NCBI RefSeq assembly: GCF_003426815.1
Contig: NZ_QKYK01000002.1
Span: 372,001 to 436,000 of the forward strand
DNA: 64,000 nt
Direction of reading: 5' to 3'
Origin: Desertimonas flava
Lineage (GTDB): Bacteria > Actinomycetota > Acidimicrobiia > Acidimicrobiales > Ilumatobacteraceae
Shown: in pieces, positions 1 to 64,000 of the stretch
How positions within the stretch are numbered: the stretch's first letter is position 1
Layout of the letters: the number at the start of each line of letters is the position of its first letter
The notes under the pieces: generated by a model
Database searches by the model: none
What the model saw: only the letters and a program-made list of their open reading frames with translations
Told to the model about the DNA's origin: nothing
Made by a program: the position numbers and the translations under genes

Positions 1-944
1 AGCAGGTCGTCGATCGTGCCCGTGAGGGTGACGACCGGCCGGCCGACGGGCACCGGGATCTCCGTGGTGGTGCACCGGCCGGTGGGGTCGACGTCGACGA
101 TGACGACGTGCTTGGCGTGCGTCTCGGAGAACGAGTAGGGCAGGGGGGAGCCGCAGTAGCGGCGGGTGGGATCGGCGCCGACGAGTTGCGGGCGGTGCAG
201 GTGGCCGAGGGCGACGTACGAGAAGCCGTCGAACGTGGTGGTGGCGACCCGTGGTGAGGTGCCGACGGCCAGCGCGCGCTCGGAGTCGGACTCGATGGCC
301 CCGGCGACGAAGGCGTGGGCGACGGCCACCGACCGTGGCGCGCCGACCCGGCGGTGGAGGGCCGCCTTCAACACCGTCTGGTGGGTGGGGCGCCTCGGGG
401 CGTCGTCGGGGTCCGGTTCGTCCCGTGTGGCGGCGGCCGAGACCCCGAGGTCGAAGGCCAGCTGGGCCGGGGCATCGTGGTCGGGCAGTAGCGGGAGGTC
501 GGGCGCCCGACGGCGGTGGACCGGTTGGTTCGGGGCCATCACGGGGTCGAGGTAGGGCACGGCGACGACGTCGAGCGGACCGTCGGAGAACTCCAGCGTG
601 ACGGTCTCGCCGGCGCGGGCGAAGCCGCCGCGGATGATGACACCGGCGGCGTCGGTGAGGCCGTCGGCGGCGGCCACGCGGTCGGGGCTGTCGTGATTGC
701 CGGCGATGGCGACCACCTTGGCGCCGGCGCCGACGATGCCGGTGAGGGCGTGGCGCAACAGGTTGACCGACTCGGTGGGCGGGATGGCGCGGTCGTAGAG
801 GTCGCCGGCGACGACGACGAGATCGATGGATTCCTGGCCGACGACATCGACGAGCCAGTCGACGAACGCGGCCTGATCGGCCGCCAACGACACCTGGCCG
901 AAACTGCGGCCCAGATGCCAGTCGCTGGTGTGCAACATCCTCAC
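1..944 (-). CDS. sbcD: SbcD-like metallophosphoesterase, 3' end cut by window edge
   Basis: Calcineurin-fold phosphoesterase, probably the nuclease subunit of the SbcCD (Mre11-Rad50-like) DNA end-processing complex. Visible metal-binding motifs in order are HTSDWHLGR (residues ~4-12), GDLYDR, GNHDSPDR and LGHLHRPQ, the standard SbcD set. Reading continues through the left edge, so the C-terminal part is missing and the partner SbcC would lie beyond it. The GTG at 944 gives VRMLHTSDWHLGR, the family's usual N-terminus, and sits 7 nt after a TAGGGT box, so I prefer it to the ATG at 938. Family identity is clear; that the partner is SbcC is inferred. Confidence 0.88.
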   Translation of the reverse strand, partial: MRMLHTSDWHLGRSFGQVSLAADQAAFVDWLVDVVGQESIDLVVVAGDLYDRAIPPTESVNLLRHALTGIVGAGAKVVAIAGNHDSPDRVAAADGLTDAAGVIIRGGFARAGETVTLEFSDGPLDVVAVPYLDPVMAPNQPVHRRRAPDLPLLPDHDAPAQLAFDLGVSAAATRDEPDPDDAPRRPTHQTVLKAALHRRVGAPRSVAVAHAFVAGAIESDSERALAVGTSPRVATTTFDGFSYVALGHLHRPQLVGADPTRRYCGSPLPYSFSETHAKHVVIVDVDPTGRCTTTEIPVPVGRPVVTLTGTIDDL

Positions 945-951
945 GGCCCCA

Positions 952-957
952 ACCCTA
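952..957 (-). promoter_or_regulatory. candidate leaderless -10 box of sbcD
   Basis: TAGGGT on the minus strand, 7 nt before the GTG start at 944. No convincing -35. Confidence 0.5.
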
Positions 958-991
958 AAGAGAGGGTGTCACAGAGTTCGCGGATGCGAGG

Positions 992-2194
992 TCAGTCGGC
1001 AGCGGCGACGGCGGGAGGTGCGGCCGCGTTCGCCTCGGGGTCGCCGCGCACGCCGAATTGGTCCCGCGCCAGCCAGACGCCGACGCCGACCAGCGTGAAC
1101 ATCAAGATGGCGCACACCGTGTAGGCGACGGTGCGGCCGGCATGGTCGTAGGTGATCCCGGCGATCACCGCGGTGACACCCGCGACCAGTACCTGCATGC
1201 CGCCCAGCACACCCTGTGCACCCGCCTGGCGCTCGACCGGCACGACCAGGCCCACGGCGACACCCGTGCTCGACACGGTGAGGCCGTCGGACACCGAGTG
1301 CACCATGGCGATGGCGAACATCGCGACGCCGGTCGGCACGAGGCCGTACATGAGCATGAAGCCCGACCCGAGCAGCAGGCCCACCGTGGCCACACGGAAG
1401 GGCCCGACACGCTGGGCGAGCCGACCGCCCGTGGACCCGAAGATCACCAGCGGCAGGGCGAACAGGCTGATGCCGAGATTGGCGATCCACTCCGCCGTAC
1501 CGAGGTCATCGAGGGCGACCGACCACAGCGCGTCGAAGGTGCCGATCATCAAGAACACGGCACAGCCGAGGGCGACCGCCCCGGCGAACGGACGGATGCG
1601 CAACAGGTCGAACGCCAGTCGCTGCGTCGGCGGCTCGACCGTCTCGGACACGTCGATGCGGGCGATGAACGGCACGGCGATCGCCGAGGCGGCGGCGGTG
1701 ACGAGGAACGGTGCCGGGATGCCGAGTGGTCCGACGAGCACCGCGGCGATCGCCGGGCCCGCCGCGAACCCGGCGACGTCGGCGGAGAGGAGGCGGCCGA
1801 GGTTGCGCCCGATGTCGTCGGGATCGGCGAGGATGACGATGCGGCGCAGCGCCGGCACGGCCATGCCGACACCGATTCCCATCACGAAGCGACCGAGCAG
1901 GAGCGGCACGATGGTGGTGGCTGCGGCCATCGCCACGAGCGACACGACGTTAATGACCAGGCCCATCACGACGAGGCGCCGGGCGTGGCCCCGGTCGGCG
2001 AGGGGGGCGATGGTGGTCTGGGCCACGAACCCGGCGATGAACCCGATGCCGATGACGCCGCCGAGGGCCGACTCGCTGATGCCGTACTCGTCGCGAATGT
2101 CGTCGAGCATGGCGAACAGGGCGCCGTAGCCGGCAGCCAACAGGCCCCCGACGAGACCCAGCATGATGGTGAGGCGGCGCGCACGGGACTGCAC
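992..2194 (-). CDS. major facilitator superfamily transporter
   Basis: A 400-residue protein with about twelve hydrophobic segments and the MFS layout of two six-helix halves. The loop after helix 2 reads PLADRGHARRLVVMG, a typical MFS motif A region, and helix 4-5 contains GRFVMGIGVGMAVPALRR. It should export or import a small solute at the cytoplasmic membrane; the substrate cannot be read from sequence, though drug-efflux families look most similar. The start is a GTG seven nt after a TACGGT box, suggesting a leaderless mRNA. It is transcribed in the same direction as the sbcD-like gene but has its own promoter signal. Confidence 0.85.
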   Translation of the reverse strand: MQSRARRLTIMLGLVGGLLAAGYGALFAMLDDIRDEYGISESALGGVIGIGFIAGFVAQTTIAPLADRGHARRLVVMGLVINVVSLVAMAAATTIVPLLLGRFVMGIGVGMAVPALRRIVILADPDDIGRNLGRLLSADVAGFAAGPAIAAVLVGPLGIPAPFLVTAAASAIAVPFIARIDVSETVEPPTQRLAFDLLRIRPFAGAVALGCAVFLMIGTFDALWSVALDDLGTAEWIANLGISLFALPLVIFGSTGGRLAQRVGPFRVATVGLLLGSGFMLMYGLVPTGVAMFAIAMVHSVSDGLTVSSTGVAVGLVVPVERQAGAQGVLGGMQVLVAGVTAVIAGITYDHAGRTVAYTVCAILMFTLVGVGVWLARDQFGVRGDPEANAAAPPAVAAAD

Positions 2195-2201
2195 GCTTCC
2201 G

Positions 2202-2207
2202 ACCGTA
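2202..2207 (-). promoter_or_regulatory. candidate leaderless -10 box of the MFS gene
   Basis: TACGGT on the minus strand, 7 nt before the GTG at 2194. Confidence 0.45.
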
Positions 2208-2288
2208 CCGGTGGTGGTGCCCGGTTCCGGCGGTCGGAATCCGCCCGCTGGAGTATCGGCCCGTCAGTGCCCGACGTCGACGCTCGGC

Positions 2289-4190
2289 TCAGCCGACGTC
2301 GCCCGATGACGCGTCGAACCCGCCATCGTCGGAGGCTCCGATGTCGGCCACATCCGCCGTCGTGTCGGCGAAGTCGCCCGATGTGTCGGCGAAGTCGTCG
2401 GTCGTGTCGCTGAAGTCGCTCGGGGCGTCGGTGGCGAAGTCGTCGGTCGTATCGGCAAGGTCGCTCGGGGCGTCGGCGGCGAAGTCGTTGCTCGTGTCGG
2501 CGAAGTCGCCCGACGTGTCGGCGGTGAAGTCGCTCGGGGTGTCGGCGGTGACGTCGTGGGACGTGTCCGCGAGGTCGCTCGCCGTGTCGGCGAAGTCGCC
2601 GGCCGTGTCGGCGAAGTCGCCGGCCGTGTCGGTGAGGTCGTCCGACAGAACGACGACGTCACTGGAGGGGTCGGCCAGCACGCCACCGAGGTCGCTCGAC
2701 CCGCCGGCGAGTTCGTTCGACATCTCCGCCGGGTCGCGAGACGCGTCGGTGACGTCGTCGGGACCGTCGCCGTCGGAGGAGCCGTCGGGATCGAACGACG
2801 GATCGACGAGCGAGCTGACGTGCCCCTCCGCGGGCGGCGACGCCGCAGTCGCCGAGTCACCGCCGAACGGGTTGTCGTCGGGGCCGACGGCGATCGGTGT
2901 GACGGGCGGGGTGGGGGCGTCGTAGGCGTTGCCGCGCTCGGCCGCCTCCTGGGCGAGCCGCCGGTGTTCGGCCGCCGCCTGGCGAACCCGCTCCACGCCC
3001 GGCACGCTGCGGGCCTCGAGGTCAGGCAACTCGGCCTCGAGCCGCTTGGCCTCGCGAAGCTCGGCCGCCGCCGTGCGGTACTCGGCCGCCTGCTGCTCCT
3101 GCTGGTCGAGGATGTCCTCGTACTCCTTGGCCCGCGTCTGGGCCGCCGTGCGCTCCGCGTCGAAGGCCTCTTTCTCACCGGCCAGCCGGGTCGCCGTCGC
3201 CGTGGCCGTCGCGGCCGCGGCCCTGGCGTCCTCGGCTTCCAAGCGAGCGGCCGTCGCTCGCACGGCCAGTCCCTGGGCCATCTCGGTCGCCTCGGCGGCG
3301 AGCGCCGTGTCGCCTGTTGCCTTCGCCGCGTCGGCCTGCTTCCACGCCTCCAGTTCCTTGTGCCGGAACTCGTTGGCGCGGGTGTCGGCCTCCTGGGCCT
3401 GGCGGTTCGCCTGGGTGGCCGTCGCTTCGGCGGCGACCCGATCACGATCGGCGGCCGACGCCTTCGCCGTGGCGGCGCGGGTGGCGGCGAGGAAGTCCTC
3501 GTGGGCGGACATGCGGGCGGCCCCAGCCCCCACCTCGAGACCGAGCGCCTCCTCCTCGAAGTCCTCCGGCGTGGCGTTCACACTGTCGAGCAGCTTGCGG
3601 TCCTCGGGGAACAGCACCGGCTCGGGCCCGGGCGCCGTGGTGATGTAGCCGATGTCGCCACGCGGGCTGAGATCGAGGGTCTGGCCGCCCTGGAGCGCGG
3701 CGACGAGCCGACCGCTGTCGATCTCGGCCTCGAGCACGGCCCGCATCTCGGCCGCCACCTCGCCGGTCGGCGGGGTCGAGTCGTCGAATCGCGTGTACTC
3801 GACCCGTCCGTCACTGTGGATCCGGACCTGAGCGCCTTCGGAGATCGCCCGTTCGATGAGCAGGCGTTGCTGCTCGCTGAGGTTCGGGTCGGGGTCGTAG
3901 AGGACGATCGAGCGGTGATCGGCCCGATGGGCCGACATCTCGCCGTCGGGCTGAACGGTAACGCCGTAGCCGCTGCGCGCCAGCTCGATGACGTGGCCCA
4001 GCTTGGACTCGATCCATGCCTCCTGCTCCTCGGTCATCGGCGAGCCGGCCTCGGCCGACACGTACACCTTCCCGTCGGACGCCAGCGTGGCCCGCTTGCC
4101 GGCGCGCAGCGCGTCCCGCATCAGCCGGAGGTCGCCGTCGTCGCCGATCACGTCGCGAGGGGCGGTGGGGATGTCGCGAGGGGTCGCCAT
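2289..4190 (-). CDS. coiled-coil protein with repetitive Asp/Thr/Ser-rich acidic tail, function unknown
   Basis: No family recognised. From the ATG at 4190 it is 633 residues. The first ~220 residues are a mixed globular region; residues ~230-410 are an Ala/Glu/Arg/Gln-rich heptad-like coiled coil with few hydrophobic cores; then comes a Pro/Gly/Asp linker, and about the last 130 residues are a degenerate 7-9-residue repeat built on D-F-A-D-T-(S/A)-x-D, strongly acidic and probably disordered. There is no signal peptide or membrane segment, so it is likely cytoplasmic. The start at 4190 is supported by a TACCGT box 6 nt upstream; an upstream GTG at 4226 would add twelve residues. Codon periodicity is regular throughout, so the repeat is genuinely coding. 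Confidence 0.75.
   Translation of the reverse strand: MATPRDIPTAPRDVIGDDGDLRLMRDALRAGKRATLASDGKVYVSAEAGSPMTEEQEAWIESKLGHVIELARSGYGVTVQPDGEMSAHRADHRSIVLYDPDPNLSEQQRLLIERAISEGAQVRIHSDGRVEYTRFDDSTPPTGEVAAEMRAVLEAEIDSGRLVAALQGGQTLDLSPRGDIGYITTAPGPEPVLFPEDRKLLDSVNATPEDFEEEALGLEVGAGAARMSAHEDFLAATRAATAKASAADRDRVAAEATATQANRQAQEADTRANEFRHKELEAWKQADAAKATGDTALAAEATEMAQGLAVRATAARLEAEDARAAAATATATATRLAGEKEAFDAERTAAQTRAKEYEDILDQQEQQAAEYRTAAAELREAKRLEAELPDLEARSVPGVERVRQAAAEHRRLAQEAAERGNAYDAPTPPVTPIAVGPDDNPFGGDSATAASPPAEGHVSSLVDPSFDPDGSSDGDGPDDVTDASRDPAEMSNELAGGSSDLGGVLADPSSDVVVLSDDLTDTAGDFADTAGDFADTASDLADTSHDVTADTPSDFTADTSGDFADTSNDFAADAPSDLADTTDDFATDAPSDFSDTTDDFADTSGDFADTTADVADIGASDDGGFDASSGDVG
2300..2650 (-). 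repeat. degenerate tandem coding repeat, acidic tail
   Basis: The 3' end of the coiled-coil gene consists of 21-27-nt units around (on the plus strand) gtgtcggcgaagtcg, repeated more than a dozen times. Units vary in length in multiples of three, so the frame is preserved. Confidence 0.8.
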
Positions 4191-4196
4191 GCCGCG

Positions 4197-4202
4197 ACGG
4201 TA
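4197..4202 (-). promoter_or_regulatory. candidate leaderless -10 box of the coiled-coil gene
   Basis: TACCGT on the minus strand, 6 nt before the ATG at 4190; this decides the start. Confidence 0.45.
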
Positions 4203-4253
4203 GAGCCGGTCCCCGATCCCCGTCACCGGGAGAATCCCCGGATCCCGCCGGTT

Positions 4254-4352
4254 GTGTTCACGACCCGCAGTCTGTGCGGGTGTTGTTCACCGCGGCGCGT
4301 GCGGTGGTGCGGGTCGTGTTCACCACCCGCAGCCCGTGCGGGTGGTGTTCAC
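4254..4352. repeat. pair of 37-nt direct repeats, each a hairpin
   Basis: Copies at 4254-4290 and 4316-4352 share the pattern GTGTTCAC-acccgca-nnnn-tgcgggt-GTTCAC. In the second copy CACCACCCGCA and TGCGGGTGGTG are perfect 11-bp arms. They lie in the 325-nt gap between the divergent coiled-coil and ABC-F genes, which holds no convincing gene. Confidence 0.8.
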
Positions 4353-4362
4353 TTCCGCGGGT

Positions 4363-4500
4363 CGCCGGCGCGTCGTTGCTTCTGGCTTCGGCTCCGCTTC
4401 GCTTCGCCGGCGCGTCGTTGCTTCTGGCTTCGGCTCCGCTTCGCTTCGCCGGCGCGTCGTTGTCTCCGGGCGCCGGCTCCGCTTCGCTTCGCCGGCGCGT
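4363..4500. repeat. 42-43-bp tandem repeat, just over three copies
   Basis: The unit begins cgccggcgcgtcgtt and ends ggctccgcttcgctt. Unit starts fall at about 4363, 4405, 4447 and 4490. The first two units are nearly identical; the third has a diverged centre. The array ends 15 nt before the ABC-F start codon and includes no spacers. Confidence 0.85.
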
Positions 4501-4503
4501 CCG

Positions 4504-4509
4504 TATCCT
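4504..4509 (+). promoter_or_regulatory. candidate leaderless -10 box of the ABC-F gene
   Basis: TATCCT, 6 nt before the GTG at 4516 and immediately after the 42-bp array, which would therefore occupy the -35 and upstream region. Confidence 0.5.
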
Positions 4510-4515
4510 GCCGGG

Positions 4516-6309
<1,794 letters not shown>

Positions 6310-6438
6310 GCCGCGGCCGCAGCGCCCGGCGCCGGTCGGCGCCGGCGGGTGCGATGAGTCGGAACAGCGCATGGTGCGGTCCAGGCTCATCGCGGTGAGC
6401 GCCTGACTCGTCCGCGGGCGTGGTCCCGAGGAAGCGCC

Positions 6439-6444
6439 TACTCT
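6439..6444 (+). promoter_or_regulatory. candidate -10 box of the antiporter gene
   Basis: TACTCT, 10 nt before the ATG at 6455; no ribosome binding site is visible between them. Confidence 0.4.
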
Positions 6445-6454
6445 CACGATCCAC

Positions 6455-8290
6455 ATGGAGGAGACCGCCAGGGACGTGATCGCGGTGGTCGTGGTCGTCG
6501 CTGCGCTGGCATCGCTGGCCCGTCGCAGCGGGCGCACGGCGCCGCTGGTGCTCGTCGCCGGCGGCGTGCTGGCGTCACTGCTGCCGTTCGTCGACGAGGT
6601 CCGGGTGTCGAGCGACCTCGTGCTCATCGGGTTCCTCCCGCCGCTGCTCTACGCCACGGCGATCCGCACCTCGCTGTTCGACGTGCGGGCCAACGTCCGC
6701 CCGATCGCCCTGCTGTCGGTCGGCCTCGTCGTGTTCACGATGTTCGGCGCCGGCCTCGTGGCGTGGTGGGTGTTGCCGATCCCGTTTCCCGCCGCCCTCG
6801 CCCTCGGCGCGGTCGTCGCTCCGCCCGACGCCGTGGCGGCGACGGCGGTCGCCCGCAAGGTGGGCATGCCCCGCCGCGTGGTGACGATCCTCGAGGGGGA
6901 GAGCCTCGTCAACGACGCCACGGCCATCGTGTGCCTGCGCACGTCGGTCGCGGCAATCGGCGGCAGCGTCACTGCGTTCGAGGTCACCCGCGACTTCGCC
7001 CAGTCGGTGCTCGGTGGCGCGGCGGTGGGGCTGGTGGCGGCGATCGTGCTGGCCAAGGTGCGCGGCCACATCGGCGACGCCGTCACCGACACGACCATCT
7101 CGCTGGTCACGCCGTTTGCCGTCTACATCGCCGCCGAGGAGGTGCACGGTTCGGGGGTCCTCGCCGTCGTCATCACCGGCTTGATCCTCGGGCACAAGGC
7201 CGAACGCATCCAGTCGCCGACGTCGCGCATGGTCGAGCGGGGCAACTGGTCGACCGTGCAGTTCATCCTCGAGAACACGGTCTTCTTCCTCGTCGGCCTG
7301 GAGGCCCGCACGATCGTGCGCGATCTCGGCGAGAACACCCTGTCGGGCGCCCGTGTCGCCGGCGCCGCGCTGGCCGTCCTCGGCGCGGTGATCGTGCTCC
7401 GTCTGATCTGGGTGCGGGCGATGACGCCGGCGACGTCGTGGCGGGTGTCGACGCTGGTGGGGTGGGCGGGCATGCGCGGCGTGGTCACGCTCGCCGCCGT
7501 GCTGGTGATCCCCACGGAGACACCGCACCGCGAGGTGCTCATCCTCATCGCCTGGACGGTGGCCGCCGGCACGCTGTTCGTCCAGGGGTCCACCCTGCCG
7601 TGGCTCGTGCGGCGCCTGGGCGTCCGTGGCCCCGATCCGGCCGCCGACGCCCTCGCCGAAGCGCGTTTGCTGCAGACGGCGGCCGCGGCGGGGGTGCGGG
7701 CGCTCGACGACGTGCTCACCGGTGACGAGCCGCCGGCCGTGGTGGATCGTCTCCGTCGGCGCGGCTTCGAGCGGGCCGACGCCCGGTGGGAGCGCTTCGG
7801 TGGCGGAGGCGAGACGCCGAGTGCCGTCTTCGCCCGGCTGCGTCGGGTCATGCTCGACGCCGAGCGGGGCGCCGTGCTCGCCGAGCGCGGCGAAGGCACC
7901 GCGCCCGACGAGGTCGTGCGCCGGGTGCTGTCGATCTTCGACGTCGAGGAGTCGATCCTCATCGCCGGCGACCGATGGAACTCCGCCGACCGTGACGACG
8001 ATCTCGTCAACGAATCCGTCGGCGGGGCGTCAGCGTGCGACCACCTCCGCGACGCGGCGACGCTCACCGAGCCGTCGCCGTCGTCGGACCACTGCGAGGC
8101 CTGTGTGCGCGAGGGCACGGTGACCGTGCACCTGCGCATGTGTCTCACCTGCGGCAACGTGGCCTGCTGCGACTCGTCGCCGGCGCGGCACGCCGACCGG
8201 CACTTCCGCGGCACCGGCCATCCGGTGATGCGCAGCGTCGAGCCCGGCGAAGCCTGGCGCTGGTGCTACCTCGACAACACGCTGGGATAG
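6455..8290 (+). CDS. CPA1-type Na+/H+ antiporter with C-terminal UBP zinc finger
   Basis: Membrane cation/proton exchanger of 611 residues. Residues 1-~405 hold 11-12 hydrophobic helices with the CPA1 motifs ALGAVVAPPDAVAATAV (the acidic PPDA pair that binds the cation) and EGESLVNDATAIV. A cytoplasmic helical region follows, and residues ~525-611 form a zf-UBP ubiquitin-protease-type zinc finger: CDHL, CEAC, CLTCGNVACC, RHADRHFRGTGHPV, ending in WRWCYLD. Bacterial antiporters carrying this finger are known from actinobacteria, but the finger's ligand is not established. Homeostasis of Na+ and pH is inferred. The gene stands alone, with a hairpin downstream at 8345. Confidence 0.92.
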   Translation: MEETARDVIAVVVVVAALASLARRSGRTAPLVLVAGGVLASLLPFVDEVRVSSDLVLIGFLPPLLYATAIRTSLFDVRANVRPIALLSVGLVVFTMFGAGLVAWWVLPIPFPAALALGAVVAPPDAVAATAVARKVGMPRRVVTILEGESLVNDATAIVCLRTSVAAIGGSVTAFEVTRDFAQSVLGGAAVGLVAAIVLAKVRGHIGDAVTDTTISLVTPFAVYIAAEEVHGSGVLAVVITGLILGHKAERIQSPTSRMVERGNWSTVQFILENTVFFLVGLEARTIVRDLGENTLSGARVAGAALAVLGAVIVLRLIWVRAMTPATSWRVSTLVGWAGMRGVVTLAAVLVIPTETPHREVLILIAWTVAAGTLFVQGSTLPWLVRRLGVRGPDPAADALAEARLLQTAAAAGVRALDDVLTGDEPPAVVDRLRRRGFERADARWERFGGGGETPSAVFARLRRVMLDAERGAVLAERGEGTAPDEVVRRVLSIFDVEESILIAGDRWNSADRDDDLVNESVGGASACDHLRDAATLTEPSPSSDHCEACVREGTVTVHLRMCLTCGNVACCDSSPARHADRHFRGTGHPVMRSVEPGEAWRWCYLDNTLG

Positions 8291-8344
8291 CTCGCGCCGA
8301 ACCGGTCGCGAGACGATCAACGCGCGGACGCCGAAGGGGGAGGC

Positions 8345-8367
8345 TCGGAGGGGGATTCCCCCTCCGA
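8345..8367. terminator. hairpin between convergent antiporter and thiolase genes
   Basis: TCGGAGGGGGA and its complement abut with almost no loop. No T-tract. Placement between convergent genes suggests a shared terminator; the following 100 nt are low-complexity GAGCGCAGCGAGC-type sequence. Confidence 0.45.
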
Positions 8368-8491
8368 TGCGGCGATCAGCGCAGCTTGCTGCGCCGCCGC
8401 CTCTTTCGATTCTTCGTGCGAGCGCAGCGAGCTCAAAGCAAACTCGCCGCAGCGGAGCGAGCGCAGCGAGCGATGCGGAGCGAGGACGAAA

Positions 8492-9715
8492 CTATGCGGC
8501 GGCTTCCAGGATGTGGACGCCGCAGGCGGAGCCGAGGCCGATGACGTGGGCCAGGCCGACCTTGGCGCCTTCGATCTGGCGGTCGCCGGCCTCGCCGCGG
8601 AGGTGATGGCACACCTCCCAGATGTTGGCGATGCCGGTGGCGGCGATCGGATGACCCTTCGACTGCAGGCCGCCCGACACGTTGACCGGCGTCGTGCCGT
8701 CGCGCCACGTGGCGCCGGAGTTGAAGAACTCGGCGGCGCCGCCGGGCTCGCAGAGGCCGAGGTTGTCGTAGTGCACCAGCTCGGCCGTGGCGAAGCAGTC
8801 GTGCAGCTCGACGAGGTCGAGGTCCTCCGGGCCGACGCCTGCGAGCTCGTAGGCCTGCTTGGCGGCGTTGCGGGTGAGCGTGTTGACGTTGGGCAGCACC
8901 TGGCAGCCGAGGTCGTAGGGATCGCTGGTGAGGATCGACGCCGACACCTTGATCGCCCGCTTCTGCTGCTCCTTGGACAGAGACTTGAGCCGCTCGCCCG
9001 ACGTCACCACCGCGGCGGCCGCGCCGTCGCAGTTCGCCGAGCACATCGGCCGGGTGTTCGGGTAGGCGATCATGACGTCGTTCTTGATCTCGTCGAGCGT
9101 GAAGCGCTTCGAGTAGGCGGCCAGCGGGTTCAGCGTGGAGTGGGCGTGGTTCTTCTCGCTGATGCGGGCGAACAGGTCGAAGTCGGCACGCGATGATGGA
9201 GAGTCGTAGCGGCGGGCGTACTCCATGCCGATCTGGGCGAAGACGCCGGGCATCGTGTCGGTGCCGATCCGCCCGTCCACCGGGGCGACGGCGCCGAAGC
9301 GGCCCTTGGGCTCCCACGTGTTGCTGTCCTTCTTCGCCTGGCCGCCGCCACCGAGGAGGCCTGCGCCGGCCAGCTTCTCGACGCCGAACGCCAGACCGAA
9401 CTCGGCCTCGCCGGACTTCACGCCCATGATCGCCGTACGCAGCGCGGTGGCGCCGGTGGCGCAGGCGTTGGCCACGTTGTACACGGGGATGCCGGTCTGG
9501 CCGACCTGCTTCTGCACCTGCTGGCCGACACCGGCCGACGCGTTCATCAGGCTTCCCGCGCCGATGATGCCGATGTCGGCCATCGTGACGCCGGCGTCGG
9601 CCAGGGCGCCCTGCACGGCCTCGCTGGCGAGGTCGACGACGTCACGATCGGCGTGCTTGCCGAACTTCGTCATCGTGATGCCGAGGATCCAGATGTCGTC
9701 TGCGTTGCCAGCCAT
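8492..9715 (-). CDS. thiolase-like acyl-CoA acetyltransferase (SCP2/lipid-transfer type)
   Basis: A 407-residue thiolase-fold enzyme that should cleave or condense acyl-CoA thioesters, most like the SCP-x/Ltp group used in sterol and branched-chain side-chain breakdown. The nucleophile is in NACATGA (Cys ~84) and the catalytic His region reads GGLQSKGHPIAATG (~353). The start at 9715 has GGAG upstream and begins 1 nt after the stop of the DUF35 gene, so the two are cotranscribed. Ltp-type thiolases commonly pair with a DUF35 zinc-ribbon/OB protein that binds the acyl-CoA, which is exactly the neighbour here. The exact substrate is not determinable. Confidence 0.88.
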   Translation of the reverse strand: MAGNADDIWILGITMTKFGKHADRDVVDLASEAVQGALADAGVTMADIGIIGAGSLMNASAGVGQQVQKQVGQTGIPVYNVANACATGATALRTAIMGVKSGEAEFGLAFGVEKLAGAGLLGGGGQAKKDSNTWEPKGRFGAVAPVDGRIGTDTMPGVFAQIGMEYARRYDSPSSRADFDLFARISEKNHAHSTLNPLAAYSKRFTLDEIKNDVMIAYPNTRPMCSANCDGAAAAVVTSGERLKSLSKEQQKRAIKVSASILTSDPYDLGCQVLPNVNTLTRNAAKQAYELAGVGPEDLDLVELHDCFATAELVHYDNLGLCEPGGAAEFFNSGATWRDGTTPVNVSGGLQSKGHPIAATGIANIWEVCHHLRGEAGDRQIEGAKVGLAHVIGLGSACGVHILEAAA

Positions 9716-9716
9716 G

Positions 9717-10151
9717 TCAGTTCGCTCCTGTCGTGGGTTCGAAGCCGAAGCTGATCGCCTCGGTGCCGTTGTCATCGGTGCCGATGGGGAACGTCGTCAG
9801 GCGCACCGGCAGACCGAGCGGCACGTTCTCGGGCGTCGGCTCGACGTTCACGACGTTGCCCCGCACAGGGGTGCCGCCGAGATCGACCACCGCCGAGACG
9901 AACGGCACGGGGATGCCCGGGGCTGCGAAGGCGACGATGGTGTAGGTCTCCACCGTGCCCTCGGTGGGCAGGTCGACCTTGGTGAACTCGGTACCGAAAC
10001 ACTTGGCACAGGCGTTGCGTCGATCGAAGTAGCGGGCTCCACAACCGGTGCACTCGTTGGCGACGAGGTGGGGGGAATCCCCGAGAACGAGGTAGTCGAC
10101 GAGCGGGACCTGGGCCGGGGCCTCGGGAGCTTCGGTGGCCGTATCTGACAT
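9717..10151 (-). CDS. DUF35 zinc-ribbon/OB-fold protein, thiolase partner
   Basis: A 144-residue protein with an N-terminal helix, a rubredoxin-like zinc ribbon (C34, C37, C48, C51: CTGC and CAKC) and a C-terminal OB fold with GIPVPFVSAVVDL. Such proteins form a complex with Ltp-type thiolases and help deliver acyl-CoA. It is the first gene of a two-gene operon with the thiolase. The ATG at 10151 is preferred because a TAGCGT box lies 7 nt upstream, consistent with a leaderless start. Confidence 0.88.
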   Translation of the reverse strand: MSDTATEAPEAPAQVPLVDYLVLGDSPHLVANECTGCGARYFDRRNACAKCFGTEFTKVDLPTEGTVETYTIVAFAAPGIPVPFVSAVVDLGGTPVRGNVVNVEPTPENVPLGLPVRLTTFPIGTDDNGTEAISFGFEPTTGAN

Positions 10152-10158
10152 GGTCGCG

Positions 10159-10164
10159 ACGCTA
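10159..10164 (-). promoter_or_regulatory. candidate leaderless -10 box of the DUF35-thiolase operon
   Basis: TAGCGT on the minus strand, 7 nt before the ATG at 10151. Confidence 0.5.
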
Positions 10165-10242
10165 CCGACGCGCCGCCCATCGGATCGCACCGAGCGCGGT
10201 CGGTCGTCGGCAAACTGGGCCGATGATGTGGACGGTCGCCGC

Positions 10243-10722
10243 GTGACACCCGCTGTTGTCGCTCTGGAAGCGGCGGGCATCGCCTTCACCCTGCACCAGT
10301 TCGACCACGACCCGTCGGTGCGCGACTACGGGCGAGAGGCCGCGGACGCCATCGGCGCCGATCACGACCAGGTGTTCAAGACCCTGCTCGTCCTCACGTA
10401 CTCCAGCGACGGAGCCGGCAAGCCGGCGGTCGCCATCGTGCCGGTGAGCTGCCAGCTGTCGTTGAAGCTGGCCGGCGCGGCGTTCCGCACCAAGCGCGTC
10501 GAGATGTGCGACCCGTCTCTCGCCGAGCGCACCACCGGGTACGTCGTTGGCGGGATCAGTCCGCTCGGGCAGCGCAAGCGCCTGCCGACGGCCATCGACG
10601 AGACGGCCGAGCTGTGGGACACGATCTACGTCAGTGGGGGTCGCCGCGGCCTCGACATCGGCGTCGCCCCGGCCGACCTGGTCCAGCTGCTCGACGCCGT
10701 CGTCGCCCCGCTCACGGCGTAG
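10243..10722 (+). CDS. ybaK: YbaK/EbsC-type Cys-tRNA(Pro) deacylase
   Basis: Trans-editing hydrolase of 159 residues that removes cysteine from mischarged tRNA(Pro). The fold signature is visible: HQFDHD near the N-terminus, HDQVFKTLLV with the conserved Lys (~46), AIVPVSCQLSLK, and a C-terminal GGISPLGQRK-LPTAIDE...ISGGRRG-like stretch (here YVSGGRRGLDIG). Length matches the family. The GTG at 10243 gives a family-length N-terminus; an in-frame GTG at 10228 would add five residues. It diverges from the DUF35 gene and converges on the secreted-protein gene at 10819. Confidence 0.9.
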   Translation: MTPAVVALEAAGIAFTLHQFDHDPSVRDYGREAADAIGADHDQVFKTLLVLTYSSDGAGKPAVAIVPVSCQLSLKLAGAAFRTKRVEMCDPSLAERTTGYVVGGISPLGQRKRLPTAIDETAELWDTIYVSGGRRGLDIGVAPADLVQLLDAVVAPLTA

Positions 10723-10738
10723 CCGCGGCGCTGATCCA

Positions 10739-10809
10739 ACCCATCCGAGTGTTGGGAGTCCGGCCCGTGGGCATTCCACACTCGGGCGCGCTTCAACACT
10801 CGGATGGGT
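10739..10809. repeat. palindromic repeat family B, copy 1 (reverse orientation)
   Basis: ACCCATCCGAGTGTTG at 10739-10754 and its exact 16-nt complement at 10794-10809 enclose a loop with a second, partial CCACACTCGGG arm. Read on the minus strand, its first 35 nt match copy 2 at 14579 with one difference. It lies between convergent genes and may terminate both. Confidence 0.85.
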
Positions 10810-10818
10810 GGGGGAGGG

Positions 10819-11904
10819 TCAGGACCAGGCGGCCCAGCGGTACGTACCGTCGAGCGCGGTGCCGTCGATCGTGAGCACGCCGTCGGCGTCCACCCAGAGC
10901 AGATGGGTGGCCGCGGCGTTGAGCGAGGCGCTCCGCGTGCCGGCCGGCAGCGTGGCGGCATCGGGCCCGGCGGAGGACGGGGTCAGCGTGGCCGGATCGA
11001 GCCGGAGGAGCACGGTGTCCATCGTCGGCTCGAGCGGGATGTCGACGACCACCACGGCGCCGTCGAGGTCGGTGCCGACGAAGTAGAAGTTCGGCTGACC
11101 GCCCTCGCTCGCCGGAGCCGACGTGACCAGCGATCCCGACGCCACGTCGTAGGAACGGAACTCGAACGACTGGGTGTCGGTGGCCCCGAACACCACCACC
11201 TCGTCGTCGTTGATCCACGCGACGTCGAACGGGGTGAACGAGTCGCTGTCGCCGTCGTCCACCGCCGCCGTCTCGATGACCGACGACTCGCCGGACTCGA
11301 TGTCGACGACGACGATCGAGGTGCCGAGCACGTGGGCGAGCGATGCTCGGTCGGGGCTCGTCACCGGCGCGCTGCCGTCGAAGCTGTCGGTCTCGCCGCC
11401 GTCCGCGGTGGCCACATGGATCGTGCCGGGGGAGCAGCACACGCCGACGAACGCCGTGGAGCGGTCGGCGTCGAGCGCCACCCCGTCGACGTAGTCCGCG
11501 CCCACGTCCAGGACGGGGAAGGGCTCGCCCGCCGCCCCGTCTTCGGCGACGGGGATCACGACGACCCGGCCATCGTCGGTGACGGCGACGATCCGCTCGG
11601 AGGGATCGAAGGGGGCCGCCGGGTCGGTCAACGGCGCCGGCACGTCGCCGGGAGCCGGTTCGCTGGACGCCGGTCCACTGGCCACCGGTTCGCTGAGCAC
11701 GGGTTCGCTGGACATCGACCCCCCTGGTCCCGATGGACCCGTTGCCGGGTCGCTGGGCGGCGTCGAGGTCGCCCCGGCGACCGATGCGATGCCGACCGCG
11801 GCCGCCACGGCCGTCCCGACCAGGACGGCAGGCACGGTGCGGCGGGCAGCAAACGGGCGGCGGGTCCGGGGAGCCCGGTGGGAACGGTCGGCGAGCCGGG
11901 TCAT
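10819..11904 (-). CDS. secreted or membrane-anchored beta-propeller-like protein, function unknown
   Basis: A 361-residue protein from the ATG at 11904. Residues ~1-45 contain an Arg-rich n-region and one hydrophobic segment ending in Ala-rich sequence, so it is exported or anchored. A low-complexity linker (~46-85) contains five-residue units such as SEPVL and SEPVA. The rest is short beta-strand repeats with phrases like RIVAVTDDGRVVVIPV, TIHVATADGG and GTSIVVVDIESG, typical of WD40/YVTN-type propellers. I do not recognise a specific family. A Cys pair occurs at VCCSPG. No Shine-Dalgarno or TANNNT box is obvious. Confidence 0.7.
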   Translation of the reverse strand: MTRLADRSHRAPRTRRPFAARRTVPAVLVGTAVAAAVGIASVAGATSTPPSDPATGPSGPGGSMSSEPVLSEPVASGPASSEPAPGDVPAPLTDPAAPFDPSERIVAVTDDGRVVVIPVAEDGAAGEPFPVLDVGADYVDGVALDADRSTAFVGVCCSPGTIHVATADGGETDSFDGSAPVTSPDRASLAHVLGTSIVVVDIESGESSVIETAAVDDGDSDSFTPFDVAWINDDEVVVFGATDTQSFEFRSYDVASGSLVTSAPASEGGQPNFYFVGTDLDGAVVVVDIPLEPTMDTVLLRLDPATLTPSSAGPDAATLPAGTRSASLNAAATHLLWVDADGVLTIDGTALDGTYRWAAWS

Positions 11905-11961
11905 CGTTCCAATCTCCCACACCCCGCCGCCGGCGGCGGTTCGCGCCGTCGATCGTGCCGA

Positions 11962-12867
11962 TCAGCGGGCAGGGTGACGCAGCATCGCATCGATCAGGGC
12001 GACCCGCGTGCGAGCCGGGGGGTGCGACGACGCCAGACGCGCCTTCCAACCGACGGGGCGATGGCCGCCTCCGAGATCGATCACTCGCTGCAGCGCCGCC
12101 GCCAGGTTGCGGCCGTAGCCCATACGGACCGCCCGGCGATCGGCCTGCAGTTCGCTGCCGTGGCCGACGAGGTTGCCGAGCGCATCGGCCGCGTACAGGG
12201 CGATCGTGAACGGCAGGGAGGCGACGGTGAGGATCGCGGCGACGAACCGGCCCGTCGCGGCGAGAGCGCGCGAGTCGGCCCCGAACGATCCGCTCGCCGC
12301 GCGGGCGACGTTCTCGAGCCAGAAGCCGATGCGGGCGAGCAGGACGACCGGGAGCGACAACCAGTGGCGGATCGTGAGGGCCACGGTGTGCATCCCGAGG
12401 TGGTGGCTGAGCTCGTGGGCGAGCACCCCGGCCAGCTCGCGTCGCGACAGCTCGTGGATGGCGAACGTCGTGACGACCACCAGGTGGCCGCCGCACGCGT
12501 AGGCGTTGAGCTCGTCCGCCGGCAGCACGCGCAGCATGTAGCGGTGGGCGGACATGCGGTTGGCCTGGGCGATCTGCCGCCAGAGCGGGGCGATGACCTG
12601 CTCCTCGGCCGCCGTCGGCCGCCGGGCGCCGAGCACCGGGGCGAGCACCAGCGCCTGGACCGGCCGGGCGAACAGCAGCACACCGGCGGCGCAGTAGCCG
12701 GCGGCGAAGAGCCAGAAGGGCACGTCCCAGACGAGCCGTACCGGCATCCAGATGAGGAACAGGGCCAAGAGGCAGAACGGCAGGATGACCAGCGCCGGGC
12801 CGAAGGCCGAGATCGCGGACGATTCGAGCTGGCGGACTCGATGTCGTCGCTTCCCCGGGGTGGGCAC
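11962..12867 (-). CDS. M48-family membrane zinc metallopeptidase (HtpX-like)
   Basis: A 301-residue protease with two hydrophobic helices near residues 20-75, the zinc motif HELSHH at ~150 and the third-ligand region GSELQADRRAV at ~238; further hydrophobic segments lie between them. This is the HtpX/Ste24-like plan of a membrane enzyme whose active site faces the cytoplasm and degrades damaged membrane proteins. It begins at a GTG because the reading frame upstream has no better start and a TAGGCT box lies 8 nt before it. It diverges from the esterase gene at 12970. Confidence 0.87.
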   Translation of the reverse strand: MPTPGKRRHRVRQLESSAISAFGPALVILPFCLLALFLIWMPVRLVWDVPFWLFAAGYCAAGVLLFARPVQALVLAPVLGARRPTAAEEQVIAPLWRQIAQANRMSAHRYMLRVLPADELNAYACGGHLVVVTTFAIHELSRRELAGVLAHELSHHLGMHTVALTIRHWLSLPVVLLARIGFWLENVARAASGSFGADSRALAATGRFVAAILTVASLPFTIALYAADALGNLVGHGSELQADRRAVRMGYGRNLAAALQRVIDLGGGHRPVGWKARLASSHPPARTRVALIDAMLRHPAR

Positions 12868-12875
12868 AATCGCCC

Positions 12876-12881
12876 AGCCTA
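12876..12881 (-). promoter_or_regulatory. candidate leaderless -10 box of the M48 gene
   Basis: TAGGCT on the minus strand, 8 nt before the GTG at 12867; it decides the start. Confidence 0.45.
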
Positions 12882-12969
12882 AGAGCCCGGCCGTCGAAGT
12901 CGATCCGGTCGGGCCGGAGCGGGCCGCGGCGACGCGAACGGTGCCGCGGCGCGGATAGAACAGGTGGTC

Positions 12970-13755
12970 ATGACATCGACGCCGAACGGTGCCGCTCCCG
13001 TGATGGCCGGTGCCGAGCCGCTGAGCCACGATCCCGGCGTCGAGGACGCCCCCGGCCTGCTGGCGCTGCACGGCTTCACCGGGAACCCGTCGTCGATGCG
13101 GGGCGTGGCCGAGGCGTTCGTGAGCGCCGGCTACCACGTGGAGCTGCCGCTGCTGTCGGGCCACGGCACGGTCATCGACGACATGCTCCCGACCGGCTGG
13201 GCCGAATGGTCGGCCGACGTCGAGGCCGCGTACCAGCGCCTCGCCGCCCGCACCGACCGCATCGTCGTGGCCGGCCTGTCGATGGGCGGATCGCTCGCCC
13301 TGTCACTGGCCCTCGATCATCCCGAGCTGCTCGGCCTCGTCCTCGTCAACCCGGCCACCCAGCCGCAGCCCGACGATGTGCGCGAGATGGTGGCCGAACT
13401 GCTCGCCGACGGGACGGCCGTGGTGCCCGGCATCGGTAGCGACATCGCCGATCCCGATGCCGTCGAGCTGGCCTACCCGGGCACGCCCCTCGCGCCGCTG
13501 ATCTCGTTCCAGGACCACGGCCTCCAGCCGCTCACCACGCGATTCGGTGAGCTCAAGGCGCCGCTGCTGCTGTTCACGTCGCGCCAGGATCACGTGATCG
13601 ACCCGGCCCAGAGCGAGCATCTCGCCGTTTCGTACGGCGGTGAGGTCGACCATCGGTGGCTGGACCGCAGCTATCACGTCGCCACCAACGACTACGACCG
13701 CCACGACATCGTGTGCGCCTCCCTGCACTTCTCCAACCGGCTCGTCGCCGGCTGA
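12970..13755 (+). CDS. alpha/beta hydrolase, carboxylesterase-like
   Basis: A 261-residue serine hydrolase. HGFTGN (~34) forms the oxyanion-hole strand, GLSMGGS (~101) is the nucleophile elbow, RQDHVID (~206) carries the acid and SYHVATND (~235) the histidine. It resembles thermostable carboxylesterases and monoacylglycerol lipases of the Est30 type; substrate unknown. The ATG at 12970 has AGGTGG just upstream and is preferred to the in-frame GTG at 12964. It is followed after 10 nt by lgt, so the two are probably cotranscribed. Confidence 0.85.
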   Translation: MTSTPNGAAPVMAGAEPLSHDPGVEDAPGLLALHGFTGNPSSMRGVAEAFVSAGYHVELPLLSGHGTVIDDMLPTGWAEWSADVEAAYQRLAARTDRIVVAGLSMGGSLALSLALDHPELLGLVLVNPATQPQPDDVREMVAELLADGTAVVPGIGSDIADPDAVELAYPGTPLAPLISFQDHGLQPLTTRFGELKAPLLLFTSRQDHVIDPAQSEHLAVSYGGEVDHRWLDRSYHVATNDYDRHDIVCASLHFSNRLVAG

Positions 13756-13765
13756 TCGGGTCGCC

Positions 13766-14647
13766 ATGACCGTCGCGTCGCTGCCCAGCCCCGGCGGGAA
13801 CGAGCTCAGCATCGGGCCGATCGATCTCAACGCTTACGGGCTGATGATCGCCCTCGGGGTGGTCGCTGCCGTGTGGCTGTTCGGGCGCCGCCTCGAGGCC
13901 AACGGGTTCGCCAAGCGCGACGTCGCCGGGTCGATCGCGGTGTGGGCCGTGATCGCCGGGGTCGTCGGCGCCCGGCTCTATCACGTGATCACCGACTGGA
14001 GCCGGTTCGAGGACGACCTCGGCGACATCCCCAAGGTGTGGCAGGGCGGCCTCGGCATCCCCGGCGGCCTGATCGCCGGCATCCCCGTCGGCATCTGGAT
14101 GGCCCGTCGGCACGGCATCTCGGCCGCCGATGCGGCGACGTGCGCGGCACCGGCCCTGCCGTTGGCGCAAGCGATCGGACGGTGGGGCAACTGGTTCAAC
14201 CAGGAGCTGTTCGGCCGGCCCACCGACCTGCCGTGGGGACTCGAGATCGACCCCGAGAACCGGCCGACCCAATACGCCGGCGAGGAGACGTTCCACCCGA
14301 CGTTCCTCTACGAATCGCTGTGGAACCTCGCCCTCTGCGGCCTCGTCCTGTGGATCGACCGCCGGTGGCGACTCGCCCGCGGGGCCCTGATGGCCGTGTA
14401 CATCGCCGGGTACGGCATCGGGCGCTTCTGGGTGGAGGGCATGCGCATCGACGACGCCGACGAGTTCGCCGGCCTCCGGGTCAACCAGTGGGTCGCCGCG
14501 CTGGCCGCGGTCCTGGCGATCGCCTACATCGTCTGGGTCGGCCGCCAGGGCGGCATCACCCGCCGCGACCCCAGCGCAACCCATCCGAGTGTTGAAGCGC
14601 ACCCGAGTGTGGAGGGGCCCGAGGCGGGTCCCTCCACACTCGGGTGA
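13766..14647 (+). CDS. lgt: prolipoprotein diacylglyceryl transferase
   Basis: Integral membrane enzyme of 293 residues that transfers diacylglycerol from phosphatidylglycerol to the lipobox cysteine of prolipoproteins, the first step of lipoprotein maturation. Seven hydrophobic segments are visible, with the hallmark GRWGNWFNQELFG (~138-150), WQGGLGIPGGL and the C-terminal GRFWVEGMRID. It lies 10 nt after the esterase gene. The last ~22 residues (THPSVEAHPSVEGPEAG...) are encoded by palindromic repeat B, so they are probably a recent, non-conserved extension past the final helix. A lipoprotein client with LGGC is encoded at 38051. Confidence 0.94.
   Translation: MTVASLPSPGGNELSIGPIDLNAYGLMIALGVVAAVWLFGRRLEANGFAKRDVAGSIAVWAVIAGVVGARLYHVITDWSRFEDDLGDIPKVWQGGLGIPGGLIAGIPVGIWMARRHGISAADAATCAAPALPLAQAIGRWGNWFNQELFGRPTDLPWGLEIDPENRPTQYAGEETFHPTFLYESLWNLALCGLVLWIDRRWRLARGALMAVYIAGYGIGRFWVEGMRIDDADEFAGLRVNQWVAALAAVLAIAYIVWVGRQGGITRRDPSATHPSVEAHPSVEGPEAGPSTLG
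14579..14645. repeat. palindromic repeat family B, copy 2, overlapping the lgt 3' end
   Basis: It starts ACCCATCCGAGTGTTGAAG, as in copy 1, then forms a perfect 16-bp hairpin: ACCCGAGTGTGGAGGG (14601-14616) and its complement (14630-14645). It supplies lgt's last codons and likely acts as its terminator. Confidence 0.85.
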
Positions 14648-14695
14648 CGCGAAATCCAGCCGACTCCGGCGCCCGCGCGGCGTGAGAATCGGCGG

Positions 14696-15868
14696 ATGAT
14701 CGAGATCCGCGTCCCGACGCCGGACGATTATCCGGGCATGGTCCGCCAGGTCCGCGAGACCTTCGGCGGCAACGAGTTCACCGACGAGGTGTCGGGCCGC
14801 GAGAAGAACGTCCTCGACTTCGATCGCTACCGCGTCGCCTACGACACCCGCCTCGGCCGGATCGTCGGCACGTCGGGCACCGAGGCGTTCGAGGTGACGC
14901 TGCCGGGCGGGGCCACCCTGCCGATGGGCGGGCTGACGTGGGTGGCCGTGTCGCCGGCGCACCGCCGGCAGGGGATCCTGACCCGCATGCTCGACGCCAT
15001 CCACGCCGACGTCGACGCCCGCGGCGAGCCGCTCGGCGGTCTGTACGCCAGCGAAGCGACCATCTACGGACGCTTCGGCTACGCCGTCGCCACGTGGCGA
15101 CGGACGGTGCGCTTCGACAAGCGCATGGGGCCCCTCGCCGACCACGTCGTCGCGCCGCGAGGCTCGATCCGCCTGCTCAGTGGCGACGACCCGGCGCTGG
15201 TCGACGAGTTGGAGCCGCGATGGGATCGCTACCGCCTCGGCTGCGTCGGCGAGCTGTCCCGGAGCCGTCAGCGCCACGAGTTCGTGGTGGCCAGCAACGA
15301 CTGGGACACGACCTACGCGCTGCACGACGACGGGTACGCGGCGTGGAAGATCACGCCGCAATGGAACCCGGCGCCGCCCCATCACGAGCTGCGCGTGCTC
15401 GCGTTCGCCGCCTCGACGACGGCGGCGAGCAACGCCCTCCTGGCCACGATCGCGTCGCTCGACCTGGTCGGCGACGTGGTGATGGGCGCGCCGCTGGTCT
15501 CGCCGTTGCCCTACCTGTTCCAGAATTCCCGCCTCGTCCACACCGAGCGGGTCGAAGATGCGATGTGGCTGCGCGTCAACGACGTCGCCCGGGTGTTCGG
15601 TGCCCGGACGTACGGAACCGACGACGACCTGGTCGTCGACGTGGACGGCACCCGCTGGTCGATGGGTGGGAGCGGCTGCTCGCGCACGCGCAAGCGCGCC
15701 GACCTCATGGTCAGCCGCCGCACGCTGGCCTCCCTCGTGCTCGGCGGCCACGACCTCCAGGCCCAGCTCGCCGCCGGCCGCATCGAGGCCCGCTCGGCCG
15801 ACGCCGCCCGCCGCGCCGTGACGCATTTCGTGTCCATCCCCGAACCCTTCTGCCAGACCAGCTTCTGA
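14696..15868 (+). CDS. Eis-family GNAT N-acetyltransferase
   Basis: A 390-residue acetyltransferase with the Eis plan: an N-terminal GNAT domain with the acetyl-CoA loop VAVSPAHRRQGILTRML (~82-98) and YGRFGYAVA, a second GNAT-like middle domain, and a sterol-carrier-like C-terminal domain ending in CQTSF, whose terminal carboxylate acts as the base in Eis enzymes. Characterised Eis proteins acetylate amines such as aminoglycosides, lysine and polyamines; the natural substrate here is unknown. It has no obvious Shine-Dalgarno site. It stands alone after the lgt repeat. Confidence 0.88.
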   Translation: MIEIRVPTPDDYPGMVRQVRETFGGNEFTDEVSGREKNVLDFDRYRVAYDTRLGRIVGTSGTEAFEVTLPGGATLPMGGLTWVAVSPAHRRQGILTRMLDAIHADVDARGEPLGGLYASEATIYGRFGYAVATWRRTVRFDKRMGPLADHVVAPRGSIRLLSGDDPALVDELEPRWDRYRLGCVGELSRSRQRHEFVVASNDWDTTYALHDDGYAAWKITPQWNPAPPHHELRVLAFAASTTAASNALLATIASLDLVGDVVMGAPLVSPLPYLFQNSRLVHTERVEDAMWLRVNDVARVFGARTYGTDDDLVVDVDGTRWSMGGSGCSRTRKRADLMVSRRTLASLVLGGHDLQAQLAAGRIEARSADAARRAVTHFVSIPEPFCQTSF

Positions 15869-15880
15869 CCCCCGCCCGTA

Positions 15881-15950
15881 CCCAACGGGTTGCCACCTGC
15901 CGGTTGGTGCCTGGCCCCAAGCGTCAGGTCGGCCAACGGGCAACCGCCGG
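15881..15950. terminator. weak hairpin between the Eis-like gene and gatC
   Basis: GGTTGCC (15888-15894) pairs with GGCAACC (15939-15945), with inner ACCTG/CAGGT arms; the loop carries TTGGTGCCTGGC, resembling the palindrome core at 39944. No T-tract. Confidence 0.3.
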
Positions 15951-15972
15951 GGCACTCCGTCGATCGGGCCCG

Positions 15973-15978
15973 TAGATT
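15973..15978 (+). promoter_or_regulatory. candidate leaderless -10 box of the gatCAB operon
   Basis: TAGATT, 8 nt before the GTG of gatC. Confidence 0.5.
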
Positions 15979-15986
15979 GGCCCACT

Positions 15987-16304
15987 GTGCCTGAACCCAT
16001 CACCTCTCCACGGATCAGCACGGCCGACGTCGCCAAAGTGGCCCGCCTCGCCCGTCTCTCCCTCAGCGACGACGAGCTGGACACGGCCACCGGCCAGCTC
16101 GCCGCCATGCTCGAGCACTTCGCCGACATCGACGAGCTCGAGCTGGACGACGTCGACCCGATGACGCAGCCCTACCCGCTGCAGAACGTATTCCGCGACG
16201 ATGTCGCGCTGCCGACGTTGGATCGCGACGAGGTGCTTGCCGCCGCGCCGGAGGTGGCCGAGCACCGCTTCAAGGTCCCGCCGATCGTCGGGCTGGAGGA
16301 GTGA
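15987..16304 (+). CDS. gatC: Asp/Glu-tRNA amidotransferase subunit C
   Basis: Small subunit (105 residues) that holds GatA and GatB together in the amidotransferase converting Glu-tRNA(Gln) and/or Asp-tRNA(Asn) to the amides. Visible family features are VAKVARLARLSLSDDEL at the N-terminus and the DVDPM-QP-PLQNVFRDD central motif, ending in FKVPPIV. The GTG start gives the expected length and lies 8 nt after a TAGATT box. It opens a tight three-gene operon; its stop codon overlaps the gatA start by one base. Confidence 0.94.
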   Translation: MPEPITSPRISTADVAKVARLARLSLSDDELDTATGQLAAMLEHFADIDELELDDVDPMTQPYPLQNVFRDDVALPTLDRDEVLAAAPEVAEHRFKVPPIVGLEE

Positions 16305-17755
16305 TGGAGACGGCCCCCGACAACACCGTCACCGCCATCGCCGCCGCCGTCCGGGCGGGGGAGCGCCGCGCGATCGACGTGCTCGAGGAGCACCTGGCGG
16401 CCATCGACGCCCGCGAGCCCGAGATCCACGCCTTCAACCTGGTGCTCGCCGACGAGGCCCGCGCCGCTGCCGCGGCGATCGACGAGGCCGTCGCCGCCGG
16501 GCGCGATCCGGGCCCCCTGGCCGGGGTGCCGATCGCCCTCAAGGACAACCTGTGCACCCGCGGCATCGACACCACGTGCTCGTCGCGGATCCTCGAGGGA
16601 TGGAAGCCGCCCTACGACGCCACCGTGGTGCAGCGCCTCGCCGCGGCCGGCGCGGTGACGGTCGGCAAGACGAACCTCGACGAGTTCGCCATGGGATCGA
16701 GCACCGAGAACTCGGCGTTCGGGCCCACCCGCAACCCCCACGACACCACCCGTGTCCCCGGCGGCTCGAGCGGCGGGTCCGCAGCAGCGGTGGCCGCCGG
16801 GTTCGCCGCGGCCTCGCTCGGCAGCGACACCGGCGGGTCGATCCGCCAGCCGGCGGCGCTCTGCGGCGTCGTCGGCGTGAAGCCGACGTACGGCCGGGTC
16901 AGCCGCCTCGGGCTCGTCGCCTTCGCGTCGAGTCTCGACCAGATCGGCCCGTTCACCCGCACGGTCGCCGACGCCGCGGTGATCATGGAGGCCATCGGTG
17001 GACACGACGCCGGCGACTCGACATCGATCCCCGAGCCGGCTCCCGTTCTCACGACCGTGCTGAACGACGAGGTCGCCGGCCTGCGCGTGGGCCGGATCAC
17101 CGACCTCCCCACCGGCGCCGATCCCGACGTCGTCGCCCGCCTCGATGCGGCGTTCGACGCGCTGGCCGCGGCCGGCGCGACGATCGTCGACGTGACCGTG
17201 CCGGCGTTCACCTACGGGCTCACCGCCTACTACCTCATCGCCCCGTCGGAGGCGTCGTCCAACCTCGCTCGTTACGACGGTGTGCGCTACGGCAAACGGG
17301 TCGCCGCTCCCGACACCAACGCGATGTACATGGCCACCCGATCGGCCGGCTTCGGCGACGAGGTCAAGCGACGCATCATGCTCGGCACCTACGCCCTGTC
17401 GGCCGGCTACTACGACGCCTACTACGGCAAAGCCCTGAAGGTGCGCCAGCTGATCGCCGACGACTTCGCCCGGGCCTACGCCGACGCCGACGTGCTGCTC
17501 ACCCCGGCGTCTCCGTCGGTCGCCTTCCACATCGGCGACAAGACGGCCGACCCGCTGGCGATGTACCTGTGCGACACCTACACGATCCCGTCCAACCTCT
17601 CTGGTGACCCGGCGATGAGCGTGCCGTTCGGTACCGGTGCCGACGACCTGCCCGTCGGCGTGCAGATCCTCGCCCCGGCGCTGGGCGAGGCCGTGATGTT
17701 CAAGGTCGCCGCCGAGCTCGAGCGGGCCGCGACGGCGGAAGGGAGTACGTCATGA
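16304..17755 (+). CDS. gatA: Asp/Glu-tRNA amidotransferase subunit A (amidase)
   Basis: Glutaminase subunit of 483 residues that frees ammonia from glutamine for GatB. It has the amidase-signature Ser-cisSer-Lys triad: Lys in IALKDN (~79), Ser in GGSSGGSAA (~154) and the catalytic Ser in DTGGSIRQPA (~178). The ATG at 16304 overlaps the gatC stop; an in-frame GTG at 16301 would add one residue. It overlaps gatB by four bases, so the subunits are translationally coupled. The complete set suggests the organism makes Gln-tRNA and/or Asn-tRNA by transamidation. Confidence 0.96.
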   Translation: METAPDNTVTAIAAAVRAGERRAIDVLEEHLAAIDAREPEIHAFNLVLADEARAAAAAIDEAVAAGRDPGPLAGVPIALKDNLCTRGIDTTCSSRILEGWKPPYDATVVQRLAAAGAVTVGKTNLDEFAMGSSTENSAFGPTRNPHDTTRVPGGSSGGSAAAVAAGFAAASLGSDTGGSIRQPAALCGVVGVKPTYGRVSRLGLVAFASSLDQIGPFTRTVADAAVIMEAIGGHDAGDSTSIPEPAPVLTTVLNDEVAGLRVGRITDLPTGADPDVVARLDAAFDALAAAGATIVDVTVPAFTYGLTAYYLIAPSEASSNLARYDGVRYGKRVAAPDTNAMYMATRSAGFGDEVKRRIMLGTYALSAGYYDAYYGKALKVRQLIADDFARAYADADVLLTPASPSVAFHIGDKTADPLAMYLCDTYTIPSNLSGDPAMSVPFGTGADDLPVGVQILAPALGEAVMFKVAAELERAATAEGSTS

Positions 17756-19197
17756 GCGACACGACGCTGATCGAGGGGACCGAGTACGAGCTGGTCGTGG
17801 GCCTCGAGGTCCACGTCGAGCTGGCGACGGCGACGAAGCTGTTCTCGGGTAGCCCCAACCGCTTCGGCGACGAGCCGAACACCAACATCGACCCGGTGAC
17901 GCTCGGCCTGCCCGGCGCCCTCCCGGTGCTCAACCGTCACGCCGTCGAGCTGGCGATGCGCATCGGCCTCGCCCTCAACTGCACCGTGCAGCCGTGCGCC
18001 TTCCACCGGAAGAACTACTTCTACCCGGACATGCCCAAGGCGTACCAGATCAGCCAGTACGACGTGGCCCTGAACGTCGACGGTTGGCTCGACCTGCCCG
18101 GCGGCTACCGCGTCGGCATCGAGCGTGCCCACCTCGAGGAGGACACCGGCAAGTCGACGCACATGGGCGGCGCCGGCGGCCGCATCCACGGCAGCGAGGC
18201 GTCGCTGATCGACTTCAACCGGGCCGGCGTGCCGCTCGTCGAGATCGTCAGCCGGCCCGACATCCGCACGTCCGAGCAGGCCCGTCAGTACGTCACCGAG
18301 CTGCGCGGCATCCTCGTGGCCGTCGGCGCGTCCGACGCCAAGATGGAGGAAGGCTCGATGCGCGTCGACGCCAACGTCAGCGTGCACAAGCCGGGCACGC
18401 CGTTCGGCACCCGCTGCGAGATCAAGAACCTCAACTCGGTGCGGTCGCTGGGTCGCGCCATCGAGTACGAGGCCCGCCGTCAGATCGACCTGGTCGAGTC
18501 CGGCGACACGGTCCGTCAGGAGACCCGTCACTGGAGCGAGGGCGACGGGCGCACGCACACGCTGCGGTCGAAGGAGGACGCCGACGACTACCGGTACTTC
18601 CTCGAGCCCGACCTCGTGCCGCTCGTGCCCGATCCGGCGTGGATCGAGGCCGTTCGTGCCGCGCTGCCGCCGTTGCCGGCAGCCCGCCGTGCCGCGCTCG
18701 CCGAGGCGACCGGGGCCGACGCCGCCTCCGAGGCCGTGTCGGTGGTGGTCGACCGTGGCCAGGACGCGTACGTGCTCGACGTCGCGGCGAATGGCGGTTC
18801 GGCCGCCCGCGCCCTGGTGTACGTGAAGGAGGCCTTCGCCGAGCAGGGCGACACGCCAGAGGTGCCGGCCGCCGATCTCGCCGCCCTCACGTCGCTCGAG
18901 ATGTCGGGTGCGGTCACCGCGACGCAGGCCAAGGTGATCCTCGCCGAGCTGGTGGAGAACGGTGGTGGCGACGCCGCGGCGATCGCCAAGGCCAAGGGCT
19001 TCGAGGCGATGGACACCTCGGCGCTCGACGCCCTCGTCGACGAGGCGATCGCCAACAACCAGGCGGCCTGGGAGAACTACCGCGGCGGCAACGACAAGGC
19101 CCTCGGTGCCCTCATCGGCGGCATCATGAAGGCCTCCAAGGGCCAAGCCGACGGCGCCGCCGTCACGGCGATCCTCCGCGCCCGCCGCGACGCCTGA
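17752..19197 (+). CDS. gatB: Asp/Glu-tRNA amidotransferase subunit B
   Basis: The 481-residue kinase/transamidase subunit. It phosphorylates the tRNA-bound carboxylate and adds ammonia from GatA. Family features include GLEVHVEL-T-TKLFS (residues ~15-28), HRKNYFYPDMPK, EDTGKSTH, LIDFNRAGVPL-EIVS and the C-terminal YqeY-like tRNA-binding tail (AKVILAELVENGG, ALIGGIMKASKG). The cysteines of the zinc-binding form are not obvious. It starts inside the gatA stop (ATGA). The stop is followed at once by a long palindrome. Confidence 0.96.
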   Translation: MSDTTLIEGTEYELVVGLEVHVELATATKLFSGSPNRFGDEPNTNIDPVTLGLPGALPVLNRHAVELAMRIGLALNCTVQPCAFHRKNYFYPDMPKAYQISQYDVALNVDGWLDLPGGYRVGIERAHLEEDTGKSTHMGGAGGRIHGSEASLIDFNRAGVPLVEIVSRPDIRTSEQARQYVTELRGILVAVGASDAKMEEGSMRVDANVSVHKPGTPFGTRCEIKNLNSVRSLGRAIEYEARRQIDLVESGDTVRQETRHWSEGDGRTHTLRSKEDADDYRYFLEPDLVPLVPDPAWIEAVRAALPPLPAARRAALAEATGADAASEAVSVVVDRGQDAYVLDVAANGGSAARALVYVKEAFAEQGDTPEVPAADLAALTSLEMSGAVTATQAKVILAELVENGGGDAAAIAKAKGFEAMDTSALDALVDEAIANNQAAWENYRGGNDKALGALIGGIMKASKGQADGAAVTAILRARRDA

Positions 19198-19201
19198 CCT
19201 C

Positions 19202-19244
19202 GCGATGAGCGATGAGACCGCCAGCCGGCCTCATCGCTCATCGC
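19202..19244. repeat. 43-nt palindromic repeat family A, copy 1
   Basis: GCGATGAGCGATGAG and CTCATCGCTCATCGC are perfect arms around a 13-nt centre, 4 nt after the gatB stop. It probably also ends gatB transcription, without a T-tract. Confidence 0.9.
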
Positions 19245-19371
19245 GTCGGCCGCGTCAGGACGGTCGGCAACCGTGTGACACCGTCGTCGTACGATGCGCC
19301 CGGTCGGCGCTCGTGCGCCTCTCTCGATCGAGTCCCTCGGTCCGACGTTCCCACCTCGAACGGAGGCCGCC

Positions 19372-20343
19372 ATGTCGCGACTCGACCGTCAGTCCATGGC
19401 CTGGTTGCGGAGCCACAACCAAGCCATCTCCAACTCCCAGCTGTTCGACAACGGGGTGTCGCTCGATCAGCGCAAGCGCCTCGTCGCCAACGAGCAGATC
19501 CGCCGGGTGCTCCACGGCGCCTACCTCGCCGGATCCGCCGAGCCCGACGAACGGATGCTCCAGTCGGCGCTCTGCCTGGCCCATCCGGAGCTCGTCATCG
19601 CCGGCCCCAGTGCCGGGCGCCACTGGCACCTGCGCTTCATGCCCGACGACGGGCTGGTGCACGCGATCGCCCCGCCGGCGAGCCACCCGTGCAGTGAGCC
19701 GTGGGTCAGGGTCTACCGCACCCCGCTGCTCGATCCCGAGGACGTCATCACGCTGAGCGACGGGCGCCGGGTCACGTCGCCACCACGCACGGCGGTCGAT
19801 CTCACCCGCTACGTCACTCCGTCCTCCCTGGCGTCCATCAACGAACACGTCCTGAGCCTCCGGTACTGCTCGGAGGAAGGGCTCCGTCGCTGTGCCGAGC
19901 GGCTGGACACGCCGGGACGACCGTGGGTGCGCCGCTACCTCCGCGTCCTCGCCGGCCGGTTGCCCGGCGCACCGTCTGAGTCGCACGGGGAGCTCAACGT
20001 CCTCGGCGAGTTCCTACGTCGCGGCGTCCGCGACCTCGTGCGCCAGTTCCCGATCACCCTGCCGGGCTACGGACCGGCCCGGTTCGACCTCTCCGTTCCC
20101 GAGCTGTTGTGGGCGTTCGAAGCCGATCTGCACCCGTCGCACTGGACGCCCGAGGGAATCGCCAGGGACCAGGCGCGCGATGCCGCGGCCGCCGCACTCG
20201 GGTGGGTCACCCGCCGGGGCGGTCCCGTCCGACTCAGCCGGGACAACCGGGCGGCGACGATCGACAGTGCCGTCGCCGAGATCGGCCGCCGGCGTGAGGA
20301 GGTCGCCCGCCTCTTCCAGGCCGGCCTCTGGCCACCGCGATGA
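19372..20343 (+). CDS. solitary AbiEi-like antitoxin-domain protein with DUF559/Vsr-like nuclease domain
   Basis: A 323-residue protein. Residues ~20-95 resemble the winged-helix AbiEi antitoxin domain (LVANEQIRRVLHGAYLA; PELVIAGPSAGRHWHL). Residues ~215-310 resemble a DUF559/Vsr-type PD-(D/E)xK nuclease: ARFDLSVPELLWAFEADLH followed by ARDQARDAAAAALGW. This fusion is common and usually single-copy in actinobacteria; its role (defence, DNA repair or regulation) is not established. The ATG at 19372 has GGAGG 10 nt upstream. No AbiEii nucleotidyltransferase toxin is nearby. It is bracketed by 43-nt palindromes, and its stop codon lies inside one of them. Confidence 0.8.
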   Translation: MSRLDRQSMAWLRSHNQAISNSQLFDNGVSLDQRKRLVANEQIRRVLHGAYLAGSAEPDERMLQSALCLAHPELVIAGPSAGRHWHLRFMPDDGLVHAIAPPASHPCSEPWVRVYRTPLLDPEDVITLSDGRRVTSPPRTAVDLTRYVTPSSLASINEHVLSLRYCSEEGLRRCAERLDTPGRPWVRRYLRVLAGRLPGAPSESHGELNVLGEFLRRGVRDLVRQFPITLPGYGPARFDLSVPELLWAFEADLHPSHWTPEGIARDQARDAAAAALGWVTRRGGPVRLSRDNRAATIDSAVAEIGRRREEVARLFQAGLWPPR

Positions 20344-20379
20344 GCGTCAGGGCCGCCTGACGGCCTCATCGCTCATCGC
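20337..20379. repeat. 43-nt palindromic repeat family A, copy 2
   Basis: It begins GCGATGAGCG and ends CGGCCTCATCGCTCATCGC. It contains the stop codon of the AbiEi-like gene (20341-20343). Confidence 0.88.
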
Positions 20380-20399
20380 ACACCGAGTCCTCTCGCGGG

Positions 20400-20442
20400 G
20401 CGATGAGTGTTGGGGCCGCGTGGCGGCCTCATCGCTCATCGC
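20400..20442. repeat. 43-nt palindromic repeat family A, copy 3
   Basis: It begins GCGATGAGTG and ends CGGCCTCATCGCTCATCGC, the same last 19 nt as copy 2, 20 nt downstream of it and 21 nt before the end of the convergent hydrolase gene. Confidence 0.88.
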
Positions 20443-20462
20443 GCCCGGAAGCGTGGCCGCGG

Positions 20463-21602
20463 TCAGTCGATGATGGCCTCGGTGACGACTCGCGCCGTGT
20501 TGCGGGCGCCGAAGACCGGGCGGAAGTCGGCGGGGCCGAGCCGCACCACGACGGTGTCGCTGCCGGGGTCGACCTGGACGATCTGCGAGCCCATGCCGAT
20601 CGCCCAGTACATGTCGTCGGGAGCGCTGGGGACGGCCTGGCCGATCCGCTCCTCCTGGTCGGCGGGACTGGCCGCCGGGTTCACCTGCGGGCCCGCCCGG
20701 TTGAGCCACCAGAGGTACCCGTAGCCGGCGTTGAGCTCGGTGGACGGTGCCCCGACGGACGCCTCCACCCAGTCGGTCGGCACGACCTGGGTCCCGTCCC
20801 AGTTGCCGTCGTTGAGGTACAGAAGACCGAAGCGGGCCATGTCACGGCACGTCGAGCGCACACCCATGAACGTGAGCGTGTTGCCCGCCCGGTCCTTCGT
20901 CACGTCGGACGCCCTCATGCCGATGGGCCCGAAGAGATGCTCCTCGGCGAAGTCGGCGGGCTCGACGCCGGTGCTCGCCTGCAGGACCTCCGAGAGCGTC
21001 TGGATCGCCGCGTTGTTGTACGTCCACGTCTCGCCGGGTGGGTACTCCTGATCCAGGGCGATGGAGAACGCGCTCTTGTCGTCGGCGTTGACGGCCATCT
21101 CGGAGTAGTCGAGCGCGAACGACCACTCTCGGCCTGAGTCGTTGCTGAGCAGGTTCTCGACGGTCACCGCCGCGGCGTCGGTCCCGGCCCACTCGGGGAT
21201 GTACAGCGACGCCGAGTCGGTGATCTCGAGGTCGACGCCGGGGTTGCCCGTGTCCTCGGCGGCGATGCCCACGAGAGCGCTGGTCACCGACTTCGATGCC
21301 GACCACACCTCCTGGGTCGACTCGGGCGTGGTGTCCTGCCAGTACCACTCGGCCACGATGCGCCCGTGGCGCACCACGAGCATGCAGTTGCTGTTGAGCG
21401 CCTCGGCCTCGGCGGCCAACGCCTCGAGGGTGGCCCCGTCCATGCCGGCTGCTTCGGGCGTGGTGGTCTCCCACTCGGCACCGGGGAAGACGGCGACGGC
21501 CCCGTCGGGCTGTGCGCTGCCCGCAGACGAGACTTCCGCCCCGACGACGGGGGCCACCCCGCCGGCGATGATCACTGCGACCGTCCCGATCCGTCCTCTC
21601 AT
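20463..21602 (-). CDS. exported serine hydrolase of the beta-lactamase/6-aminohexanoate-dimer hydrolase type
   Basis: A 379-residue penicillin-binding-protein-fold hydrolase. The N-terminus MRGRIGTVAVIIAGG with a following Ala/Gly stretch is a signal peptide or anchor. WSASKSV (~99-105) supplies the Ser-x-x-Lys catalytic pair, YNN (~192) the Tyr, and GMGSQ near the C-terminus stands in for the KTG/HTG motif. NylB-like and esterase class C relatives match best; substrate unknown. The start at 21602 lies 8 nt after a TACCGT box inside a perfect palindrome. Longer frames upstream would run into the DUF2804 gene. Confidence 0.85.
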   Translation of the reverse strand: MRGRIGTVAVIIAGGVAPVVGAEVSSAGSAQPDGAVAVFPGAEWETTTPEAAGMDGATLEALAAEAEALNSNCMLVVRHGRIVAEWYWQDTTPESTQEVWSASKSVTSALVGIAAEDTGNPGVDLEITDSASLYIPEWAGTDAAAVTVENLLSNDSGREWSFALDYSEMAVNADDKSAFSIALDQEYPPGETWTYNNAAIQTLSEVLQASTGVEPADFAEEHLFGPIGMRASDVTKDRAGNTLTFMGVRSTCRDMARFGLLYLNDGNWDGTQVVPTDWVEASVGAPSTELNAGYGYLWWLNRAGPQVNPAASPADQEERIGQAVPSAPDDMYWAIGMGSQIVQVDPGSDTVVVRLGPADFRPVFGARNTARVVTEAIID

Positions 21603-21603
21603 G

Positions 21604-21618
21604 GCTACCGACGGTAGC
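21604..21618 (-). promoter_or_regulatory. palindrome GCTACCG-A-CGGTAGC over the hydrolase -10 box
   Basis: Perfect 7-bp arms around one base; the minus-strand TACCGT (21616-21611) inside it is 8 nt before the ATG at 21602. It could be an operator covering a leaderless promoter. Confidence 0.4.
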
Positions 21619-21627
21619 TCGTAGCCC

Positions 21628-22662
21628 TCACCATTCTTGGCGGGCTTCTTCGGCAAAGCCCTGGACGTCCTCGAACTCGAGCTCGACACCGTCGTCGGTA
21701 CGCAGGCGACCGGCGAAGCGGCCGAAGACCTGATGCGTCTCGCTGCCCCGATCCCGCCCGGGAAGCTTGGTGTGCTTGTCGAACCTGGGCGACAAGGTCA
21801 CGTCGAGCTGGCCGCCGGGATCGACGATGCGCCACGGCCGCATCGGCTCGTCCCAGTCGTACCGCCAGTCGAGCTCCCGCCCGATCTTGCTCAGACGCCC
21901 GTCGACGATCACGCCGTTCTCGGTGTAGCCCGAGCCCTCCGTCCACTTCGCCCCGAACTGCAAGCCGACGACGTGGTCGCCGGCCCGCCCGGCGCCACCG
22001 CCCCAGTTCCACGTGATGTCGGCGGGCCAGCGACCGCGGCCTACGTCGAGCACACCCCACGCGTCGCCCGCCGAGCCGCCGATCTCCCACACCCGGTCGC
22101 CGACCCGCAGCGTTCCCGTCGCCGGACGTGCCTGGTGCTTGGACGTGTAGTTGAACTCGCCGCCGCGGCCGTCGTCCCACGGGATGACGACGTTGAGCGA
22201 CTCGTGGCCAGGCGGCAACGCGACGTACACATCGAGCTCGGCGGGCGACCCGTCGGGCTCCGTCCAGCGTCCGGTGAGCCGCGTGCCGGCGTCCTCGTCG
22301 ACGTACGACACCGCGACACCGTCGCGCTCGACCCGGAGCGGCGCGGTGCCCGGCCGCTCGGGAAGCGCGATGCCCTCGCCCGGCCCGGTGACGATCGCCG
22401 TACCGCCCGTGCGCGCCGAGGGCATGTCGCACCACCACACGTCGGCCAGGCCGAGCACATCGATGTCGGCGTACACCGACGACACGACCAGATCGCCGGC
22501 CAGCACGGCCCAGTAGTCCCAGCGCTTGTTGCGACCCGGGTAGCCGGTCAGGTTGGCCCGGTGCAGGGGCCGGCGGGACCAGCCCAGCGCACCCGGATTG
22601 ATCCCCCCGGTGGCCGTGCAGAGATCGACCTCCGCCGTCAGCTCACGTTCCCCGGTCGTCAT
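21628..22662 (-). CDS. DUF2804 domain protein
   Basis: A 344-residue protein matching the DUF2804 plan: an N-terminal DLCTATGGINPGALGWSRRP followed by NLTGYPGRNKRWDYWAV, then beta-rich sequence with KHQARPATGTL and DITWNWGGG. The family is widespread in actinobacteria and its biochemical role is unknown; the beta-sandwich character recalls lipocalin/hydroxyneurosporene-synthase-like folds, but this is inference. No signal peptide. It is followed after 25 nt by the exported hydrolase gene and diverges from the dehydrogenase gene at 22789. Confidence 0.82.
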   Translation of the reverse strand: MTTGERELTAEVDLCTATGGINPGALGWSRRPLHRANLTGYPGRNKRWDYWAVLAGDLVVSSVYADIDVLGLADVWWCDMPSARTGGTAIVTGPGEGIALPERPGTAPLRVERDGVAVSYVDEDAGTRLTGRWTEPDGSPAELDVYVALPPGHESLNVVIPWDDGRGGEFNYTSKHQARPATGTLRVGDRVWEIGGSAGDAWGVLDVGRGRWPADITWNWGGGAGRAGDHVVGLQFGAKWTEGSGYTENGVIVDGRLSKIGRELDWRYDWDEPMRPWRIVDPGGQLDVTLSPRFDKHTKLPGRDRGSETHQVFGRFAGRLRTDDGVELEFEDVQGFAEEARQEW

Positions 22663-22773
22663 CCACGCATCTTCGCGTCCCGCGCCGGTCGGCCGTCGCC
22701 GCGGGCGACAGGTGTCACGCCCCGGTTTACAAACTGTTCACGGTGCCTGTTCGTCGGGGTGGCGGACCAGACC

Positions 22774-22779
22774 TACAGT
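22774..22779 (+). promoter_or_regulatory. candidate -10 box of the dehydrogenase/ABC operon
   Basis: TACAGT, 9 nt before the ATG at 22789. Confidence 0.4.
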
Positions 22780-22788
22780 TGGGCGCGC

Positions 22789-23583
22789 ATGGCGCAGGAT
22801 GAACGACTGGAAGCCGGTTCTCTCCACGGAGCCGGTGCCCGGCTCGCCGGCCGCCGCTGTGTGATCACCGGCGCGGCGAGAGGGATCGGAGCAGAGATCG
22901 CCGCGCGCTTCCGCGCCGAAGGGGCGGTCGTCGCCCTCGCCGACATCGATCCCGCCGTCAAGGCAACCGCCGACGCCCTCGACGGCGTCGCCGAGGTGGT
23001 CGACCTCGCCGATCCGGCGGCGACACGCGCCGCAACCGAGTCGCTGATCGCCGCCCTCGGCGGCATCGACGTGCTGGTCAACAACGCCGGCATCCTGCGC
23101 ATCACGCCGCTGCTCGAGATCACCGTCGAGGAATGGGACCTGGTGATGGACGTCAACGCCCGGTCGATGTTGGTGTCCACGCAGGTGGCGGCCCGGGCGA
23201 TGATCGACCAGGGCCCCAACGACCGCGGCGTCGCCGGGAAGATCGTCAACATGTCGAGCATGGGCGCCAAGAAGGGCGGGGCCAACCAGGCCCACTACGC
23301 CGCGTCGAAGGCCGCCGTGTCCTCGCTCACCCAGGTCGCCGCGACCGAGCTCGGTCCCCACGCCATCACCGTCAACGCCATCTGCCCCGGCTACGTGCTC
23401 ACCGAGATGGGTGCCGCGACACGGACGCCGGAGATGGTCGCCACCTGGAGCGCGTTGTCCCCGCTCGGCAGGTGTGCCACCACCGCCGACGTCGCGGCGA
23501 TGGCCCTGTTCCTCGCGTCGGACGACGCCGACTACTGCACCGGCCAGGCGATGAACGTCGTCGGTGGAATGATCATGCATTGA
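22789..23583 (+). CDS. short-chain dehydrogenase/reductase
   Basis: A 264-residue NAD(P)-dependent oxidoreductase. TGAARGIG (~27-34) is the dinucleotide loop, the acidic residue in VALADID favours NAD, NNAG (~98) and YAASK (Y ~170, K ~174) complete the classical SDR signature, and the tail ends with the usual C-GQAMNVVGG strand. Closest by eye to polyol or 3-oxoacyl-type SDRs; substrate not identifiable. Its stop is one base before the ABC ATPase start, so it is cotranscribed with a small-molecule importer and probably acts on the imported compound. Confidence 0.9.
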   Translation: MAQDERLEAGSLHGAGARLAGRRCVITGAARGIGAEIAARFRAEGAVVALADIDPAVKATADALDGVAEVVDLADPAATRAATESLIAALGGIDVLVNNAGILRITPLLEITVEEWDLVMDVNARSMLVSTQVAARAMIDQGPNDRGVAGKIVNMSSMGAKKGGANQAHYAASKAAVSSLTQVAATELGPHAITVNAICPGYVLTEMGAATRTPEMVATWSALSPLGRCATTADVAAMALFLASDDADYCTGQAMNVVGGMIMH

Positions 23584-23584
23584 G

Positions 23585-24361
23585 ATGACCCTCGAACAAC
23601 CCACCCTCACCGCCACCGCGTCGAAGCTCGGCGCCACCCTGTCGTTCCAGGCCGTCTCCAAGACGTTCCCCGACGGCACACGCGCCCTCGCCGAGACGAC
23701 CTTCGACGTCGCTCCCGGCGAGTTCGTCACCGTCGTCGGCCCGAGCGGCTGCGGCAAGTCGACGCTGCTGCGCATCGCCTCGGGGCTGGAGAAGCCCACC
23801 ACGGGACGCGTCGACGTCGACAAGTCGAGCCTCGGCTACGTCTTCCAGGACGCGACGCTGCTCCAGTGGCGCACGATCCAGCGCAACATCGAGTTGTTCG
23901 CCGAGCTGCGGGGGATGCCCAGGTCCGACCGTGGGCGGCGGGTCAGCGACGCCATAGGCCTCGTGGGGCTCGACGGATTCGAGGACAAGTACCCGCGCCA
24001 GCTCTCGGGCGGCATGCGTATGCGTGCGTCCCTCGCCCGGTCGCTCGTGATGGAGCCGACGATGTTCCTGTTCGACGAGCCGTTCGGCGCCCTCGACGAG
24101 ATCACCCGTGAGCGGCTCAACGACGAGCTGCTCGCGCTGTTCCAGACGAAGGCCTTCGGGGCGCTCTTCATCACCCACTCCATCTTCGAGGCGGTCTACC
24201 TGTCCACCAAGGTCCACGTGATGTCGGCCCGCCCAGGGCGCATCGTGGCGACGTTCGACATCCCGTTCAGCTATCCGCGGTCGCCCGAGCTGCGCTTCGG
24301 CGCCGGCTTCAACTCGCTCTCGGGCGAGATCAGCCACGCCCTGCGACGGAGCCACACGTGA
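23585..24361 (+). CDS. ABC importer ATPase, nitrate/sulfonate/taurine type
   Basis: A 258-residue ATP-binding subunit with GPSGCGKST (~53), the Q-loop YVFQDATLLQW, LSGGMRMRASLARSL (~140) and FLFDEPFGALDE (~160). The YVFQD-LL-W and DEPFGALD wording is typical of the SsuB/TauB/NrtD group. It is encoded between the dehydrogenase (1-nt gap) and the permease (4-nt GTGA overlap), forming a complete importer with the next two genes. Confidence 0.92.
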   Translation: MTLEQPTLTATASKLGATLSFQAVSKTFPDGTRALAETTFDVAPGEFVTVVGPSGCGKSTLLRIASGLEKPTTGRVDVDKSSLGYVFQDATLLQWRTIQRNIELFAELRGMPRSDRGRRVSDAIGLVGLDGFEDKYPRQLSGGMRMRASLARSLVMEPTMFLFDEPFGALDEITRERLNDELLALFQTKAFGALFITHSIFEAVYLSTKVHVMSARPGRIVATFDIPFSYPRSPELRFGAGFNSLSGEISHALRRSHT

Positions 24362-25308
24362 GCGCCGAATCGTCCGCCGGAACGGCGACGGACGCCGGCG
24401 CGACGTTCGTCGGCGGCCCCATCGATCCCGCCGCGGCCACCGACGACGCCCTGGTCGAACAGCCCCTCGCCGTCGACTCCGGCACGAAGCGCTTCCACAT
24501 GATCGACGTGCTCGGGCCCCTCGCGGTGTTCGCCGCGTTCGTCGCCCTGTGGTACTGGATGCACCTCTGGGCGCTCGAGAACCTGTTCGACCGCGACGGG
24601 TTCTTGATGCCGGCCCCGCACCTGATCATCGACGAGAGCTTCATCGGGGGCAAGGCGCAGGCCTCGGGCGATGCGTTCAACCCCCGGGGTGACATGCTCA
24701 AGGCGCTGCTCGAGACGACGAAGCTGACGTTCGTCGGTCTGGCGTGCTCGATCCTCCTCGGCACCGCGCTGGCGATGCTGATGACGCCGTTCCGGTGGCT
24801 GGAACGCAGCCTCTACCCGTACCTCGTCGCCCTGCAGGCCGTGCCGATCCTCGTGATCGCCCCGGTGCTCGGCGCCGTGTTCGACTACACGTTCCGCACG
24901 AGGGTGATCGTCGTGATCATCATCTCGATCGTGCCGATCATCACCAACACGCTGTTCGGCCTGCGCTCGGCCGAGCAGGGCCAGCACGAGCTGTTCACGC
25001 TGCAGGAGGCGAGCTGGCACCAACGGCTGTTCCGGCTGCAGTTCCCGGCCGCCCTTCCGGCGATCTTCACCGGGTACCGCATCTCGGCCGGCCTCGCCGT
25101 GATCGGCGCGGTGGTCGGCGAGCTCTTCAACCGCAAGGGTGCCAAGGGCATCGGGATCCTGATGGACGAGTACCGCTCGCGCAATCAGTTCACGTTCACC
25201 TACGGCGCGCTCTTGCTGTCGTCGCTGCTGGGCATCGCCGTCTACTTCGCCTTCGGTGCCCTCCAGAAGCTCGTCATCGGCAAGTGGTACCAGCAGACCG
25301 GCTCGTGA
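24358..25308 (+). CDS. ABC importer permease, nitrate/sulfonate/taurine type
   Basis: A 316-residue membrane subunit. After a ~45-residue polar N-terminal extension there are six hydrophobic helices and the EAA loop EASWHQRLFRLQFPAALPAIFTG, which docks on the ATPase. The GAVVGELF segment is characteristic of the SsuC/TauC permeases. The GTG start overlaps the ATPase stop. The unusually polar N-terminal extension may be disordered. Confidence 0.9.
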   Translation: MSAESSAGTATDAGATFVGGPIDPAAATDDALVEQPLAVDSGTKRFHMIDVLGPLAVFAAFVALWYWMHLWALENLFDRDGFLMPAPHLIIDESFIGGKAQASGDAFNPRGDMLKALLETTKLTFVGLACSILLGTALAMLMTPFRWLERSLYPYLVALQAVPILVIAPVLGAVFDYTFRTRVIVVIIISIVPIITNTLFGLRSAEQGQHELFTLQEASWHQRLFRLQFPAALPAIFTGYRISAGLAVIGAVVGELFNRKGAKGIGILMDEYRSRNQFTFTYGALLLSSLLGIAVYFAFGALQKLVIGKWYQQTGS

Positions 25309-25396
25309 GCCGGTTGCCGATCGATCACCACATCGCCCCGCCGCAACCGCCACAAACCGCCACAGAACCAGCACCACCAACCAATCAGGAGCCCAC

Positions 25397-26647
25397 ATGA
25401 GCGTCATTCCCTCCCGCAGATGGATCGCCGTCCCCGCAGCTGCCGCCGCCGTCCTGTCGGCCGCGTCCTTCGCGTCGGCGGGCACCACACCAGATGACAC
25501 GGGTTCGGACGCCGCCGGCGGCGTCGACCTTTCGGGCGTCTGCCCGGAGACGATCGTGATCCAGACCGACTGGAACCCCGAGGCTGAGCACGGCTGGGTG
25601 TACCAGATGGTCGGCGACGACTACGAGATCGACGCGGGAGCCTACGCGGTCCGCGGGTCGCTCGTCGCTCCCGGTGAGGTGGACACGGGCGTCGACATCG
25701 AGGTCCGGTCCGGCGGCCCGGCGATCGGCTATCAGACCGTGACGTCGCAGATCTACGCGGACGACTCGATCCTGCTCGGCTACGTCTACACCGACGAGGG
25801 CATCCAGAACGCCGGGCAGTTCCCCACCGTGGCGATCTACGCGGGCATGGAGAAGAACCCGCAGATCATCATGTGGGACCCCGAGACGTACCCCGATGTG
25901 GAGACGATCGCCGACCTGAAAGAGACGGGTGCGACGGTGCGCTACTTCACCGGCGCGGCGTACATGGAGTACTTCGTCCAGAACGACATCCTGTCGGCCG
26001 ACCAGGTCCTCGGCGGCTACGACGGCACGCCGGCCGCCTTCGTCGCCGACCAGGGCGCGGCTGCCCAGCAGGGCTTCGGCTCGGCCGAGCCGTACGTGTA
26101 CCAGTACGAGGTGGAGGACTGGGCCAAGCCGATCGCCTACGACTACATCAACGACGCCGGCTGGGAGAACTACGGCGAGTCGATCGCCACCAAGCCGGAG
26201 AACATCGAGACCTACCGTGACTGCTTCGCCCTGCTGGTGCCGATCATCCAGCAGTCGAGCATCGACTACCTCACCGATCCCGCACCGACGAACGAGGTGA
26301 TCCTCGAGGCGGTCGATGCGTTCGACACCGGTTGGGTGTACAGCGAGGGTGTGGCCGACTACGCCGTCCAGACGATGCTGGCCGACGGTCTGATCGGCAA
26401 CGGCGACAACGACACGATCGGCGACTTCGACCTCGACCGGGTGAACAACCTGATCGAGATCGCCCGCCCCGTGTACGCGTCGCTGGGCCAGGAGCCTCCG
26501 GCCGATCTCACCGCCGAGGACGTGGTGACCAACGAGTTCATCGACCCGTCGATCGGCCTGCCCGCCGCTCCCGCCGGCAGCGACGCCCCGGCCGGCAGCG
26601 CCGCGGCGAGCACCGACGTGGCGACGGAGACCACCGCCGCAGGCTGA
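25397..26647 (+). CDS. ABC importer periplasmic-type binding protein (NMT1/SsuA-like)
   Basis: A 416-residue secreted binding protein. Residues 1-~33 are a signal peptide (RR, then an Ala-rich core ending SFASAG); there is no lipobox cysteine, unlike most Gram-positive binding proteins. The body reads like NMT1-type domains: [54 protein letters not shown]. The last ~30 residues are an Ala/Gly/Ser/Thr-rich tail. AGGAG precedes the ATG by 5 nt. Last gene of the dehydrogenase-importer operon; a strong hairpin follows. The ligand is unknown. Confidence 0.85.
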
Positions 26648-26656
26648 TCCTGGTAT

Positions 26657-26704
26657 TTCCTGTACTGGTTTCGTCCCACAGACGGGGCGAAACCAGTACA
26701 GGAA
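26657..26704 (+). terminator. hairpin after the ABC importer operon
   Basis: 21-bp stem: TTCCTGTACTGGTTTCGTCCC with a complement containing one G-T pair, 6-nt loop. Starts 10 nt after the stop codon. No T-tract. Confidence 0.65.
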
Positions 26705-26765
26705 CCTGGGGTGGGGGGCCCGGACGGGTAGTGGTCGCACCAGGGCCGGGGGAGGGGGCGCGAGG

Positions 26766-26771
26766 TACCCT
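26766..26771 (+). promoter_or_regulatory. candidate leaderless -10 box of ilvD
   Basis: TACCCT, 7 nt before the ATG, inside a small hairpin GCGAGG-TAC-CCTCGC (26760-26774). Confidence 0.45.
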
Positions 26772-26778
26772 CGCAGGC

Positions 26779-28503
26779 ATGTCCGGCGACGTGTCTCCCG
26801 CTCCCACGAACACTCCTGTCGACGTCAAGCCCCGCTCGCGCGACGTCACCGACGGCCTGCAGAAGGCCGCCGCCCGGGCGATGCTCCGGGCCGTCGGCAT
26901 GAGCGAGGACGATTTCGCCAAGCCGCAGATCGGCATCGCCAACTCGTGGAACGAGATCACGCCCTGCAACATGACGTTGCGGCGCCTCGCCGAGCACGCC
27001 AAGTCGGGCGTCCGTGAGGCCGGGGGATTCCCGATGGAGTTCGGCACGATCACCGTGTCGGACGGCATCTCGATGGGCCACGAGGGCATGCGGGCCTCAC
27101 TCGTGTCCCGCGAGGTCAGCTGCGACTCGGTCGAGACGGTGGTCTTCGCCGAGCGCCTCGACGGCTTCTTGGGCCTGGCCGGATGCGACAAGTCGATGCC
27201 GGCGATGCTGATGGCGATGGCCCGCCTCGACCTGCCGAGCGTGCTCGTCTACAACGGCTCGATCATGCCCGGGCACGTGCCCGACGGTGACGGTGCGGCC
27301 CTCGACATCACGAGCGTGTTCGAGGCCGTCGGCGCCGTCGCCGCCGGCACGATGAGCGACGACGAACTGCTCGCCGTCGAGCGCCACGCCTGCCCGGGCG
27401 AAGGCGCCTGCGGCGGCATGTTCACCGCCAACACGATGAGCTCGATCGGCGAGGCCTTGGGCATGAGCATCCCCGGATCGGCGTCGCCGCCCGCCATCGA
27501 CGGCCGTCGCGACGGCCACGCCAAGGCCGCAGGGGAAGCGGTCGTCAACATGCTGCGCCTGGGCATCACGCCGCGCCAGATCATGACGAAGGAGGCGTTC
27601 GAGAACGCCATCGCCGTCACCTCGGCCCTCGGCGGGTCGACCAATGCCGTGCTGCACCTCCTGGCCATCGCCAACGAGGCCAAGGTCGCCCTCACCCTCG
27701 ACGACTTCAACCGCATCGCCGATCGGGTTCCTCACATCGCCGACATGAAGCCCGGCGGCAAGTTCCACATGAGCGACCTCGACCGCGTGGGCGGCGTCCC
27801 AGTCGTGCTCAAGCACCTGCTCGACGCCGGCCTGCTGCACGGCGACGTGATGACGGTGACCGGCAAGACGATGGCCGAGAACCTCGCCGAGCTCGACCCG
27901 CCCCGCCCCGACGGCGTGGTCGTCCACTCGCTCGACGCCCCCATCCACGCCGAGGGCGGCATCAACATCCTGACCGGTTCGCTCGCTCCGAACGGCTCGG
28001 TCGTCAAGGTCGCCGGCCTCACCAAGCAGCAGCAGCAATTCGAGGGACCGGCCCGCGTGTTCGACGGCGAGGACGGTGCGATGGCGGCGATCCTGGCCGG
28101 CGAGATCGAACCGGGAACGGTGATCGTCATCCGCTACGAGGGCCCCAAGGGCGGACCCGGCATGCGCGAGATGCTGGCGATCACCGGTGCTCTGAAGGGC
28201 GCCGGCCGCGGCGCCGACTGCGCGCTGGTCACCGACGGTCGCTTCTCGGGCGGCACCTGGGGCTTCTGTATCGGCCACGTTGCCCCCGAAGCGGTCGACG
28301 GCGGCCCGATCGCCTTCGTCCGCGACGGCGACACCATTCGCATCGACGTGCCCACCAAGGCGCTCGATCTCCTCGTCGACGAGGCCGAGCTGGCGACGCG
28401 CCGCAGCGGCTGGACGCCGAACCCGCCGCGCTACACCACCGGCGTCCTCGGCAAGTACGCCCGCCTGGTCCAGGGCGCCGAAACCGGCGCCGTCACGAAC
28501 TGA
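26779..28503 (+). CDS. ilvD: dihydroxy-acid dehydratase
   Basis: A 574-residue iron-sulfur dehydratase of the valine, isoleucine and pantothenate pathways. Cluster cysteines are visible in PCNMT, GCDKS and the [16 protein letters not shown] motif; [18 protein letters not shown] and [15 protein letters not shown] complete the IlvD/Edd signature. Length is that of the short ([2Fe-2S]) actinobacterial type, though cluster type cannot be proved from sequence. It is a single gene with its own promoter signal and no ilv neighbours in this window. Confidence 0.96.
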
Positions 28504-28562
28504 TTCGTCCTCGGCGGCATCGTCGCTTCGCTCCTCGCCGCCTGCGGGCGAGTTGATATGCG

Positions 28563-28598
28563 GCCCCCGGCGCCCGGCAAAGCCCGGGCGCCGGGGGC
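28563..28598 (+). terminator. GC-rich hairpin downstream of ilvD
   Basis: GCCCCCGGCGCCCGG pairs with the mirrored arm across an AAA-containing loop; no T-tract. Sixty nt after the ilvD stop. Confidence 0.5.
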
Positions 28599-28768
28599 GC
28601 TGAAGAATTGCTCTGGCGTCATCTCGACGCTCGGCGCTCTCGGGGTCTTCCATCCCCACTGCCCCCTCGCGCGCTCGTTGGTCGGTCCGCGCCGGTGCTC
28701 ATCGGCGCGCGTTGCCAGCGGGCGCCCGTCTCGCGCGCGCGTTGGTCGCCAGGGTCCGGGCGCGCAGA

Positions 28769-28793
28769 AGCTCGCCGGGGGACCCGGCGAGCT
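28769..28793 (-). terminator. hairpin downstream of the RRM gene
   Basis: AGCTCGCCGGG / CCCGGCGAGCT, 11-bp perfect stem and 3-nt loop, 41 nt past the end of the RRM gene. Confidence 0.45.
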
Positions 28794-28833
28794 CGGTGCG
28801 ACTCAGGTCAGCCCGACGGGCTGACTGGTGGTC

Positions 28834-29133
28834 TCAGTAGCGGTCGCGACGGGGGCCGCCGCGGTCACCGCCGCGATCGCCGCCGTTGCGTGGGGCGCGC
28901 GGGCGCGCCTCGTTCACAGTGATGGCCCGGCCGCCGAGGTTGCCCCCGGTGAGCTCGTCGATCGCACGGCGAGCATCGTCGTCAGCCATCTCGACGAAGC
29001 CGAAACCCCGCGAGCGGCCGGTCTCCCGGTCGGTGATGACCTGGGCCGATGTGACGGTCCCGACCTTGCTGAAGAACTCCTCCAGCTCGTTGGACGTGGT
29101 GGTGAAGGGCAGATTGCCCACGTACAGGTTGAT
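28834..29133 (-). CDS. small RRM RNA-binding protein, probable non-canonical ATC start
   Basis: About 99 residues: one RNA-recognition motif plus an Arg/Gly/Asp-rich tail (GGDRGGDRGGPRRDRY). RNP1 is RGFGFVEM and RNP2 is LYVGNLPF. The first conventional start codon in frame, GTG at 29121, begins inside RNP2 and would lose its first residues (NLY). Upstream, an ATC at 29133 is preceded by GGAGG with 8-nt spacing and would give (M)NLYVGNLPF, the family's normal N-terminus. No ATG, GTG or TTG occurs further upstream in frame over the next ~40 nt. Related bacterial RRM proteins bind RNA and are often cold-induced; the target here is unknown. Confidence 0.82.
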   Translation of the reverse strand: MNLYVGNLPFTTTSNELEEFFSKVGTVTSAQVITDRETGRSRGFGFVEMADDDARRAIDELTGGNLGGRAITVNEARPRAPRNGGDRGGDRGGPRRDRY

Positions 29134-29145
29134 GGGGAGTTCCTC
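29131..29145 (-). promoter_or_regulatory. Shine-Dalgarno site placing the RRM start on ATC
   Basis: Minus strand GGAGG-AACTCCCC-ATC: 8-nt spacing to the ATC at 29133, against 20 nt to the first conventional start (GTG 29121). Confidence 0.5.
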
Positions 29146-29181
29146 CGTCTCGCGGCCGCCCGACTCGGCGACGCCGCAAGC

Positions 29182-29601
29182 CTAGCTCGCCGGAGATCGC
29201 GTGTTCGCGTGGCGATTCGGGCGACGCTTCCCGAAGCGATTCCAGACCGCCCGCCAGCCGGCACAGAGCAACGTCACGAAGGCGGTGGTGACGATGACGA
29301 AGGTCAGCGCCGTCCCGCGATCCCACAGCAGGCGCCGGGCGAACATGCCCACGGCGACGGCGATCAGGGCGATCGCCACGCCGTCGTCGACGCTGATCAA
29401 CGCCTCGAGCCCCCGGCCCCGGCGACGCTCGTACAGCGCGACCACCACCCACGCGATGGCCAGCCCGATGAGGAACGGCCCGGCGGTCCCCAGCGTGCCG
29501 GCGACACCGCCGGACTCGTCGTGGCTGCGGCGCCCGAACCCGGCAAAGGCGAGCACGACGACCGCGTCGGCCGCCAGGGCGGCGGCGAGGAGGCGTCTCA
29601 A
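29182..29601 (-). CDS. DUF3054 family membrane protein
   Basis: About 139 residues with four hydrophobic segments and the family hallmark FAGFGRRSHDE in the first helix-loop, then GPFLIGLAIAWVV and a final helix TALTFVIVTTAFVTLLCAGWRA. Function unknown. The likely start is a TTG at 29601 overlapping the flavin reductase stop codon, giving a translationally coupled pair; an upstream start cannot be excluded because the frame stays open. The C-terminus is Arg-rich. Confidence 0.68.
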   Translation of the reverse strand: MRRLLAAALAADAVVVLAFAGFGRRSHDESGGVAGTLGTAGPFLIGLAIAWVVVALYERRRGRGLEALISVDDGVAIALIAVAVGMFARRLLWDRGTALTFVIVTTAFVTLLCAGWRAVWNRFGKRRPNRHANTRSPAS

Positions 29602-30110
29602 TTCGACCCGGAGAAGCCGCCGAGGGCGCCGCGGTAGAAGACGAGGGGTTCGGGCGGCTCGGCGTGATGGTCGAGCTCGACGACGGCGCCGACGACGAGG
29701 TAGTGGTCGCCGAGGCGGATCGATTCGGTGATCTCGCAGTCGATCCAGGCGCCCACGCCGTCGATGATCGGGCACCCGGTGCTCGACGGGCGCCAGGACA
29801 ACCCCTCGAACCGGTCGTCACCGACACCACTCTTGGCGAACCGCCAGCAGAGGTCGGCCTGGGTGTCCCGGAGGACGTTGACGCAATACTTGCCGAACGG
29901 GGCCATCGCCGCCCACGTGTCGCTGTCGGTCTGCGGGAAGAACCCGACGAGCGGCGGCTCGAGCGAGATCGACGTGAACGAGCCGATCGTGAACCCGTAG
30001 GGCGCCCCGTCGATCATCCCGGTGACGACCGTGACCCCGGTGGGGAAGTGGCCGAGCACGGACCGGAAGTGCTTGGTGTCGAAACTCGGCGGGGGAGCGG
30101 TCGCGGACAT
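29598..30110 (-). CDS. flavin reductase domain (FMN-binding) protein
   Basis: A 170-residue flavin reductase-like protein, the type that supplies reduced FMN/FAD to two-component monooxygenases. Visible features are FRSVLGHFPTGVTVVTG at the N-terminus, GFTIGSFTSISLEPPLV (flavin-binding loop), KYCVNVLRDTQADLCWRFA and DHYLVVGAVVE. The ATG at 30110 is chosen because a TACGAT box sits 7 nt upstream; in-frame ATG codons at 30113 and 30119 exist. Its stop overlaps the DUF3054 gene start. No oxygenase partner is nearby. Confidence 0.87.
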   Translation of the reverse strand: MSATAPPPSFDTKHFRSVLGHFPTGVTVVTGMIDGAPYGFTIGSFTSISLEPPLVGFFPQTDSDTWAAMAPFGKYCVNVLRDTQADLCWRFAKSGVGDDRFEGLSWRPSSTGCPIIDGVGAWIDCEITESIRLGDHYLVVGAVVELDHHAEPPEPLVFYRGALGGFSGSN

Positions 30111-30117
30111 CATCACC

Positions 30118-30123
30118 ATCGTA
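30118..30123 (-). promoter_or_regulatory. candidate leaderless -10 box of the flavin reductase gene
   Basis: TACGAT on the minus strand, 7 nt before the ATG at 30110. Confidence 0.4.
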
Positions 30124-30196
30124 CGGCGACGGCCCCTGGCCCGCCCAGATCGTACGGCTGGCCGCCGGAGCCCGGCAGGTGTGCGAGAGTCTCCGG

Positions 30197-30769
30197 GTGG
30201 CTCCGACCACCGGGTCCCTCGACGACGCCAAGCGGGCACTGCGCTCGCGGATGCTGGCGGTCACGCGGGTGATCGGGAGCGACCCCGCTCGTCGAGGTGA
30301 GCGTTCTCGGCGCGTCTGCGGCGGATTGGTGGAGGTCGTCGCCGCCCACCTCGAGCGCCTCGCCATCGGGGGCCCGGCCGCCGATGGCAGACGTGAGCAG
30401 CGGGTGATGGTGTTCGAGCCGTTTCGCACCGAGCCCGATCTCACGTGGTTCGTCGACTGGTGCGGCGAGCAGCACGTCCAGGTGTTCGTGCCGGAGGTGG
30501 ACGGCGACGTGATGTGGGTCGTCCCCGGACGAGTCCCTCCGGCGACGCTCGACGTGGTCGTCGTGCCCGGCCTGGCGTTCTCGCCCGACGGTCACCGTCT
30601 CGGTCGGGGCCGTGGGCACTACGACCGCTTCCTCGTCGGGGTCGGCCCGCACTGCCTGCGCGTCGGTGTCGGGTTCAGCGAGCAGCTCGTCGCCGACATG
30701 CCCACCGCAGCCCACGACGTCCGGCTCGATGCCGTCATCACGGACGCCGGCGCGGCGAGCCGGCCGTGA
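30197..30769 (+). CDS. 5-formyltetrahydrofolate cyclo-ligase
   Basis: A 190-residue ATP-dependent enzyme that recycles 5-formyl-THF to 5,10-methenyl-THF. Family features: an N-terminal KRALRSRML Arg/Lys cluster, PEVDGDVMWVV, VVVPGLAFSPDGHRLGRG and the substrate-phosphate loop RGRGHYDRFL (usually GGGYYDR; Gly-to-Arg and Tyr-to-His variants here). GTG at 30197 gives family length; an in-frame GTG at 30179 would add six residues. It overlaps the next gene by four bases. folD, another one-carbon enzyme, is encoded at 41423. Confidence 0.82.
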   Translation: MAPTTGSLDDAKRALRSRMLAVTRVIGSDPARRGERSRRVCGGLVEVVAAHLERLAIGGPAADGRREQRVMVFEPFRTEPDLTWFVDWCGEQHVQVFVPEVDGDVMWVVPGRVPPATLDVVVVPGLAFSPDGHRLGRGRGHYDRFLVGVGPHCLRVGVGFSEQLVADMPTAAHDVRLDAVITDAGAASRP

Positions 30770-31392
30770 GCCCGGCCGAGCGTCGCCTCGTCGTGCTCGC
30801 CGCGGCGGGCATCGTCGCCGGCACGGTGGTCGCCCTCGTGGGACCGTGGCAGCTCGCCCTGCTCGCCGGGTGGAACGCGGCCACCATCGCCTACCTCGTC
30901 GCCGTGTGGTGGGAGATCGGGCCGGCCGACGGCGACGAGACTCGCCGGCACAGCACCGTCGAGGACGATTCCCGGGCGTTGCGCGGGCTGATCGTGGTCG
31001 CCGCAGGAGTGATGTCGCTCGGCGGAGCCGGCGTCGGGCTCCACAAGTCGGCGAGTGTCGATCCGACGTGGCAGCAGGTGACGCTCGTCGCCACCGCCAT
31101 CGTCACGGTCATCGCCTCGTGGCTGTCGATCAACACCGACTTCACCCTGCGCTACGCCCACCTCTTCTATTCCGACCCCGAAGGCGGCGTCGACTTCCCG
31201 GGCGTCGCCTCGCCGAGCTACGCCGACTTCGCCTATCTGTCGTTCACGATCGGGATGACGTACCAGGTGTCCGACACCGGACTGCTGACCCCGAGGTTCC
31301 GCCGTGTGCTGCTCAAGCACGCCTTGCTGTCGTACCTGTTCGGGGCCGTGATCATCGCTTCTGTGATCAACGTCGTCGCCGGACTGCTCTGA
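30766..31392 (+). CDS. DUF1345 family membrane protein
   Basis: A 208-residue protein with about five hydrophobic helices. Diagnostic phrases for DUF1345 are GWNAATIAYLVAVWW, FLRYAHLFY-like TLRYAHLFYSD and DFAYLSFTIGMTYQVSDT, ending HALLSYLFGAVIIASVIN. Function unknown. GTG start inside the cyclo-ligase stop (GTGA), so it is cotranscribed. Confidence 0.87.
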   Translation: MSPAERRLVVLAAAGIVAGTVVALVGPWQLALLAGWNAATIAYLVAVWWEIGPADGDETRRHSTVEDDSRALRGLIVVAAGVMSLGGAGVGLHKSASVDPTWQQVTLVATAIVTVIASWLSINTDFTLRYAHLFYSDPEGGVDFPGVASPSYADFAYLSFTIGMTYQVSDTGLLTPRFRRVLLKHALLSYLFGAVIIASVINVVAGLL

Positions 31393-31482
31393 TCCCGATC
31401 GCGCCGGCGGCCTCGAGCAGGTATAGCTTGGACCGAGTTGCGCGTGGCTTGATCCAAATTGTCAAGTCGCTCAGGGCAGGCA

Positions 31483-31532
31483 CTTGAACGCGATTGCGCG
31501 ATGGTTTGGCCCGTCTTGAACGGGATTGCGTG
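31483..31532 (+). promoter_or_regulatory. twin 18-nt direct repeats upstream of the peptide ABC operon
   Basis: CTTGAACGCGATTGCGCG at 31483-31500 and CTTGAACGGGATTGCGTG at 31515-31532, 16 of 18 identical, spaced exactly 32 bp (about three helical turns). A CTTGA/TCAAG inverted pair lies just upstream (31448-31466). They sit in the 229-nt gap before the operon and look like operator half-sites. Confidence 0.5.
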
Positions 31533-31610
31533 TTGGGGGAATTCGTCTGAATCTCCCTCTATGGTTCCGGGTCTGATCATCTGGATCGGGGAATCGCGCG
31601 ACGAGTCGTG

Positions 31611-31624
31611 GGAGGTGATGCTTG
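31611..31624 (+). promoter_or_regulatory. strong Shine-Dalgarno deciding a TTG start
   Basis: GGAGGTGAT ends 2 nt before TTG at 31622 (6 nt from GGAGG). The ATG inside the site (31618) is out of frame with the permease. Confidence 0.7.
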
Positions 31625-32602
31625 GCTCGGTACCTGCTCAAACGGACGCTCAACTACGTGATCCTGCTGTTCGTCGCGGTCACCATCGTCTACTTCCTCG
31701 CCGCATCACAGCTGAATCCGCTGGCTCTGCAGGACATCACCAATCCCAACCGGGATTGGGACTCGATCTATAGCGCACTGGCCGACAAGAACCTGAGCCC
31801 GCGAACGCCGCTGATCGAGCGCTACTGGACGTGGCTCCGTGACGTGATCCGCTGGGACTGGGGCGTGTCACCGTCGGGCGGTTCCGTGAACGAGGCCATC
31901 AGTGCCAAGGTCTGGGTGAGCGTCCGGCTGGTCACCGTCGGCTTCGTCGTCGGCGCCGTGGTGGGTGTGATCGTCGGCGCCTGGACCGCCACCCGCCAGT
32001 ACAAGGCGTCGGACCGGGCGGTCACGCTCGGGTCGTTGGTCGTCCTGTCGACTCCCGTGCCGGTCATCGCCGTCGTCCTCCAGATCAGCGCCATCTGGAT
32101 CAACCGCAAGACGGGCTGGAACCTGTTCGAGTTCACCGGCGAGACCGGTCGCCACAGCGGGACGTGGATCTCGCCGTTCCTCGATCGGCTGCAGCACCTC
32201 CTCCTGCCGACGATCGGTCTGGCGCTCACCCAGATCGCCTTCTTCAGTCGCTACCAGCGCAACCTGATGCTCGACACGCTCGGTGCGGACTACGTCCGCA
32301 CCGCCCAGGCGAAGGGTCTGAGCCGCCGCCGGGCCGTGTTCAAGCACGGGCTGCGGACCGCGTTGATCCCCACGGGAACGCTGTTCGCCTTCCAGGTGGC
32401 CACGATCTTCGTCGGCGCGACGTTCACCGAGACGTTGTTCGGCTGGCACGGGATGGGCGAGTACTTCATCCAGTCCCTGCTCAACCAGGATGTCCACGGC
32501 ACGGTCGCTGTCGCCGCCTTCTCGGGCGTGTGCGTCATGGTCGGTGCCATCGCCTCAGAGCTCTTCGTCGTGGTGCTCGACCCCAGGGTGAGGGTGTCGT
32601 GA
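31622..32602 (+). CDS. peptide/nickel-type ABC importer permease (DppB-like)
   Basis: A 326-residue membrane subunit with six hydrophobic helices. LKRTLNYVILLFVAVTIVYFL is the first helix; the C-terminal domain carries RTAQAKGLSRRRAVFKHGLRTALIP, the DppB/OppB EAA-type loop, then FTETLFGWHGMGEYFIQSL. The TTG start follows an almost perfect Shine-Dalgarno site. First of four cotranscribed genes. Confidence 0.92.
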   Translation: MARYLLKRTLNYVILLFVAVTIVYFLAASQLNPLALQDITNPNRDWDSIYSALADKNLSPRTPLIERYWTWLRDVIRWDWGVSPSGGSVNEAISAKVWVSVRLVTVGFVVGAVVGVIVGAWTATRQYKASDRAVTLGSLVVLSTPVPVIAVVLQISAIWINRKTGWNLFEFTGETGRHSGTWISPFLDRLQHLLLPTIGLALTQIAFFSRYQRNLMLDTLGADYVRTAQAKGLSRRRAVFKHGLRTALIPTGTLFAFQVATIFVGATFTETLFGWHGMGEYFIQSLLNQDVHGTVAVAAFSGVCVMVGAIASELFVVVLDPRVRVS

Positions 32603-33540
32603 GCGCCGTCCCGCTCCAGATCGACACCGAAGCGTTCGGCGAGCTCGCTGAGCCCGACGCCGACGCCCCTCGCCAGCGCTTCTCGCGACGGGCCCTGGTG
32701 TGGCGCCGGTTCCGGCGCAACCGGATGGCCGTCGCCGGGTTGGTCGTGTTGGTGATGCTCGCCCTGCTGGCGCTCGCCGGCCCGTGGCTGATCGCCGACT
32801 GGACCCACACGGAGCTCGACCCCGGCTACAACCTCCAGGGACCGAGCCGCCGGCACTGGTTCGGCACGACGCAGAACGGCCGCGACCTGTTCGCCATGGC
32901 GCTCCAGGGTCTGCGCAAGTCGATGCTGATCGGCCTCGCCGTAGGGCTCGGCTCGACCACGATCGCCGCCCTCGTCGGCTCGTTCGCCGCCTACTTCGGC
33001 GGCTGGTTCGACCGCATCGCGATGTGGGTGATCGATCTCCTCTTGGTGCTGCCGGCGTTCCTGATCATCGCCATCATCATCAACGTCGCCGGGGGCGGCA
33101 GCAGCCTGTTGCTGCTCGTCGTGATGCTCGCCGGGCTGGGCTGGATGCTGTCGGCGCGCGTGGTCCGCAGCCTGGCCATGTCGGTCAAGGAGCGAGAGTA
33201 CGTCACCGCCGCCCGCTACATGGGCGTGCCCGGCTGGCGCATCGTGCTGCGCCACATCCTGCCCAACATCTCGTCCCTGCTGATCATCGACGCGACGCTG
33301 GCGATCGGCGCCGCGGTCATCGCCGAGACGGGCTTGTCGTTCTTCGGCTTCGGGATCCGACCGCCGGACGTGTCGCTCGGGACGTTGATCGGCGACGGAG
33401 CCCGGATGGCGACCACGTACCCGTGGACGTTCTACTCGGGTGCCGGATTCCTCGTGCTGATGGTGGTGTCGATCAACTTCGTGGGCGACGGGCTGCGCGA
33501 CGCCCTCGACCCGTCCTCACGGTCGGGAGGGCGCGCATGA
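32599..33540 (+). CDS. peptide/nickel-type ABC importer permease (DppC-like)
   Basis: A 313-residue partner permease. It has the N-terminal RRFRRNRMAVAGLVVLVML segment typical of OppC_N, five further helices and the loop YVTAARYMGVPGWRIVLRHILPN. GTG start in a 4-nt overlap with the previous gene, and a 4-nt overlap with the ATPase gene downstream. Confidence 0.93.
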   Translation: MSAVPLQIDTEAFGELAEPDADAPRQRFSRRALVWRRFRRNRMAVAGLVVLVMLALLALAGPWLIADWTHTELDPGYNLQGPSRRHWFGTTQNGRDLFAMALQGLRKSMLIGLAVGLGSTTIAALVGSFAAYFGGWFDRIAMWVIDLLLVLPAFLIIAIIINVAGGGSSLLLLVVMLAGLGWMLSARVVRSLAMSVKEREYVTAARYMGVPGWRIVLRHILPNISSLLIIDATLAIGAAVIAETGLSFFGFGIRPPDVSLGTLIGDGARMATTYPWTFYSGAGFLVLMVVSINFVGDGLRDALDPSSRSGGRA

Positions 33541-35669
33541 GCGAGCTCGGGACGGTGGAGCGCAAGACCCGGCGGACCGCAGCCGGGACGGTGCTCAGTG
33601 TGCGCGACCTGCACGTGTCGTTCCCGTCCGAGGACGGCGTGGTGAGCGCCGTCCGCGGGGTGTCGTTCGACGTCGCCGCCGGCGAGGTGCTGGGCATCGT
33701 CGGCGAGTCGGGCTCCGGCAAGTCGGTGACCTCGATGGCGATCATGGGGCTGCTCCCCGCCTCGGCGAAGGTGTCCGGTTCGGTCACCCTGCACGGCGAC
33801 GAGCTGCTCGGTCGGACCGACCGGGAGCTGTCCCGGCGCCGCGGCACCGAGATCGCCATGGTGTTCCAGGACCCGCTGTCGGCGCTCACTCCGATCTACA
33901 CCGTCGGCGACCAGATCGTCGAGGCGCTTCAGGTCCACTCGTCGATTCGAGGGGATGCGGCGCGCCGCCGAGCCGCCGAGCTGCTCGAGCTCGTCGGCAT
34001 CCCCAACCCGCGAATGCGCCTGAAGTCGTTCCCCCACGAGTTCTCCGGGGGGATGCGCCAGCGGGTGATGATCGCCATGGCGATCGCCAATGACCCCGAC
34101 GTCATCATCGCCGACGAGCCGACCACCGCGCTCGACGTCACCATCCAGGCCCAGGTGCTGGAGGTCCTCAAGACGGCCCGACACGAGACCGGGGCGGCGG
34201 TGATCATGATCACCCACGACCTCGGCGTGGTCGCCGGCCTCGCCGACCGCGTGCAGGTGATGTATGCCGGCCGCGCCGTGGAGACCGGCTCGGTGGACGA
34301 CATCTACCAGCGCCCGCGCATGCCCTACACCATCGGCCTGCTCGGGTCGGTCCCGCGTCTCGACGACCGCGAGCGGGGTCCGCTCGCCCCGGTCGAAGGC
34401 AACCCCCCATCGCTGCTCGACCTGCCGCCGGGCTGCCCGTTCGCCCCGCGCTGTCCCCTCGCCGAGGACCGCTGCCGCGAGCTCGAGCCGGTGCTCGAGC
34501 CGGTCGACTCCGGGGCCGATCACCGGGTGGCGTGCGTCCGCAGCGACGAGGTGGCCGGCGGGAACCTCGGCTACGCCGACATCTTCCCCGTCCCCGAACG
34601 GACCCAGCCGGTGCTCGCGGCCGTCGACCGGGACGACCGAGTGACGGTGCTGCGGGTGGACGGCATGCACAAGTCCTTCCCGCTCACCAAGGGCGCCGTG
34701 TTCAAGCGCCGCATCGGCACCGTGCACGCGGTCGACGGCGTGTCGTTCGACATCCGCGAGGGAGAGACGCTGGGTCTCGTCGGCGAGTCGGGCTGCGGGA
34801 AGACGACCACCCTGCTGCAGATCCTCGACCTCCTGCCCCCCGAGGCCGGGTCGGTGGCGGTTCTCGGCAGGGACGTCGCCTCGCTGTCGGGCCGGGCCGA
34901 GCGCACGGCGATCCGGCGCGACCTGCAGGTCGTGTTCCAGGATCCGATGGCATCGCTCGACCCCCGGATGCCGGTGTTCGACCTGCTCGCCGAACCGTTG
35001 CGGACCCACGGGATGTCGAAGGCCGACATCGCCGTACGCGTCGCCGACCTGATGGAGCTCGTCGGGCTCGAGCCGTCGCACGTGAGCCGCTACCCGCAGC
35101 ACTTCTCCGGTGGCCAGCGCCAACGCATCTGCATCGCCCGAGCACTCGCCCTCGAACCCAAGCTCGTGGTGCTCGACGAACCGGTCGCCTCGCTCGACGT
35201 GTCGATTCAGGCCGGCGTGATCAACCTGCTCGACGAGCTGCGGTCGCGCCTCGGGCTTTCCTATCTGTTCGTCGCCCACGATCTGGCGGTGGTCCGCCAC
35301 ATCGCCGACCGCGTGGCGGTGATGTACCTCGGCCGCATCGTCGAGATCGGCGAGACGAACCAGTTGTTCGCCGAGCCGCGGCACCCCTACACCCAGGCGC
35401 TGCTGTCGGCGATCCCCATTCCCGATCCGGTCAAGGAGCGCGAGCGAGTCCGGATCCTGCTGCAGGGCGACCTGCCGAGCCCCCTCGAGCGCCCGTCCGG
35501 ATGTCGCTTCCGGACGCGGTGCCCCCTGTTCGCCACCCTGGGCGACGCCGACCGCCAACGGTGCGTCTCCGACGATCCCGACCTCGTCGGGACCGCGGGC
35601 GACCACGCCGTGGCCTGCCACTTCCAACGAGTGGTCGAGGTCGTGCGCGACAAGCAACCGACATCATGA
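33537..35669 (+). CDS. fused double ABC ATPase (DppD-DppF fusion) of the peptide importer
   Basis: A 710-residue protein joining the two ATPases that are usually separate. First half (~15-350): GESGSGKSV, FSGGMRQRVMIAMAIA, IIADEPTTALDVT and an oligopeptide-family tail with CPFAPRCPLAEDRC. Second half (~365-700): GESGCGKTT, FSGGQRQRICIARALA, LDEPVASLDVS and CRFRTRCPLF...RC. The Cys-containing tails may bind an iron-sulfur cluster, as proposed for DppD-type ATPases. Starts in the permease stop (ATGA). Confidence 0.93.
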   Translation: MSELGTVERKTRRTAAGTVLSVRDLHVSFPSEDGVVSAVRGVSFDVAAGEVLGIVGESGSGKSVTSMAIMGLLPASAKVSGSVTLHGDELLGRTDRELSRRRGTEIAMVFQDPLSALTPIYTVGDQIVEALQVHSSIRGDAARRRAAELLELVGIPNPRMRLKSFPHEFSGGMRQRVMIAMAIANDPDVIIADEPTTALDVTIQAQVLEVLKTARHETGAAVIMITHDLGVVAGLADRVQVMYAGRAVETGSVDDIYQRPRMPYTIGLLGSVPRLDDRERGPLAPVEGNPPSLLDLPPGCPFAPRCPLAEDRCRELEPVLEPVDSGADHRVACVRSDEVAGGNLGYADIFPVPERTQPVLAAVDRDDRVTVLRVDGMHKSFPLTKGAVFKRRIGTVHAVDGVSFDIREGETLGLVGESGCGKTTTLLQILDLLPPEAGSVAVLGRDVASLSGRAERTAIRRDLQVVFQDPMASLDPRMPVFDLLAEPLRTHGMSKADIAVRVADLMELVGLEPSHVSRYPQHFSGGQRQRICIARALALEPKLVVLDEPVASLDVSIQAGVINLLDELRSRLGLSYLFVAHDLAVVRHIADRVAVMYLGRIVEIGETNQLFAEPRHPYTQALLSAIPIPDPVKERERVRILLQGDLPSPLERPSGCRFRTRCPLFATLGDADRQRCVSDDPDLVGTAGDHAVACHFQRVVEVVRDKQPTS

Positions 35670-35686
35670 GTTCCGGGAGGACATCG

Positions 35687-37555
35687 ATGAGATCTACTCG
35701 AACCGTGCGGGGACCACTCCGCGCTGCCGCAGCCGTCGCGGCTGTCGTGGCCGTCGGCGGTGCCGGCGTCGCCGCAGCCGGGGGACCTCAGAGCGCCCCG
35801 CCGGACGACGCTGCCGGACCGACGACCGAGCTCGATCCCAACACGACGATCAACATCAATCCCCAGCCGCGGGAGAACCTGCAGCAGGGCGGCGAGCTGC
35901 GCTGGCCCGTCGCGTCGCTCGCCGACAACTGGAACATCAACCACCCCGACGGCGGCCAGATCGACTATTCCGACATCATCGAGCCGATGTCGTACTTCCC
36001 GTTCCTCTCCGACGAGAACGGCGAGCTGACCGTCGACACCGACTACGTGCTCTCCGTGGAGGAGAGCGGCGGCGACACGGCCGGCGAGACGGCCGGCACC
36101 GAGACGGCCGCCACCGAGACGGCCGCCACCGGACTGCGGCGCCCGGCCACGGCGACGACCGAGCCGGCCGGATCGGACGCCGCCGGGACATCGGGAGCGC
36201 CGTGCGAGCTTGGTGACGACCCCTACACCGTCACCTACACGCTCAACCCCGAGGCCCACTGGAACAGCGGGGACCCCATCACCTGGGTCGACTACGAGGC
36301 CACGTGGCTCGCCCTCAACGGGGTGAACGAGGAGTTCCAGGTCCGCGACACCGAAGGGTTCGACCTCATCGGCGCCGTCGAGCAGGGCGTCGACGAATAT
36401 CAGGTGGTCGTCAAGTTCTGCCGCGACTACCCCGACTACGAGGCGCTGTTCAGCAACCTGCAGCCGGCGGCGACGATCGCCGACCCGGAGACCTACAACA
36501 CGGGCTGGATCGGCGAGCTCAACAACGACTGGTTCGCTGGGCCGTTCATCGTCGGCACGTACGACGCCAACCAGGGCGTCATCGAGATGGTGCCCAACCC
36601 CGACTGGTGGGGCGAGGCGCCCCTGCTCGACAAGATCATCTTCCGCGTGGTGTCGTCCGATGCCACCGGCCAGGCGTTCGCCAACGGCGAGCTCGACTAC
36701 TACGACATCGGTGTCGACGCCAATGGCTACGCCCTGGCGTCGAGCACGCCCGGGGGCGAGATCCGCGCCGCCGCCGGTCCCAACTGGCGTCATTTCACGA
36801 TGAACTCCGGGCCCAACGGCGGGTTGGTGCAGGAGCAAGCCATCCGCCAGGCGATCCAGCTGTCGCTCGACCGGGCGGCGATCGGGGCGTCGGACCTCGC
36901 CGGCATCCCGTGGCCGGCCAAGCCGCTCAACAACCACATCGTCGTCGAGAACTCGCAGTGGTACCAGGACAACGGCGGCGAGTGGGGCCGCTACGACCCG
37001 GAGGTGGCGGCGACGATCCTCGACGACGCCGGCTGGGTGATGGGCGATGACGGCGTGCGTGAGAAGGACGGTCAGCGACTGACGATCCGCTTCTCGCAGA
37101 TCGTCGGCGTGCCGGTGTCGGAGAACGAAGCGCAGCTCTTCCAGGCCCAGCTCGGCGACGTCGGCATCGAGGTCGAGATCGTCGACCTCACGCAGGACAA
37201 CTGGTCCGACGAGCTGGTGGCGGGCAACTTCGAGGTGATCGCCTTCTCGTGGCTCGGCACCCCGTTCCCGTTCCGTGGCGTGAACCAGCTCTACGGCGAC
37301 GGCTCCGACAGCAACTTCGGGTTCTCGTCGATCCCCGAGCTCGAGCCGCTGCTCGCCGACCTGGCGACCAACACCGACGACGAAACCCGGTCCGAGCTCG
37401 CCAACCAGATCGACCAGATCCTGTGGGAGTACGGCCACACGCTCCCGCTGTACCAGCGGCCCGAGCTGATCGCGGTGAACGCCGACCTCGCCAACATCGG
37501 CGCCTTCGGCTTCATGACGCCTCGTGACTGGACCAACATCGGCTACGTGAGCTGA
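35687..37555 (+). CDS. peptide-type ABC importer substrate-binding protein (SBP_bac_5)
   Basis: A 622-residue extracellular binding protein. The Arg-rich N-terminus and Ala/Val core form a signal peptide with AAAGG-type cleavage and no lipobox Cys. The body has the family-5 phrases GGELRWPVASLADNWNIN, TYTLNPEAHWNSGDPITWVDY, GPFIVGTYDANQGVIEMVPN and DWWGEAPLLDKIIFR. An insertion at ~125-172 is Thr/Ala/Glu/Gly low complexity (ETAGTETAATETAA), probably a flexible loop. The ATG at 35687 has GGGAGG 8 nt upstream; an earlier ATG at 35666 overlaps the ATPase stop. Last gene, followed by a true intrinsic terminator. Confidence 0.9.
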   Translation: MRSTRTVRGPLRAAAAVAAVVAVGGAGVAAAGGPQSAPPDDAAGPTTELDPNTTININPQPRENLQQGGELRWPVASLADNWNINHPDGGQIDYSDIIEPMSYFPFLSDENGELTVDTDYVLSVEESGGDTAGETAGTETAATETAATGLRRPATATTEPAGSDAAGTSGAPCELGDDPYTVTYTLNPEAHWNSGDPITWVDYEATWLALNGVNEEFQVRDTEGFDLIGAVEQGVDEYQVVVKFCRDYPDYEALFSNLQPAATIADPETYNTGWIGELNNDWFAGPFIVGTYDANQGVIEMVPNPDWWGEAPLLDKIIFRVVSSDATGQAFANGELDYYDIGVDANGYALASSTPGGEIRAAAGPNWRHFTMNSGPNGGLVQEQAIRQAIQLSLDRAAIGASDLAGIPWPAKPLNNHIVVENSQWYQDNGGEWGRYDPEVAATILDDAGWVMGDDGVREKDGQRLTIRFSQIVGVPVSENEAQLFQAQLGDVGIEVEIVDLTQDNWSDELVAGNFEVIAFSWLGTPFPFRGVNQLYGDGSDSNFGFSSIPELEPLLADLATNTDDETRSELANQIDQILWEYGHTLPLYQRPELIAVNADLANIGAFGFMTPRDWTNIGYVS

Positions 37556-37618
37556 CCCTCGCGTCGCGCGCTCCGGCGTGCGGCCATCCATCGGCGCTCC
37601 TTACCTCCTGAGTGCCGC

Positions 37619-37658
37619 AACGGCCCGGCGGGTTCCATCCCCGCCGGGCCGTTTTGTT
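37619..37658 (+). terminator. intrinsic terminator of the peptide importer operon
   Basis: AACGGCCCGGCGGG and its perfect 14-nt complement around a 7-nt loop, ending in GTTTTGTT. The only hairpin in the window with a clear T-tract. Confidence 0.85.
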
Positions 37659-37879
37659 GCGTTCCCCGGCCACGCAGGCCGCGCGCGCCGGTCGGCTCCG
37701 CTAGCGCTCCGCCGCCCTACCTCCTCGGACTTCAGGACGCTCGCTGCGCTCGCTGAACTCCGGACGTTGTCGCGCTGTTGCGTTCCCCGGCCACGCAGGC
37801 CGCGCGCGCCGGGCGGCTCCGCTAGCGCTCCGCCGCCCTACCTCCTCGGACTTCGGGACGCTCGCTGCGCTCGCTGAAT
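37656..37879. repeat. tandem duplication, 121-bp period
   Basis: Copies start at 37656 and 37777 with gttgcgttccccggcc and run to gctcgctgcgctcgctgaa, about 100 nt nearly identical with a few substitutions. The first copy begins inside the terminator T-tract. Confidence 0.85.
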
Positions 37880-38036
37880 CGCCTGAGTCTGCACTGCGGA
37901 CGCTCCTCCCGCTTCGGTGAGGGTTGAACGATGGATGTGCGTACGGAATAGGCCGCTGCGAGCGCGCTGGGTCGGCACTTCGGCCTGGGCCGTCGCGTCT
38001 CACCGGAGGGTGGTGGGTGGTGGTGGTCTCGGTCAA

Positions 38037-38042
38037 TAGGGT
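38037..38042 (+). promoter_or_regulatory. candidate leaderless -10 box of the lipoprotein gene
   Basis: TAGGGT, 8 nt before the GTG at 38051. Confidence 0.4.
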
Positions 38043-38050
38043 GTCTCGTC

Positions 38051-38971
38051 GTGCGCCACTCCAACGTTGCCGTCGTCGTGTTGCTCGTCGGGGCGGGGGT
38101 GCTGGGAGGCTGTGGCGGGGACGACGAGGCGACGGTCGTGCCGGGCACCGTCGTCGTCGACGACACGGGATCGGGGGACACCTACGTCCTCCCCGCGGCG
38201 TTCGCCGTCGGACAGACGGCGACCCTCTCGGGCGAGTTCACCTCCTCGGTCTCGGTGAGCGGCCCGACCGACGACGAGTACTCGATCACCGTCTCGGTCG
38301 AGTACCACTCGGAGGTCGTCGAGCTCACCGACGACGGTGGTGCGGTCGTCGAGTCCGAGTACGTCGCGGCGGCCGTCGACGCTTCCGACGAAGGCGTCGA
38401 CACCGGAGCGTTCGAAGACCTCGTCGGAGTTCGCTACCGGGAGACGTACGCGGCCGACGGCTCCGTCGTCGACACGGAGCTGGTCGACGAGGACTCGCTC
38501 AGCGACGCCCAGCGGGCGGCTGCCGAGGACATGATCGGTCAGGCGTCGACGAGCACGATCACGTTCCCCACCGAGCCCGTCGGCGTCGGGGCGACCTGGG
38601 CGAGCGACTCGACGCTGCTCTCGCAGGGTGTCGAGATCGTCGTGATCGACCGCTACGAGCTGATCGACGTCGTGGATGGCGTGTACACCATCACCGTCGA
38701 ATACGGCAGCCCGATCGACGACACGGTGGGCGGCGAGGACGTCACCGGGTCGATCTCGGCCCGCGGCGTCATCCGTGGCGACGTCGAGAACCCGCTCGCC
38801 GTCACGGCGCAGCTCCGCCAGCTCGTCGACATGTCGGTCGAGGGGGAGGGCACGCTCGAGATGTCCGTGGACGTCGCGACTCGCGCCGAGGGCATCGAGC
38901 CGCTGGACGAGGGAACGTCGCCGAGCGACACCCCTGCCGACTCGACCACCGACTCGACCACCGCCGGCTGA
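38051..38971 (+). CDS. lipoprotein, paralogue of the next gene, function unknown
   Basis: A 306-residue lipoprotein: signal peptide VAVVVLLVGAGVLGGC with lipobox LGGC (Cys ~21), followed by an acidic linker and a beta-rich body. It shares with the 39026 product, in the same order, AVGQTA, DLVGVRY, DEDSLSDAQR, ITFPTEP-VGVGATW, GVEI and ENPLAV, so the two arose by duplication. The C-terminus is a Ser/Thr/Asp-rich tail. No enzyme motif is seen. Anchored outside the membrane; role unknown. Confidence 0.82.
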   Translation: MRHSNVAVVVLLVGAGVLGGCGGDDEATVVPGTVVVDDTGSGDTYVLPAAFAVGQTATLSGEFTSSVSVSGPTDDEYSITVSVEYHSEVVELTDDGGAVVESEYVAAAVDASDEGVDTGAFEDLVGVRYRETYAADGSVVDTELVDEDSLSDAQRAAAEDMIGQASTSTITFPTEPVGVGATWASDSTLLSQGVEIVVIDRYELIDVVDGVYTITVEYGSPIDDTVGGEDVTGSISARGVIRGDVENPLAVTAQLRQLVDMSVEGEGTLEMSVDVATRAEGIEPLDEGTSPSDTPADSTTDSTTAG

Positions 38972-39025
38972 CGGGGCGGGCGCCTGCGCCCGAACTCGCG
39001 GCGGTGTCGCCACGTCGGATCCTCC

Positions 39026-39910
39026 GTGACTACGAATCGAATCACCCCGATCGTCCGCCGCGCCATGACCGGAGGTGCCGTGTGCGGCCTGGCCGTGGCC
39101 GGACTGGCTGCCGGCACCGCCGGCGCCGCGTCGAGCGAGCCGCCGACCTCGGATGCGGCCACCGCCGCAGCCGCCGACGAGATCCAGTTCCCGATCGCCT
39201 ACGAGGTGGGCCAGACCGCCGTCCAGACCGGACGTTTCACGACCGAGATGAGCGGCAGCATGCTCGGCGGGGAGTCGTTCACGGTGGACTTCGAGATGGC
39301 GATGACGTCCGAGGTGATCGAGGTCGACGAGGACGGCAGTGGCGTGCTCCAGATCACGTTCGACTCGACCGAGGTGCTCGAGGCCCCGGACGGAGCCGAC
39401 CTGTCCACGCTCGATGATCTCGTCGGTGTCAGCTACACGCAGGAGTTCGATGCGGACGGTGAGATGGGCGACGTCGAACTCGCCGACGAGGACTCGCTGA
39501 CCGACGACCAGCGTGACGCGTTCGAGGAGTTCGGCGATCAGGCCCAGGCGGCGACGGTCACCTTCCCCGAGGTGGCGGTGGCCGTCGGCGACACGTGGTC
39601 CGAGGAGACCGAGATCGAGTCCGAGGGCATCGAGATCCCGATGACACTCGACTACGAGCTGGTCGCCCTCGACGCCGAGACGTACACCTTGGAGATGACC
39701 GCCTCGTCGGAGTTCTCCGACGAGATCCAGGGGACCGACGTCGACGGCGACGTCCTCGCCACCGGCACCGTGGTCGGACGTCGCGACAACCCGCTGGCGA
39801 TGTCGGTGACGCAGAACCAGGCGATCACGATGCACGCGGACGGCGAAGGATCGCTCGAGCTGGTCATCGACCTGACACTCGAAGCCGACGGGCTCCCCCT
39901 GCCGGCGTGA
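39026..39910 (+). CDS. secreted protein, paralogue of the preceding lipoprotein
   Basis: A 294-residue exported protein with an Ala/Gly-rich signal peptide (AGLAAGTAGAASS) but no lipobox, so it is secreted or anchored by an uncleaved helix rather than lipidated. The acidic body matches its neighbour: YEVGQTAVQTG, DDLVGVSYTQEF, DEDSLTDDQRDAFEE, VTFPEVAVAVGDTW, RDNPLAMSV. Very acidic overall. Start GTG at 39026, 54 nt after the upstream stop; probably cotranscribed. Function unknown. Confidence 0.8.
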   Translation: MTTNRITPIVRRAMTGGAVCGLAVAGLAAGTAGAASSEPPTSDAATAAAADEIQFPIAYEVGQTAVQTGRFTTEMSGSMLGGESFTVDFEMAMTSEVIEVDEDGSGVLQITFDSTEVLEAPDGADLSTLDDLVGVSYTQEFDADGEMGDVELADEDSLTDDQRDAFEEFGDQAQAATVTFPEVAVAVGDTWSEETEIESEGIEIPMTLDYELVALDAETYTLEMTASSEFSDEIQGTDVDGDVLATGTVVGRRDNPLAMSVTQNQAITMHADGEGSLELVIDLTLEADGLPLPA

Positions 39911-39928
39911 CAGCGGCCATCGACGGCG

Positions 39929-39971
39929 GAGGGCCTCACGGTTGGTGCCAGGCACCGACCGTGAGGCCCTC
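39929..39971. terminator. 43-nt near-perfect palindrome between convergent genes
   Basis: A 21-bp arm starting GAGGGCCTCACGG, with core TGGTGCC-A-GGCACC, one G-T pair and a single-base loop. Lies between the secreted-protein gene and ino1, so it can terminate both. Confidence 0.6.
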
Positions 39972-39997
39972 GTTCGTCGAGCCCGGGCGCCCCGGCG

Positions 39998-41326
39998 CTA
40001 CACCGCGGCGTAGTACTCGCGGCCGAGGTGGGTGATCTGGTCCTCACCCATCAGCCAGCGCAGGGTGTTCTTCAGCTTCACCAACTGGGTGAAGAGGTCG
40101 TGCTCGGGGTAGAGGCCCGGCGCCACCTGCGGGCTCTTGTAGTAGAAGCTCAGCCATTCCTGGATGCCGCCGAGCCCGGCGCGCTGGGCGAGGTCGGAGA
40201 ACAGCACGAGGTCGAGCGCGAGGGGAGCGGCGAGGATCGAGTCGCGGCACAGGAAGTCGACCTTGATCTGCATCGGGTAGCCGAGCCACCCGAAGATGTC
40301 GATGTTGTCCCACCCTTCCTTGTTGTCGCCGCGGGGCGGGTAGTAGTTGATGCGCACCTTGTGGAAGATGTCGCCGTAGAGCTCGGGGAAGCGGTCGGGC
40401 TGGAGGATGTCTTCGAGCACGCCGAGCTTCGACTCCTCCTTGGTCTTGAAGTTGTCGGGGTCGTCGAGCACCTCGCCATCGCGGTTGCCGAGGATGTTGG
40501 TGGAGTACCAACCCGACAACCCGAGCATGCGGGCCTTGAGCATCGGGGCCAGCACCGTCTTCACCAGCGTCTGGCCGGTCTTGAAGTCCTTACCCGAGAT
40601 CGGGACGTTGCGCTCGGTTGCCAGCTGGCGGAGCACCGGTGTGTCCACCGCGAGGTTCGGGGCCCCGTTGTTGAACGGCACGCCCTCCAGCAGGGCGGCG
40701 TAGGCGTAGAGCATCGACGGGGCGATCGTGGGATCGTTGGCGTCGATCGCCTTCTCGAAGGACTCGAGGTCCATGTGGGCCGGGCCGGGTTCGATGAAGA
40801 TCTCGGTCGACGCCGCCCAGAGCATGACGACGCGGTCGACCTGCTTCTCCTCACGGAAGCGGTTGATGTCCTCGCGGATCGCGTTGAGCATCGAGCGCTT
40901 GTCGATCGACGCCTGGACGTTGTCGGCGTCGATGTTCTTCACGTACGTGCGGTCGAACGCCGCCGGCATCGGGCGGACGTCGCGGAGTGCCTCCGACACC
41001 TGCTCGATGTGCTTGCCGCCCTCGAGCACGCCGGCCCGCTGGGCGGCGACGTAGGCGTCGTCCGGGAACGGGTCCCAGGCGCCGAACACGATGTCGTCGA
41101 GCGGCGCCAGCGGCACGAAGTCACGAATGAAGGGGTGACGGTCATCGGTGCGCTTGCCGAGGCGGATCGTGTCCATGAGGGCCAGCGAGCCGATCGGCTG
41201 GGCCAGGCCTCGCTTGACGAGCTCGACACCTGCGATCAGGGTCGAGGCGACGGCACCGAGCCCGACGGTGAGAACACCGAGGCGCCCGTCGGCGGGCTGC
41301 ACGGTTGGGGAAGGAGGAGGATTCAT
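39998..41326 (-). CDS. ino1: myo-inositol-1-phosphate synthase
   Basis: A 442-residue NAD-dependent isomerase making inositol-1-phosphate from glucose-6-phosphate, the entry to phosphatidylinositol and mycothiol-type thiols. Features: VGLGAVASTLIAGVEL (NAD loop), NNGAPNLAVDTP, SGKDFKTGQTLVKTVLAPMLK, GLSGWYSTNILGNRDGEVL and DSILAAPLALDLVLF. Actinobacterial length. The ATG at 41326 is 8 nt after a TAGCCT box; an in-frame GTG/ATG upstream at 41335 overlaps that box and is less likely. It diverges from folD. Confidence 0.95.
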   Translation of the reverse strand: MNPPPSPTVQPADGRLGVLTVGLGAVASTLIAGVELVKRGLAQPIGSLALMDTIRLGKRTDDRHPFIRDFVPLAPLDDIVFGAWDPFPDDAYVAAQRAGVLEGGKHIEQVSEALRDVRPMPAAFDRTYVKNIDADNVQASIDKRSMLNAIREDINRFREEKQVDRVVMLWAASTEIFIEPGPAHMDLESFEKAIDANDPTIAPSMLYAYAALLEGVPFNNGAPNLAVDTPVLRQLATERNVPISGKDFKTGQTLVKTVLAPMLKARMLGLSGWYSTNILGNRDGEVLDDPDNFKTKEESKLGVLEDILQPDRFPELYGDIFHKVRINYYPPRGDNKEGWDNIDIFGWLGYPMQIKVDFLCRDSILAAPLALDLVLFSDLAQRAGLGGIQEWLSFYYKSPQVAPGLYPEHDLFTQLVKLKNTLRWLMGEDQITHLGREYYAAV

Positions 41327-41334
41327 CGGTCGCA

Positions 41335-41340
41335 AGGCTA
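41335..41340 (-). promoter_or_regulatory. candidate leaderless -10 box of ino1
   Basis: TAGCCT on the minus strand, 8 nt before the ATG at 41326. Confidence 0.45.
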
Positions 41341-41408
41341 TTGGGCCGCCGGCCGGACGCAGGTAGTCGCCCGGCGGCCGTGAGGGGGCGTTGGCTGCCC
41401 GTCACCCC

Positions 41409-41414
41409 TACCAT
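41409..41414 (+). promoter_or_regulatory. candidate leaderless -10 box of folD
   Basis: TACCAT, 8 nt before the ATG at 41423. Confidence 0.45.
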
Positions 41415-41422
41415 CTGGCCCC

Positions 41423-42286
41423 ATGTCCGCCGTGATGATGCCCGGAAAGCCCGTCGCCGATGCGATCTTCGCCGACCTCGACGGACGGGTGTCCCGGTTG
41501 CGCGACGCCGGTCACAACCCGGGCCTCGGCACGATCCTCGTGGGCAGCGATTCGGCGTCCGAGGGATACATCCGCATCAAGCAGGAGCGGGCGGCCGAGC
41601 TCGGGTTCGCCAACGCCCACATCCATCTCGCCGACGACGCATCCCAGGCCGACGTCGTGGCCGCCGTTCGCGAGATGAATGCCGCTGCCGAGATCGACGC
41701 GGTGCTCATCCAGCACCCGACGCCGCCGCACATCGACTACGAGGCGGCGTTGGCCGAGCTCGACCCCGACAAGGATGCCGACGGTCAGCATCCGATGAAC
41801 ATGGGTCGGTTGGCGCTTGGCATGGACGGGCCGATCCCGTGCACGCCTGCCGGTATCGAGGCGCTGCTGGCGTTCTACGAGATCCCGGTCTCGGGTCGTG
41901 AGGTGGTGGTGCTCGGCCGCGGGTTCACGCTCGGCCGGCCGCTGTCGCTCCTGCTCTCCTTGAAGCGTCCCACCGCCAACGCCGCGGTCACCGTCGTGCA
42001 CACCGGTGTGCCCGACTGGCCCGAATACACCCGCCGGGCCCCCATCGTGATCGCCGCCGCCGGCGTGCCGGGAATCCTCCAGCCCGAGCACATCCGTCCG
42101 GGGGCCGTGGTCGTCGGTGGCGGCGTCCGCTACGAGGGTCGGCGGTTGCTCCCCGACGTCGACGAGCGTTGTGAGGAGGTCGCCGGGTGGATCACGCCGC
42201 GCGTCGGCGGCGTGGGGCCCACTACGATCGCCATGCTGTTCCGCAACACCGTGGAGGCAGCCGAACGACGCGCCGGCGTGCGCTGA
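41423..42286 (+). CDS. folD: methylene-THF dehydrogenase/cyclohydrolase
   Basis: A 287-residue bifunctional enzyme interconverting 5,10-methylene-, methenyl- and 10-formyl-THF. It has GTILVGSDSASEGYIRIKQ with the catalytic Tyr and Lys (~52), QHPTPPHID, DKDADGQHPMNMGRLA, the cofactor loop GREVVVLGRGFTLGRPL and the closing GGVGPTTIAML. The PCTPAGIEALL motif is intact. Divergent from ino1. Confidence 0.95.
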   Translation: MSAVMMPGKPVADAIFADLDGRVSRLRDAGHNPGLGTILVGSDSASEGYIRIKQERAAELGFANAHIHLADDASQADVVAAVREMNAAAEIDAVLIQHPTPPHIDYEAALAELDPDKDADGQHPMNMGRLALGMDGPIPCTPAGIEALLAFYEIPVSGREVVVLGRGFTLGRPLSLLLSLKRPTANAAVTVVHTGVPDWPEYTRRAPIVIAAAGVPGILQPEHIRPGAVVVGGGVRYEGRRLLPDVDERCEEVAGWITPRVGGVGPTTIAMLFRNTVEAAERRAGVR

Positions 42287-42576
42287 CCCTGGCCGGCGGC
42301 AGGGCGCACTTCCCGAAGCGTGACGCGTGCTCACCGCCATTGGCACGACGGTGTGCGTGCTGGGCGGCATGAGCCGTCATAAGAGGGCGCCGTGGCAGGA
42401 TCGATGGCGGACCCCCGAGCCCACCACGACGCCGTTCGTCGCCATGGCGAAGGCGACGAGAGCTGGCGGATCTGGTCCGCGATGTGTCGATCGCAGGGGG
42501 GCCGATCCAGTGCTCGCTCCGCCGAGGCGGGCACCGAACCGGCCACCTGCTACCGGCGACGAATGCGCCGGACGAC
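42287..42576. other. 290-nt region without a recognisable gene
   Basis: Between folD and the hairpin at 42577. Frames are open on both strands but lack a ribosome binding site, conserved phrases or normal codon bias. Confidence 0.5.
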
Positions 42577-42608
42577 GGGGCTCGGGCTGCCGCCGCAGCC
42601 CGAGCCCC
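42577..42608 (-). terminator. hairpin downstream of the small secreted-protein gene
   Basis: GGGGCTCGGGCTGC / GCAGCCCGAGCCCC, perfect 14-bp stem, 4-nt loop, 12 nt beyond the stop codon on the minus strand. No T-tract. Confidence 0.6.
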
Positions 42609-42620
42609 ATACGACGAAGC

Positions 42621-43217
42621 TCAGAGGGTCTCGGGCAAGACGAACGACGGCGTCTGGCCACCGCCGCCTTCCACTCGCGGCCCGGGTACGCAGAGCGGGC
42701 TCGCGGGAGGATAAGTCACCGACGCCGACGCTTCGGGATTGACCTGGAAGTAGACGGTCAGCGGCGCACGGGCCCAGCTCCACTCGTCCCCTTCGGTCCA
42801 GGAGCCGTCGGAGTTCTGCGTCCAGCCCGGCCAGTCGATCGTGGCGCCCCCCGAGACCACCGCACCCGGCCACAGCACGCGGCCCGAGAGCGGCTGGTTC
42901 GTGTACACGAACTCCTCGCCGCCGGCACCGCGGAAGGTGATGGTGACGGTCGTCGCCGACGTCCCGGTGGCCCTCACCCGATACACGAGATAGGGGGTGT
43001 CGTGCTCACAGAGCGGGGCCACCAACTCGACCGTCAGCGTGGGCTGTGCCACGGTCGTGCACGTGGTGAGGGGGTAGTCGCTGCCGCCGCAGTCGGCCGC
43101 CGGAGCGACGCTGGGCGCCTCGCCACCAAGAGCCGATGCGCCCGCGGGTACAGTCGTGACGACGAACGCGCCGCCGATGAGCAATGTGGTAGCAAGCCGC
43201 GCAATACGCGTCTTCAT
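42621..43217 (-). CDS. small secreted protein, function unknown
   Basis: A 198-residue exported protein. MKTRIARLATTLLIGG with the following VTTVPAGASA is a classic signal peptide. The body is beta-rich with several Cys (DCGG, LTTCTT, PLCEH, SPLCV) and many aromatics (DWPGWTQNSDGSW). The C-terminus reads SFVLPETL and then stops, resembling an LPxT sortase motif without the Gly, hydrophobic helix and basic tail. GGCGG precedes the ATG at 43217 by 7 nt. No family recognised; it borders the exopolysaccharide locus. Confidence 0.75.
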   Translation of the reverse strand: MKTRIARLATTLLIGGAFVVTTVPAGASALGGEAPSVAPAADCGGSDYPLTTCTTVAQPTLTVELVAPLCEHDTPYLVYRVRATGTSATTVTITFRGAGGEEFVYTNQPLSGRVLWPGAVVSGGATIDWPGWTQNSDGSWTEGDEWSWARAPLTVYFQVNPEASASVTYPPASPLCVPGPRVEGGGGQTPSFVLPETL

Positions 43218-43335
43218 GTCAATTCCGCCTTTGTTGTCCGCCGCCCGTCTCCGGGCATGCGATGCATCCTTCCGCAAGGATCCATCAGATTCCCCGCCGC
43301 CGCGGGCCGCCGTTCTCGCGTGAGAACTGAGCGGC

Positions 43336-43343
43336 ACTATAGC
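43336..43343. promoter_or_regulatory. bidirectional -10-like box
   Basis: ACTATAGC reads TATAGC on the plus strand toward the DUF4012 gene and TATAGT on the minus strand toward the small secreted-protein gene. Confidence 0.3.
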
Positions 43344-43357
43344 GGAACGCGCTATGC

Positions 43358-45628
43358 GTGCCAAGCACTAAATGGGCGAAGTGCGACGTGATCCGGGATG
43401 CCGACTCGTATGCTCCGCCGGTGGTCCCGGCGCTCCGCGAACAACCGAGGCGTGCGCCGGCGGTATCGAGGTTCGCACCGTTGCTCGGGTCCTGCGTCGC
43501 CTTGATCGTTCTCGGCCGTGGTCTCTCGCCCACCGGTCAGGCAGGAGTCGACGTGATTCTCGTCGCTGGCGCTGCTGGTGCCGCGGGTGCTCTCGGTTCC
43601 CGAGCCCCCGCATGGACGTTGGTGGTGGCGGCGACCTCGTCAATCGTGATCTCCGGGGCCCTCGTCCCTGCCGTCGTGGCTGGCAGTGCCCTGGTGTTGG
43701 CGTTGGTGCCGCTCTTGACGGCCGTCCCCCTCCGTTCGTGGCTGCTCGCCGCGTCGTGGGGCTGTTGTCTCAACGCGTTGGCGCGTAGTGAGCTGCGGGG
43801 CGTTCTCGGGCTGTCGGCGTTGGTCGCCTGCGGTACGGCTGTCATCGTCGCCGTGGTCGGTCTTCGGGCGTTCTCCCGTCGTGTGCGCAGGGTCGTGTGG
43901 CTGACGTCAGCACTGCTGTGCCTCTCGGTCGTCGCGTCGAGTGCGGCGTTCGGAATCGTCACGCTGCGTTCCCGTCAGGAACTCGTGGACGGCGTGGACG
44001 CGGCCGAGTTCGGAGTCGCCGCCGTGGAGTCGGGCGACTTCGAAGCGGCAGCCATGTGGTTCCAGCGGTCCGCCGACCTCCTGCAGTCGGCGAACGAAGA
44101 GGTCAACTCGATACTGACGTTCCCGGCCCGAGCCGTGCCCGTCGTCGCGCAGCATCGCAATGCTCTGGAGCGCTTGAGCCAGATCGGCGCCGACGGCGCC
44201 TCAGCGGTGGCCGCGGCGCTCGGCGAGGTCGACCTCGACGAGTTGAGGGTGACCGACTCCCGGATCGACCTCGAGGCGCTCGTCGCCCTTCAAGCGCCGC
44301 TCAATCGGGTCCGTGACGAGCTCGTGCAGCTCCGTGAGGAGTCGGTCGGCTCGCGATCGGTGTGGCTCGTCGGCCGGGCAACTGAGGAGCTGGACGAGTT
44401 CGACGACAGCCTCGCCGAGCACCTTCCGTCGCTCGACAACGCGCTGAACGCGATCGAGCTCGCACCCGACATGCTGGGCGCCGCCGGTCCTCGCACCTAT
44501 CTGCTCTTATTCACGACCCCGTCCGAGTCGCGCGGTCTGGGCGGCTTCGTCGGCAGCTACGCCGAGCTCGCTGTGGTTGACGGACGCCTGACGCTCGGTC
44601 CGGCGGGCCGGGCGAGTGATCTCGACACGCTCGTGGAGAACGCCGGGGGCCGCGTCAACGGCTTCGAGGAGTTCCGGGCGCGCTACGGACGGTTCGGCTT
44701 CGACAACGACGGGGCCGGGCTCGTCGGGGATGCGGCATTCCGCAACCTCGCCGTGACGCCCAGCTTTCCGTGGGTCGGCTCGATCGCGGCGGACCTGTAC
44801 GAGCAAGCGACGGGTCAACACATCGACGGAGTGATCGCCGTCGATCCGTTCGTCGTCGCGAGCTTCTTGAACTACACCGGCCCGATCCACCTCGACAGCC
44901 TCGGCGTCGACCTGGACAGCGACAACGCTCTCTGGTTCCTGCTTCGCGACCAGTACATCGTCGGATCCGAGGACAACGAACGACGCACCGATGCGTTGGG
45001 CGAGGCGGCAGCGATCGCGTTCGATCGCATGATGCACGGTCAACTTCCCGATCCGATCGCGTTCGCTCGGGAGATCGGACCGTACGTCGGCGACCGACGA
45101 CTCTTGATGTGGAGCGCACACCCGCGAGAACAGGTCTTGCTCGACCGCCTCGCGGCAGGCGGCGCGATCCCGACGCCGAGTGGCCGCAACGGATGGTCCG
45201 TCACCATCGCCAACGCGGCCGGCAGCAAGATCGACAGCTTTCTGGAACGCAGCGCGTCGTACGAGACCTCGACCGATGCGAGCGGCGTGACGACGTCCAC
45301 GATCAGGCTCGTTCTGACCAACACCGCTCCCAACAGCGGACTTCCGAGGTACATCATCGGCAGTGAGGTCGGCCTGCCGCCCGGGACAACCCGCCTCTAT
45401 GTGTCGTTCTACAGCTCGCTCGATCTTGTTGGCGCCACGCTCGATGGGACCGAGCTCGAGCTGGAGCGGTCGACCGAGCAGGGCTGGAATGTGTACTCCA
45501 CCTTCGTCGAGATTCCGTCTGGGGGGTCGATCGATTTGACTGTGGATCTCATTGGTCAACTGGCCGCTCCGGACGCCATCGTCACCTGGGTCCAGCCCAT
45601 GGCGAACCCGCTCGAGATTCTCGAGTAG
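43358..45628 (+). CDS. DUF4012 membrane protein of the exopolysaccharide locus
   Basis: A 756-residue protein. Residues ~35-215 contain several hydrophobic helices; a mostly helical extracytoplasmic stretch follows, then the DUF4012 domain beginning near LLLFTTPSESRGLGGFVGSYAEL, with DPFVVASFLNYTGPI and a C-terminal beta domain. DUF4012 proteins are recurrent in actinobacterial capsule/EPS loci but have no assigned reaction. Start uncertain: GTG at 43358 (used here) or GTG at 43388. Converges with the flippase gene. Confidence 0.82.
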   Translation: MPSTKWAKCDVIRDADSYAPPVVPALREQPRRAPAVSRFAPLLGSCVALIVLGRGLSPTGQAGVDVILVAGAAGAAGALGSRAPAWTLVVAATSSIVISGALVPAVVAGSALVLALVPLLTAVPLRSWLLAASWGCCLNALARSELRGVLGLSALVACGTAVIVAVVGLRAFSRRVRRVVWLTSALLCLSVVASSAAFGIVTLRSRQELVDGVDAAEFGVAAVESGDFEAAAMWFQRSADLLQSANEEVNSILTFPARAVPVVAQHRNALERLSQIGADGASAVAAALGEVDLDELRVTDSRIDLEALVALQAPLNRVRDELVQLREESVGSRSVWLVGRATEELDEFDDSLAEHLPSLDNALNAIELAPDMLGAAGPRTYLLLFTTPSESRGLGGFVGSYAELAVVDGRLTLGPAGRASDLDTLVENAGGRVNGFEEFRARYGRFGFDNDGAGLVGDAAFRNLAVTPSFPWVGSIAADLYEQATGQHIDGVIAVDPFVVASFLNYTGPIHLDSLGVDLDSDNALWFLLRDQYIVGSEDNERRTDALGEAAAIAFDRMMHGQLPDPIAFAREIGPYVGDRRLLMWSAHPREQVLLDRLAAGGAIPTPSGRNGWSVTIANAAGSKIDSFLERSASYETSTDASGVTTSTIRLVLTNTAPNSGLPRYIIGSEVGLPPGTTRLYVSFYSSLDLVGATLDGTELELERSTEQGWNVYSTFVEIPSGGSIDLTVDLIGQLAAPDAIVTWVQPMANPLEILE

Positions 45629-45637
45629 GCGTGGCGG

Positions 45638-47167
45638 TCAACGAGTCCGCAACGTGCGCCGGGCCCGGCCGACCAGGCGCCACAATGCCGAGGTCGTGGC
45701 CGGTGCCGCGACCGCCAATCCTGCAACGTAGGTGACGACGAAGACCGCCGTGTCGATCGCAAGGAACCCGAGTCCGACCACGATGGGCCGAGTATCCGAC
45801 TGCAGGACCAGATGTTCGAGAGCTGCCGTGATCGCGGTCGACAGCGCGGCGCAGGGAAGTGGCGGGAGCAACGCGCCCAGGATGTCGCGCGTTGAAAACC
45901 GCACGACCAGTGCGGCTAGGCAGACGCACGTGATGCCGACCATCACCGCTGTGGCCGAGATCGCCGCTCCGGCACCCACGACCCCGAACAGATGGACCAG
46001 GGCGACGAGGAGCCCGATACCGAGCAGCACCTCCGTGGCCGTGTACCAGTTCAGTAGCCCCGTCCTGCCCCCGCCCTTGATCGCCTCCTCGCTGACGGAG
46101 ATCAGCGCCTTGCCGAGGCCGAGGCCGGACATCGCCACCACGACCACCCCGGCCTGACGCCATGGCTCGCCGAGAACAACCACGACGGCCGGTGTGCCGA
46201 GCGCGATCATCAGGCCGCCGACCAACGCAGACCCGACGAACGCCCAGTGAACGGCGCGAAGGTAGGCCACGCGCAAGCGGTCCGCGTCTCCCCTGATTCG
46301 AGAGAACGCCGGGAACAGGCTCGTCGCACCGACCTCGATGATGCCTCTGACCGGTATGAGTGCGATCCTCTGGCCGTACCGGAACTGACCGAGCGCTGCC
46401 GGGCTCAACGAGCCCCCGACGACCGTGGTCTCGGCCACCGACTGAACTCGTGCTCCGATCATGCCGAGCACGAGCGGTCGGCCGTATCGGGCGGACTCCC
46501 GCCACATCGCCATGGACGCCCGCCCCCTGCCGGGACGCCAGTCGGTGATCATCCACAAACTCACGACCCACACCAGAGAGGAGGCGTAGAGGCCGGCGAC
46601 CATGCTCCAAACACCCCAGCCGAGCGCTGCCGTTGTCACGGCGACGCCCGCATAGGACACGGCGACCGCCGGGCCGACGATCAGTCGACGACGCACGCTG
46701 AATTCGCGCTGCAGCATCGCTTCTGGCACGTTGGTGAGCGCATGAAGCAGCACGACGCCGGAGGAAGCCGCAGCGACGACCCCGGCGTGGCGATCATCGA
46801 CGAGCATGCCGATGACCGGTGCCGCAGCGAGCGCCGCCATCGCCATCAGCACGCCTCCGATCGTGGTGGCATAGAAAACCGTCTCGGCCGCGTCGGCAAG
46901 GTGGTCTTCGCGGTGGACGAGCCCGGCGCGCAGTCCGCCTTCGGCGAAGGTGCCGACGAACGTCACGAGGACGGTTCCGGCGACGAAGATGCCGACTTCC
47001 GTCGGTGATAGGAGTCGAGCCAGGGCGACCGTCTGTCCGACGGTGATGAGTTCCCCGACGACGAGCGCGACAGCCGACGCCGCCGCCACGCGTCCGATGT
47101 GCGAGCGCAGCGGCTTCTCACTCCCCGGAGCCGACTCGGCCGGGCGCTCGCTGAGAGCATCGGTCAT
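45638..47167 (-). CDS. polysaccharide flippase (Wzx/MATE-like exporter)
   Basis: A 509-residue protein with 12-14 hydrophobic helices and the polysaccharide-synthesis pattern VALARLLSPTEVGIFVAG near the N-terminus and VPEAMLQREFSVRRR around residue 125. It should flip lipid-linked repeat units across the membrane. It starts inside the stop of the pyruvyl-transferase gene (ATGA on the minus strand), so the two are coupled. Confidence 0.88.
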   Translation of the reverse strand: MTDALSERPAESAPGSEKPLRSHIGRVAAASAVALVVGELITVGQTVALARLLSPTEVGIFVAGTVLVTFVGTFAEGGLRAGLVHREDHLADAAETVFYATTIGGVLMAMAALAAAPVIGMLVDDRHAGVVAAASSGVVLLHALTNVPEAMLQREFSVRRRLIVGPAVAVSYAGVAVTTAALGWGVWSMVAGLYASSLVWVVSLWMITDWRPGRGRASMAMWRESARYGRPLVLGMIGARVQSVAETTVVGGSLSPAALGQFRYGQRIALIPVRGIIEVGATSLFPAFSRIRGDADRLRVAYLRAVHWAFVGSALVGGLMIALGTPAVVVVLGEPWRQAGVVVVAMSGLGLGKALISVSEEAIKGGGRTGLLNWYTATEVLLGIGLLVALVHLFGVVGAGAAISATAVMVGITCVCLAALVVRFSTRDILGALLPPLPCAALSTAITAALEHLVLQSDTRPIVVGLGFLAIDTAVFVVTYVAGLAVAAPATTSALWRLVGRARRTLRTR

Positions 47168-48543
47168 CGCGAGTGCGGGCCCTCCGGTGCGCTACCGACG
47201 AACTCATACGCACGCTCGAATGCGGCCAGGCTGCTCTGGATCTGGGCCGCCGCCCGCTCGCGCAGGGCATGGCGGATTTCCGGAGCCTCGGCGTGGGCGG
47301 CGTGGATGGCGTCGTCGAGCCGCGCCGCCAACCCGTCGTCGCCGACGTTGATCACTCTCATGCCCTCGCCGAACATGTCGGCGAGCCCGAACAGCTTGTC
47401 GTCGTAGTACTTCGACGAGGACAGGGCGACCACGGGAATGCCCTGCGAGAGGGCGAACACCCCGAGGTGGTATGCACTCGTCACGACCACCCGGCAGCCT
47501 GAGACCCGTTCGGCAATCGCTCGTGGGGCGACATACCGACCGAGGGGACGCCGGGCCCCTTTCACTCCGCGGACGATCGGCATCGTCGACCGGCGATCCT
47601 GCGACCGAAACTCCGCGATGAAGATTGGTGACAGGCGCAGCCCGAGATCGCCGGCTGCGGCCCGCACCGACGTCGAGATCGCCTGGCGGGCGCTGGTCGG
47701 GATCGGAGCGTAGGTCGTGTCCCGGATGCACACGCCCAAGTCGTTACCAGGGGTGTCCCGCCGAAGCCCGTACGGAAGCTCGATCGCGTCGTCGCCCGTG
47801 ATCACCACGCGGTCTGCGGGCACTCCCAGTGCCTCGAGGAGCGCTGGGCCGCCGCGGCGCTCGCGCACCGCGATGAGGTTGACGCGTGGCAGCACCTCGG
47901 CTGCTCGGGCGCGGAGGAGGGGATCCTCGAGCGGGCCGATGCCCTGTCCCACCATCACCACCGGCACATCGTGCTCACGTGAATACTCGACGAGATTGAA
48001 TACCCGGTTCGCCTGGGCGGCGTCCGCGTCCGTCACGTACCCGCCGCCGAGAACCACGACCAGCGACGAGTGTCGGGCCGCCGACAAGACGACGTCGGGG
48101 AGCCGTGGGCCCACAGCAGATGCCCCCTGTTCGGCTGGACCCGGTCGTCCGACGATTCGGCGCCACGCTCGAGCAGCCTTTCGAACGGCGCCCTTGTACT
48201 TCTGGCGCACGAATACCTTGGACCGGAGCCATGCCATCACGACCGGACCCACGAAGCGAGGGCCTACGCGCGCTGCGAGACGCTCAGCGACGGTCGGCGT
48301 TCCCCAGGCTTCATCAGCGAAGTGCGTCACCGCCTCGCAGTCAGGGAAGTAGGAGCGCAACAGTGAGGGCGAGTCGGTCATCACGGCGAGCCGTGCAGCC
48401 GGCCAGCGATCGCGCAGCCGGCGAAGAGTCACGTCAAGCATGGCGAGGTCGCCGTTGTTCCGGAGCCAGTACTCGCTGTTCTCCACCAAGATCCGCAACT
48501 CGCAGCCGTCGGAGACGGACCCTGGGCCACCCTTGTTCGCCAT
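47164..48543 (-). CDS. polysaccharide pyruvyl transferase-family protein
   Basis: A 459-residue GT-B-like protein of the PS_pyruv_trans family, which typically transfers pyruvate from PEP to sugar hydroxyls and adds negative charge to EPS. Phrases include ENSEYWLRNNGDLAMLDVTLRRL, LVVLGGGYVTD, VGQGIGPLEDPLLRARA, AVRERRGGPALLEALG, SAYHLGVFALSQGIPVVALS and KYYDDKLFGL. The ATG at 48543 begins the domain; the frame extends to 48600 through a less likely hydrophobic stretch. First gene of a two-gene operon with the flippase, divergent from the chain-length gene. Confidence 0.85.
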   Translation of the reverse strand: MANKGGPGSVSDGCELRILVENSEYWLRNNGDLAMLDVTLRRLRDRWPAARLAVMTDSPSLLRSYFPDCEAVTHFADEAWGTPTVAERLAARVGPRFVGPVVMAWLRSKVFVRQKYKGAVRKAARAWRRIVGRPGPAEQGASAVGPRLPDVVLSAARHSSLVVVLGGGYVTDADAAQANRVFNLVEYSREHDVPVVMVGQGIGPLEDPLLRARAAEVLPRVNLIAVRERRGGPALLEALGVPADRVVITGDDAIELPYGLRRDTPGNDLGVCIRDTTYAPIPTSARQAISTSVRAAAGDLGLRLSPIFIAEFRSQDRRSTMPIVRGVKGARRPLGRYVAPRAIAERVSGCRVVVTSAYHLGVFALSQGIPVVALSSSKYYDDKLFGLADMFGEGMRVINVGDDGLAARLDDAIHAAHAEAPEIRHALRERAAAQIQSSLAAFERAYEFVGSAPEGPHSR

Positions 48544-48678
48544 CGTTCTCGCCATCTGTAGCAGCCACGCGGCCACTCCGGTGGCGATCAGCCTGAGCAC
48601 TGTACATGGTCGTCATCTCAGACCACACCGCGTCGGCCCAGCCCTCCGGCAGTCCAGTACGAAGCGACCCCCGGCGCC

Positions 48679-48684
48679 TATACT
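48679..48684 (+). promoter_or_regulatory. candidate -10 box upstream of the chain-length protein gene
   Basis: TATACT, 50 nt before the GTG at 48735, leaving a ~40-nt leader with GAGAGG 7-8 nt before the start. -35 not clear. Confidence 0.35.
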
Positions 48685-48734
48685 TCGCAACCCGAGAGTC
48701 GCTGATCGTGGGCGAGTCGGCGAGAGGGTGAAGC

Positions 48735-50345
48735 GTGGCACCGACGAAGAAACACTCTGACGGGCTCAAGGTGCGAGCTGTCCGGCTTGTCGTCGAAGTG
48801 CTCGAGGCCGATCCCTCGCTCTCCCTGAACGCAGCAGCAATCCGCGTCGGGGAAAGGCTGCGCGTGAGCCCGACCACATTGCGTGCTTGGTGTCGGCAGG
48901 CGGGTGTCCAAACTACGTCGAGCTCCGGTCAGTCGACCGGAGCGTCTTCGCAAGCCGTGGCCCCGTCGCACCCCGATGTCTACCGCACGTTCGGGCTGCC
49001 GGGCGACTTACCGTCGCAGACTGCGCTTCAGGTCCAGATCTCGCGGATCCGACGCCGTTGGTGGCTCGTCGCGGCCGGCGCCCTCGTCGGAATCGTCGCT
49101 GGCATCGTCTCATGGCAAACCGGCGAGACGCTGTACTCCAGCAAGGCCGCGCTCACCGTGGTCTCCGCCCAGCGCGGACCCGAGCAGGACGCCATCATGA
49201 GCCAGGGATACGTCAGCTACTTCAATGATCCCTCCTACCAGGCGAAGCTGCGTCAGCAGGCGGGAATAGCGGGGGATGTCTCGTTCAAGGCTGAGACCGT
49301 GGTCGCCAGCCCGATCCTCTATGTCATCGCCTCGTCACCGAATGCAGACGATGTGGTGACGGCGGCGTCGAGAATGGCAACGGCACTTCGGGATCAGGTC
49401 AACGACGGAGTACGAGCGAACCGTGAGGCCTCGGTCGCCGCCGTTCTCGATGCGCTCGAGGCGACCGATGGGTTACCTGGCCAAGTGCAGGATCGCATCA
49501 GTGCGATCACGGCCGACAACACGAACGAGCTGCAGGTCGTGCAACTCGAATCGGCCGTGACCTCTACGACACCCGGCCCCATTCGCACCATTGCGTTGCC
49601 GCTCGCTGCTGGTCTGGTGGTCGGGTGCTTCGCAGCGATGGCGTTCGGAGCGGCCTCCCGGCGCCTCGAGTCGGCCTTCGACGTGAGTGACAGAACGGGA
49701 CTCGAAGTGCTCACCGTGCTGCCCCGCATTGATCGTCGCGGCGGCGTGGCGCAGTTCGAACAGCGTGTCGGGCAGCTCGCCAACGTGGTGAGCCGCTTCG
49801 TCCAGCAGCGGCCGATGGTGGTCGCAGTCGCTGGAGCTGGGACGAACAGGGCCGCCTCCTTCGTGGCCCGCGCCTTGGCCGTCCAGCGGGGATCGCACGG
49901 CGAGCGAACCATCCTCGTCGACGCTGAAGGCGCAACGTCTGAAGCAACAGGAGCCAGCGACTACATCGCTGACATCCGGGGAGTCACAGTCCACGACGTC
50001 GCGCAGGATGGACCAGCGGCCAACGTCCTTGTCGTTCCGTGGGGAGAACACGCGGAAGGCCCCCCGGCTGGTGGTGCGGAGCGCTTCGACGACCTGCTCG
50101 GCAAGCTCCGGGCGAACGCAGACGTCGTGATCATCGACTGCCCGCCGATCGTCGATGCCGCGGACGCGCAGGTTCTCTGCGCCGCGGCCGATGTGACCCT
50201 CATCGCGATCGAGGAGTCGGCGACCCGCACGGCGGATGTCGTCAACGGGGTCCGTCTCGTGGAGCACGTCGGCGGGCTCACCCTTGGTGCTGTTCTCATC
50301 GAACGTGGCGGCGTGCCGGAACGCCACCAGTCCGGCGCGGGTTGA
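48735..50345 (+). CDS. Wzz-like chain-length protein with N-terminal transposase-type HTH and degenerate tyrosine-kinase domain
   Basis: A 536-residue protein. Residues ~9-58 resemble the IS3/IS1329 transposase HTH: KVRAVRLVVEVLE, then RVGERLRVSPTTLRAWCRQAG. A Ser/Gln linker follows. Residues ~100-305 are Wzz-like: TM1 ~109-127, an extracytoplasmic region, TM2 ~284-305. Residues ~355-525 form a CpsD/BY-kinase-like domain with ILVDAEG (Walker A') and VVIIDCPP (Walker B), but the Walker A region reads AVAGAGTNRAAS with no lysine, and there is no C-terminal Tyr cluster. It should control polymer chain length; kinase activity is doubtful. GTG start with GAGAGG upstream. Confidence 0.82.
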   Translation: MAPTKKHSDGLKVRAVRLVVEVLEADPSLSLNAAAIRVGERLRVSPTTLRAWCRQAGVQTTSSSGQSTGASSQAVAPSHPDVYRTFGLPGDLPSQTALQVQISRIRRRWWLVAAGALVGIVAGIVSWQTGETLYSSKAALTVVSAQRGPEQDAIMSQGYVSYFNDPSYQAKLRQQAGIAGDVSFKAETVVASPILYVIASSPNADDVVTAASRMATALRDQVNDGVRANREASVAAVLDALEATDGLPGQVQDRISAITADNTNELQVVQLESAVTSTTPGPIRTIALPLAAGLVVGCFAAMAFGAASRRLESAFDVSDRTGLEVLTVLPRIDRRGGVAQFEQRVGQLANVVSRFVQQRPMVVAVAGAGTNRAASFVARALAVQRGSHGERTILVDAEGATSEATGASDYIADIRGVTVHDVAQDGPAANVLVVPWGEHAEGPPAGGAERFDDLLGKLRANADVVIIDCPPIVDAADAQVLCAAADVTLIAIEESATRTADVVNGVRLVEHVGGLTLGAVLIERGGVPERHQSGAG

Positions 50346-50367
50346 TGTCGTACATCCAGCACGCACG

Positions 50368-51867
50368 ATGACTCCATCACTGGTGGGGCGGGGGCTCCTG
50401 CGGGCCCGTCATCGACGGGGGAACCCTTTGGGGGCCGGTCTGGCGCTGCCGATCACTCTGTTCGCCCTGGTCGTCGTTGCGGCCGTCCCGGATTCTGCCC
50501 ACGATCTGCTGCTGTATCTGCCATTGCTGATCGTGGCCTGCGGTGCCGTTGTCGCGGGCTTGGCCGAGCCCAGATTGGCGGTCCTGTACCTCCTGATCGC
50601 GATGTTTTTTCGACTCGCGGTGCCCGACATCCTTCCGGTCGACCCCTTTGTCTTGGCCTATGTCGGAGTACTCCTGTCGGTCTCGATCTGGCTCTCTATT
50701 CGCAGGAACCATCTGCCTCGTCTCGGCATTGTCGAGTCCGCAATGGTCCTGTATCTCGCATGGAACATCTACTCGATGCTGGACACAAACCATGCGCTTG
50801 AGGCTGTCTATCCGCGCACCAACGAAGAACTCTCCGTTTACCGGTTCATCCTGACCGGAACCGCCATTCCACTGTCGATGTACGTCGTTGGTCGGACGTT
50901 CTATCGGCGCCGCGCCGATGTCACGATCGTGCTCTGGGCCCTTCTCGCCTTCGGCGGCTATTCGGCGGCGGTCAGCATCATGCAGTTTCATGGTCCGCAG
51001 GGACTGGTCTGGCCTCGCTACATCGTCGACTCACCGAACTGGGTGGGGCGCGCCAACGGGGTGTTCAACCAGCCCGTCGTCAATGGTCTTGCCCTCACCG
51101 CCGGCTTCCTGGCGGGGTTGTTCCTCGCCGTCCAGCCACGCTCGCGCCGATGGATCACCATGCTCTCCGCCGGCACGTCCGTTGCTGCGGCCTACGGAAT
51201 ATATCTCACCCACACCAGAGCGGTGTGGTTGGCCTTCGTCCTCGTGTGCGTGATCGGTGCGATGTGCTCGGATTCGATGCGGCGAGGTTTCATCGCCGTG
51301 CTTCTGGTGGTTACGGTCGGAGTAGCCGCGACCTGGTCAACCTTCACGAGCGCAGACCGAGATGCCGGGGGAATAGGCTCGGCCAATGAGATCCATGACC
51401 GGCTCAACTCGATTGCTACTTCGCTCTGGGCATTCGAGCGAGAACCGTTCACCGGATGGGGAATCGGCAGGTTCACGGCGATCAACACCGTCCACCACCA
51501 ACAATTTTCGCAGGATGTCAGCTGGGTCCGTGGCTATGGCATAGCGTCGCACTTTAACGAGCTCGGAATTCTTGTTGAGCTCGGCGTCGTGGGGCTGATG
51601 TTGTGGCTCACGGCTATCGTGCTCATCATTGTGCGCCTTACGGAAATGTATCGATCTCAATCGAATGACTTGTTCGTGCGCGAATTTGTGCTTCTCGCTC
51701 TCCTGCTTCTCGGTTCGGTCATTCTGGCGGGTCTGACAGTCGACCTACGCTTCTTCGACTTTCCCGTGGCCGCAACGATGTTGCTCGTCGGAATGGCTCT
51801 GGAGGCGAGCCGCTGCAACGACCTGGGCGAGCGCAGTCGGATCGAGCCGGTGGAAAATCTGTCGTGA
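50368..51867 (+). CDS. O-antigen ligase/polymerase-like membrane protein
   Basis: A 499-residue protein with 10-12 hydrophobic helices and the Wzy/WaaL hallmark: a large extracytoplasmic loop near residues 340-400 with LWAFEREPFTGWGIGRF and SHFNELGILVELGVVG. It probably polymerises repeat units or ligates the polymer. Start ATG at 50368, 22 nt after the chain-length gene. It is noticeably richer in A/T than its neighbours (including a TTTTTT run near 50605), as is usual for variable polymerase genes. Confidence 0.86.
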   Translation: MTPSLVGRGLLRARHRRGNPLGAGLALPITLFALVVVAAVPDSAHDLLLYLPLLIVACGAVVAGLAEPRLAVLYLLIAMFFRLAVPDILPVDPFVLAYVGVLLSVSIWLSIRRNHLPRLGIVESAMVLYLAWNIYSMLDTNHALEAVYPRTNEELSVYRFILTGTAIPLSMYVVGRTFYRRRADVTIVLWALLAFGGYSAAVSIMQFHGPQGLVWPRYIVDSPNWVGRANGVFNQPVVNGLALTAGFLAGLFLAVQPRSRRWITMLSAGTSVAAAYGIYLTHTRAVWLAFVLVCVIGAMCSDSMRRGFIAVLLVVTVGVAATWSTFTSADRDAGGIGSANEIHDRLNSIATSLWAFEREPFTGWGIGRFTAINTVHHQQFSQDVSWVRGYGIASHFNELGILVELGVVGLMLWLTAIVLIIVRLTEMYRSQSNDLFVREFVLLALLLLGSVILAGLTVDLRFFDFPVAATMLLVGMALEASRCNDLGERSRIEPVENLS

Positions 51868-52925
51868 ACACGCGTTGGGTCCTGTGGGTTTCCACCGCAC
51901 TCGAGACCCGAGGTGGTGTTTCAGCGTATGTGCGGATGGTGAGCCAAACATCGCTTTGGTCGTCTTGGAATGTGCGGCACATCGCTACCCACCGCGACGG
52001 CTCGCTCTTCGTCCGCTGCGTCGCATTTGCTCGTGCGCTGCCTCGCTTCCTCTCTGCGCTAGCGGCCCGTCCGAGCCTTGTCCACATTCACATGGCCTCG
52101 GGCGGGAGCTTCTTTCGCAAGAGCGTGCTCATGTGGCTGGCCAGAGTTGTGCATGTGCCTGTCGTCCTCCATATCCACGGAGGTGAGTTCCACCAATTCC
52201 ATGCGCGCCTGCCTCGTCTCATGCGTCGGTACGTGCGTGCGACGCTCGAGGCCTCCTCGCTCGTGATAGCGCTCGGGGAAATCTGGGCGCACCGGCTCGC
52301 ACGCCTAGCGCCGCGTGCTCGTATCGTTGTGCTCCCGAACGCGGTTCGACTGCGGCAACCCGTTTCACAGCCCAAGGTGGGTGAATCCGTCCGCGTCCTC
52401 TTCGTCGGCCGGATCGGAGAAGAAAAAGGTGCGTTCGTCCTTCTCGAGGCATGGGCACAGGTCCTCCGGCAAGGAGTACTCCCGACGCAACTCACGCTTG
52501 CCGGCGACGGTTCGATTGAGCGAGCTCGCCAGCTGGTGGCTGAGCTGGGCCTTGGCGAGTCGGTTCAAGTCCTCGGCTGGGTCGATCCGGGAGACATACC
52601 GCAATTGATGAGCGAGTCTCACGTTCTGGTACTGCCGTCATTGAACGAGGGCCAGCCGATGGCAATCCTGGAAGCGATGGCGCACGGCATGTGCATCGTG
52701 GCGAGCGACAGAGGTGGGATACCTGACCTCATCGACGACGACTGTGGGGTCTTGGTCCCGGCGGGCGATGTCGATGGTCTTGCGACTCCGCTCGCCGCCG
52801 TCGTGAATGATGCGGATCTGCGGGCACGACTCGGTGCTCAAGCGGCCCAGCGAGTCATCGAGCGTTTCGACATCGAAGTGGTCGTTCGTCGGTTGGACGA
52901 CATGTACTCGGAGGTAGCGCGTTGA
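51864..52925 (+). CDS. glycosyltransferase, GT4 family
   Basis: A 353-residue GT-B retaining transferase. N-terminal half: ETRGGVSAYVRMV acceptor-side loop and HIHGGEFHQFHARLP. C-terminal half: VLFVGRIGEEKGAFVLLEAW (GT4 start), LVLPSLNEGQPMAILEAMAHG with the E-x7-E donor-phosphate pair (~258-266). Adds one sugar to the lipid-linked repeat unit at the cytoplasmic face; sugars unknown. GTG start in a 4-nt overlap with the polymerase-like gene; ends in a 4-nt TTGA overlap with the next gene. Confidence 0.9.
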   Translation: MNTRWVLWVSTALETRGGVSAYVRMVSQTSLWSSWNVRHIATHRDGSLFVRCVAFARALPRFLSALAARPSLVHIHMASGGSFFRKSVLMWLARVVHVPVVLHIHGGEFHQFHARLPRLMRRYVRATLEASSLVIALGEIWAHRLARLAPRARIVVLPNAVRLRQPVSQPKVGESVRVLFVGRIGEEKGAFVLLEAWAQVLRQGVLPTQLTLAGDGSIERARQLVAELGLGESVQVLGWVDPGDIPQLMSESHVLVLPSLNEGQPMAILEAMAHGMCIVASDRGGIPDLIDDDCGVLVPAGDVDGLATPLAAVVNDADLRARLGAQAAQRVIERFDIEVVVRRLDDMYSEVAR

Positions 52926-55231
52926 GGCGACGGATACGGCTGACGTACATCGTTCCGGACCTCGATGTCGGCGGAGCCGAACGTCATGTTGTGACGCTGA
53001 TGCCAGCTCTCGACCCGACACGGTTCGATCCGTCTGTCGTCTGCATCGGAGAGGAGGGGGCTCTCTTCGGATCTCTTGCGAAGCATGGCGTCCCGGCCGT
53101 AGCGTTGGGACGTTCCAAGCGGCAGGCGTGGGCTGCGACGCTCGATCTTGTGCGTGAGTTGCATCGGATCGAGCCGGACGTCGTGGTCGTACGCGGCTTC
53201 AACGCCGAGGTGCTCGGACGCATCGCCGCGCGAATCGTGGGAACCCGCGCGATCGTGGTCTGGGTGCACAACTGCGGTGACGTAACAGCGCGCGGCCGGT
53301 TGCGAACGATGCTCGACCGAGTCCTTGATCCGGTCACCACCGCCTACTTCGGAGTCGCCCATGCCCAGACCGACTACATGGTCGACGAACTTGGATATCC
53401 CCCCGACAAGGTTCGCATCATCCACAATGGCGTCGACCCCGGTCTTTTCGAGCCCAGTGATGACCGGCGTGCCGTCGCGGAGCTCGGTATCGGCCCCGAT
53501 GATGCTGTCGTCGGGATCGTCGCCGCCTTTCGGCCGGAAAAGGACCATGCCCTGTTCCTTGAGGCGGCGCGTCGGGTCAGTCATCGTATTCCGTCTGCCA
53601 AGTTCCTGGTCGTCGGCGATGGAGCAACACGGCCTGAACTCGAATCGCTCGCCAACCGCCTCGGCATCGCGGAGCGTGTCGTGTTCACCGGAGTACGGCC
53701 CGACGTCGCCGACGTGATGCGTGCCATGGACGTGTTCGTCCTTTCGTCGTACACCATCGAGTGCTTCCCGATGGCTTTGCTCGAGGCGATGGCGGCGGGG
53801 CGTCCCGCGGTCTGTACCGCAGTCGGCGGCGTTCCGGAGATGATCGAGGAAGGCGTAAACGGATACCTCGTCGCCCCGCGCGACGCGCAACTTCTGGCTG
53901 ATCGAGTCATCGCCGTCCTCACAGAGCCGGGCCTGCGACGGCGCATGGGTGCGGCGGCCCGGTCGCGTGTCGAGTCGGAGTTCAGTCTTTCCGCAAGTGT
54001 TCGGCGCGCCGAGGCGGCGGTCGAGACCGTGCTTGAGGCAGTGTCCTCCAGACGAGACCCTGACGTCCGCCCTCTCCAGCTGGCCGTTGTGCTCGACATG
54101 ACATTTGTCGGCGGTGTCGAGGTTTTCCTCTTGAACTTGTTCAGGCACTTTGATCCGAGCGTCGTACGTCCGCGCCTCATCTGCCTGCGTGAGGCAGGTC
54201 CACTCGCTGCAGACTTCGCAGACGCGGGCTTCGACGTCGAGGTGCTCGGCAGGACCAGCCGGTTCGACGTCAGCACCCTCCCCAAGCTTGTCGCAGCCTT
54301 GCGCCGGGACCGGACAGACGCCGTCCTGGTGACCCACCACCATCGCGCAGCGTTGCTGCTCGGACGACTCGCCGCGCGTATTGCCGGCGTGACCGCCAAC
54401 ATCGTCGCTGCCCACGACATGGACCTCACATCCGTTGGAAAGCGCGTGCTTCCGCGCTGGGCGGCGGCGACGATGCGCATGTCGGACGCCCTGGTCCTCC
54501 TTTCGCCGGCGCAGGGCCACTACCTGCACCGCGAAGAGGGCGTCGGAATCAGCGCCGGTCGCAGCATTCGAGAGGTCGTGATCCCCAATGGCATCGAGCT
54601 TCCACCAGTCCCCACCTCGGCGGACCGCGAACGCGCCCGGTCGATCCTCGGAGTCGCGCCAGGGGAATTTGCCGTCGGTATCGTCGCTCGGCTCAGTCCT
54701 CAGAAGGCCCATCACGTGTTGTTGCAGGCCTTTGCCATCTTGATCGAGACCCATCCCGAGGCCCGTCTCGTCGTGATTGGCGACGGTGAGCGCGGCGGGG
54801 AATTGAAGTTGCTCGCCCAACGGCTCGGAATCGCCGCACGAACGACATTCACCGGCACGCGCCGGGATGCGACGCAATTGCTTGCCGGGCTCGACGTCTC
54901 GTGCCTGTCGTCCGTCCACGAGGGCATGCCGATCGTGGTCATCGAGTCGATGGCAGCGGCCGTACCGGTCGTGGCTACCGACTGCGGATCGCTGAGCGAC
55001 ATGATCGATGACGGCGACAACGGGTTTCTCGTTCCGGTCTCCGAGCCCAACTCCCTCGCCCGACGACTCGCCCAGCTCGCCGACGATCGAGAGCTTTGCC
55101 AGCGACTCGGTGCGAACGGTCGACGTCGCGCCGAGCGTGATTATCAGATTGCTGACGCTGCCCGCGCCTACGAACAGCTCTTGACCGAGCTGTGCGGTAC
55201 GACGTCCGAAACCTCCCGGGAGGTGCCCTGA
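52922..55231 (+). CDS. tandem fusion of two GT4 glycosyltransferases
   Basis: A 769-residue protein with two complete GT4 units. Unit 1 (~1-375): DVGGAERHV, GIVAAFRPEKDHALFLEA, ECFPMALLEAMAAG. Unit 2 (~384-755): FVGGVEVFLLNLF, GIVARLSPQKAHHVLLQA, EGMPIVVIESMAAA. Both E-x7-E pairs are present, so both units may be active and could add two successive sugars. Begins at TTG inside the previous stop (TTGA); no separate ribosome binding site needed. The junction is in frame with regular codon usage, so fusion is not a sequencing artefact on its face. Confidence 0.88.
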   Translation: MRRRIRLTYIVPDLDVGGAERHVVTLMPALDPTRFDPSVVCIGEEGALFGSLAKHGVPAVALGRSKRQAWAATLDLVRELHRIEPDVVVVRGFNAEVLGRIAARIVGTRAIVVWVHNCGDVTARGRLRTMLDRVLDPVTTAYFGVAHAQTDYMVDELGYPPDKVRIIHNGVDPGLFEPSDDRRAVAELGIGPDDAVVGIVAAFRPEKDHALFLEAARRVSHRIPSAKFLVVGDGATRPELESLANRLGIAERVVFTGVRPDVADVMRAMDVFVLSSYTIECFPMALLEAMAAGRPAVCTAVGGVPEMIEEGVNGYLVAPRDAQLLADRVIAVLTEPGLRRRMGAAARSRVESEFSLSASVRRAEAAVETVLEAVSSRRDPDVRPLQLAVVLDMTFVGGVEVFLLNLFRHFDPSVVRPRLICLREAGPLAADFADAGFDVEVLGRTSRFDVSTLPKLVAALRRDRTDAVLVTHHHRAALLLGRLAARIAGVTANIVAAHDMDLTSVGKRVLPRWAAATMRMSDALVLLSPAQGHYLHREEGVGISAGRSIREVVIPNGIELPPVPTSADRERARSILGVAPGEFAVGIVARLSPQKAHHVLLQAFAILIETHPEARLVVIGDGERGGELKLLAQRLGIAARTTFTGTRRDATQLLAGLDVSCLSSVHEGMPIVVIESMAAAVPVVATDCGSLSDMIDDGDNGFLVPVSEPNSLARRLAQLADDRELCQRLGANGRRRAERDYQIADAARAYEQLLTELCGTTSETSREVP

Positions 55232-56433
55232 TGACCCGACACGTGCTCATTCTCGTGGAGAACCTGTCCGTGCCGTTCGACCGCCGGGTCTGGCAGGAGA
55301 GTCTGGCGCTGACGGAGGCCGGCTACGACGTGACCGTGATTTGCCCCGCCGGTGTGAAGCAGGACACCGAGCCCGACGTCGTCATCGACGGGGTGCACAT
55401 CCTGCGCTACCCCCTCCGGCCTGCAGCGGGCGGTCCCGCCGGCTATCTCCGCGAGTATTCGCTCGCCCTGTGGCACAGCATCCGTCTCGCGCGTCGGGTC
55501 CAGCGACGGCGGCCGGTTCACGTGGTGCACGCGTGCAATCCCCCCGATCTGCTGTTCCTCGTCGCGCTCGTTCTGCGGATCCGCGGTGAGACTCGCTTCG
55601 TGTTCGACCATCACGACCTTGTTCCCGAGCTGTTCCAGTCACGATTTGCGCGCGGTGGACGCGTGCTCTATTGGGCAACGCGACTGCTTGAGCGTGTGAC
55701 GTTCTTGGCGGCCACCGGGGTGATCTCCACCAACGAGAGTTATCGAAGCGCGGCGATCACGCGAGGCGGTATGGATCCCGGGCGCGTGCGCGTGGTGCGC
55801 AGTGCCCCCAACCTCGAGAAGTTCGTACCGCTCGAGCCTGATCCCGCTCTGCGGCGGGGAAAGCAACATCTCCTGGCCTACCTCGGAGTCATGGGACCGC
55901 AAGATGGAGTGGATTACGCCCTTCGCGCTCTCGCCCATCTGAAGCGTGATCACGGCCGCCGCGACTTCCATGCCCTGTTCATGGGGGGTGGTGACGCGTT
56001 CGACGACATGGTCGCACTGAGCAAGCGGCTCGAGCTTGACGACGTCGTCGAATTCACGGGACGTGTGCCGGATGAGTTCGTTCAACGGTGCCTGTCGACC
56101 GCAGATGTTTGTCTGTCGCCGGACCCGCTGAATCCATTGAACGACGTGTCGACGATGAACAAGGTGGTCGAGTACATGGCAATGGGTCGACCGCTCGTCT
56201 CCTTCGACCTGGTCGAGGCTCGGGTGTCAGCGGGCGAGGCTGCGCTGTACGTGCCAGCCAACGACGAGGCTGCGTTCGCCGCGGCCGTGAACGAACTTCT
56301 GGACGACCCGCGGCGTCGCAAGGAGATGGGTCGACTCGGCCGGCAGCGGGTGGAGCAAGAGCTCTCCTGGTCGACCTCGCGCCGCAACCTGCTGGAGTTC
56401 TACGCTCAGGTGTTTGCCGGCATCTCCGGCTGA
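55231..56433 (+). CDS. glycosyltransferase, GT4 family
   Basis: A 400-residue GT-B transferase. ILVENLSVPFDRRVWQES is the N-terminal motif shared by WbuB/capsule GT4 enzymes, then FDHHDLVPELFQSRF, GVMGPQDGVDYALRAL and LSPDPLNPLNDVSTMNKVVEYMAMG, with the donor-binding acidic residue in the last. ATG at 55231 overlaps the previous stop by one base. Last of the plus-strand run beginning at 48735. Confidence 0.9.
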   Translation: MTRHVLILVENLSVPFDRRVWQESLALTEAGYDVTVICPAGVKQDTEPDVVIDGVHILRYPLRPAAGGPAGYLREYSLALWHSIRLARRVQRRRPVHVVHACNPPDLLFLVALVLRIRGETRFVFDHHDLVPELFQSRFARGGRVLYWATRLLERVTFLAATGVISTNESYRSAAITRGGMDPGRVRVVRSAPNLEKFVPLEPDPALRRGKQHLLAYLGVMGPQDGVDYALRALAHLKRDHGRRDFHALFMGGGDAFDDMVALSKRLELDDVVEFTGRVPDEFVQRCLSTADVCLSPDPLNPLNDVSTMNKVVEYMAMGRPLVSFDLVEARVSAGEAALYVPANDEAAFAAAVNELLDDPRRRKEMGRLGRQRVEQELSWSTSRRNLLEFYAQVFAGISG

Positions 56434-56484
56434 TCTCTCACCGGCCGACTGTGCGGACGAGAGGGCCGGCGCCGGCCCCGGTTG

Positions 56485-57831
56485 CTATCGAGCCGCGAGC
56501 AAGATCACACCGTCCTCGGGGAGCAGGGTCACTGACTCGGCGAGGCTGCCGTCGTTGACGAGCGGGTCTTGTGTTCCCCGCAGCCGGCGATACGGACGTT
56601 CCAACTCGATCATGCATGTCTCGGCCGTGGTGTTGACGATGGCGATGCCGTGTTCGAAATCACGCCTGAAGACGCCCGGCGACAATGAGCCGGTGCCACG
56701 GGTCACGGGGCGGGTGACCGTCGCCAAATCGGGGAAGGCTTCGACGGCGCGGCCCAAATACCCGCGACCGTGGCCCGCGCCGTCGAGTTCGTCGAAGTAC
56801 GCAAGCTGTCCGTAATTGGTCCCCATGGGTGCCCAGAAGGCATTCTGCAGAAGTGTTGCGGTCAGAAAGAATCGGGCACGGCGAAGTCGGTCAGCGGGTG
56901 CTGCCTGGATCGATCGATCCACGTTGATCGTCAGGTTGAGCCCCGGTCGGCGCAGTCCGTCGGATGTGCTCTTCGAGACGTAGCGCTCCACCTCGGTGGT
57001 GAGATGGCGATCGGGATCGGCAAGGCGGTCGGCGAAGCTCTCGAAGGCCAAGCCGTCCAGCAGGCCACCGCACGCTGAGCGGTCGCCGTTGGCGACGAGG
57101 ACAGCGGAGGGCATTCGTCGGCGCATGATACGTTCCGCCAACAACAACCCGCGGTCGAGTGGATTGCCGGGGCCGTAGATGTCTTCGTCGAGCTCATCGA
57201 CGCCGTCGCCGTCGATGTCCCACCGGTCACTGTCCGCCGTATAGATGCGATCTCCCCAGACGTCCAGAAATACGCCGTCCCACAGGCCCGTCGCCCACAC
57301 CTTGTCGGCAACCCAGTGTGCGGCGTACTCGGCGTAGGTCTGTCCCGCGATTCGTGGTGCCACATCGGTGAGGTTGGTCATCACGCGTTCCTGCCACTCG
57401 TGCACGGGGCGCCCGTCGCCGGTATGAGCGAGCCATTCCGTGGGAAATTGCGAATCGGTCGAACTCTGGAACTGCCAGAGGGAGTACGCGTTCGCCCAGT
57501 AGCCGGGCGAGCCAGTGCGAGGTAGTGAATCGACCAAATTCACATAAGCCAGGACGATTGTTCGAGGGCTAACACTGCGCAGTTGCTCGAAGTAGCTTCG
57601 TCTCACCCGATGTGCCCATTCTGAGTCGACGATAACCACGTCGAATGCTGCGAGCTCGGACACCTTCGGCAGTTCGTCGTGCTCAAGGAAGCACGTAGCC
57701 GTTCTCGGATAGGTCGGTTCGAGGCTGGGTCGTGCAATGCTCTCAGCGGCGACGGAGTCGATCCGCGCCCTGGTGGCGGCAGCGGCCGCCGTGGCACCGA
57801 CGAGAAACGACCTACGCGAGACCGGCGACAC
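56485..57831 (-). CDS. Tat-exported putative glycoside hydrolase (GHL15-like)
   Basis: A 448-residue protein. SRRSFLVGATAAAAA is a twin-arginine signal. The body resembles the GHL15 group of putative glycoside hydrolases: VVIVDSEWAHRVRR, ILAYVNLVDS, WQERVMTNLTD, GLWDGVFLDVWGD and LVANGDRSACGGLLDGLAFESF. It likely has a TIM-barrel fold with Asp/Glu catalysts. A DIDGDGVDELDED segment (~210-222) has the spacing of an EF-hand or dockerin-type calcium loop. It may trim or degrade the exported polymer; substrate unknown. Its start is 12 nt after the CapK-like gene. Confidence 0.75.
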   Translation of the reverse strand: MSPVSRRSFLVGATAAAAATRARIDSVAAESIARPSLEPTYPRTATCFLEHDELPKVSELAAFDVVIVDSEWAHRVRRSYFEQLRSVSPRTIVLAYVNLVDSLPRTGSPGYWANAYSLWQFQSSTDSQFPTEWLAHTGDGRPVHEWQERVMTNLTDVAPRIAGQTYAEYAAHWVADKVWATGLWDGVFLDVWGDRIYTADSDRWDIDGDGVDELDEDIYGPGNPLDRGLLLAERIMRRRMPSAVLVANGDRSACGGLLDGLAFESFADRLADPDRHLTTEVERYVSKSTSDGLRRPGLNLTINVDRSIQAAPADRLRRARFFLTATLLQNAFWAPMGTNYGQLAYFDELDGAGHGRGYLGRAVEAFPDLATVTRPVTRGTGSLSPGVFRRDFEHGIAIVNTTAETCMIELERPYRRLRGTQDPLVNDGSLAESVTLLPEDGVILLAAR

Positions 57832-57842
57832 TGCGAACCGCG

Positions 57843-59156
57843 CTACCGACTCTCGACGACGGCGGACTTGAGTTTGCCGCTCGGTGGGCGCTTGAGCTCA
57901 TCGACGACGCGAATCGTCAGTTCGTGTCCCTCGCCGAATAACCGGTCCACATTCTCGCGAATCTGCACGGAGACGGCCTTCTCGTCGAAGCCGACGCCCG
58001 GCGAGACCCGCACCTCGAACCGCCCGGGAGCCAGCTGGGCGATCTGTGCCTCGTGCACGCCGGCGAGATCGTCGACGGCGGTGCCAGGCAAGGGGAGCGG
58101 GCGTCCGTCAGCGGTCGAGAACGTGTCCTCGATCCGACCATCGATGTCGCCCAGCAGCGGGAACGCCCGACCACAGACGCACGCAGAACTCGGCGCGCTG
58201 ACCACCTCGTCACCAGTTCGATACCGCAGGAGAGGAAAGCCCCAGTTGTGGAGGGCGGTGCCGACGATCTCGCGCCGGTTCGATGAACCGTCGACCGGTA
58301 GGAGCTCGACGATTCCGTAGTCCGAGAAGATGTGCATGCTTCCGGCCTCGCAGACGCCAGCAAGCGCTACCCGTTCTGTTTGTCCATAGTGATCCACGAT
58401 TGGACCATCGAACACCGATCGGAGCAGGTTGCGCTGTCCCGGCGTCATCACCTCCGACGATGTGATCACGGCTCGCACCGGAAGGTGTGTGCTCCGCTCG
58501 AGCAGCAGCTTGGCGAGGACGTTCATGCTCGACGGCCAACCCTCGATCGCGTGGGGTTCGAACGCCCGTATGTCGTCGAGGATTTGGTCGAGGTTTGCCG
58601 GTGTCAGCTGAAAGCTCGACACCATCAACTGGTTGGCTCCAGGGATGAGTTTTGTCGGGTATCCCCCCTGATCGCTGGCGAAGTCGCTTCCACGAAGGAC
58701 GACACGTCGCGCCGAGCTCGGGAGCCCGAACCACCGCCATTGACGCCGGAGCGCGGCGAGCTCATAGATCGAGGAGCCCTGGGTGCGATACACCGTGACC
58801 GGCGCTCCCGAGGTTCCGCTGGACCGGGATGGCCACATGACACGGCGGGGATACACGCGAAAGTCATCAGGCCGCTCGACGAGATGCCGCCGCGTGAGCA
58901 GTGGCAGTTGTTCGAGGTCCGCCAGCGTCCGGATGTCTCGCGGGTCGACCCCCGATGTCTTGAACCACTCGCGATAGAACGGGGAGCGCGCGGCCACCAG
59001 TCGCACCATCCACCGCAAGCGTCGCTCTTGATATCGAGTCAGATCCTCCGCGGTTGCTCGCTCCAAGCGGGCCAGCGTGTGGTTCATCGCGGGGGCCAGC
59101 GGGTGGAGCCTGCGAACGCGGTGTTTGAGGCTCAGCCTCGGTCCGGGCGGAGCCAT
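57843..59156 (-). CDS. CapK/PaaK-like adenylate-forming enzyme
   Basis: A 437-residue protein of the phenylacetate-CoA ligase/F390 synthetase group. ATP-binding SRSSGTSGAPVTVYRT lies at ~112-127, with HYGQTE (~255) and YRTGDEV further on; a CVCGR Cys pair follows. Members in capsule loci (CapK) are thought to modify or transfer groups to polysaccharide, but the acyl substrate is not established. The ATG at 59156 has AGGAGG 5 nt upstream. Cotranscribed with the GHL15-like gene, divergent from the lyase gene. Confidence 0.82.
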   Translation of the reverse strand: MAPPGPRLSLKHRVRRLHPLAPAMNHTLARLERATAEDLTRYQERRLRWMVRLVAARSPFYREWFKTSGVDPRDIRTLADLEQLPLLTRRHLVERPDDFRVYPRRVMWPSRSSGTSGAPVTVYRTQGSSIYELAALRRQWRWFGLPSSARRVVLRGSDFASDQGGYPTKLIPGANQLMVSSFQLTPANLDQILDDIRAFEPHAIEGWPSSMNVLAKLLLERSTHLPVRAVITSSEVMTPGQRNLLRSVFDGPIVDHYGQTERVALAGVCEAGSMHIFSDYGIVELLPVDGSSNRREIVGTALHNWGFPLLRYRTGDEVVSAPSSACVCGRAFPLLGDIDGRIEDTFSTADGRPLPLPGTAVDDLAGVHEAQIAQLAPGRFEVRVSPGVGFDEKAVSVQIRENVDRLFGEGHELTIRVVDELKRPPSGKLKSAVVESR

Positions 59157-59257
59157 GCTCGCCTCCTGGTCGTCGGGAACGCGATGGGTGCGAAGGCTAG
59201 CAGTCGACCCCTCCGGAATAGGCTCCGCCGGCATCCCGAGTCACCAAGAGGTCAGAG

Positions 59258-61342
59258 TTGTCCAAACGGCTGTGGTACGTGAACAGGCTCCGTTCGATGA
59301 GCGCGGCCGAGATCGCGTGGCGGGCGACCCGGCCGCCAGCGCGGTCACTCCAGAACGCACGGTCGCGACTGTTGGAGCGCTGGGGACTGCGATCGTTGTC
59401 GCGGCGGACCGACGCGGAGTGGGTTCGATCGCTCGATGCGTTTCGGCGGGGCGAGCGTCGACCAGTCCTGCTCGATCGGCGTCGCGCCCAGAGCATCGCG
59501 GCAGCGCACCCCGCCGAAGTAGGTGAGCTCGTGGCCGCCGCCGATCGCATCCTCGAACGCCGGTTCAGTTTCTTCGGGTATCCGGAGGTTCGGCTGGCCG
59601 AACCGTTGAACTGGAACCACGATCCGGTCTCCGACGTCACGTGGCCCGTCCGGCCGGCATCGAAGATCGACCATCGTACGGCCGACGGTGATGTGAAGTG
59701 GATCTGGGAGCTGAATCGGTTACAACACCTTCCGTTGCTTGCCGAGGCGTGGCTGTTCACCGGCGACGACCGCTACGCCGAGGAGGTGTTCGCTCACCTC
59801 GATTCGTGGATGGTCCAATGTCCCCCGGGCGAAGGCATCGCTTGGCGTGGGGCCTTCGAGGCAGGTGTGCGGGCGATCTCTGTGGCGGTGGCCCTGCAGG
59901 GAGTCCTGGACTCGACAGCGTTGACCCTGGACCGCTATCGGACAGTGGCCAGCATGCTTGCCGAGAGCGCGCGACGCTGCTGGGAGGACCGATCCCGCTT
60001 CAGTTCGGCGAACAACCACCTCATCGGCGAGATGGCAGGTCTTGCGACGATCGCCATGCTGTTTCCGGACTTGCCGGGCGCCGCCCGCGGGGAGCGCCGT
60101 GCCCTCCGGGTTCTCGCCGCCGAGGCGGATCGGCAGATTCTGCCGGACGGCGCTGGTGCGGAGCAGGCGGTTGGTTACCAGGTCTTCACCGTCGAGTTGA
60201 TGTGGACCGTCATGGCCCTGCTGCGGCGGCGCGGCGACAACCCTCCAGCGTCCATGGTGGCGGCCGTCGAGCGGAGTCGCCGATATCTGGCCGCTCTGAT
60301 CGGCGAAGACGACCCGGCCCCCCGGTACGGCGACGACGACGAAGGGTTCGCGCTGCGTCTGGGGCCGGAACCAGTTCGTACGGTCGGAGACCACGTCTCG
60401 ATCGTGGGCGGGGACAGCAAGCGTGCCACGGCGGTGCTCACCTCGGCATGGCTGGAGATGTCGATCGAACGGCCGAGGGCCGTCGCGCCGGCGAGCCTCT
60501 TTGCAGAGCACGGGGGCCTCGTCGTCCTTCGGTCGGGGCGGCGTCGCGTGACGGTGGATGTTGGGCCACTCGGCTACCTGTCGATAGCGGCGCATGGGCA
60601 CGCCGACGCGCTCGCCGTGACGCTGAGTGTCGACGGTGCCGACCTCATCGGGGACCCCGGTGCTGGCAGCTACTACGGACACCCGACGTGGCGCGCGGCG
60701 AACCGCGGCACGAGGTCACACGCGACCGTCGTCGTCGATGGCGTCGATCAGTCGCAGATCGGCGGACCATTCCTCTGGACACACCACGCCAACGTGCGCG
60801 TGAGGTCCGTCGACCTCGAAGCCGGCATCGTCGACGCCGAGCACGACGGCTACACACGCCTCAGCGACCCCGTGATCCATCGACGCTGGGTCGTCGCCGC
60901 TCCCCACCTGAAGAGCGTGCTGGTGACCGACCTTCTCTACGGGCCGGGTGAGCACGACGTCTGCGTCTCATGGCCACTGCACCCCCGACTCGAGCGGGAT
61001 GGCGGTCCGTCGCTCGATCTGGCCGCGGCCGCGACGGTCACGACGCGCTCAGCGGACGTCCGCGGCGACACGGCGAGCGATCTCGGTTGGTGGTCCGAGC
61101 GGCTCGAGCAGCGGGAGCCGTCATGGTTGCTCGGGACGATCGCGAGTGGCGCGCTTCCGATGGTCTTCGCGACGGTCCTGACCCCTCGTGAATCCACCTC
61201 CGCGGCGAGCGTGGAGGAGCTGGTGGTCGAGCGAGACGGCTCCTCGATCTCGGTGCGATGGCGCGGCCCGGACGGACTGGTCGCCGTCGAGATCGATGCA
61301 CTGCGGGACGGCGCGGCAGTGCTGAGCTCGACACGTCGATGA
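59258..61342 (+). CDS. heparinase II/III-family polysaccharide lyase-like protein
   Basis: A 694-residue protein. The N-terminal ~390 residues are an alpha-toroid with WELNRLQHLPLLAEAWLFTGD and SSANNHLIGEMAGLA; the C-terminal part is the beta-sandwich Hepar_II_III domain with AHGHADALAVTLSVDGADLIGDPG and YGHPTWRAANRGTRSHATVVVDG. Such enzymes cleave uronic-acid polymers by beta-elimination. No signal peptide, so it may act in the cytoplasm or by an unusual route. TTG start with AGAGG 6 nt upstream. Confidence 0.85.
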   Translation: MSKRLWYVNRLRSMSAAEIAWRATRPPARSLQNARSRLLERWGLRSLSRRTDAEWVRSLDAFRRGERRPVLLDRRRAQSIAAAHPAEVGELVAAADRILERRFSFFGYPEVRLAEPLNWNHDPVSDVTWPVRPASKIDHRTADGDVKWIWELNRLQHLPLLAEAWLFTGDDRYAEEVFAHLDSWMVQCPPGEGIAWRGAFEAGVRAISVAVALQGVLDSTALTLDRYRTVASMLAESARRCWEDRSRFSSANNHLIGEMAGLATIAMLFPDLPGAARGERRALRVLAAEADRQILPDGAGAEQAVGYQVFTVELMWTVMALLRRRGDNPPASMVAAVERSRRYLAALIGEDDPAPRYGDDDEGFALRLGPEPVRTVGDHVSIVGGDSKRATAVLTSAWLEMSIERPRAVAPASLFAEHGGLVVLRSGRRRVTVDVGPLGYLSIAAHGHADALAVTLSVDGADLIGDPGAGSYYGHPTWRAANRGTRSHATVVVDGVDQSQIGGPFLWTHHANVRVRSVDLEAGIVDAEHDGYTRLSDPVIHRRWVVAAPHLKSVLVTDLLYGPGEHDVCVSWPLHPRLERDGGPSLDLAAAATVTTRSADVRGDTASDLGWWSERLEQREPSWLLGTIASGALPMVFATVLTPRESTSAASVEELVVERDGSSISVRWRGPDGLVAVEIDALRDGAAVLSSTRR

Positions 61343-61410
61343 AACCACGCGGCGAGGCGTAGCCTTCGAGGCGCCTGGTATCAGCATTTTGGAGTGGGAA
61401 GCCCAAGAAC

Positions 61411-62766
61411 GTGACTACACAATCATCGTCTGAGGGAGGGGATCTGACGACTCTAAGCATCTTCGGACTCGGCTACGTCGGCTGCGTCTCGGCGGCATGC
61501 TTCGCCTCGAGGGGTCACTCCGTCATCGGTGTGGACGCCAATCCGGAGAAGATGGCGCTGCTCGGCGCGGGCAGAGCGCCAGTGGTCGAGGAACGAATCG
61601 GTGAGCTGACGGCCGAAGTGGTGGCATCGGGCCATCTGACGGTCAACGCCGATCCCACGGCTGCGGTGCTTGGCAGTGACATCACGATCGTGTGTGTTGG
61701 TACTCCGTCCGCTCCCAACGGCAGCCTGTCGACGGCGTTTCTCGAGCGAGCAACCGAGCAGATCGGTGCTGCGCTTGCCTTGAAGGACTCGTGGCACGTC
61801 GTCGTCTACCGGAGCACGATGATCCCCGGTACCTGTGAGGGTGTCCTGACACCAATCCTCGAGCGAACGTCCGGCAAGGTCGCGGGAGCCGACTTCGGTG
61901 TCTGCGTCAATCCGGAGTTCCTGCGGGAGGGCACGAGCGTTCGTGACTTCCTCGACCCCCCGAAAACGGTGATCGGCCAAGTCGGCGAACGCGGTGGTGA
62001 GGAGGTGATGGCGCTCTACGAGGGTCTGCCCGGTCCTCGGTTCCAGGTACCGGTGCGGGTCGCCGAGATGACCAAGTACGTCGACAACAGTTTTCACGCC
62101 CTCAAGGTGGGCTACGCCAACGAGATCGGTGCCATCTGCTCGGCGCTCGACCTCGATTCTCACGCGGTGATGGACATTTTCACGGCCGACACCAAACTCA
62201 ACATCAGCGCTGCGTATCTACGGCCCGGCTTCGCGTTCGGCGGATCGTGTTTGCCGAAGGACCTGCGCGCACTCACCCACGCCGCGCGACGCAACGACGT
62301 CGACATTCCCGTCTTGTCCAACCTGCTCGTCTCGAACGAAACGCACGTGCGTCGGGTGGTCGACCTCGTCGCATCACTCGGCCGGCGCAGGGTGGGAGTT
62401 TTCGGATTGTCGTTCAAGGCGGGGACCGACGACCTACGCGAGAGTCCGATGGTCGAACTCACGGAACGGCTCATCGGCAAGGGCTACGACGTCCGCGTGT
62501 ATGACGACAATGTGGCTCTGTCGCGATTGGTCGGCGCCAACCGTGCGTACATCGAAGAGCGCCTTCCCCATATCGGCGAGATTCTCACCGGCGATATCGA
62601 TGAAGTGGTGGCCCACGGCGAGATCTTCATCGTGGGGTCAACGAAGCCCGCCGTGGCCGAAGCTGTCGACACGCTGAATGAGGACTGCTCGGTGATCGAT
62701 CTCGTTCGTCTGCCCGAGGCACACCGTTTGCGCGCGCGGCCCGGATATCACGGCATCGCGTGGTGA
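61411..62766 (+). CDS. GDP-mannose/UDP-glucose 6-dehydrogenase (AlgD-like)
   Basis: A 451-residue sugar-nucleotide dehydrogenase that oxidises C6 to a uronic acid. FGLGYVGCVSAACFASRGH is the NAD loop, NPEFLREGTSVRDF and EMTKYVDNSFHALKV follow, and the catalytic Cys is in FGGSCLPKDLRALTHAAR (~280). DTKLNISAAYLRPGFAFGGS resembles AlgD more than UDP-glucose enzymes, so GDP-mannuronate is the favoured product. GTG start assumed, since the first ~12 residues are not conserved. Overlaps the GT2 gene by four bases. Confidence 0.88.
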   Translation: MTTQSSSEGGDLTTLSIFGLGYVGCVSAACFASRGHSVIGVDANPEKMALLGAGRAPVVEERIGELTAEVVASGHLTVNADPTAAVLGSDITIVCVGTPSAPNGSLSTAFLERATEQIGAALALKDSWHVVVYRSTMIPGTCEGVLTPILERTSGKVAGADFGVCVNPEFLREGTSVRDFLDPPKTVIGQVGERGGEEVMALYEGLPGPRFQVPVRVAEMTKYVDNSFHALKVGYANEIGAICSALDLDSHAVMDIFTADTKLNISAAYLRPGFAFGGSCLPKDLRALTHAARRNDVDIPVLSNLLVSNETHVRRVVDLVASLGRRRVGVFGLSFKAGTDDLRESPMVELTERLIGKGYDVRVYDDNVALSRLVGANRAYIEERLPHIGEILTGDIDEVVAHGEIFIVGSTKPAVAEAVDTLNEDCSVIDLVRLPEAHRLRARPGYHGIAW

Positions 62767-63800
62767 GTGGACCAACGTTCAGCTTCCTCACCACGGCCTA
62801 CGGCACGGAGGACTACATCGCGGACACGATCGAGTCGGTACTCGCTCAGACTCGGGGCGATTGGGAGCTCATCGTCGTCGACAACGGCCCGTCCGCTGAG
62901 ATGGCGAGGATCGTCGAGTCGTACGCCGCCGCCGATGAGCGCATCATGCTGATCCGCCAGGACAACCGCGGCTATCGAGGCGGAGTCGCGGCAGCAGCAG
63001 CAGAGGCCCGGGGAGACTTCGTGAGCGTCCTGGACAGCGACGACCTCCTGCTTCCTGAATTCTGCGCCCGAGTCGGCGCCGTACTCGATTCGAATCCCGC
63101 CGTCGACGCCGTCGGGGTCGACGCCTATCGATTCAACGGGGACGATGGTCTCGATCTGCCGGTCCCGTACATGCGGTCCATCGGGGTCTCGGAACCGGCG
63201 GACCCGTCGAATCGGCTGAGCCTGACGGATGTGCTCGGTGGGCGGGTTCCCTATTACACCGCTGCTGTGCGGCGCACAGCGTGGGAGGCCGTCGGAGGCT
63301 ACGAGCCAGGTGTCGACGACGTTGACGAATCGGTCGTCGTGTGGTGCCGGCTCGTCGTCGACTACGACGTGCGGCTGATCCCGGATCGCCTCGCGCGTTA
63401 CCGACTGCGTGGGGACTCGCTGTCTCGCGATCCCGCCAAGGTCGAGAACTTCGAGCGGCAGCTCATGCGCTCGTTCATCGAGGGGGCAAGAACGTCCAAC
63501 GACCCGGCGGACAGGCAAGCCCTCGACACCACACTTCGCCGCATGCGATATCACCAGGCGATTCGCCGCGCGCGCACAGCGCTCCTTGCGGGTGATGATG
63601 CGTCGGCGCGCTCAGAGGCCCGAGCGGCCTTCAACGAGCGCGCTTCGGCGCGCTCCGCGGTGCTTCTGGCGACTCTCACGGTCGCGCCGGGGCTCATGCG
63701 TCGTCTTCACCCCCTCAAGGCGCGAGTCTCGCAGGTGGTCACCGGTGCGGTCGCCCGAATCGTCGCCGGGCGGCGACGCTCAGCGGGCACCCGCGGTTAA
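62763..63800 (+). CDS. glycosyltransferase, GT2 family
   Basis: A 345-residue GT-A inverting transferase. FSFLTTAYGTEDYIADTIESVLAQT is the nucleotide-binding start, VVDNGP and VLDSDDLLLPEF carry the metal-binding DxD, and GGYEPGVDDVDESVVVWCRLV contains the likely catalytic acid region. The C-terminal ~70 residues are basic and helical, perhaps membrane-associated. GTG at 62763 overlaps the dehydrogenase stop. Confidence 0.88.
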   Translation: MSGPTFSFLTTAYGTEDYIADTIESVLAQTRGDWELIVVDNGPSAEMARIVESYAAADERIMLIRQDNRGYRGGVAAAAAEARGDFVSVLDSDDLLLPEFCARVGAVLDSNPAVDAVGVDAYRFNGDDGLDLPVPYMRSIGVSEPADPSNRLSLTDVLGGRVPYYTAAVRRTAWEAVGGYEPGVDDVDESVVVWCRLVVDYDVRLIPDRLARYRLRGDSLSRDPAKVENFERQLMRSFIEGARTSNDPADRQALDTTLRRMRYHQAIRRARTALLAGDDASARSEARAAFNERASARSAVLLATLTVAPGLMRRLHPLKARVSQVVTGAVARIVAGRRRSAGTRG

Positions 63801-63892
63801 GAGCAGCATCCTCACGTTGTTCTGCTACTATGGCGGGGGCCTAACCGGGGCGGGTGAGGTGCGCGGTGGCGCGGCGGACAGGAAAGGCTTGG

Positions 63893-64000
63893 ATGATGTC
63901 TCGACTCTGGGCGCGTACCAGCGCGTTTGGCGCGCTTGCGGCCGCGCTCGTCTCGGTCGGAGCGATCCCAGTCGTCGCAGACGACGAGTCTCCATCTCCC
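63893..64000 (+). CDS. start of an exported protein, cut by the right edge
   Basis: Thirty-six codons are visible, beginning MMSRLWARTSAFGALAAA and continuing VSVGAIPVVADDESPSP, a signal peptide with a probable cut after VVA. AGGAAAGG lies 6-8 nt before the ATG. A TACTAT box at 63826 could be its -10. The protein's identity lies outside the window. Confidence 0.7.
   Translation, partial: MMSRLWARTSAFGALAAALVSVGAIPVVADDESPSP

Follow-up and report, generated by a model that had tools for sequence, protein, structure and literature searches.

How does a DNA-binding domain of the transposase type come to stand at the head of a membrane protein in a polysaccharide locus, and might it still act on DNA there? 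This question is raised by a gene in the 64,000-nucleotide stretch of Desertimonas flava DNA analyzed here (hereafter, the window). As originally predicted, the gene occupies positions 48735 to 50345 of the forward strand, with a GTG start codon at 48735 and a stop codon at 50345, and encodes a protein of 536 amino acids. Its place in a Wzx/Wzy polysaccharide locus is that of the co-polymerase. On its upstream side, genes for a Wzx-type flippase (PF13440; 45638-47167) and for a polysaccharide pyruvyl transferase (PF04230; 47164-48600) lie on the reverse strand, the latter being divergently oriented. Directly 3' of it, on the forward strand, is a gene of the Wzy/O-antigen-ligase type (PF04932; 50236-51867), whose listed start overlaps the fusion gene and whose real start may be later, and this is followed on the same strand by three glycosyltransferase genes (51864-52925, 52922-55231, and 55192-56433). 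Next to the polysaccharide locus, a putative frame of 354 amino acids (42327-43391) adjoins a DUF4012 gene; it has no Pfam match at an E-value of 0.001.

The N-terminal domain and its boundaries

Judged by sequence identity, profile comparison, and AlphaFold2 modeling, residues 1-58 of the protein (48735-48908, forward strand) are the three-helix H+HTH DNA-binding domain of IS3-family OrfA, and they begin at the position at which OrfA itself starts. Codons 1-58 share 43-53% identity with 16 actinobacterial OrfA pieces, one of which (L065) is a broken piece. OrfAs from genomes of the same class match residues 3-72, the best single sequence (G141) with an E-value of 2.3e-15, and a scan of GTDB with the HTH gave, among its best matches, 50% identity over 64 residues. 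A profile of 25 domains, the window's sequence among them, matches IS629 OrfA (PDB 2rn7) at an E-value of 1.7e-16. The same structure is named by Foldseek, at 29% identity and with a probability of 1.00, though at E-values no better than 0.011 and 0.036. These comparisons bear out the original prediction of an IS3-type transposase HTH at the N-terminus. When the N-terminus is searched alone, HTH profiles match it, though Pfam's own HTH_Tnp_1 stays just below its cut-off of 24.1 bits with the 67-residue query (22.6 bits, E-value 1.3e-4) and is weaker within the whole protein (17.8 bits, E-value 0.0039). Structure prediction agrees: AlphaFold2, supplied with an alignment of OrfA rows for the head, folds residues 9-25, 31-42, and 46-55 (or 56) into three helices, with pLDDT values of about 93-98 for residues 11-60 in the full-length model and of 85-92 when the head is modeled alone. 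Helix 3 retains T48, L49, R50, and W52, and residues 1-58 contain 10 K/R compared with 5 D/E.

The fusion protein shares the N-terminal three-helix H+HTH, and its starting place, with the OrfA proteins of IS629 (2rn7), IS2, and IS911. For IS2, the three-helix bundle is described as the DNA-binding domain and the zipper-like stretch after it as the part that oligomerizes (PMC3219604). In the fusion protein, similarity to OrfA fades at residue 58, directly past helix 3. Since the segment following the HTH is also well conserved in IS elements, yet unrecognizable here, the breakpoint lies at a domain edge. As read from the DNA, a linker of about 36 residues (codons 59-94; 48909-49016, forward strand), rich in Ser, Thr, Gln, and Ala and of low pLDDT over most of its length, joins the head in frame to a co-polymerase (PCP)-like membrane protein.

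This junction to a membrane protein sets the fusion protein apart from the IS3-family OrfAs, as does the lack of a recognized zipper, OrfB, catalytic domain, or terminal repeats. No OrfA zipper was recognized after the HTH in the 536-residue frame, and no OrfB with a DDE domain was found after the head, where the PCP part continues the frame and the Wzy-type gene comes next. With a left-end profile built from 13 distinct IS ends (left ends only), the best score for a terminal inverted repeat in 48541-48734 was -9.3, and 0.57 such sites are expected by chance. Local alignments of IS left ends to the intergenic gap stayed within the range of shuffled sequences for all 10 IS elements tested, a scan of the gap for IS-end-like sites gave none above chance, and a search with the IS-end consensus returned 7 matches in the window compared with 15.4 expected. 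This lack of any other recognized IS remnant speaks mildly for the age of the fusion.

Three bases upstream of the GTG codon at 48735, we noted by eye a Shine-Dalgarno-like stretch, GAGAGGGTGA (48722-48731, forward strand). It is similar to the sequences that lead into orfA in the IS group; a fraction of 0.0017 of the window positions score equally high (best of 7 offsets), and convergence explains the likeness as well. With the Shine-Dalgarno stretch removed, the leader profile does not stand out: a fraction of 0.019 of the positions score as high, again with the best of 7 offsets. The gap itself had been suggested as a divergent promoter region on which the head might act, but nothing in it stood out above chance. 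It had been placed at 48544-48734; since the divergent pyruvyl-transferase gene starts at 48600, we correct it to 48601-48734. A strict scan of 48540-49100 gave no promoter-like matches, with shuffled sequences giving 0.0 as well. An inverted repeat (48663-48703) around a TATACT motif seen by eye (48679-48684) was considered as an operator and discarded, because an equal or better arm match occurs in 137 of 400 pieces of 134 bases drawn at random from the window.

The window's own genome holds no other close OrfA (next best E-value 0.14). Its sole other clear OrfA is of a distant type, so that no cognate IS element offers itself as an obvious target of the head. In that IS3-type OrfA locus (L026, 1429-3027), no OrfB frame is seen beside the gene, and a frame on the opposite strand, a few bases past it, resembles what we take to be an IS110-type transposase.

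A Wzc-like co-polymerase with a degenerate kinase domain

The membrane and extracytoplasmic part of the protein comprises codons 95-306 (49017-49652, forward strand). Hydropathy places membrane helices at residues 109-127 and 286-304, and AlphaFold2 models helices at 95-128 and 288-315. Foldseek matches to Wzc and KpsE are weak; Wzc (7nib) ranks first with an E-value of 1.1e-3 and a probability of 0.84. The full-length model is poor, with a mean pLDDT of 58.5 and values mostly below 60 in the kinase-like part. The original prediction that the HTH heads a chain-length determinant holds insofar as the protein is PCP-like and has two membrane helices; the Pfam Wzz family (PF02706) matches it only below cut-off (15.2 compared with 25.5 bits). 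The assignment as a PCP therefore rests on matches to NCBIfam tyrosine-kinase families, fold, topology, and context. Since the fold search ranks Wzc first though the Wzz match is under cut-off, we regard the body as probably a Wzc-like PCP (PCP-2a type) with a pseudokinase domain, and not as a member. The two membrane helices, together with a positively charged run, RIRRRWW, that precedes the first of them, support the proposed cytoplasmic N-terminus, so that the HTH should face the cytoplasm.

Codons 336-536 (49740-50342, forward strand) encode a degenerate BY-kinase domain. NCBIfam tyrosine-kinase families match it with a best E-value of 9.5e-11, far under their curated cut-offs. In line with what had been read from the sequence, its P-loop, AGAGTNRAAS, lacks the Walker A lysine and the C-terminal Tyr cluster is absent, there being no Tyr in the last 60 residues. 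Both remaining motifs had been considered kept. This is true of Walker B (VVIIDCPP), which is intact, and only partly so of Walker A', whose last residue is Glu, the corresponding residue being Asp in 53 of 58 relatives and Asn in the other 5. These relatives are PCP-like frames from the window's genome, its family, and its order that we aligned as best matches and not as a census, after removal of three duplicates (L157, L158, and L163) and of L186, which has X at the motifs. The Walker A lysine is missing from 12 of the 58 as well (L142, L143, L146, L151, L155, L178-L182, L184, and L185), 9 of which also have no Tyr in their last 60 residues, a trait found in 18 of the 58 overall. The broken P-loop is thus not the special feature that it had seemed to be. 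Single-chain PCPs with BY pseudokinases, such as SMc01795 of Sinorhizobium meliloti, are described along with the stand-alone EcpK of Myxococcus xanthus in PMC12004946, and with 12 of 58 relatives devoid of the lysine, a degenerate kinase domain is ordinary. The present data add to the evidence that co-polymerases of this kind are common.

Wzc-type PCP-2a proteins with a BY-kinase resemble the fusion protein in their two membrane helices, in an extracytoplasmic part (its side inferred here), in a C-terminal kinase-like domain, and in their Wzx/Wzy-type locus; they differ in that the fusion protein has lost the Walker A lysine and the Tyr tail, has gained an N-terminal HTH, and matches Wzz under the cut-off. 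With the BY pseudokinase PCPs (EcpK/EpsV and SMc01795), it shares a kinase-like domain that has neither catalytic motifs nor a Tyr tail and is joined to, or works with, a PCP. EcpK, in contrast, is a separate protein, and the excerpts of the report on it mention no HTH (PMC12004946). Two PCP pseudokinases from the same order (L143, identical to L157, and L146, identical to L158) likewise have lost Walker A, show a shortened stretch past Walker A', and contain no Tyr among their final 60 residues; in L157, a Wzy-like gene follows. Unlike the fusion protein, to which they are 25% and 28% identical, they possess a short, ordinary N-terminus without an HTH, and in their open frames the first of the membrane helices lies at residue 40 and residue 15, respectively.

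In both loci, the pseudokinase PCPs adjoin sulfate-activation-like genes (L157: 4904-6511, reverse strand, and 6827-9726, forward strand; L158: 5383-6903, forward strand, and 2463-5223, reverse strand), which to us read like CysD, CysN, and CysC. These neighborhoods hint at sulfated polysaccharides made with pseudokinase co-polymerases. The window's genome contains two more PCP-like matches, G000:C72:136661-137725 and G000:C17:57801-58736, which lie in frames of 565 and 559 amino acids, respectively; the former (L035) retains its kinase motifs and the tyrosines of its tail and is devoid of an HTH.

Distribution of the fusion

We consider the fusion itself very probable, and the same combination was sought in related genomes, as had been suggested. 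Searches with the HTH or with residues 1-142 gave matches in 11 of 395 genomes of the class, 7 of 221 of the family, and 7 of 396 of the phylum, sets that overlap, are not additive, and count the window's own genome each time. Among these genomes, the fusion was found only in the window's own; no other match that we read was a fusion. All 16 places reported by the class search outside the window's genome are OrfA pieces, and three of them (L018, L023, and L025) contain an internal stop. The family search returned seven weak places, in six other genomes, that are fusion-like by their coordinates. One reads as an OrfA (L037), one as a PCP without an HTH (L038, the same gene as L185), and the others as an unrelated enzyme frame (L040), a Ser/Thr kinase frame (L041), and a frame without recognizable domains (L043); for L039 and L042, a repeated search gave no sensible match. 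Among the places from the phylum search, four read as OrfAs (L044-L046 and L048), and for L047 a second search produced nothing sensible.

When the whole protein was searched against GTDB contigs, in a scan that may omit the window's own genome, no match was obtained. When the HTH alignment was used, the best 80 of 83 relatives were all OrfA frames, complete or broken, and free of membrane segments: between the match and the first stop after it, their highest 19-residue hydropathy is 0.96. Plasmid and phage records contained no HTH match at an E-value of 1e-5, and the single match in IMG/VR (L190) is an OrfA. In one of the genomes carrying such elements (G062), an IS copy (L008; 430-1746, reverse strand) reads OrfA and OrfB as a single frame of 438 amino acids, while other copies have the two in separate frames (L010) or show an OrfA frame of 124 amino acids (L011).

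Viewed from the side of the co-polymerase, the HTH is absent from the 58 PCP relatives, three of which (L136, L156, and L172) run off the fetched DNA so that their true N-termini are possibly cut; the best blastp match (E-value 0.22) is to an internal stretch of L134. None of 100 listed PCP relatives bears the same genus label, and no close sister is at hand for comparison. That orthologues might lack the segment had been named as an argument against the fusion. It applies in part, as no relative that we read carries the HTH; this limits the fusion to the present lineage and does not make it unreal. In the open-licence literature, no HTH or transposase domain on a co-polymerase or chain-length determinant appeared among the matches listed, and no such system was found under domesticated or captured bacterial transposase DNA-binding domains among the best 15 of 152 and the best 12 of 23 matches. 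The protein is thus a real and surprising fusion, new in what was searched, present in one genome, and built on a known kind of protein, with a putative function that is unproven.

Retention and possible roles of the head

Has the head been kept for a purpose? Over codons 9-57, it shares 47-57% of its amino acids and 31-47% of its third codon positions with 19 IS OrfAs. Against a profile of 17 OrfAs, it scores 71.3 bits, compared with 47.3-89.3 bits for 16 OrfAs that had no part in the profile. When neutral decay was simulated from three OrfAs, the head's score was reached in 111 of 600 runs at 80% nucleotide identity, in 1 of 600 at 75%, and in none of 600 at either 70% or 58%, the last being near the real nucleotide identity. 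Free decay since a donor of the sampled type can therefore not have gone far. Three of the six OrfA positions that are at least 90% conserved (alignment A3) are changed in the head (Y7H, E10G, and G43R). Among the pairs of IS OrfAs, 63 of 171 have a third-position identity below 60%, and we looked at the 30 most saturated of them. In ten pairs, the third positions are at most 47% identical; nine of the ten retain 39-63% of their amino acids, like the head, and one retains 78%. All nine involve the outlying OrfAs L068 or L069, whereas core-group pairs at 47-55% third-position identity (among those listed) keep 67-78% of their amino acids, more than the head does. The head, as these sequence comparisons suggest, may be somewhat relaxed or may derive from an outlying OrfA lineage. 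The constraint spans the whole path since the donor IS element, and host selection and a recent capture from an unsampled OrfA both fit it. Domestication of the HTH is plausible, with no second species to set beside this one.

For the origin of the protein, we propose that the front of a PCP serving the surrounding Wzx/Wzy locus was replaced or extended in frame by a piece of an IS3-family orfA that contributed the start, the whole H+HTH, and nothing else recognizable. The PCP part would oligomerize and, as a scaffold for the polymerase, determine chain length with no need for tyrosine phosphorylation, in the way proposed for EcpK as a phosphorylation-independent scaffold; Wzc is stated to form octamers (PMC12004946). 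If the PCP part oligomerizes like Wzc, the oligomer would stand in for the lost zipper of OrfA. Several HTHs on flexible linkers would then be displayed at the cytoplasmic face, within reach of DNA, and assembly could tether or regulate DNA, possibly that of its own locus. The whole chain, that is, a Wzc-like pseudokinase PCP with a captured OrfA head that kept its DNA-binding role, is a reading that we hold tentatively; DNA binding and any regulation are a guess, made with slightly more reserve. That a recruited array of transposase HTHs at the membrane lets the assembly of the polymer machine directly control or anchor DNA of its own locus is unlikely. Against a DNA-binding role stands that the HTH is without its own dimerization part, that the scans of the upstream gap gave no operator, promoter, or IS-end-like site, and that the oligomer of this divergent PCP is a predicted one; against a role that was kept stands the presence of the fusion in one genome, with no second species showing retention.

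The membrane-tethered one-component regulators CadC and ToxR combine a cytoplasmic OmpR-type winged HTH head with an outside sensor domain. They resemble the present protein in that a DNA-binding-type head (on the side that we infer to be cytoplasmic here) is attached to a membrane protein that also has an outside domain; they differ in that the outside domain is a sensor there and a co-polymerase here, and in that their head is an OmpR-type winged HTH. InsA of IS2 is a repressor.

About as likely as a DNA-binding head is a passenger domain, and we consider this quite possible: after the insertion of an IS3 element at the 5' end of the PCP gene, deletions spared its start and HTH, which stayed in frame as a tolerated extension that has no role at DNA and leaves the PCP normal. 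The occurrence in a single genome, an upstream region in which no regulatory sites were found, the three altered near-invariant positions, and a Shine-Dalgarno stretch and start that could simply serve translation all agree with this; set against it are an HTH that scores like those of live OrfAs despite a nucleotide identity of 0.55-0.60 to 15 of the 16 OrfAs compared (0.51 to the broken one), a head that ends at a domain edge, the age for which the lack of other recognized IS remnants speaks, and the recent capture from an unsampled donor that it requires. Because of the changed near-invariant positions and the higher identity kept by the core IS pairs, we slightly lowered our confidence in the whole chain with a kept DNA-binding role and raised that in a tolerated extension by the same amount.

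HTH bundles can be reused for protein contacts, and the protein that carries this one belongs to an oligomeric class. The head might hence have been kept as a protein-protein or assembly module, contacting for instance neighboring subunits or the pseudokinase part, in place of binding DNA. Such a role is improbable given that the helix-3 residues and the excess of positive charge are retained and that none of the present findings points to a protein partner.

It is very improbable that translation begins downstream and that codons 1-58 are an untranslated IS remnant. In-frame GTG or TTG codons before the first membrane helix are indeed available at codons 13, 22, 44, 49, and 75; the first four fall within the HTH, and by eye the last has no Shine-Dalgarno-like stretch nearby, in contrast to the GTG codon at 48735, from which we infer that translation starts. 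Codons 1-57 keep the pattern in their codon-position G+C content (0.72/0.53/0.70), and in the simulated decay to 58% identity 199 of 600 sequences stayed free of stops although none reached the observed score. Least probable of all is that an IS piece and the PCP gene were brought together by an artefact of assembly or binning: the genome is a draft of 73 contigs and IS elements are usual sites of misjoins, but the foreign piece is about 174 bases long and in frame, the sequences on its two sides are parts of a single polysaccharide locus, and no other close copy of the OrfA is present in the genome.

The fusion protein represents a clean bacterial case in which a host gene gained a transposase DNA-binding domain cut at its domain boundary. 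We know of no chain-length co-polymerases, as a protein class, that touch DNA. If the head of this protein binds DNA, the state of polysaccharide assembly would be wired straight to DNA, with no separate regulator in between.
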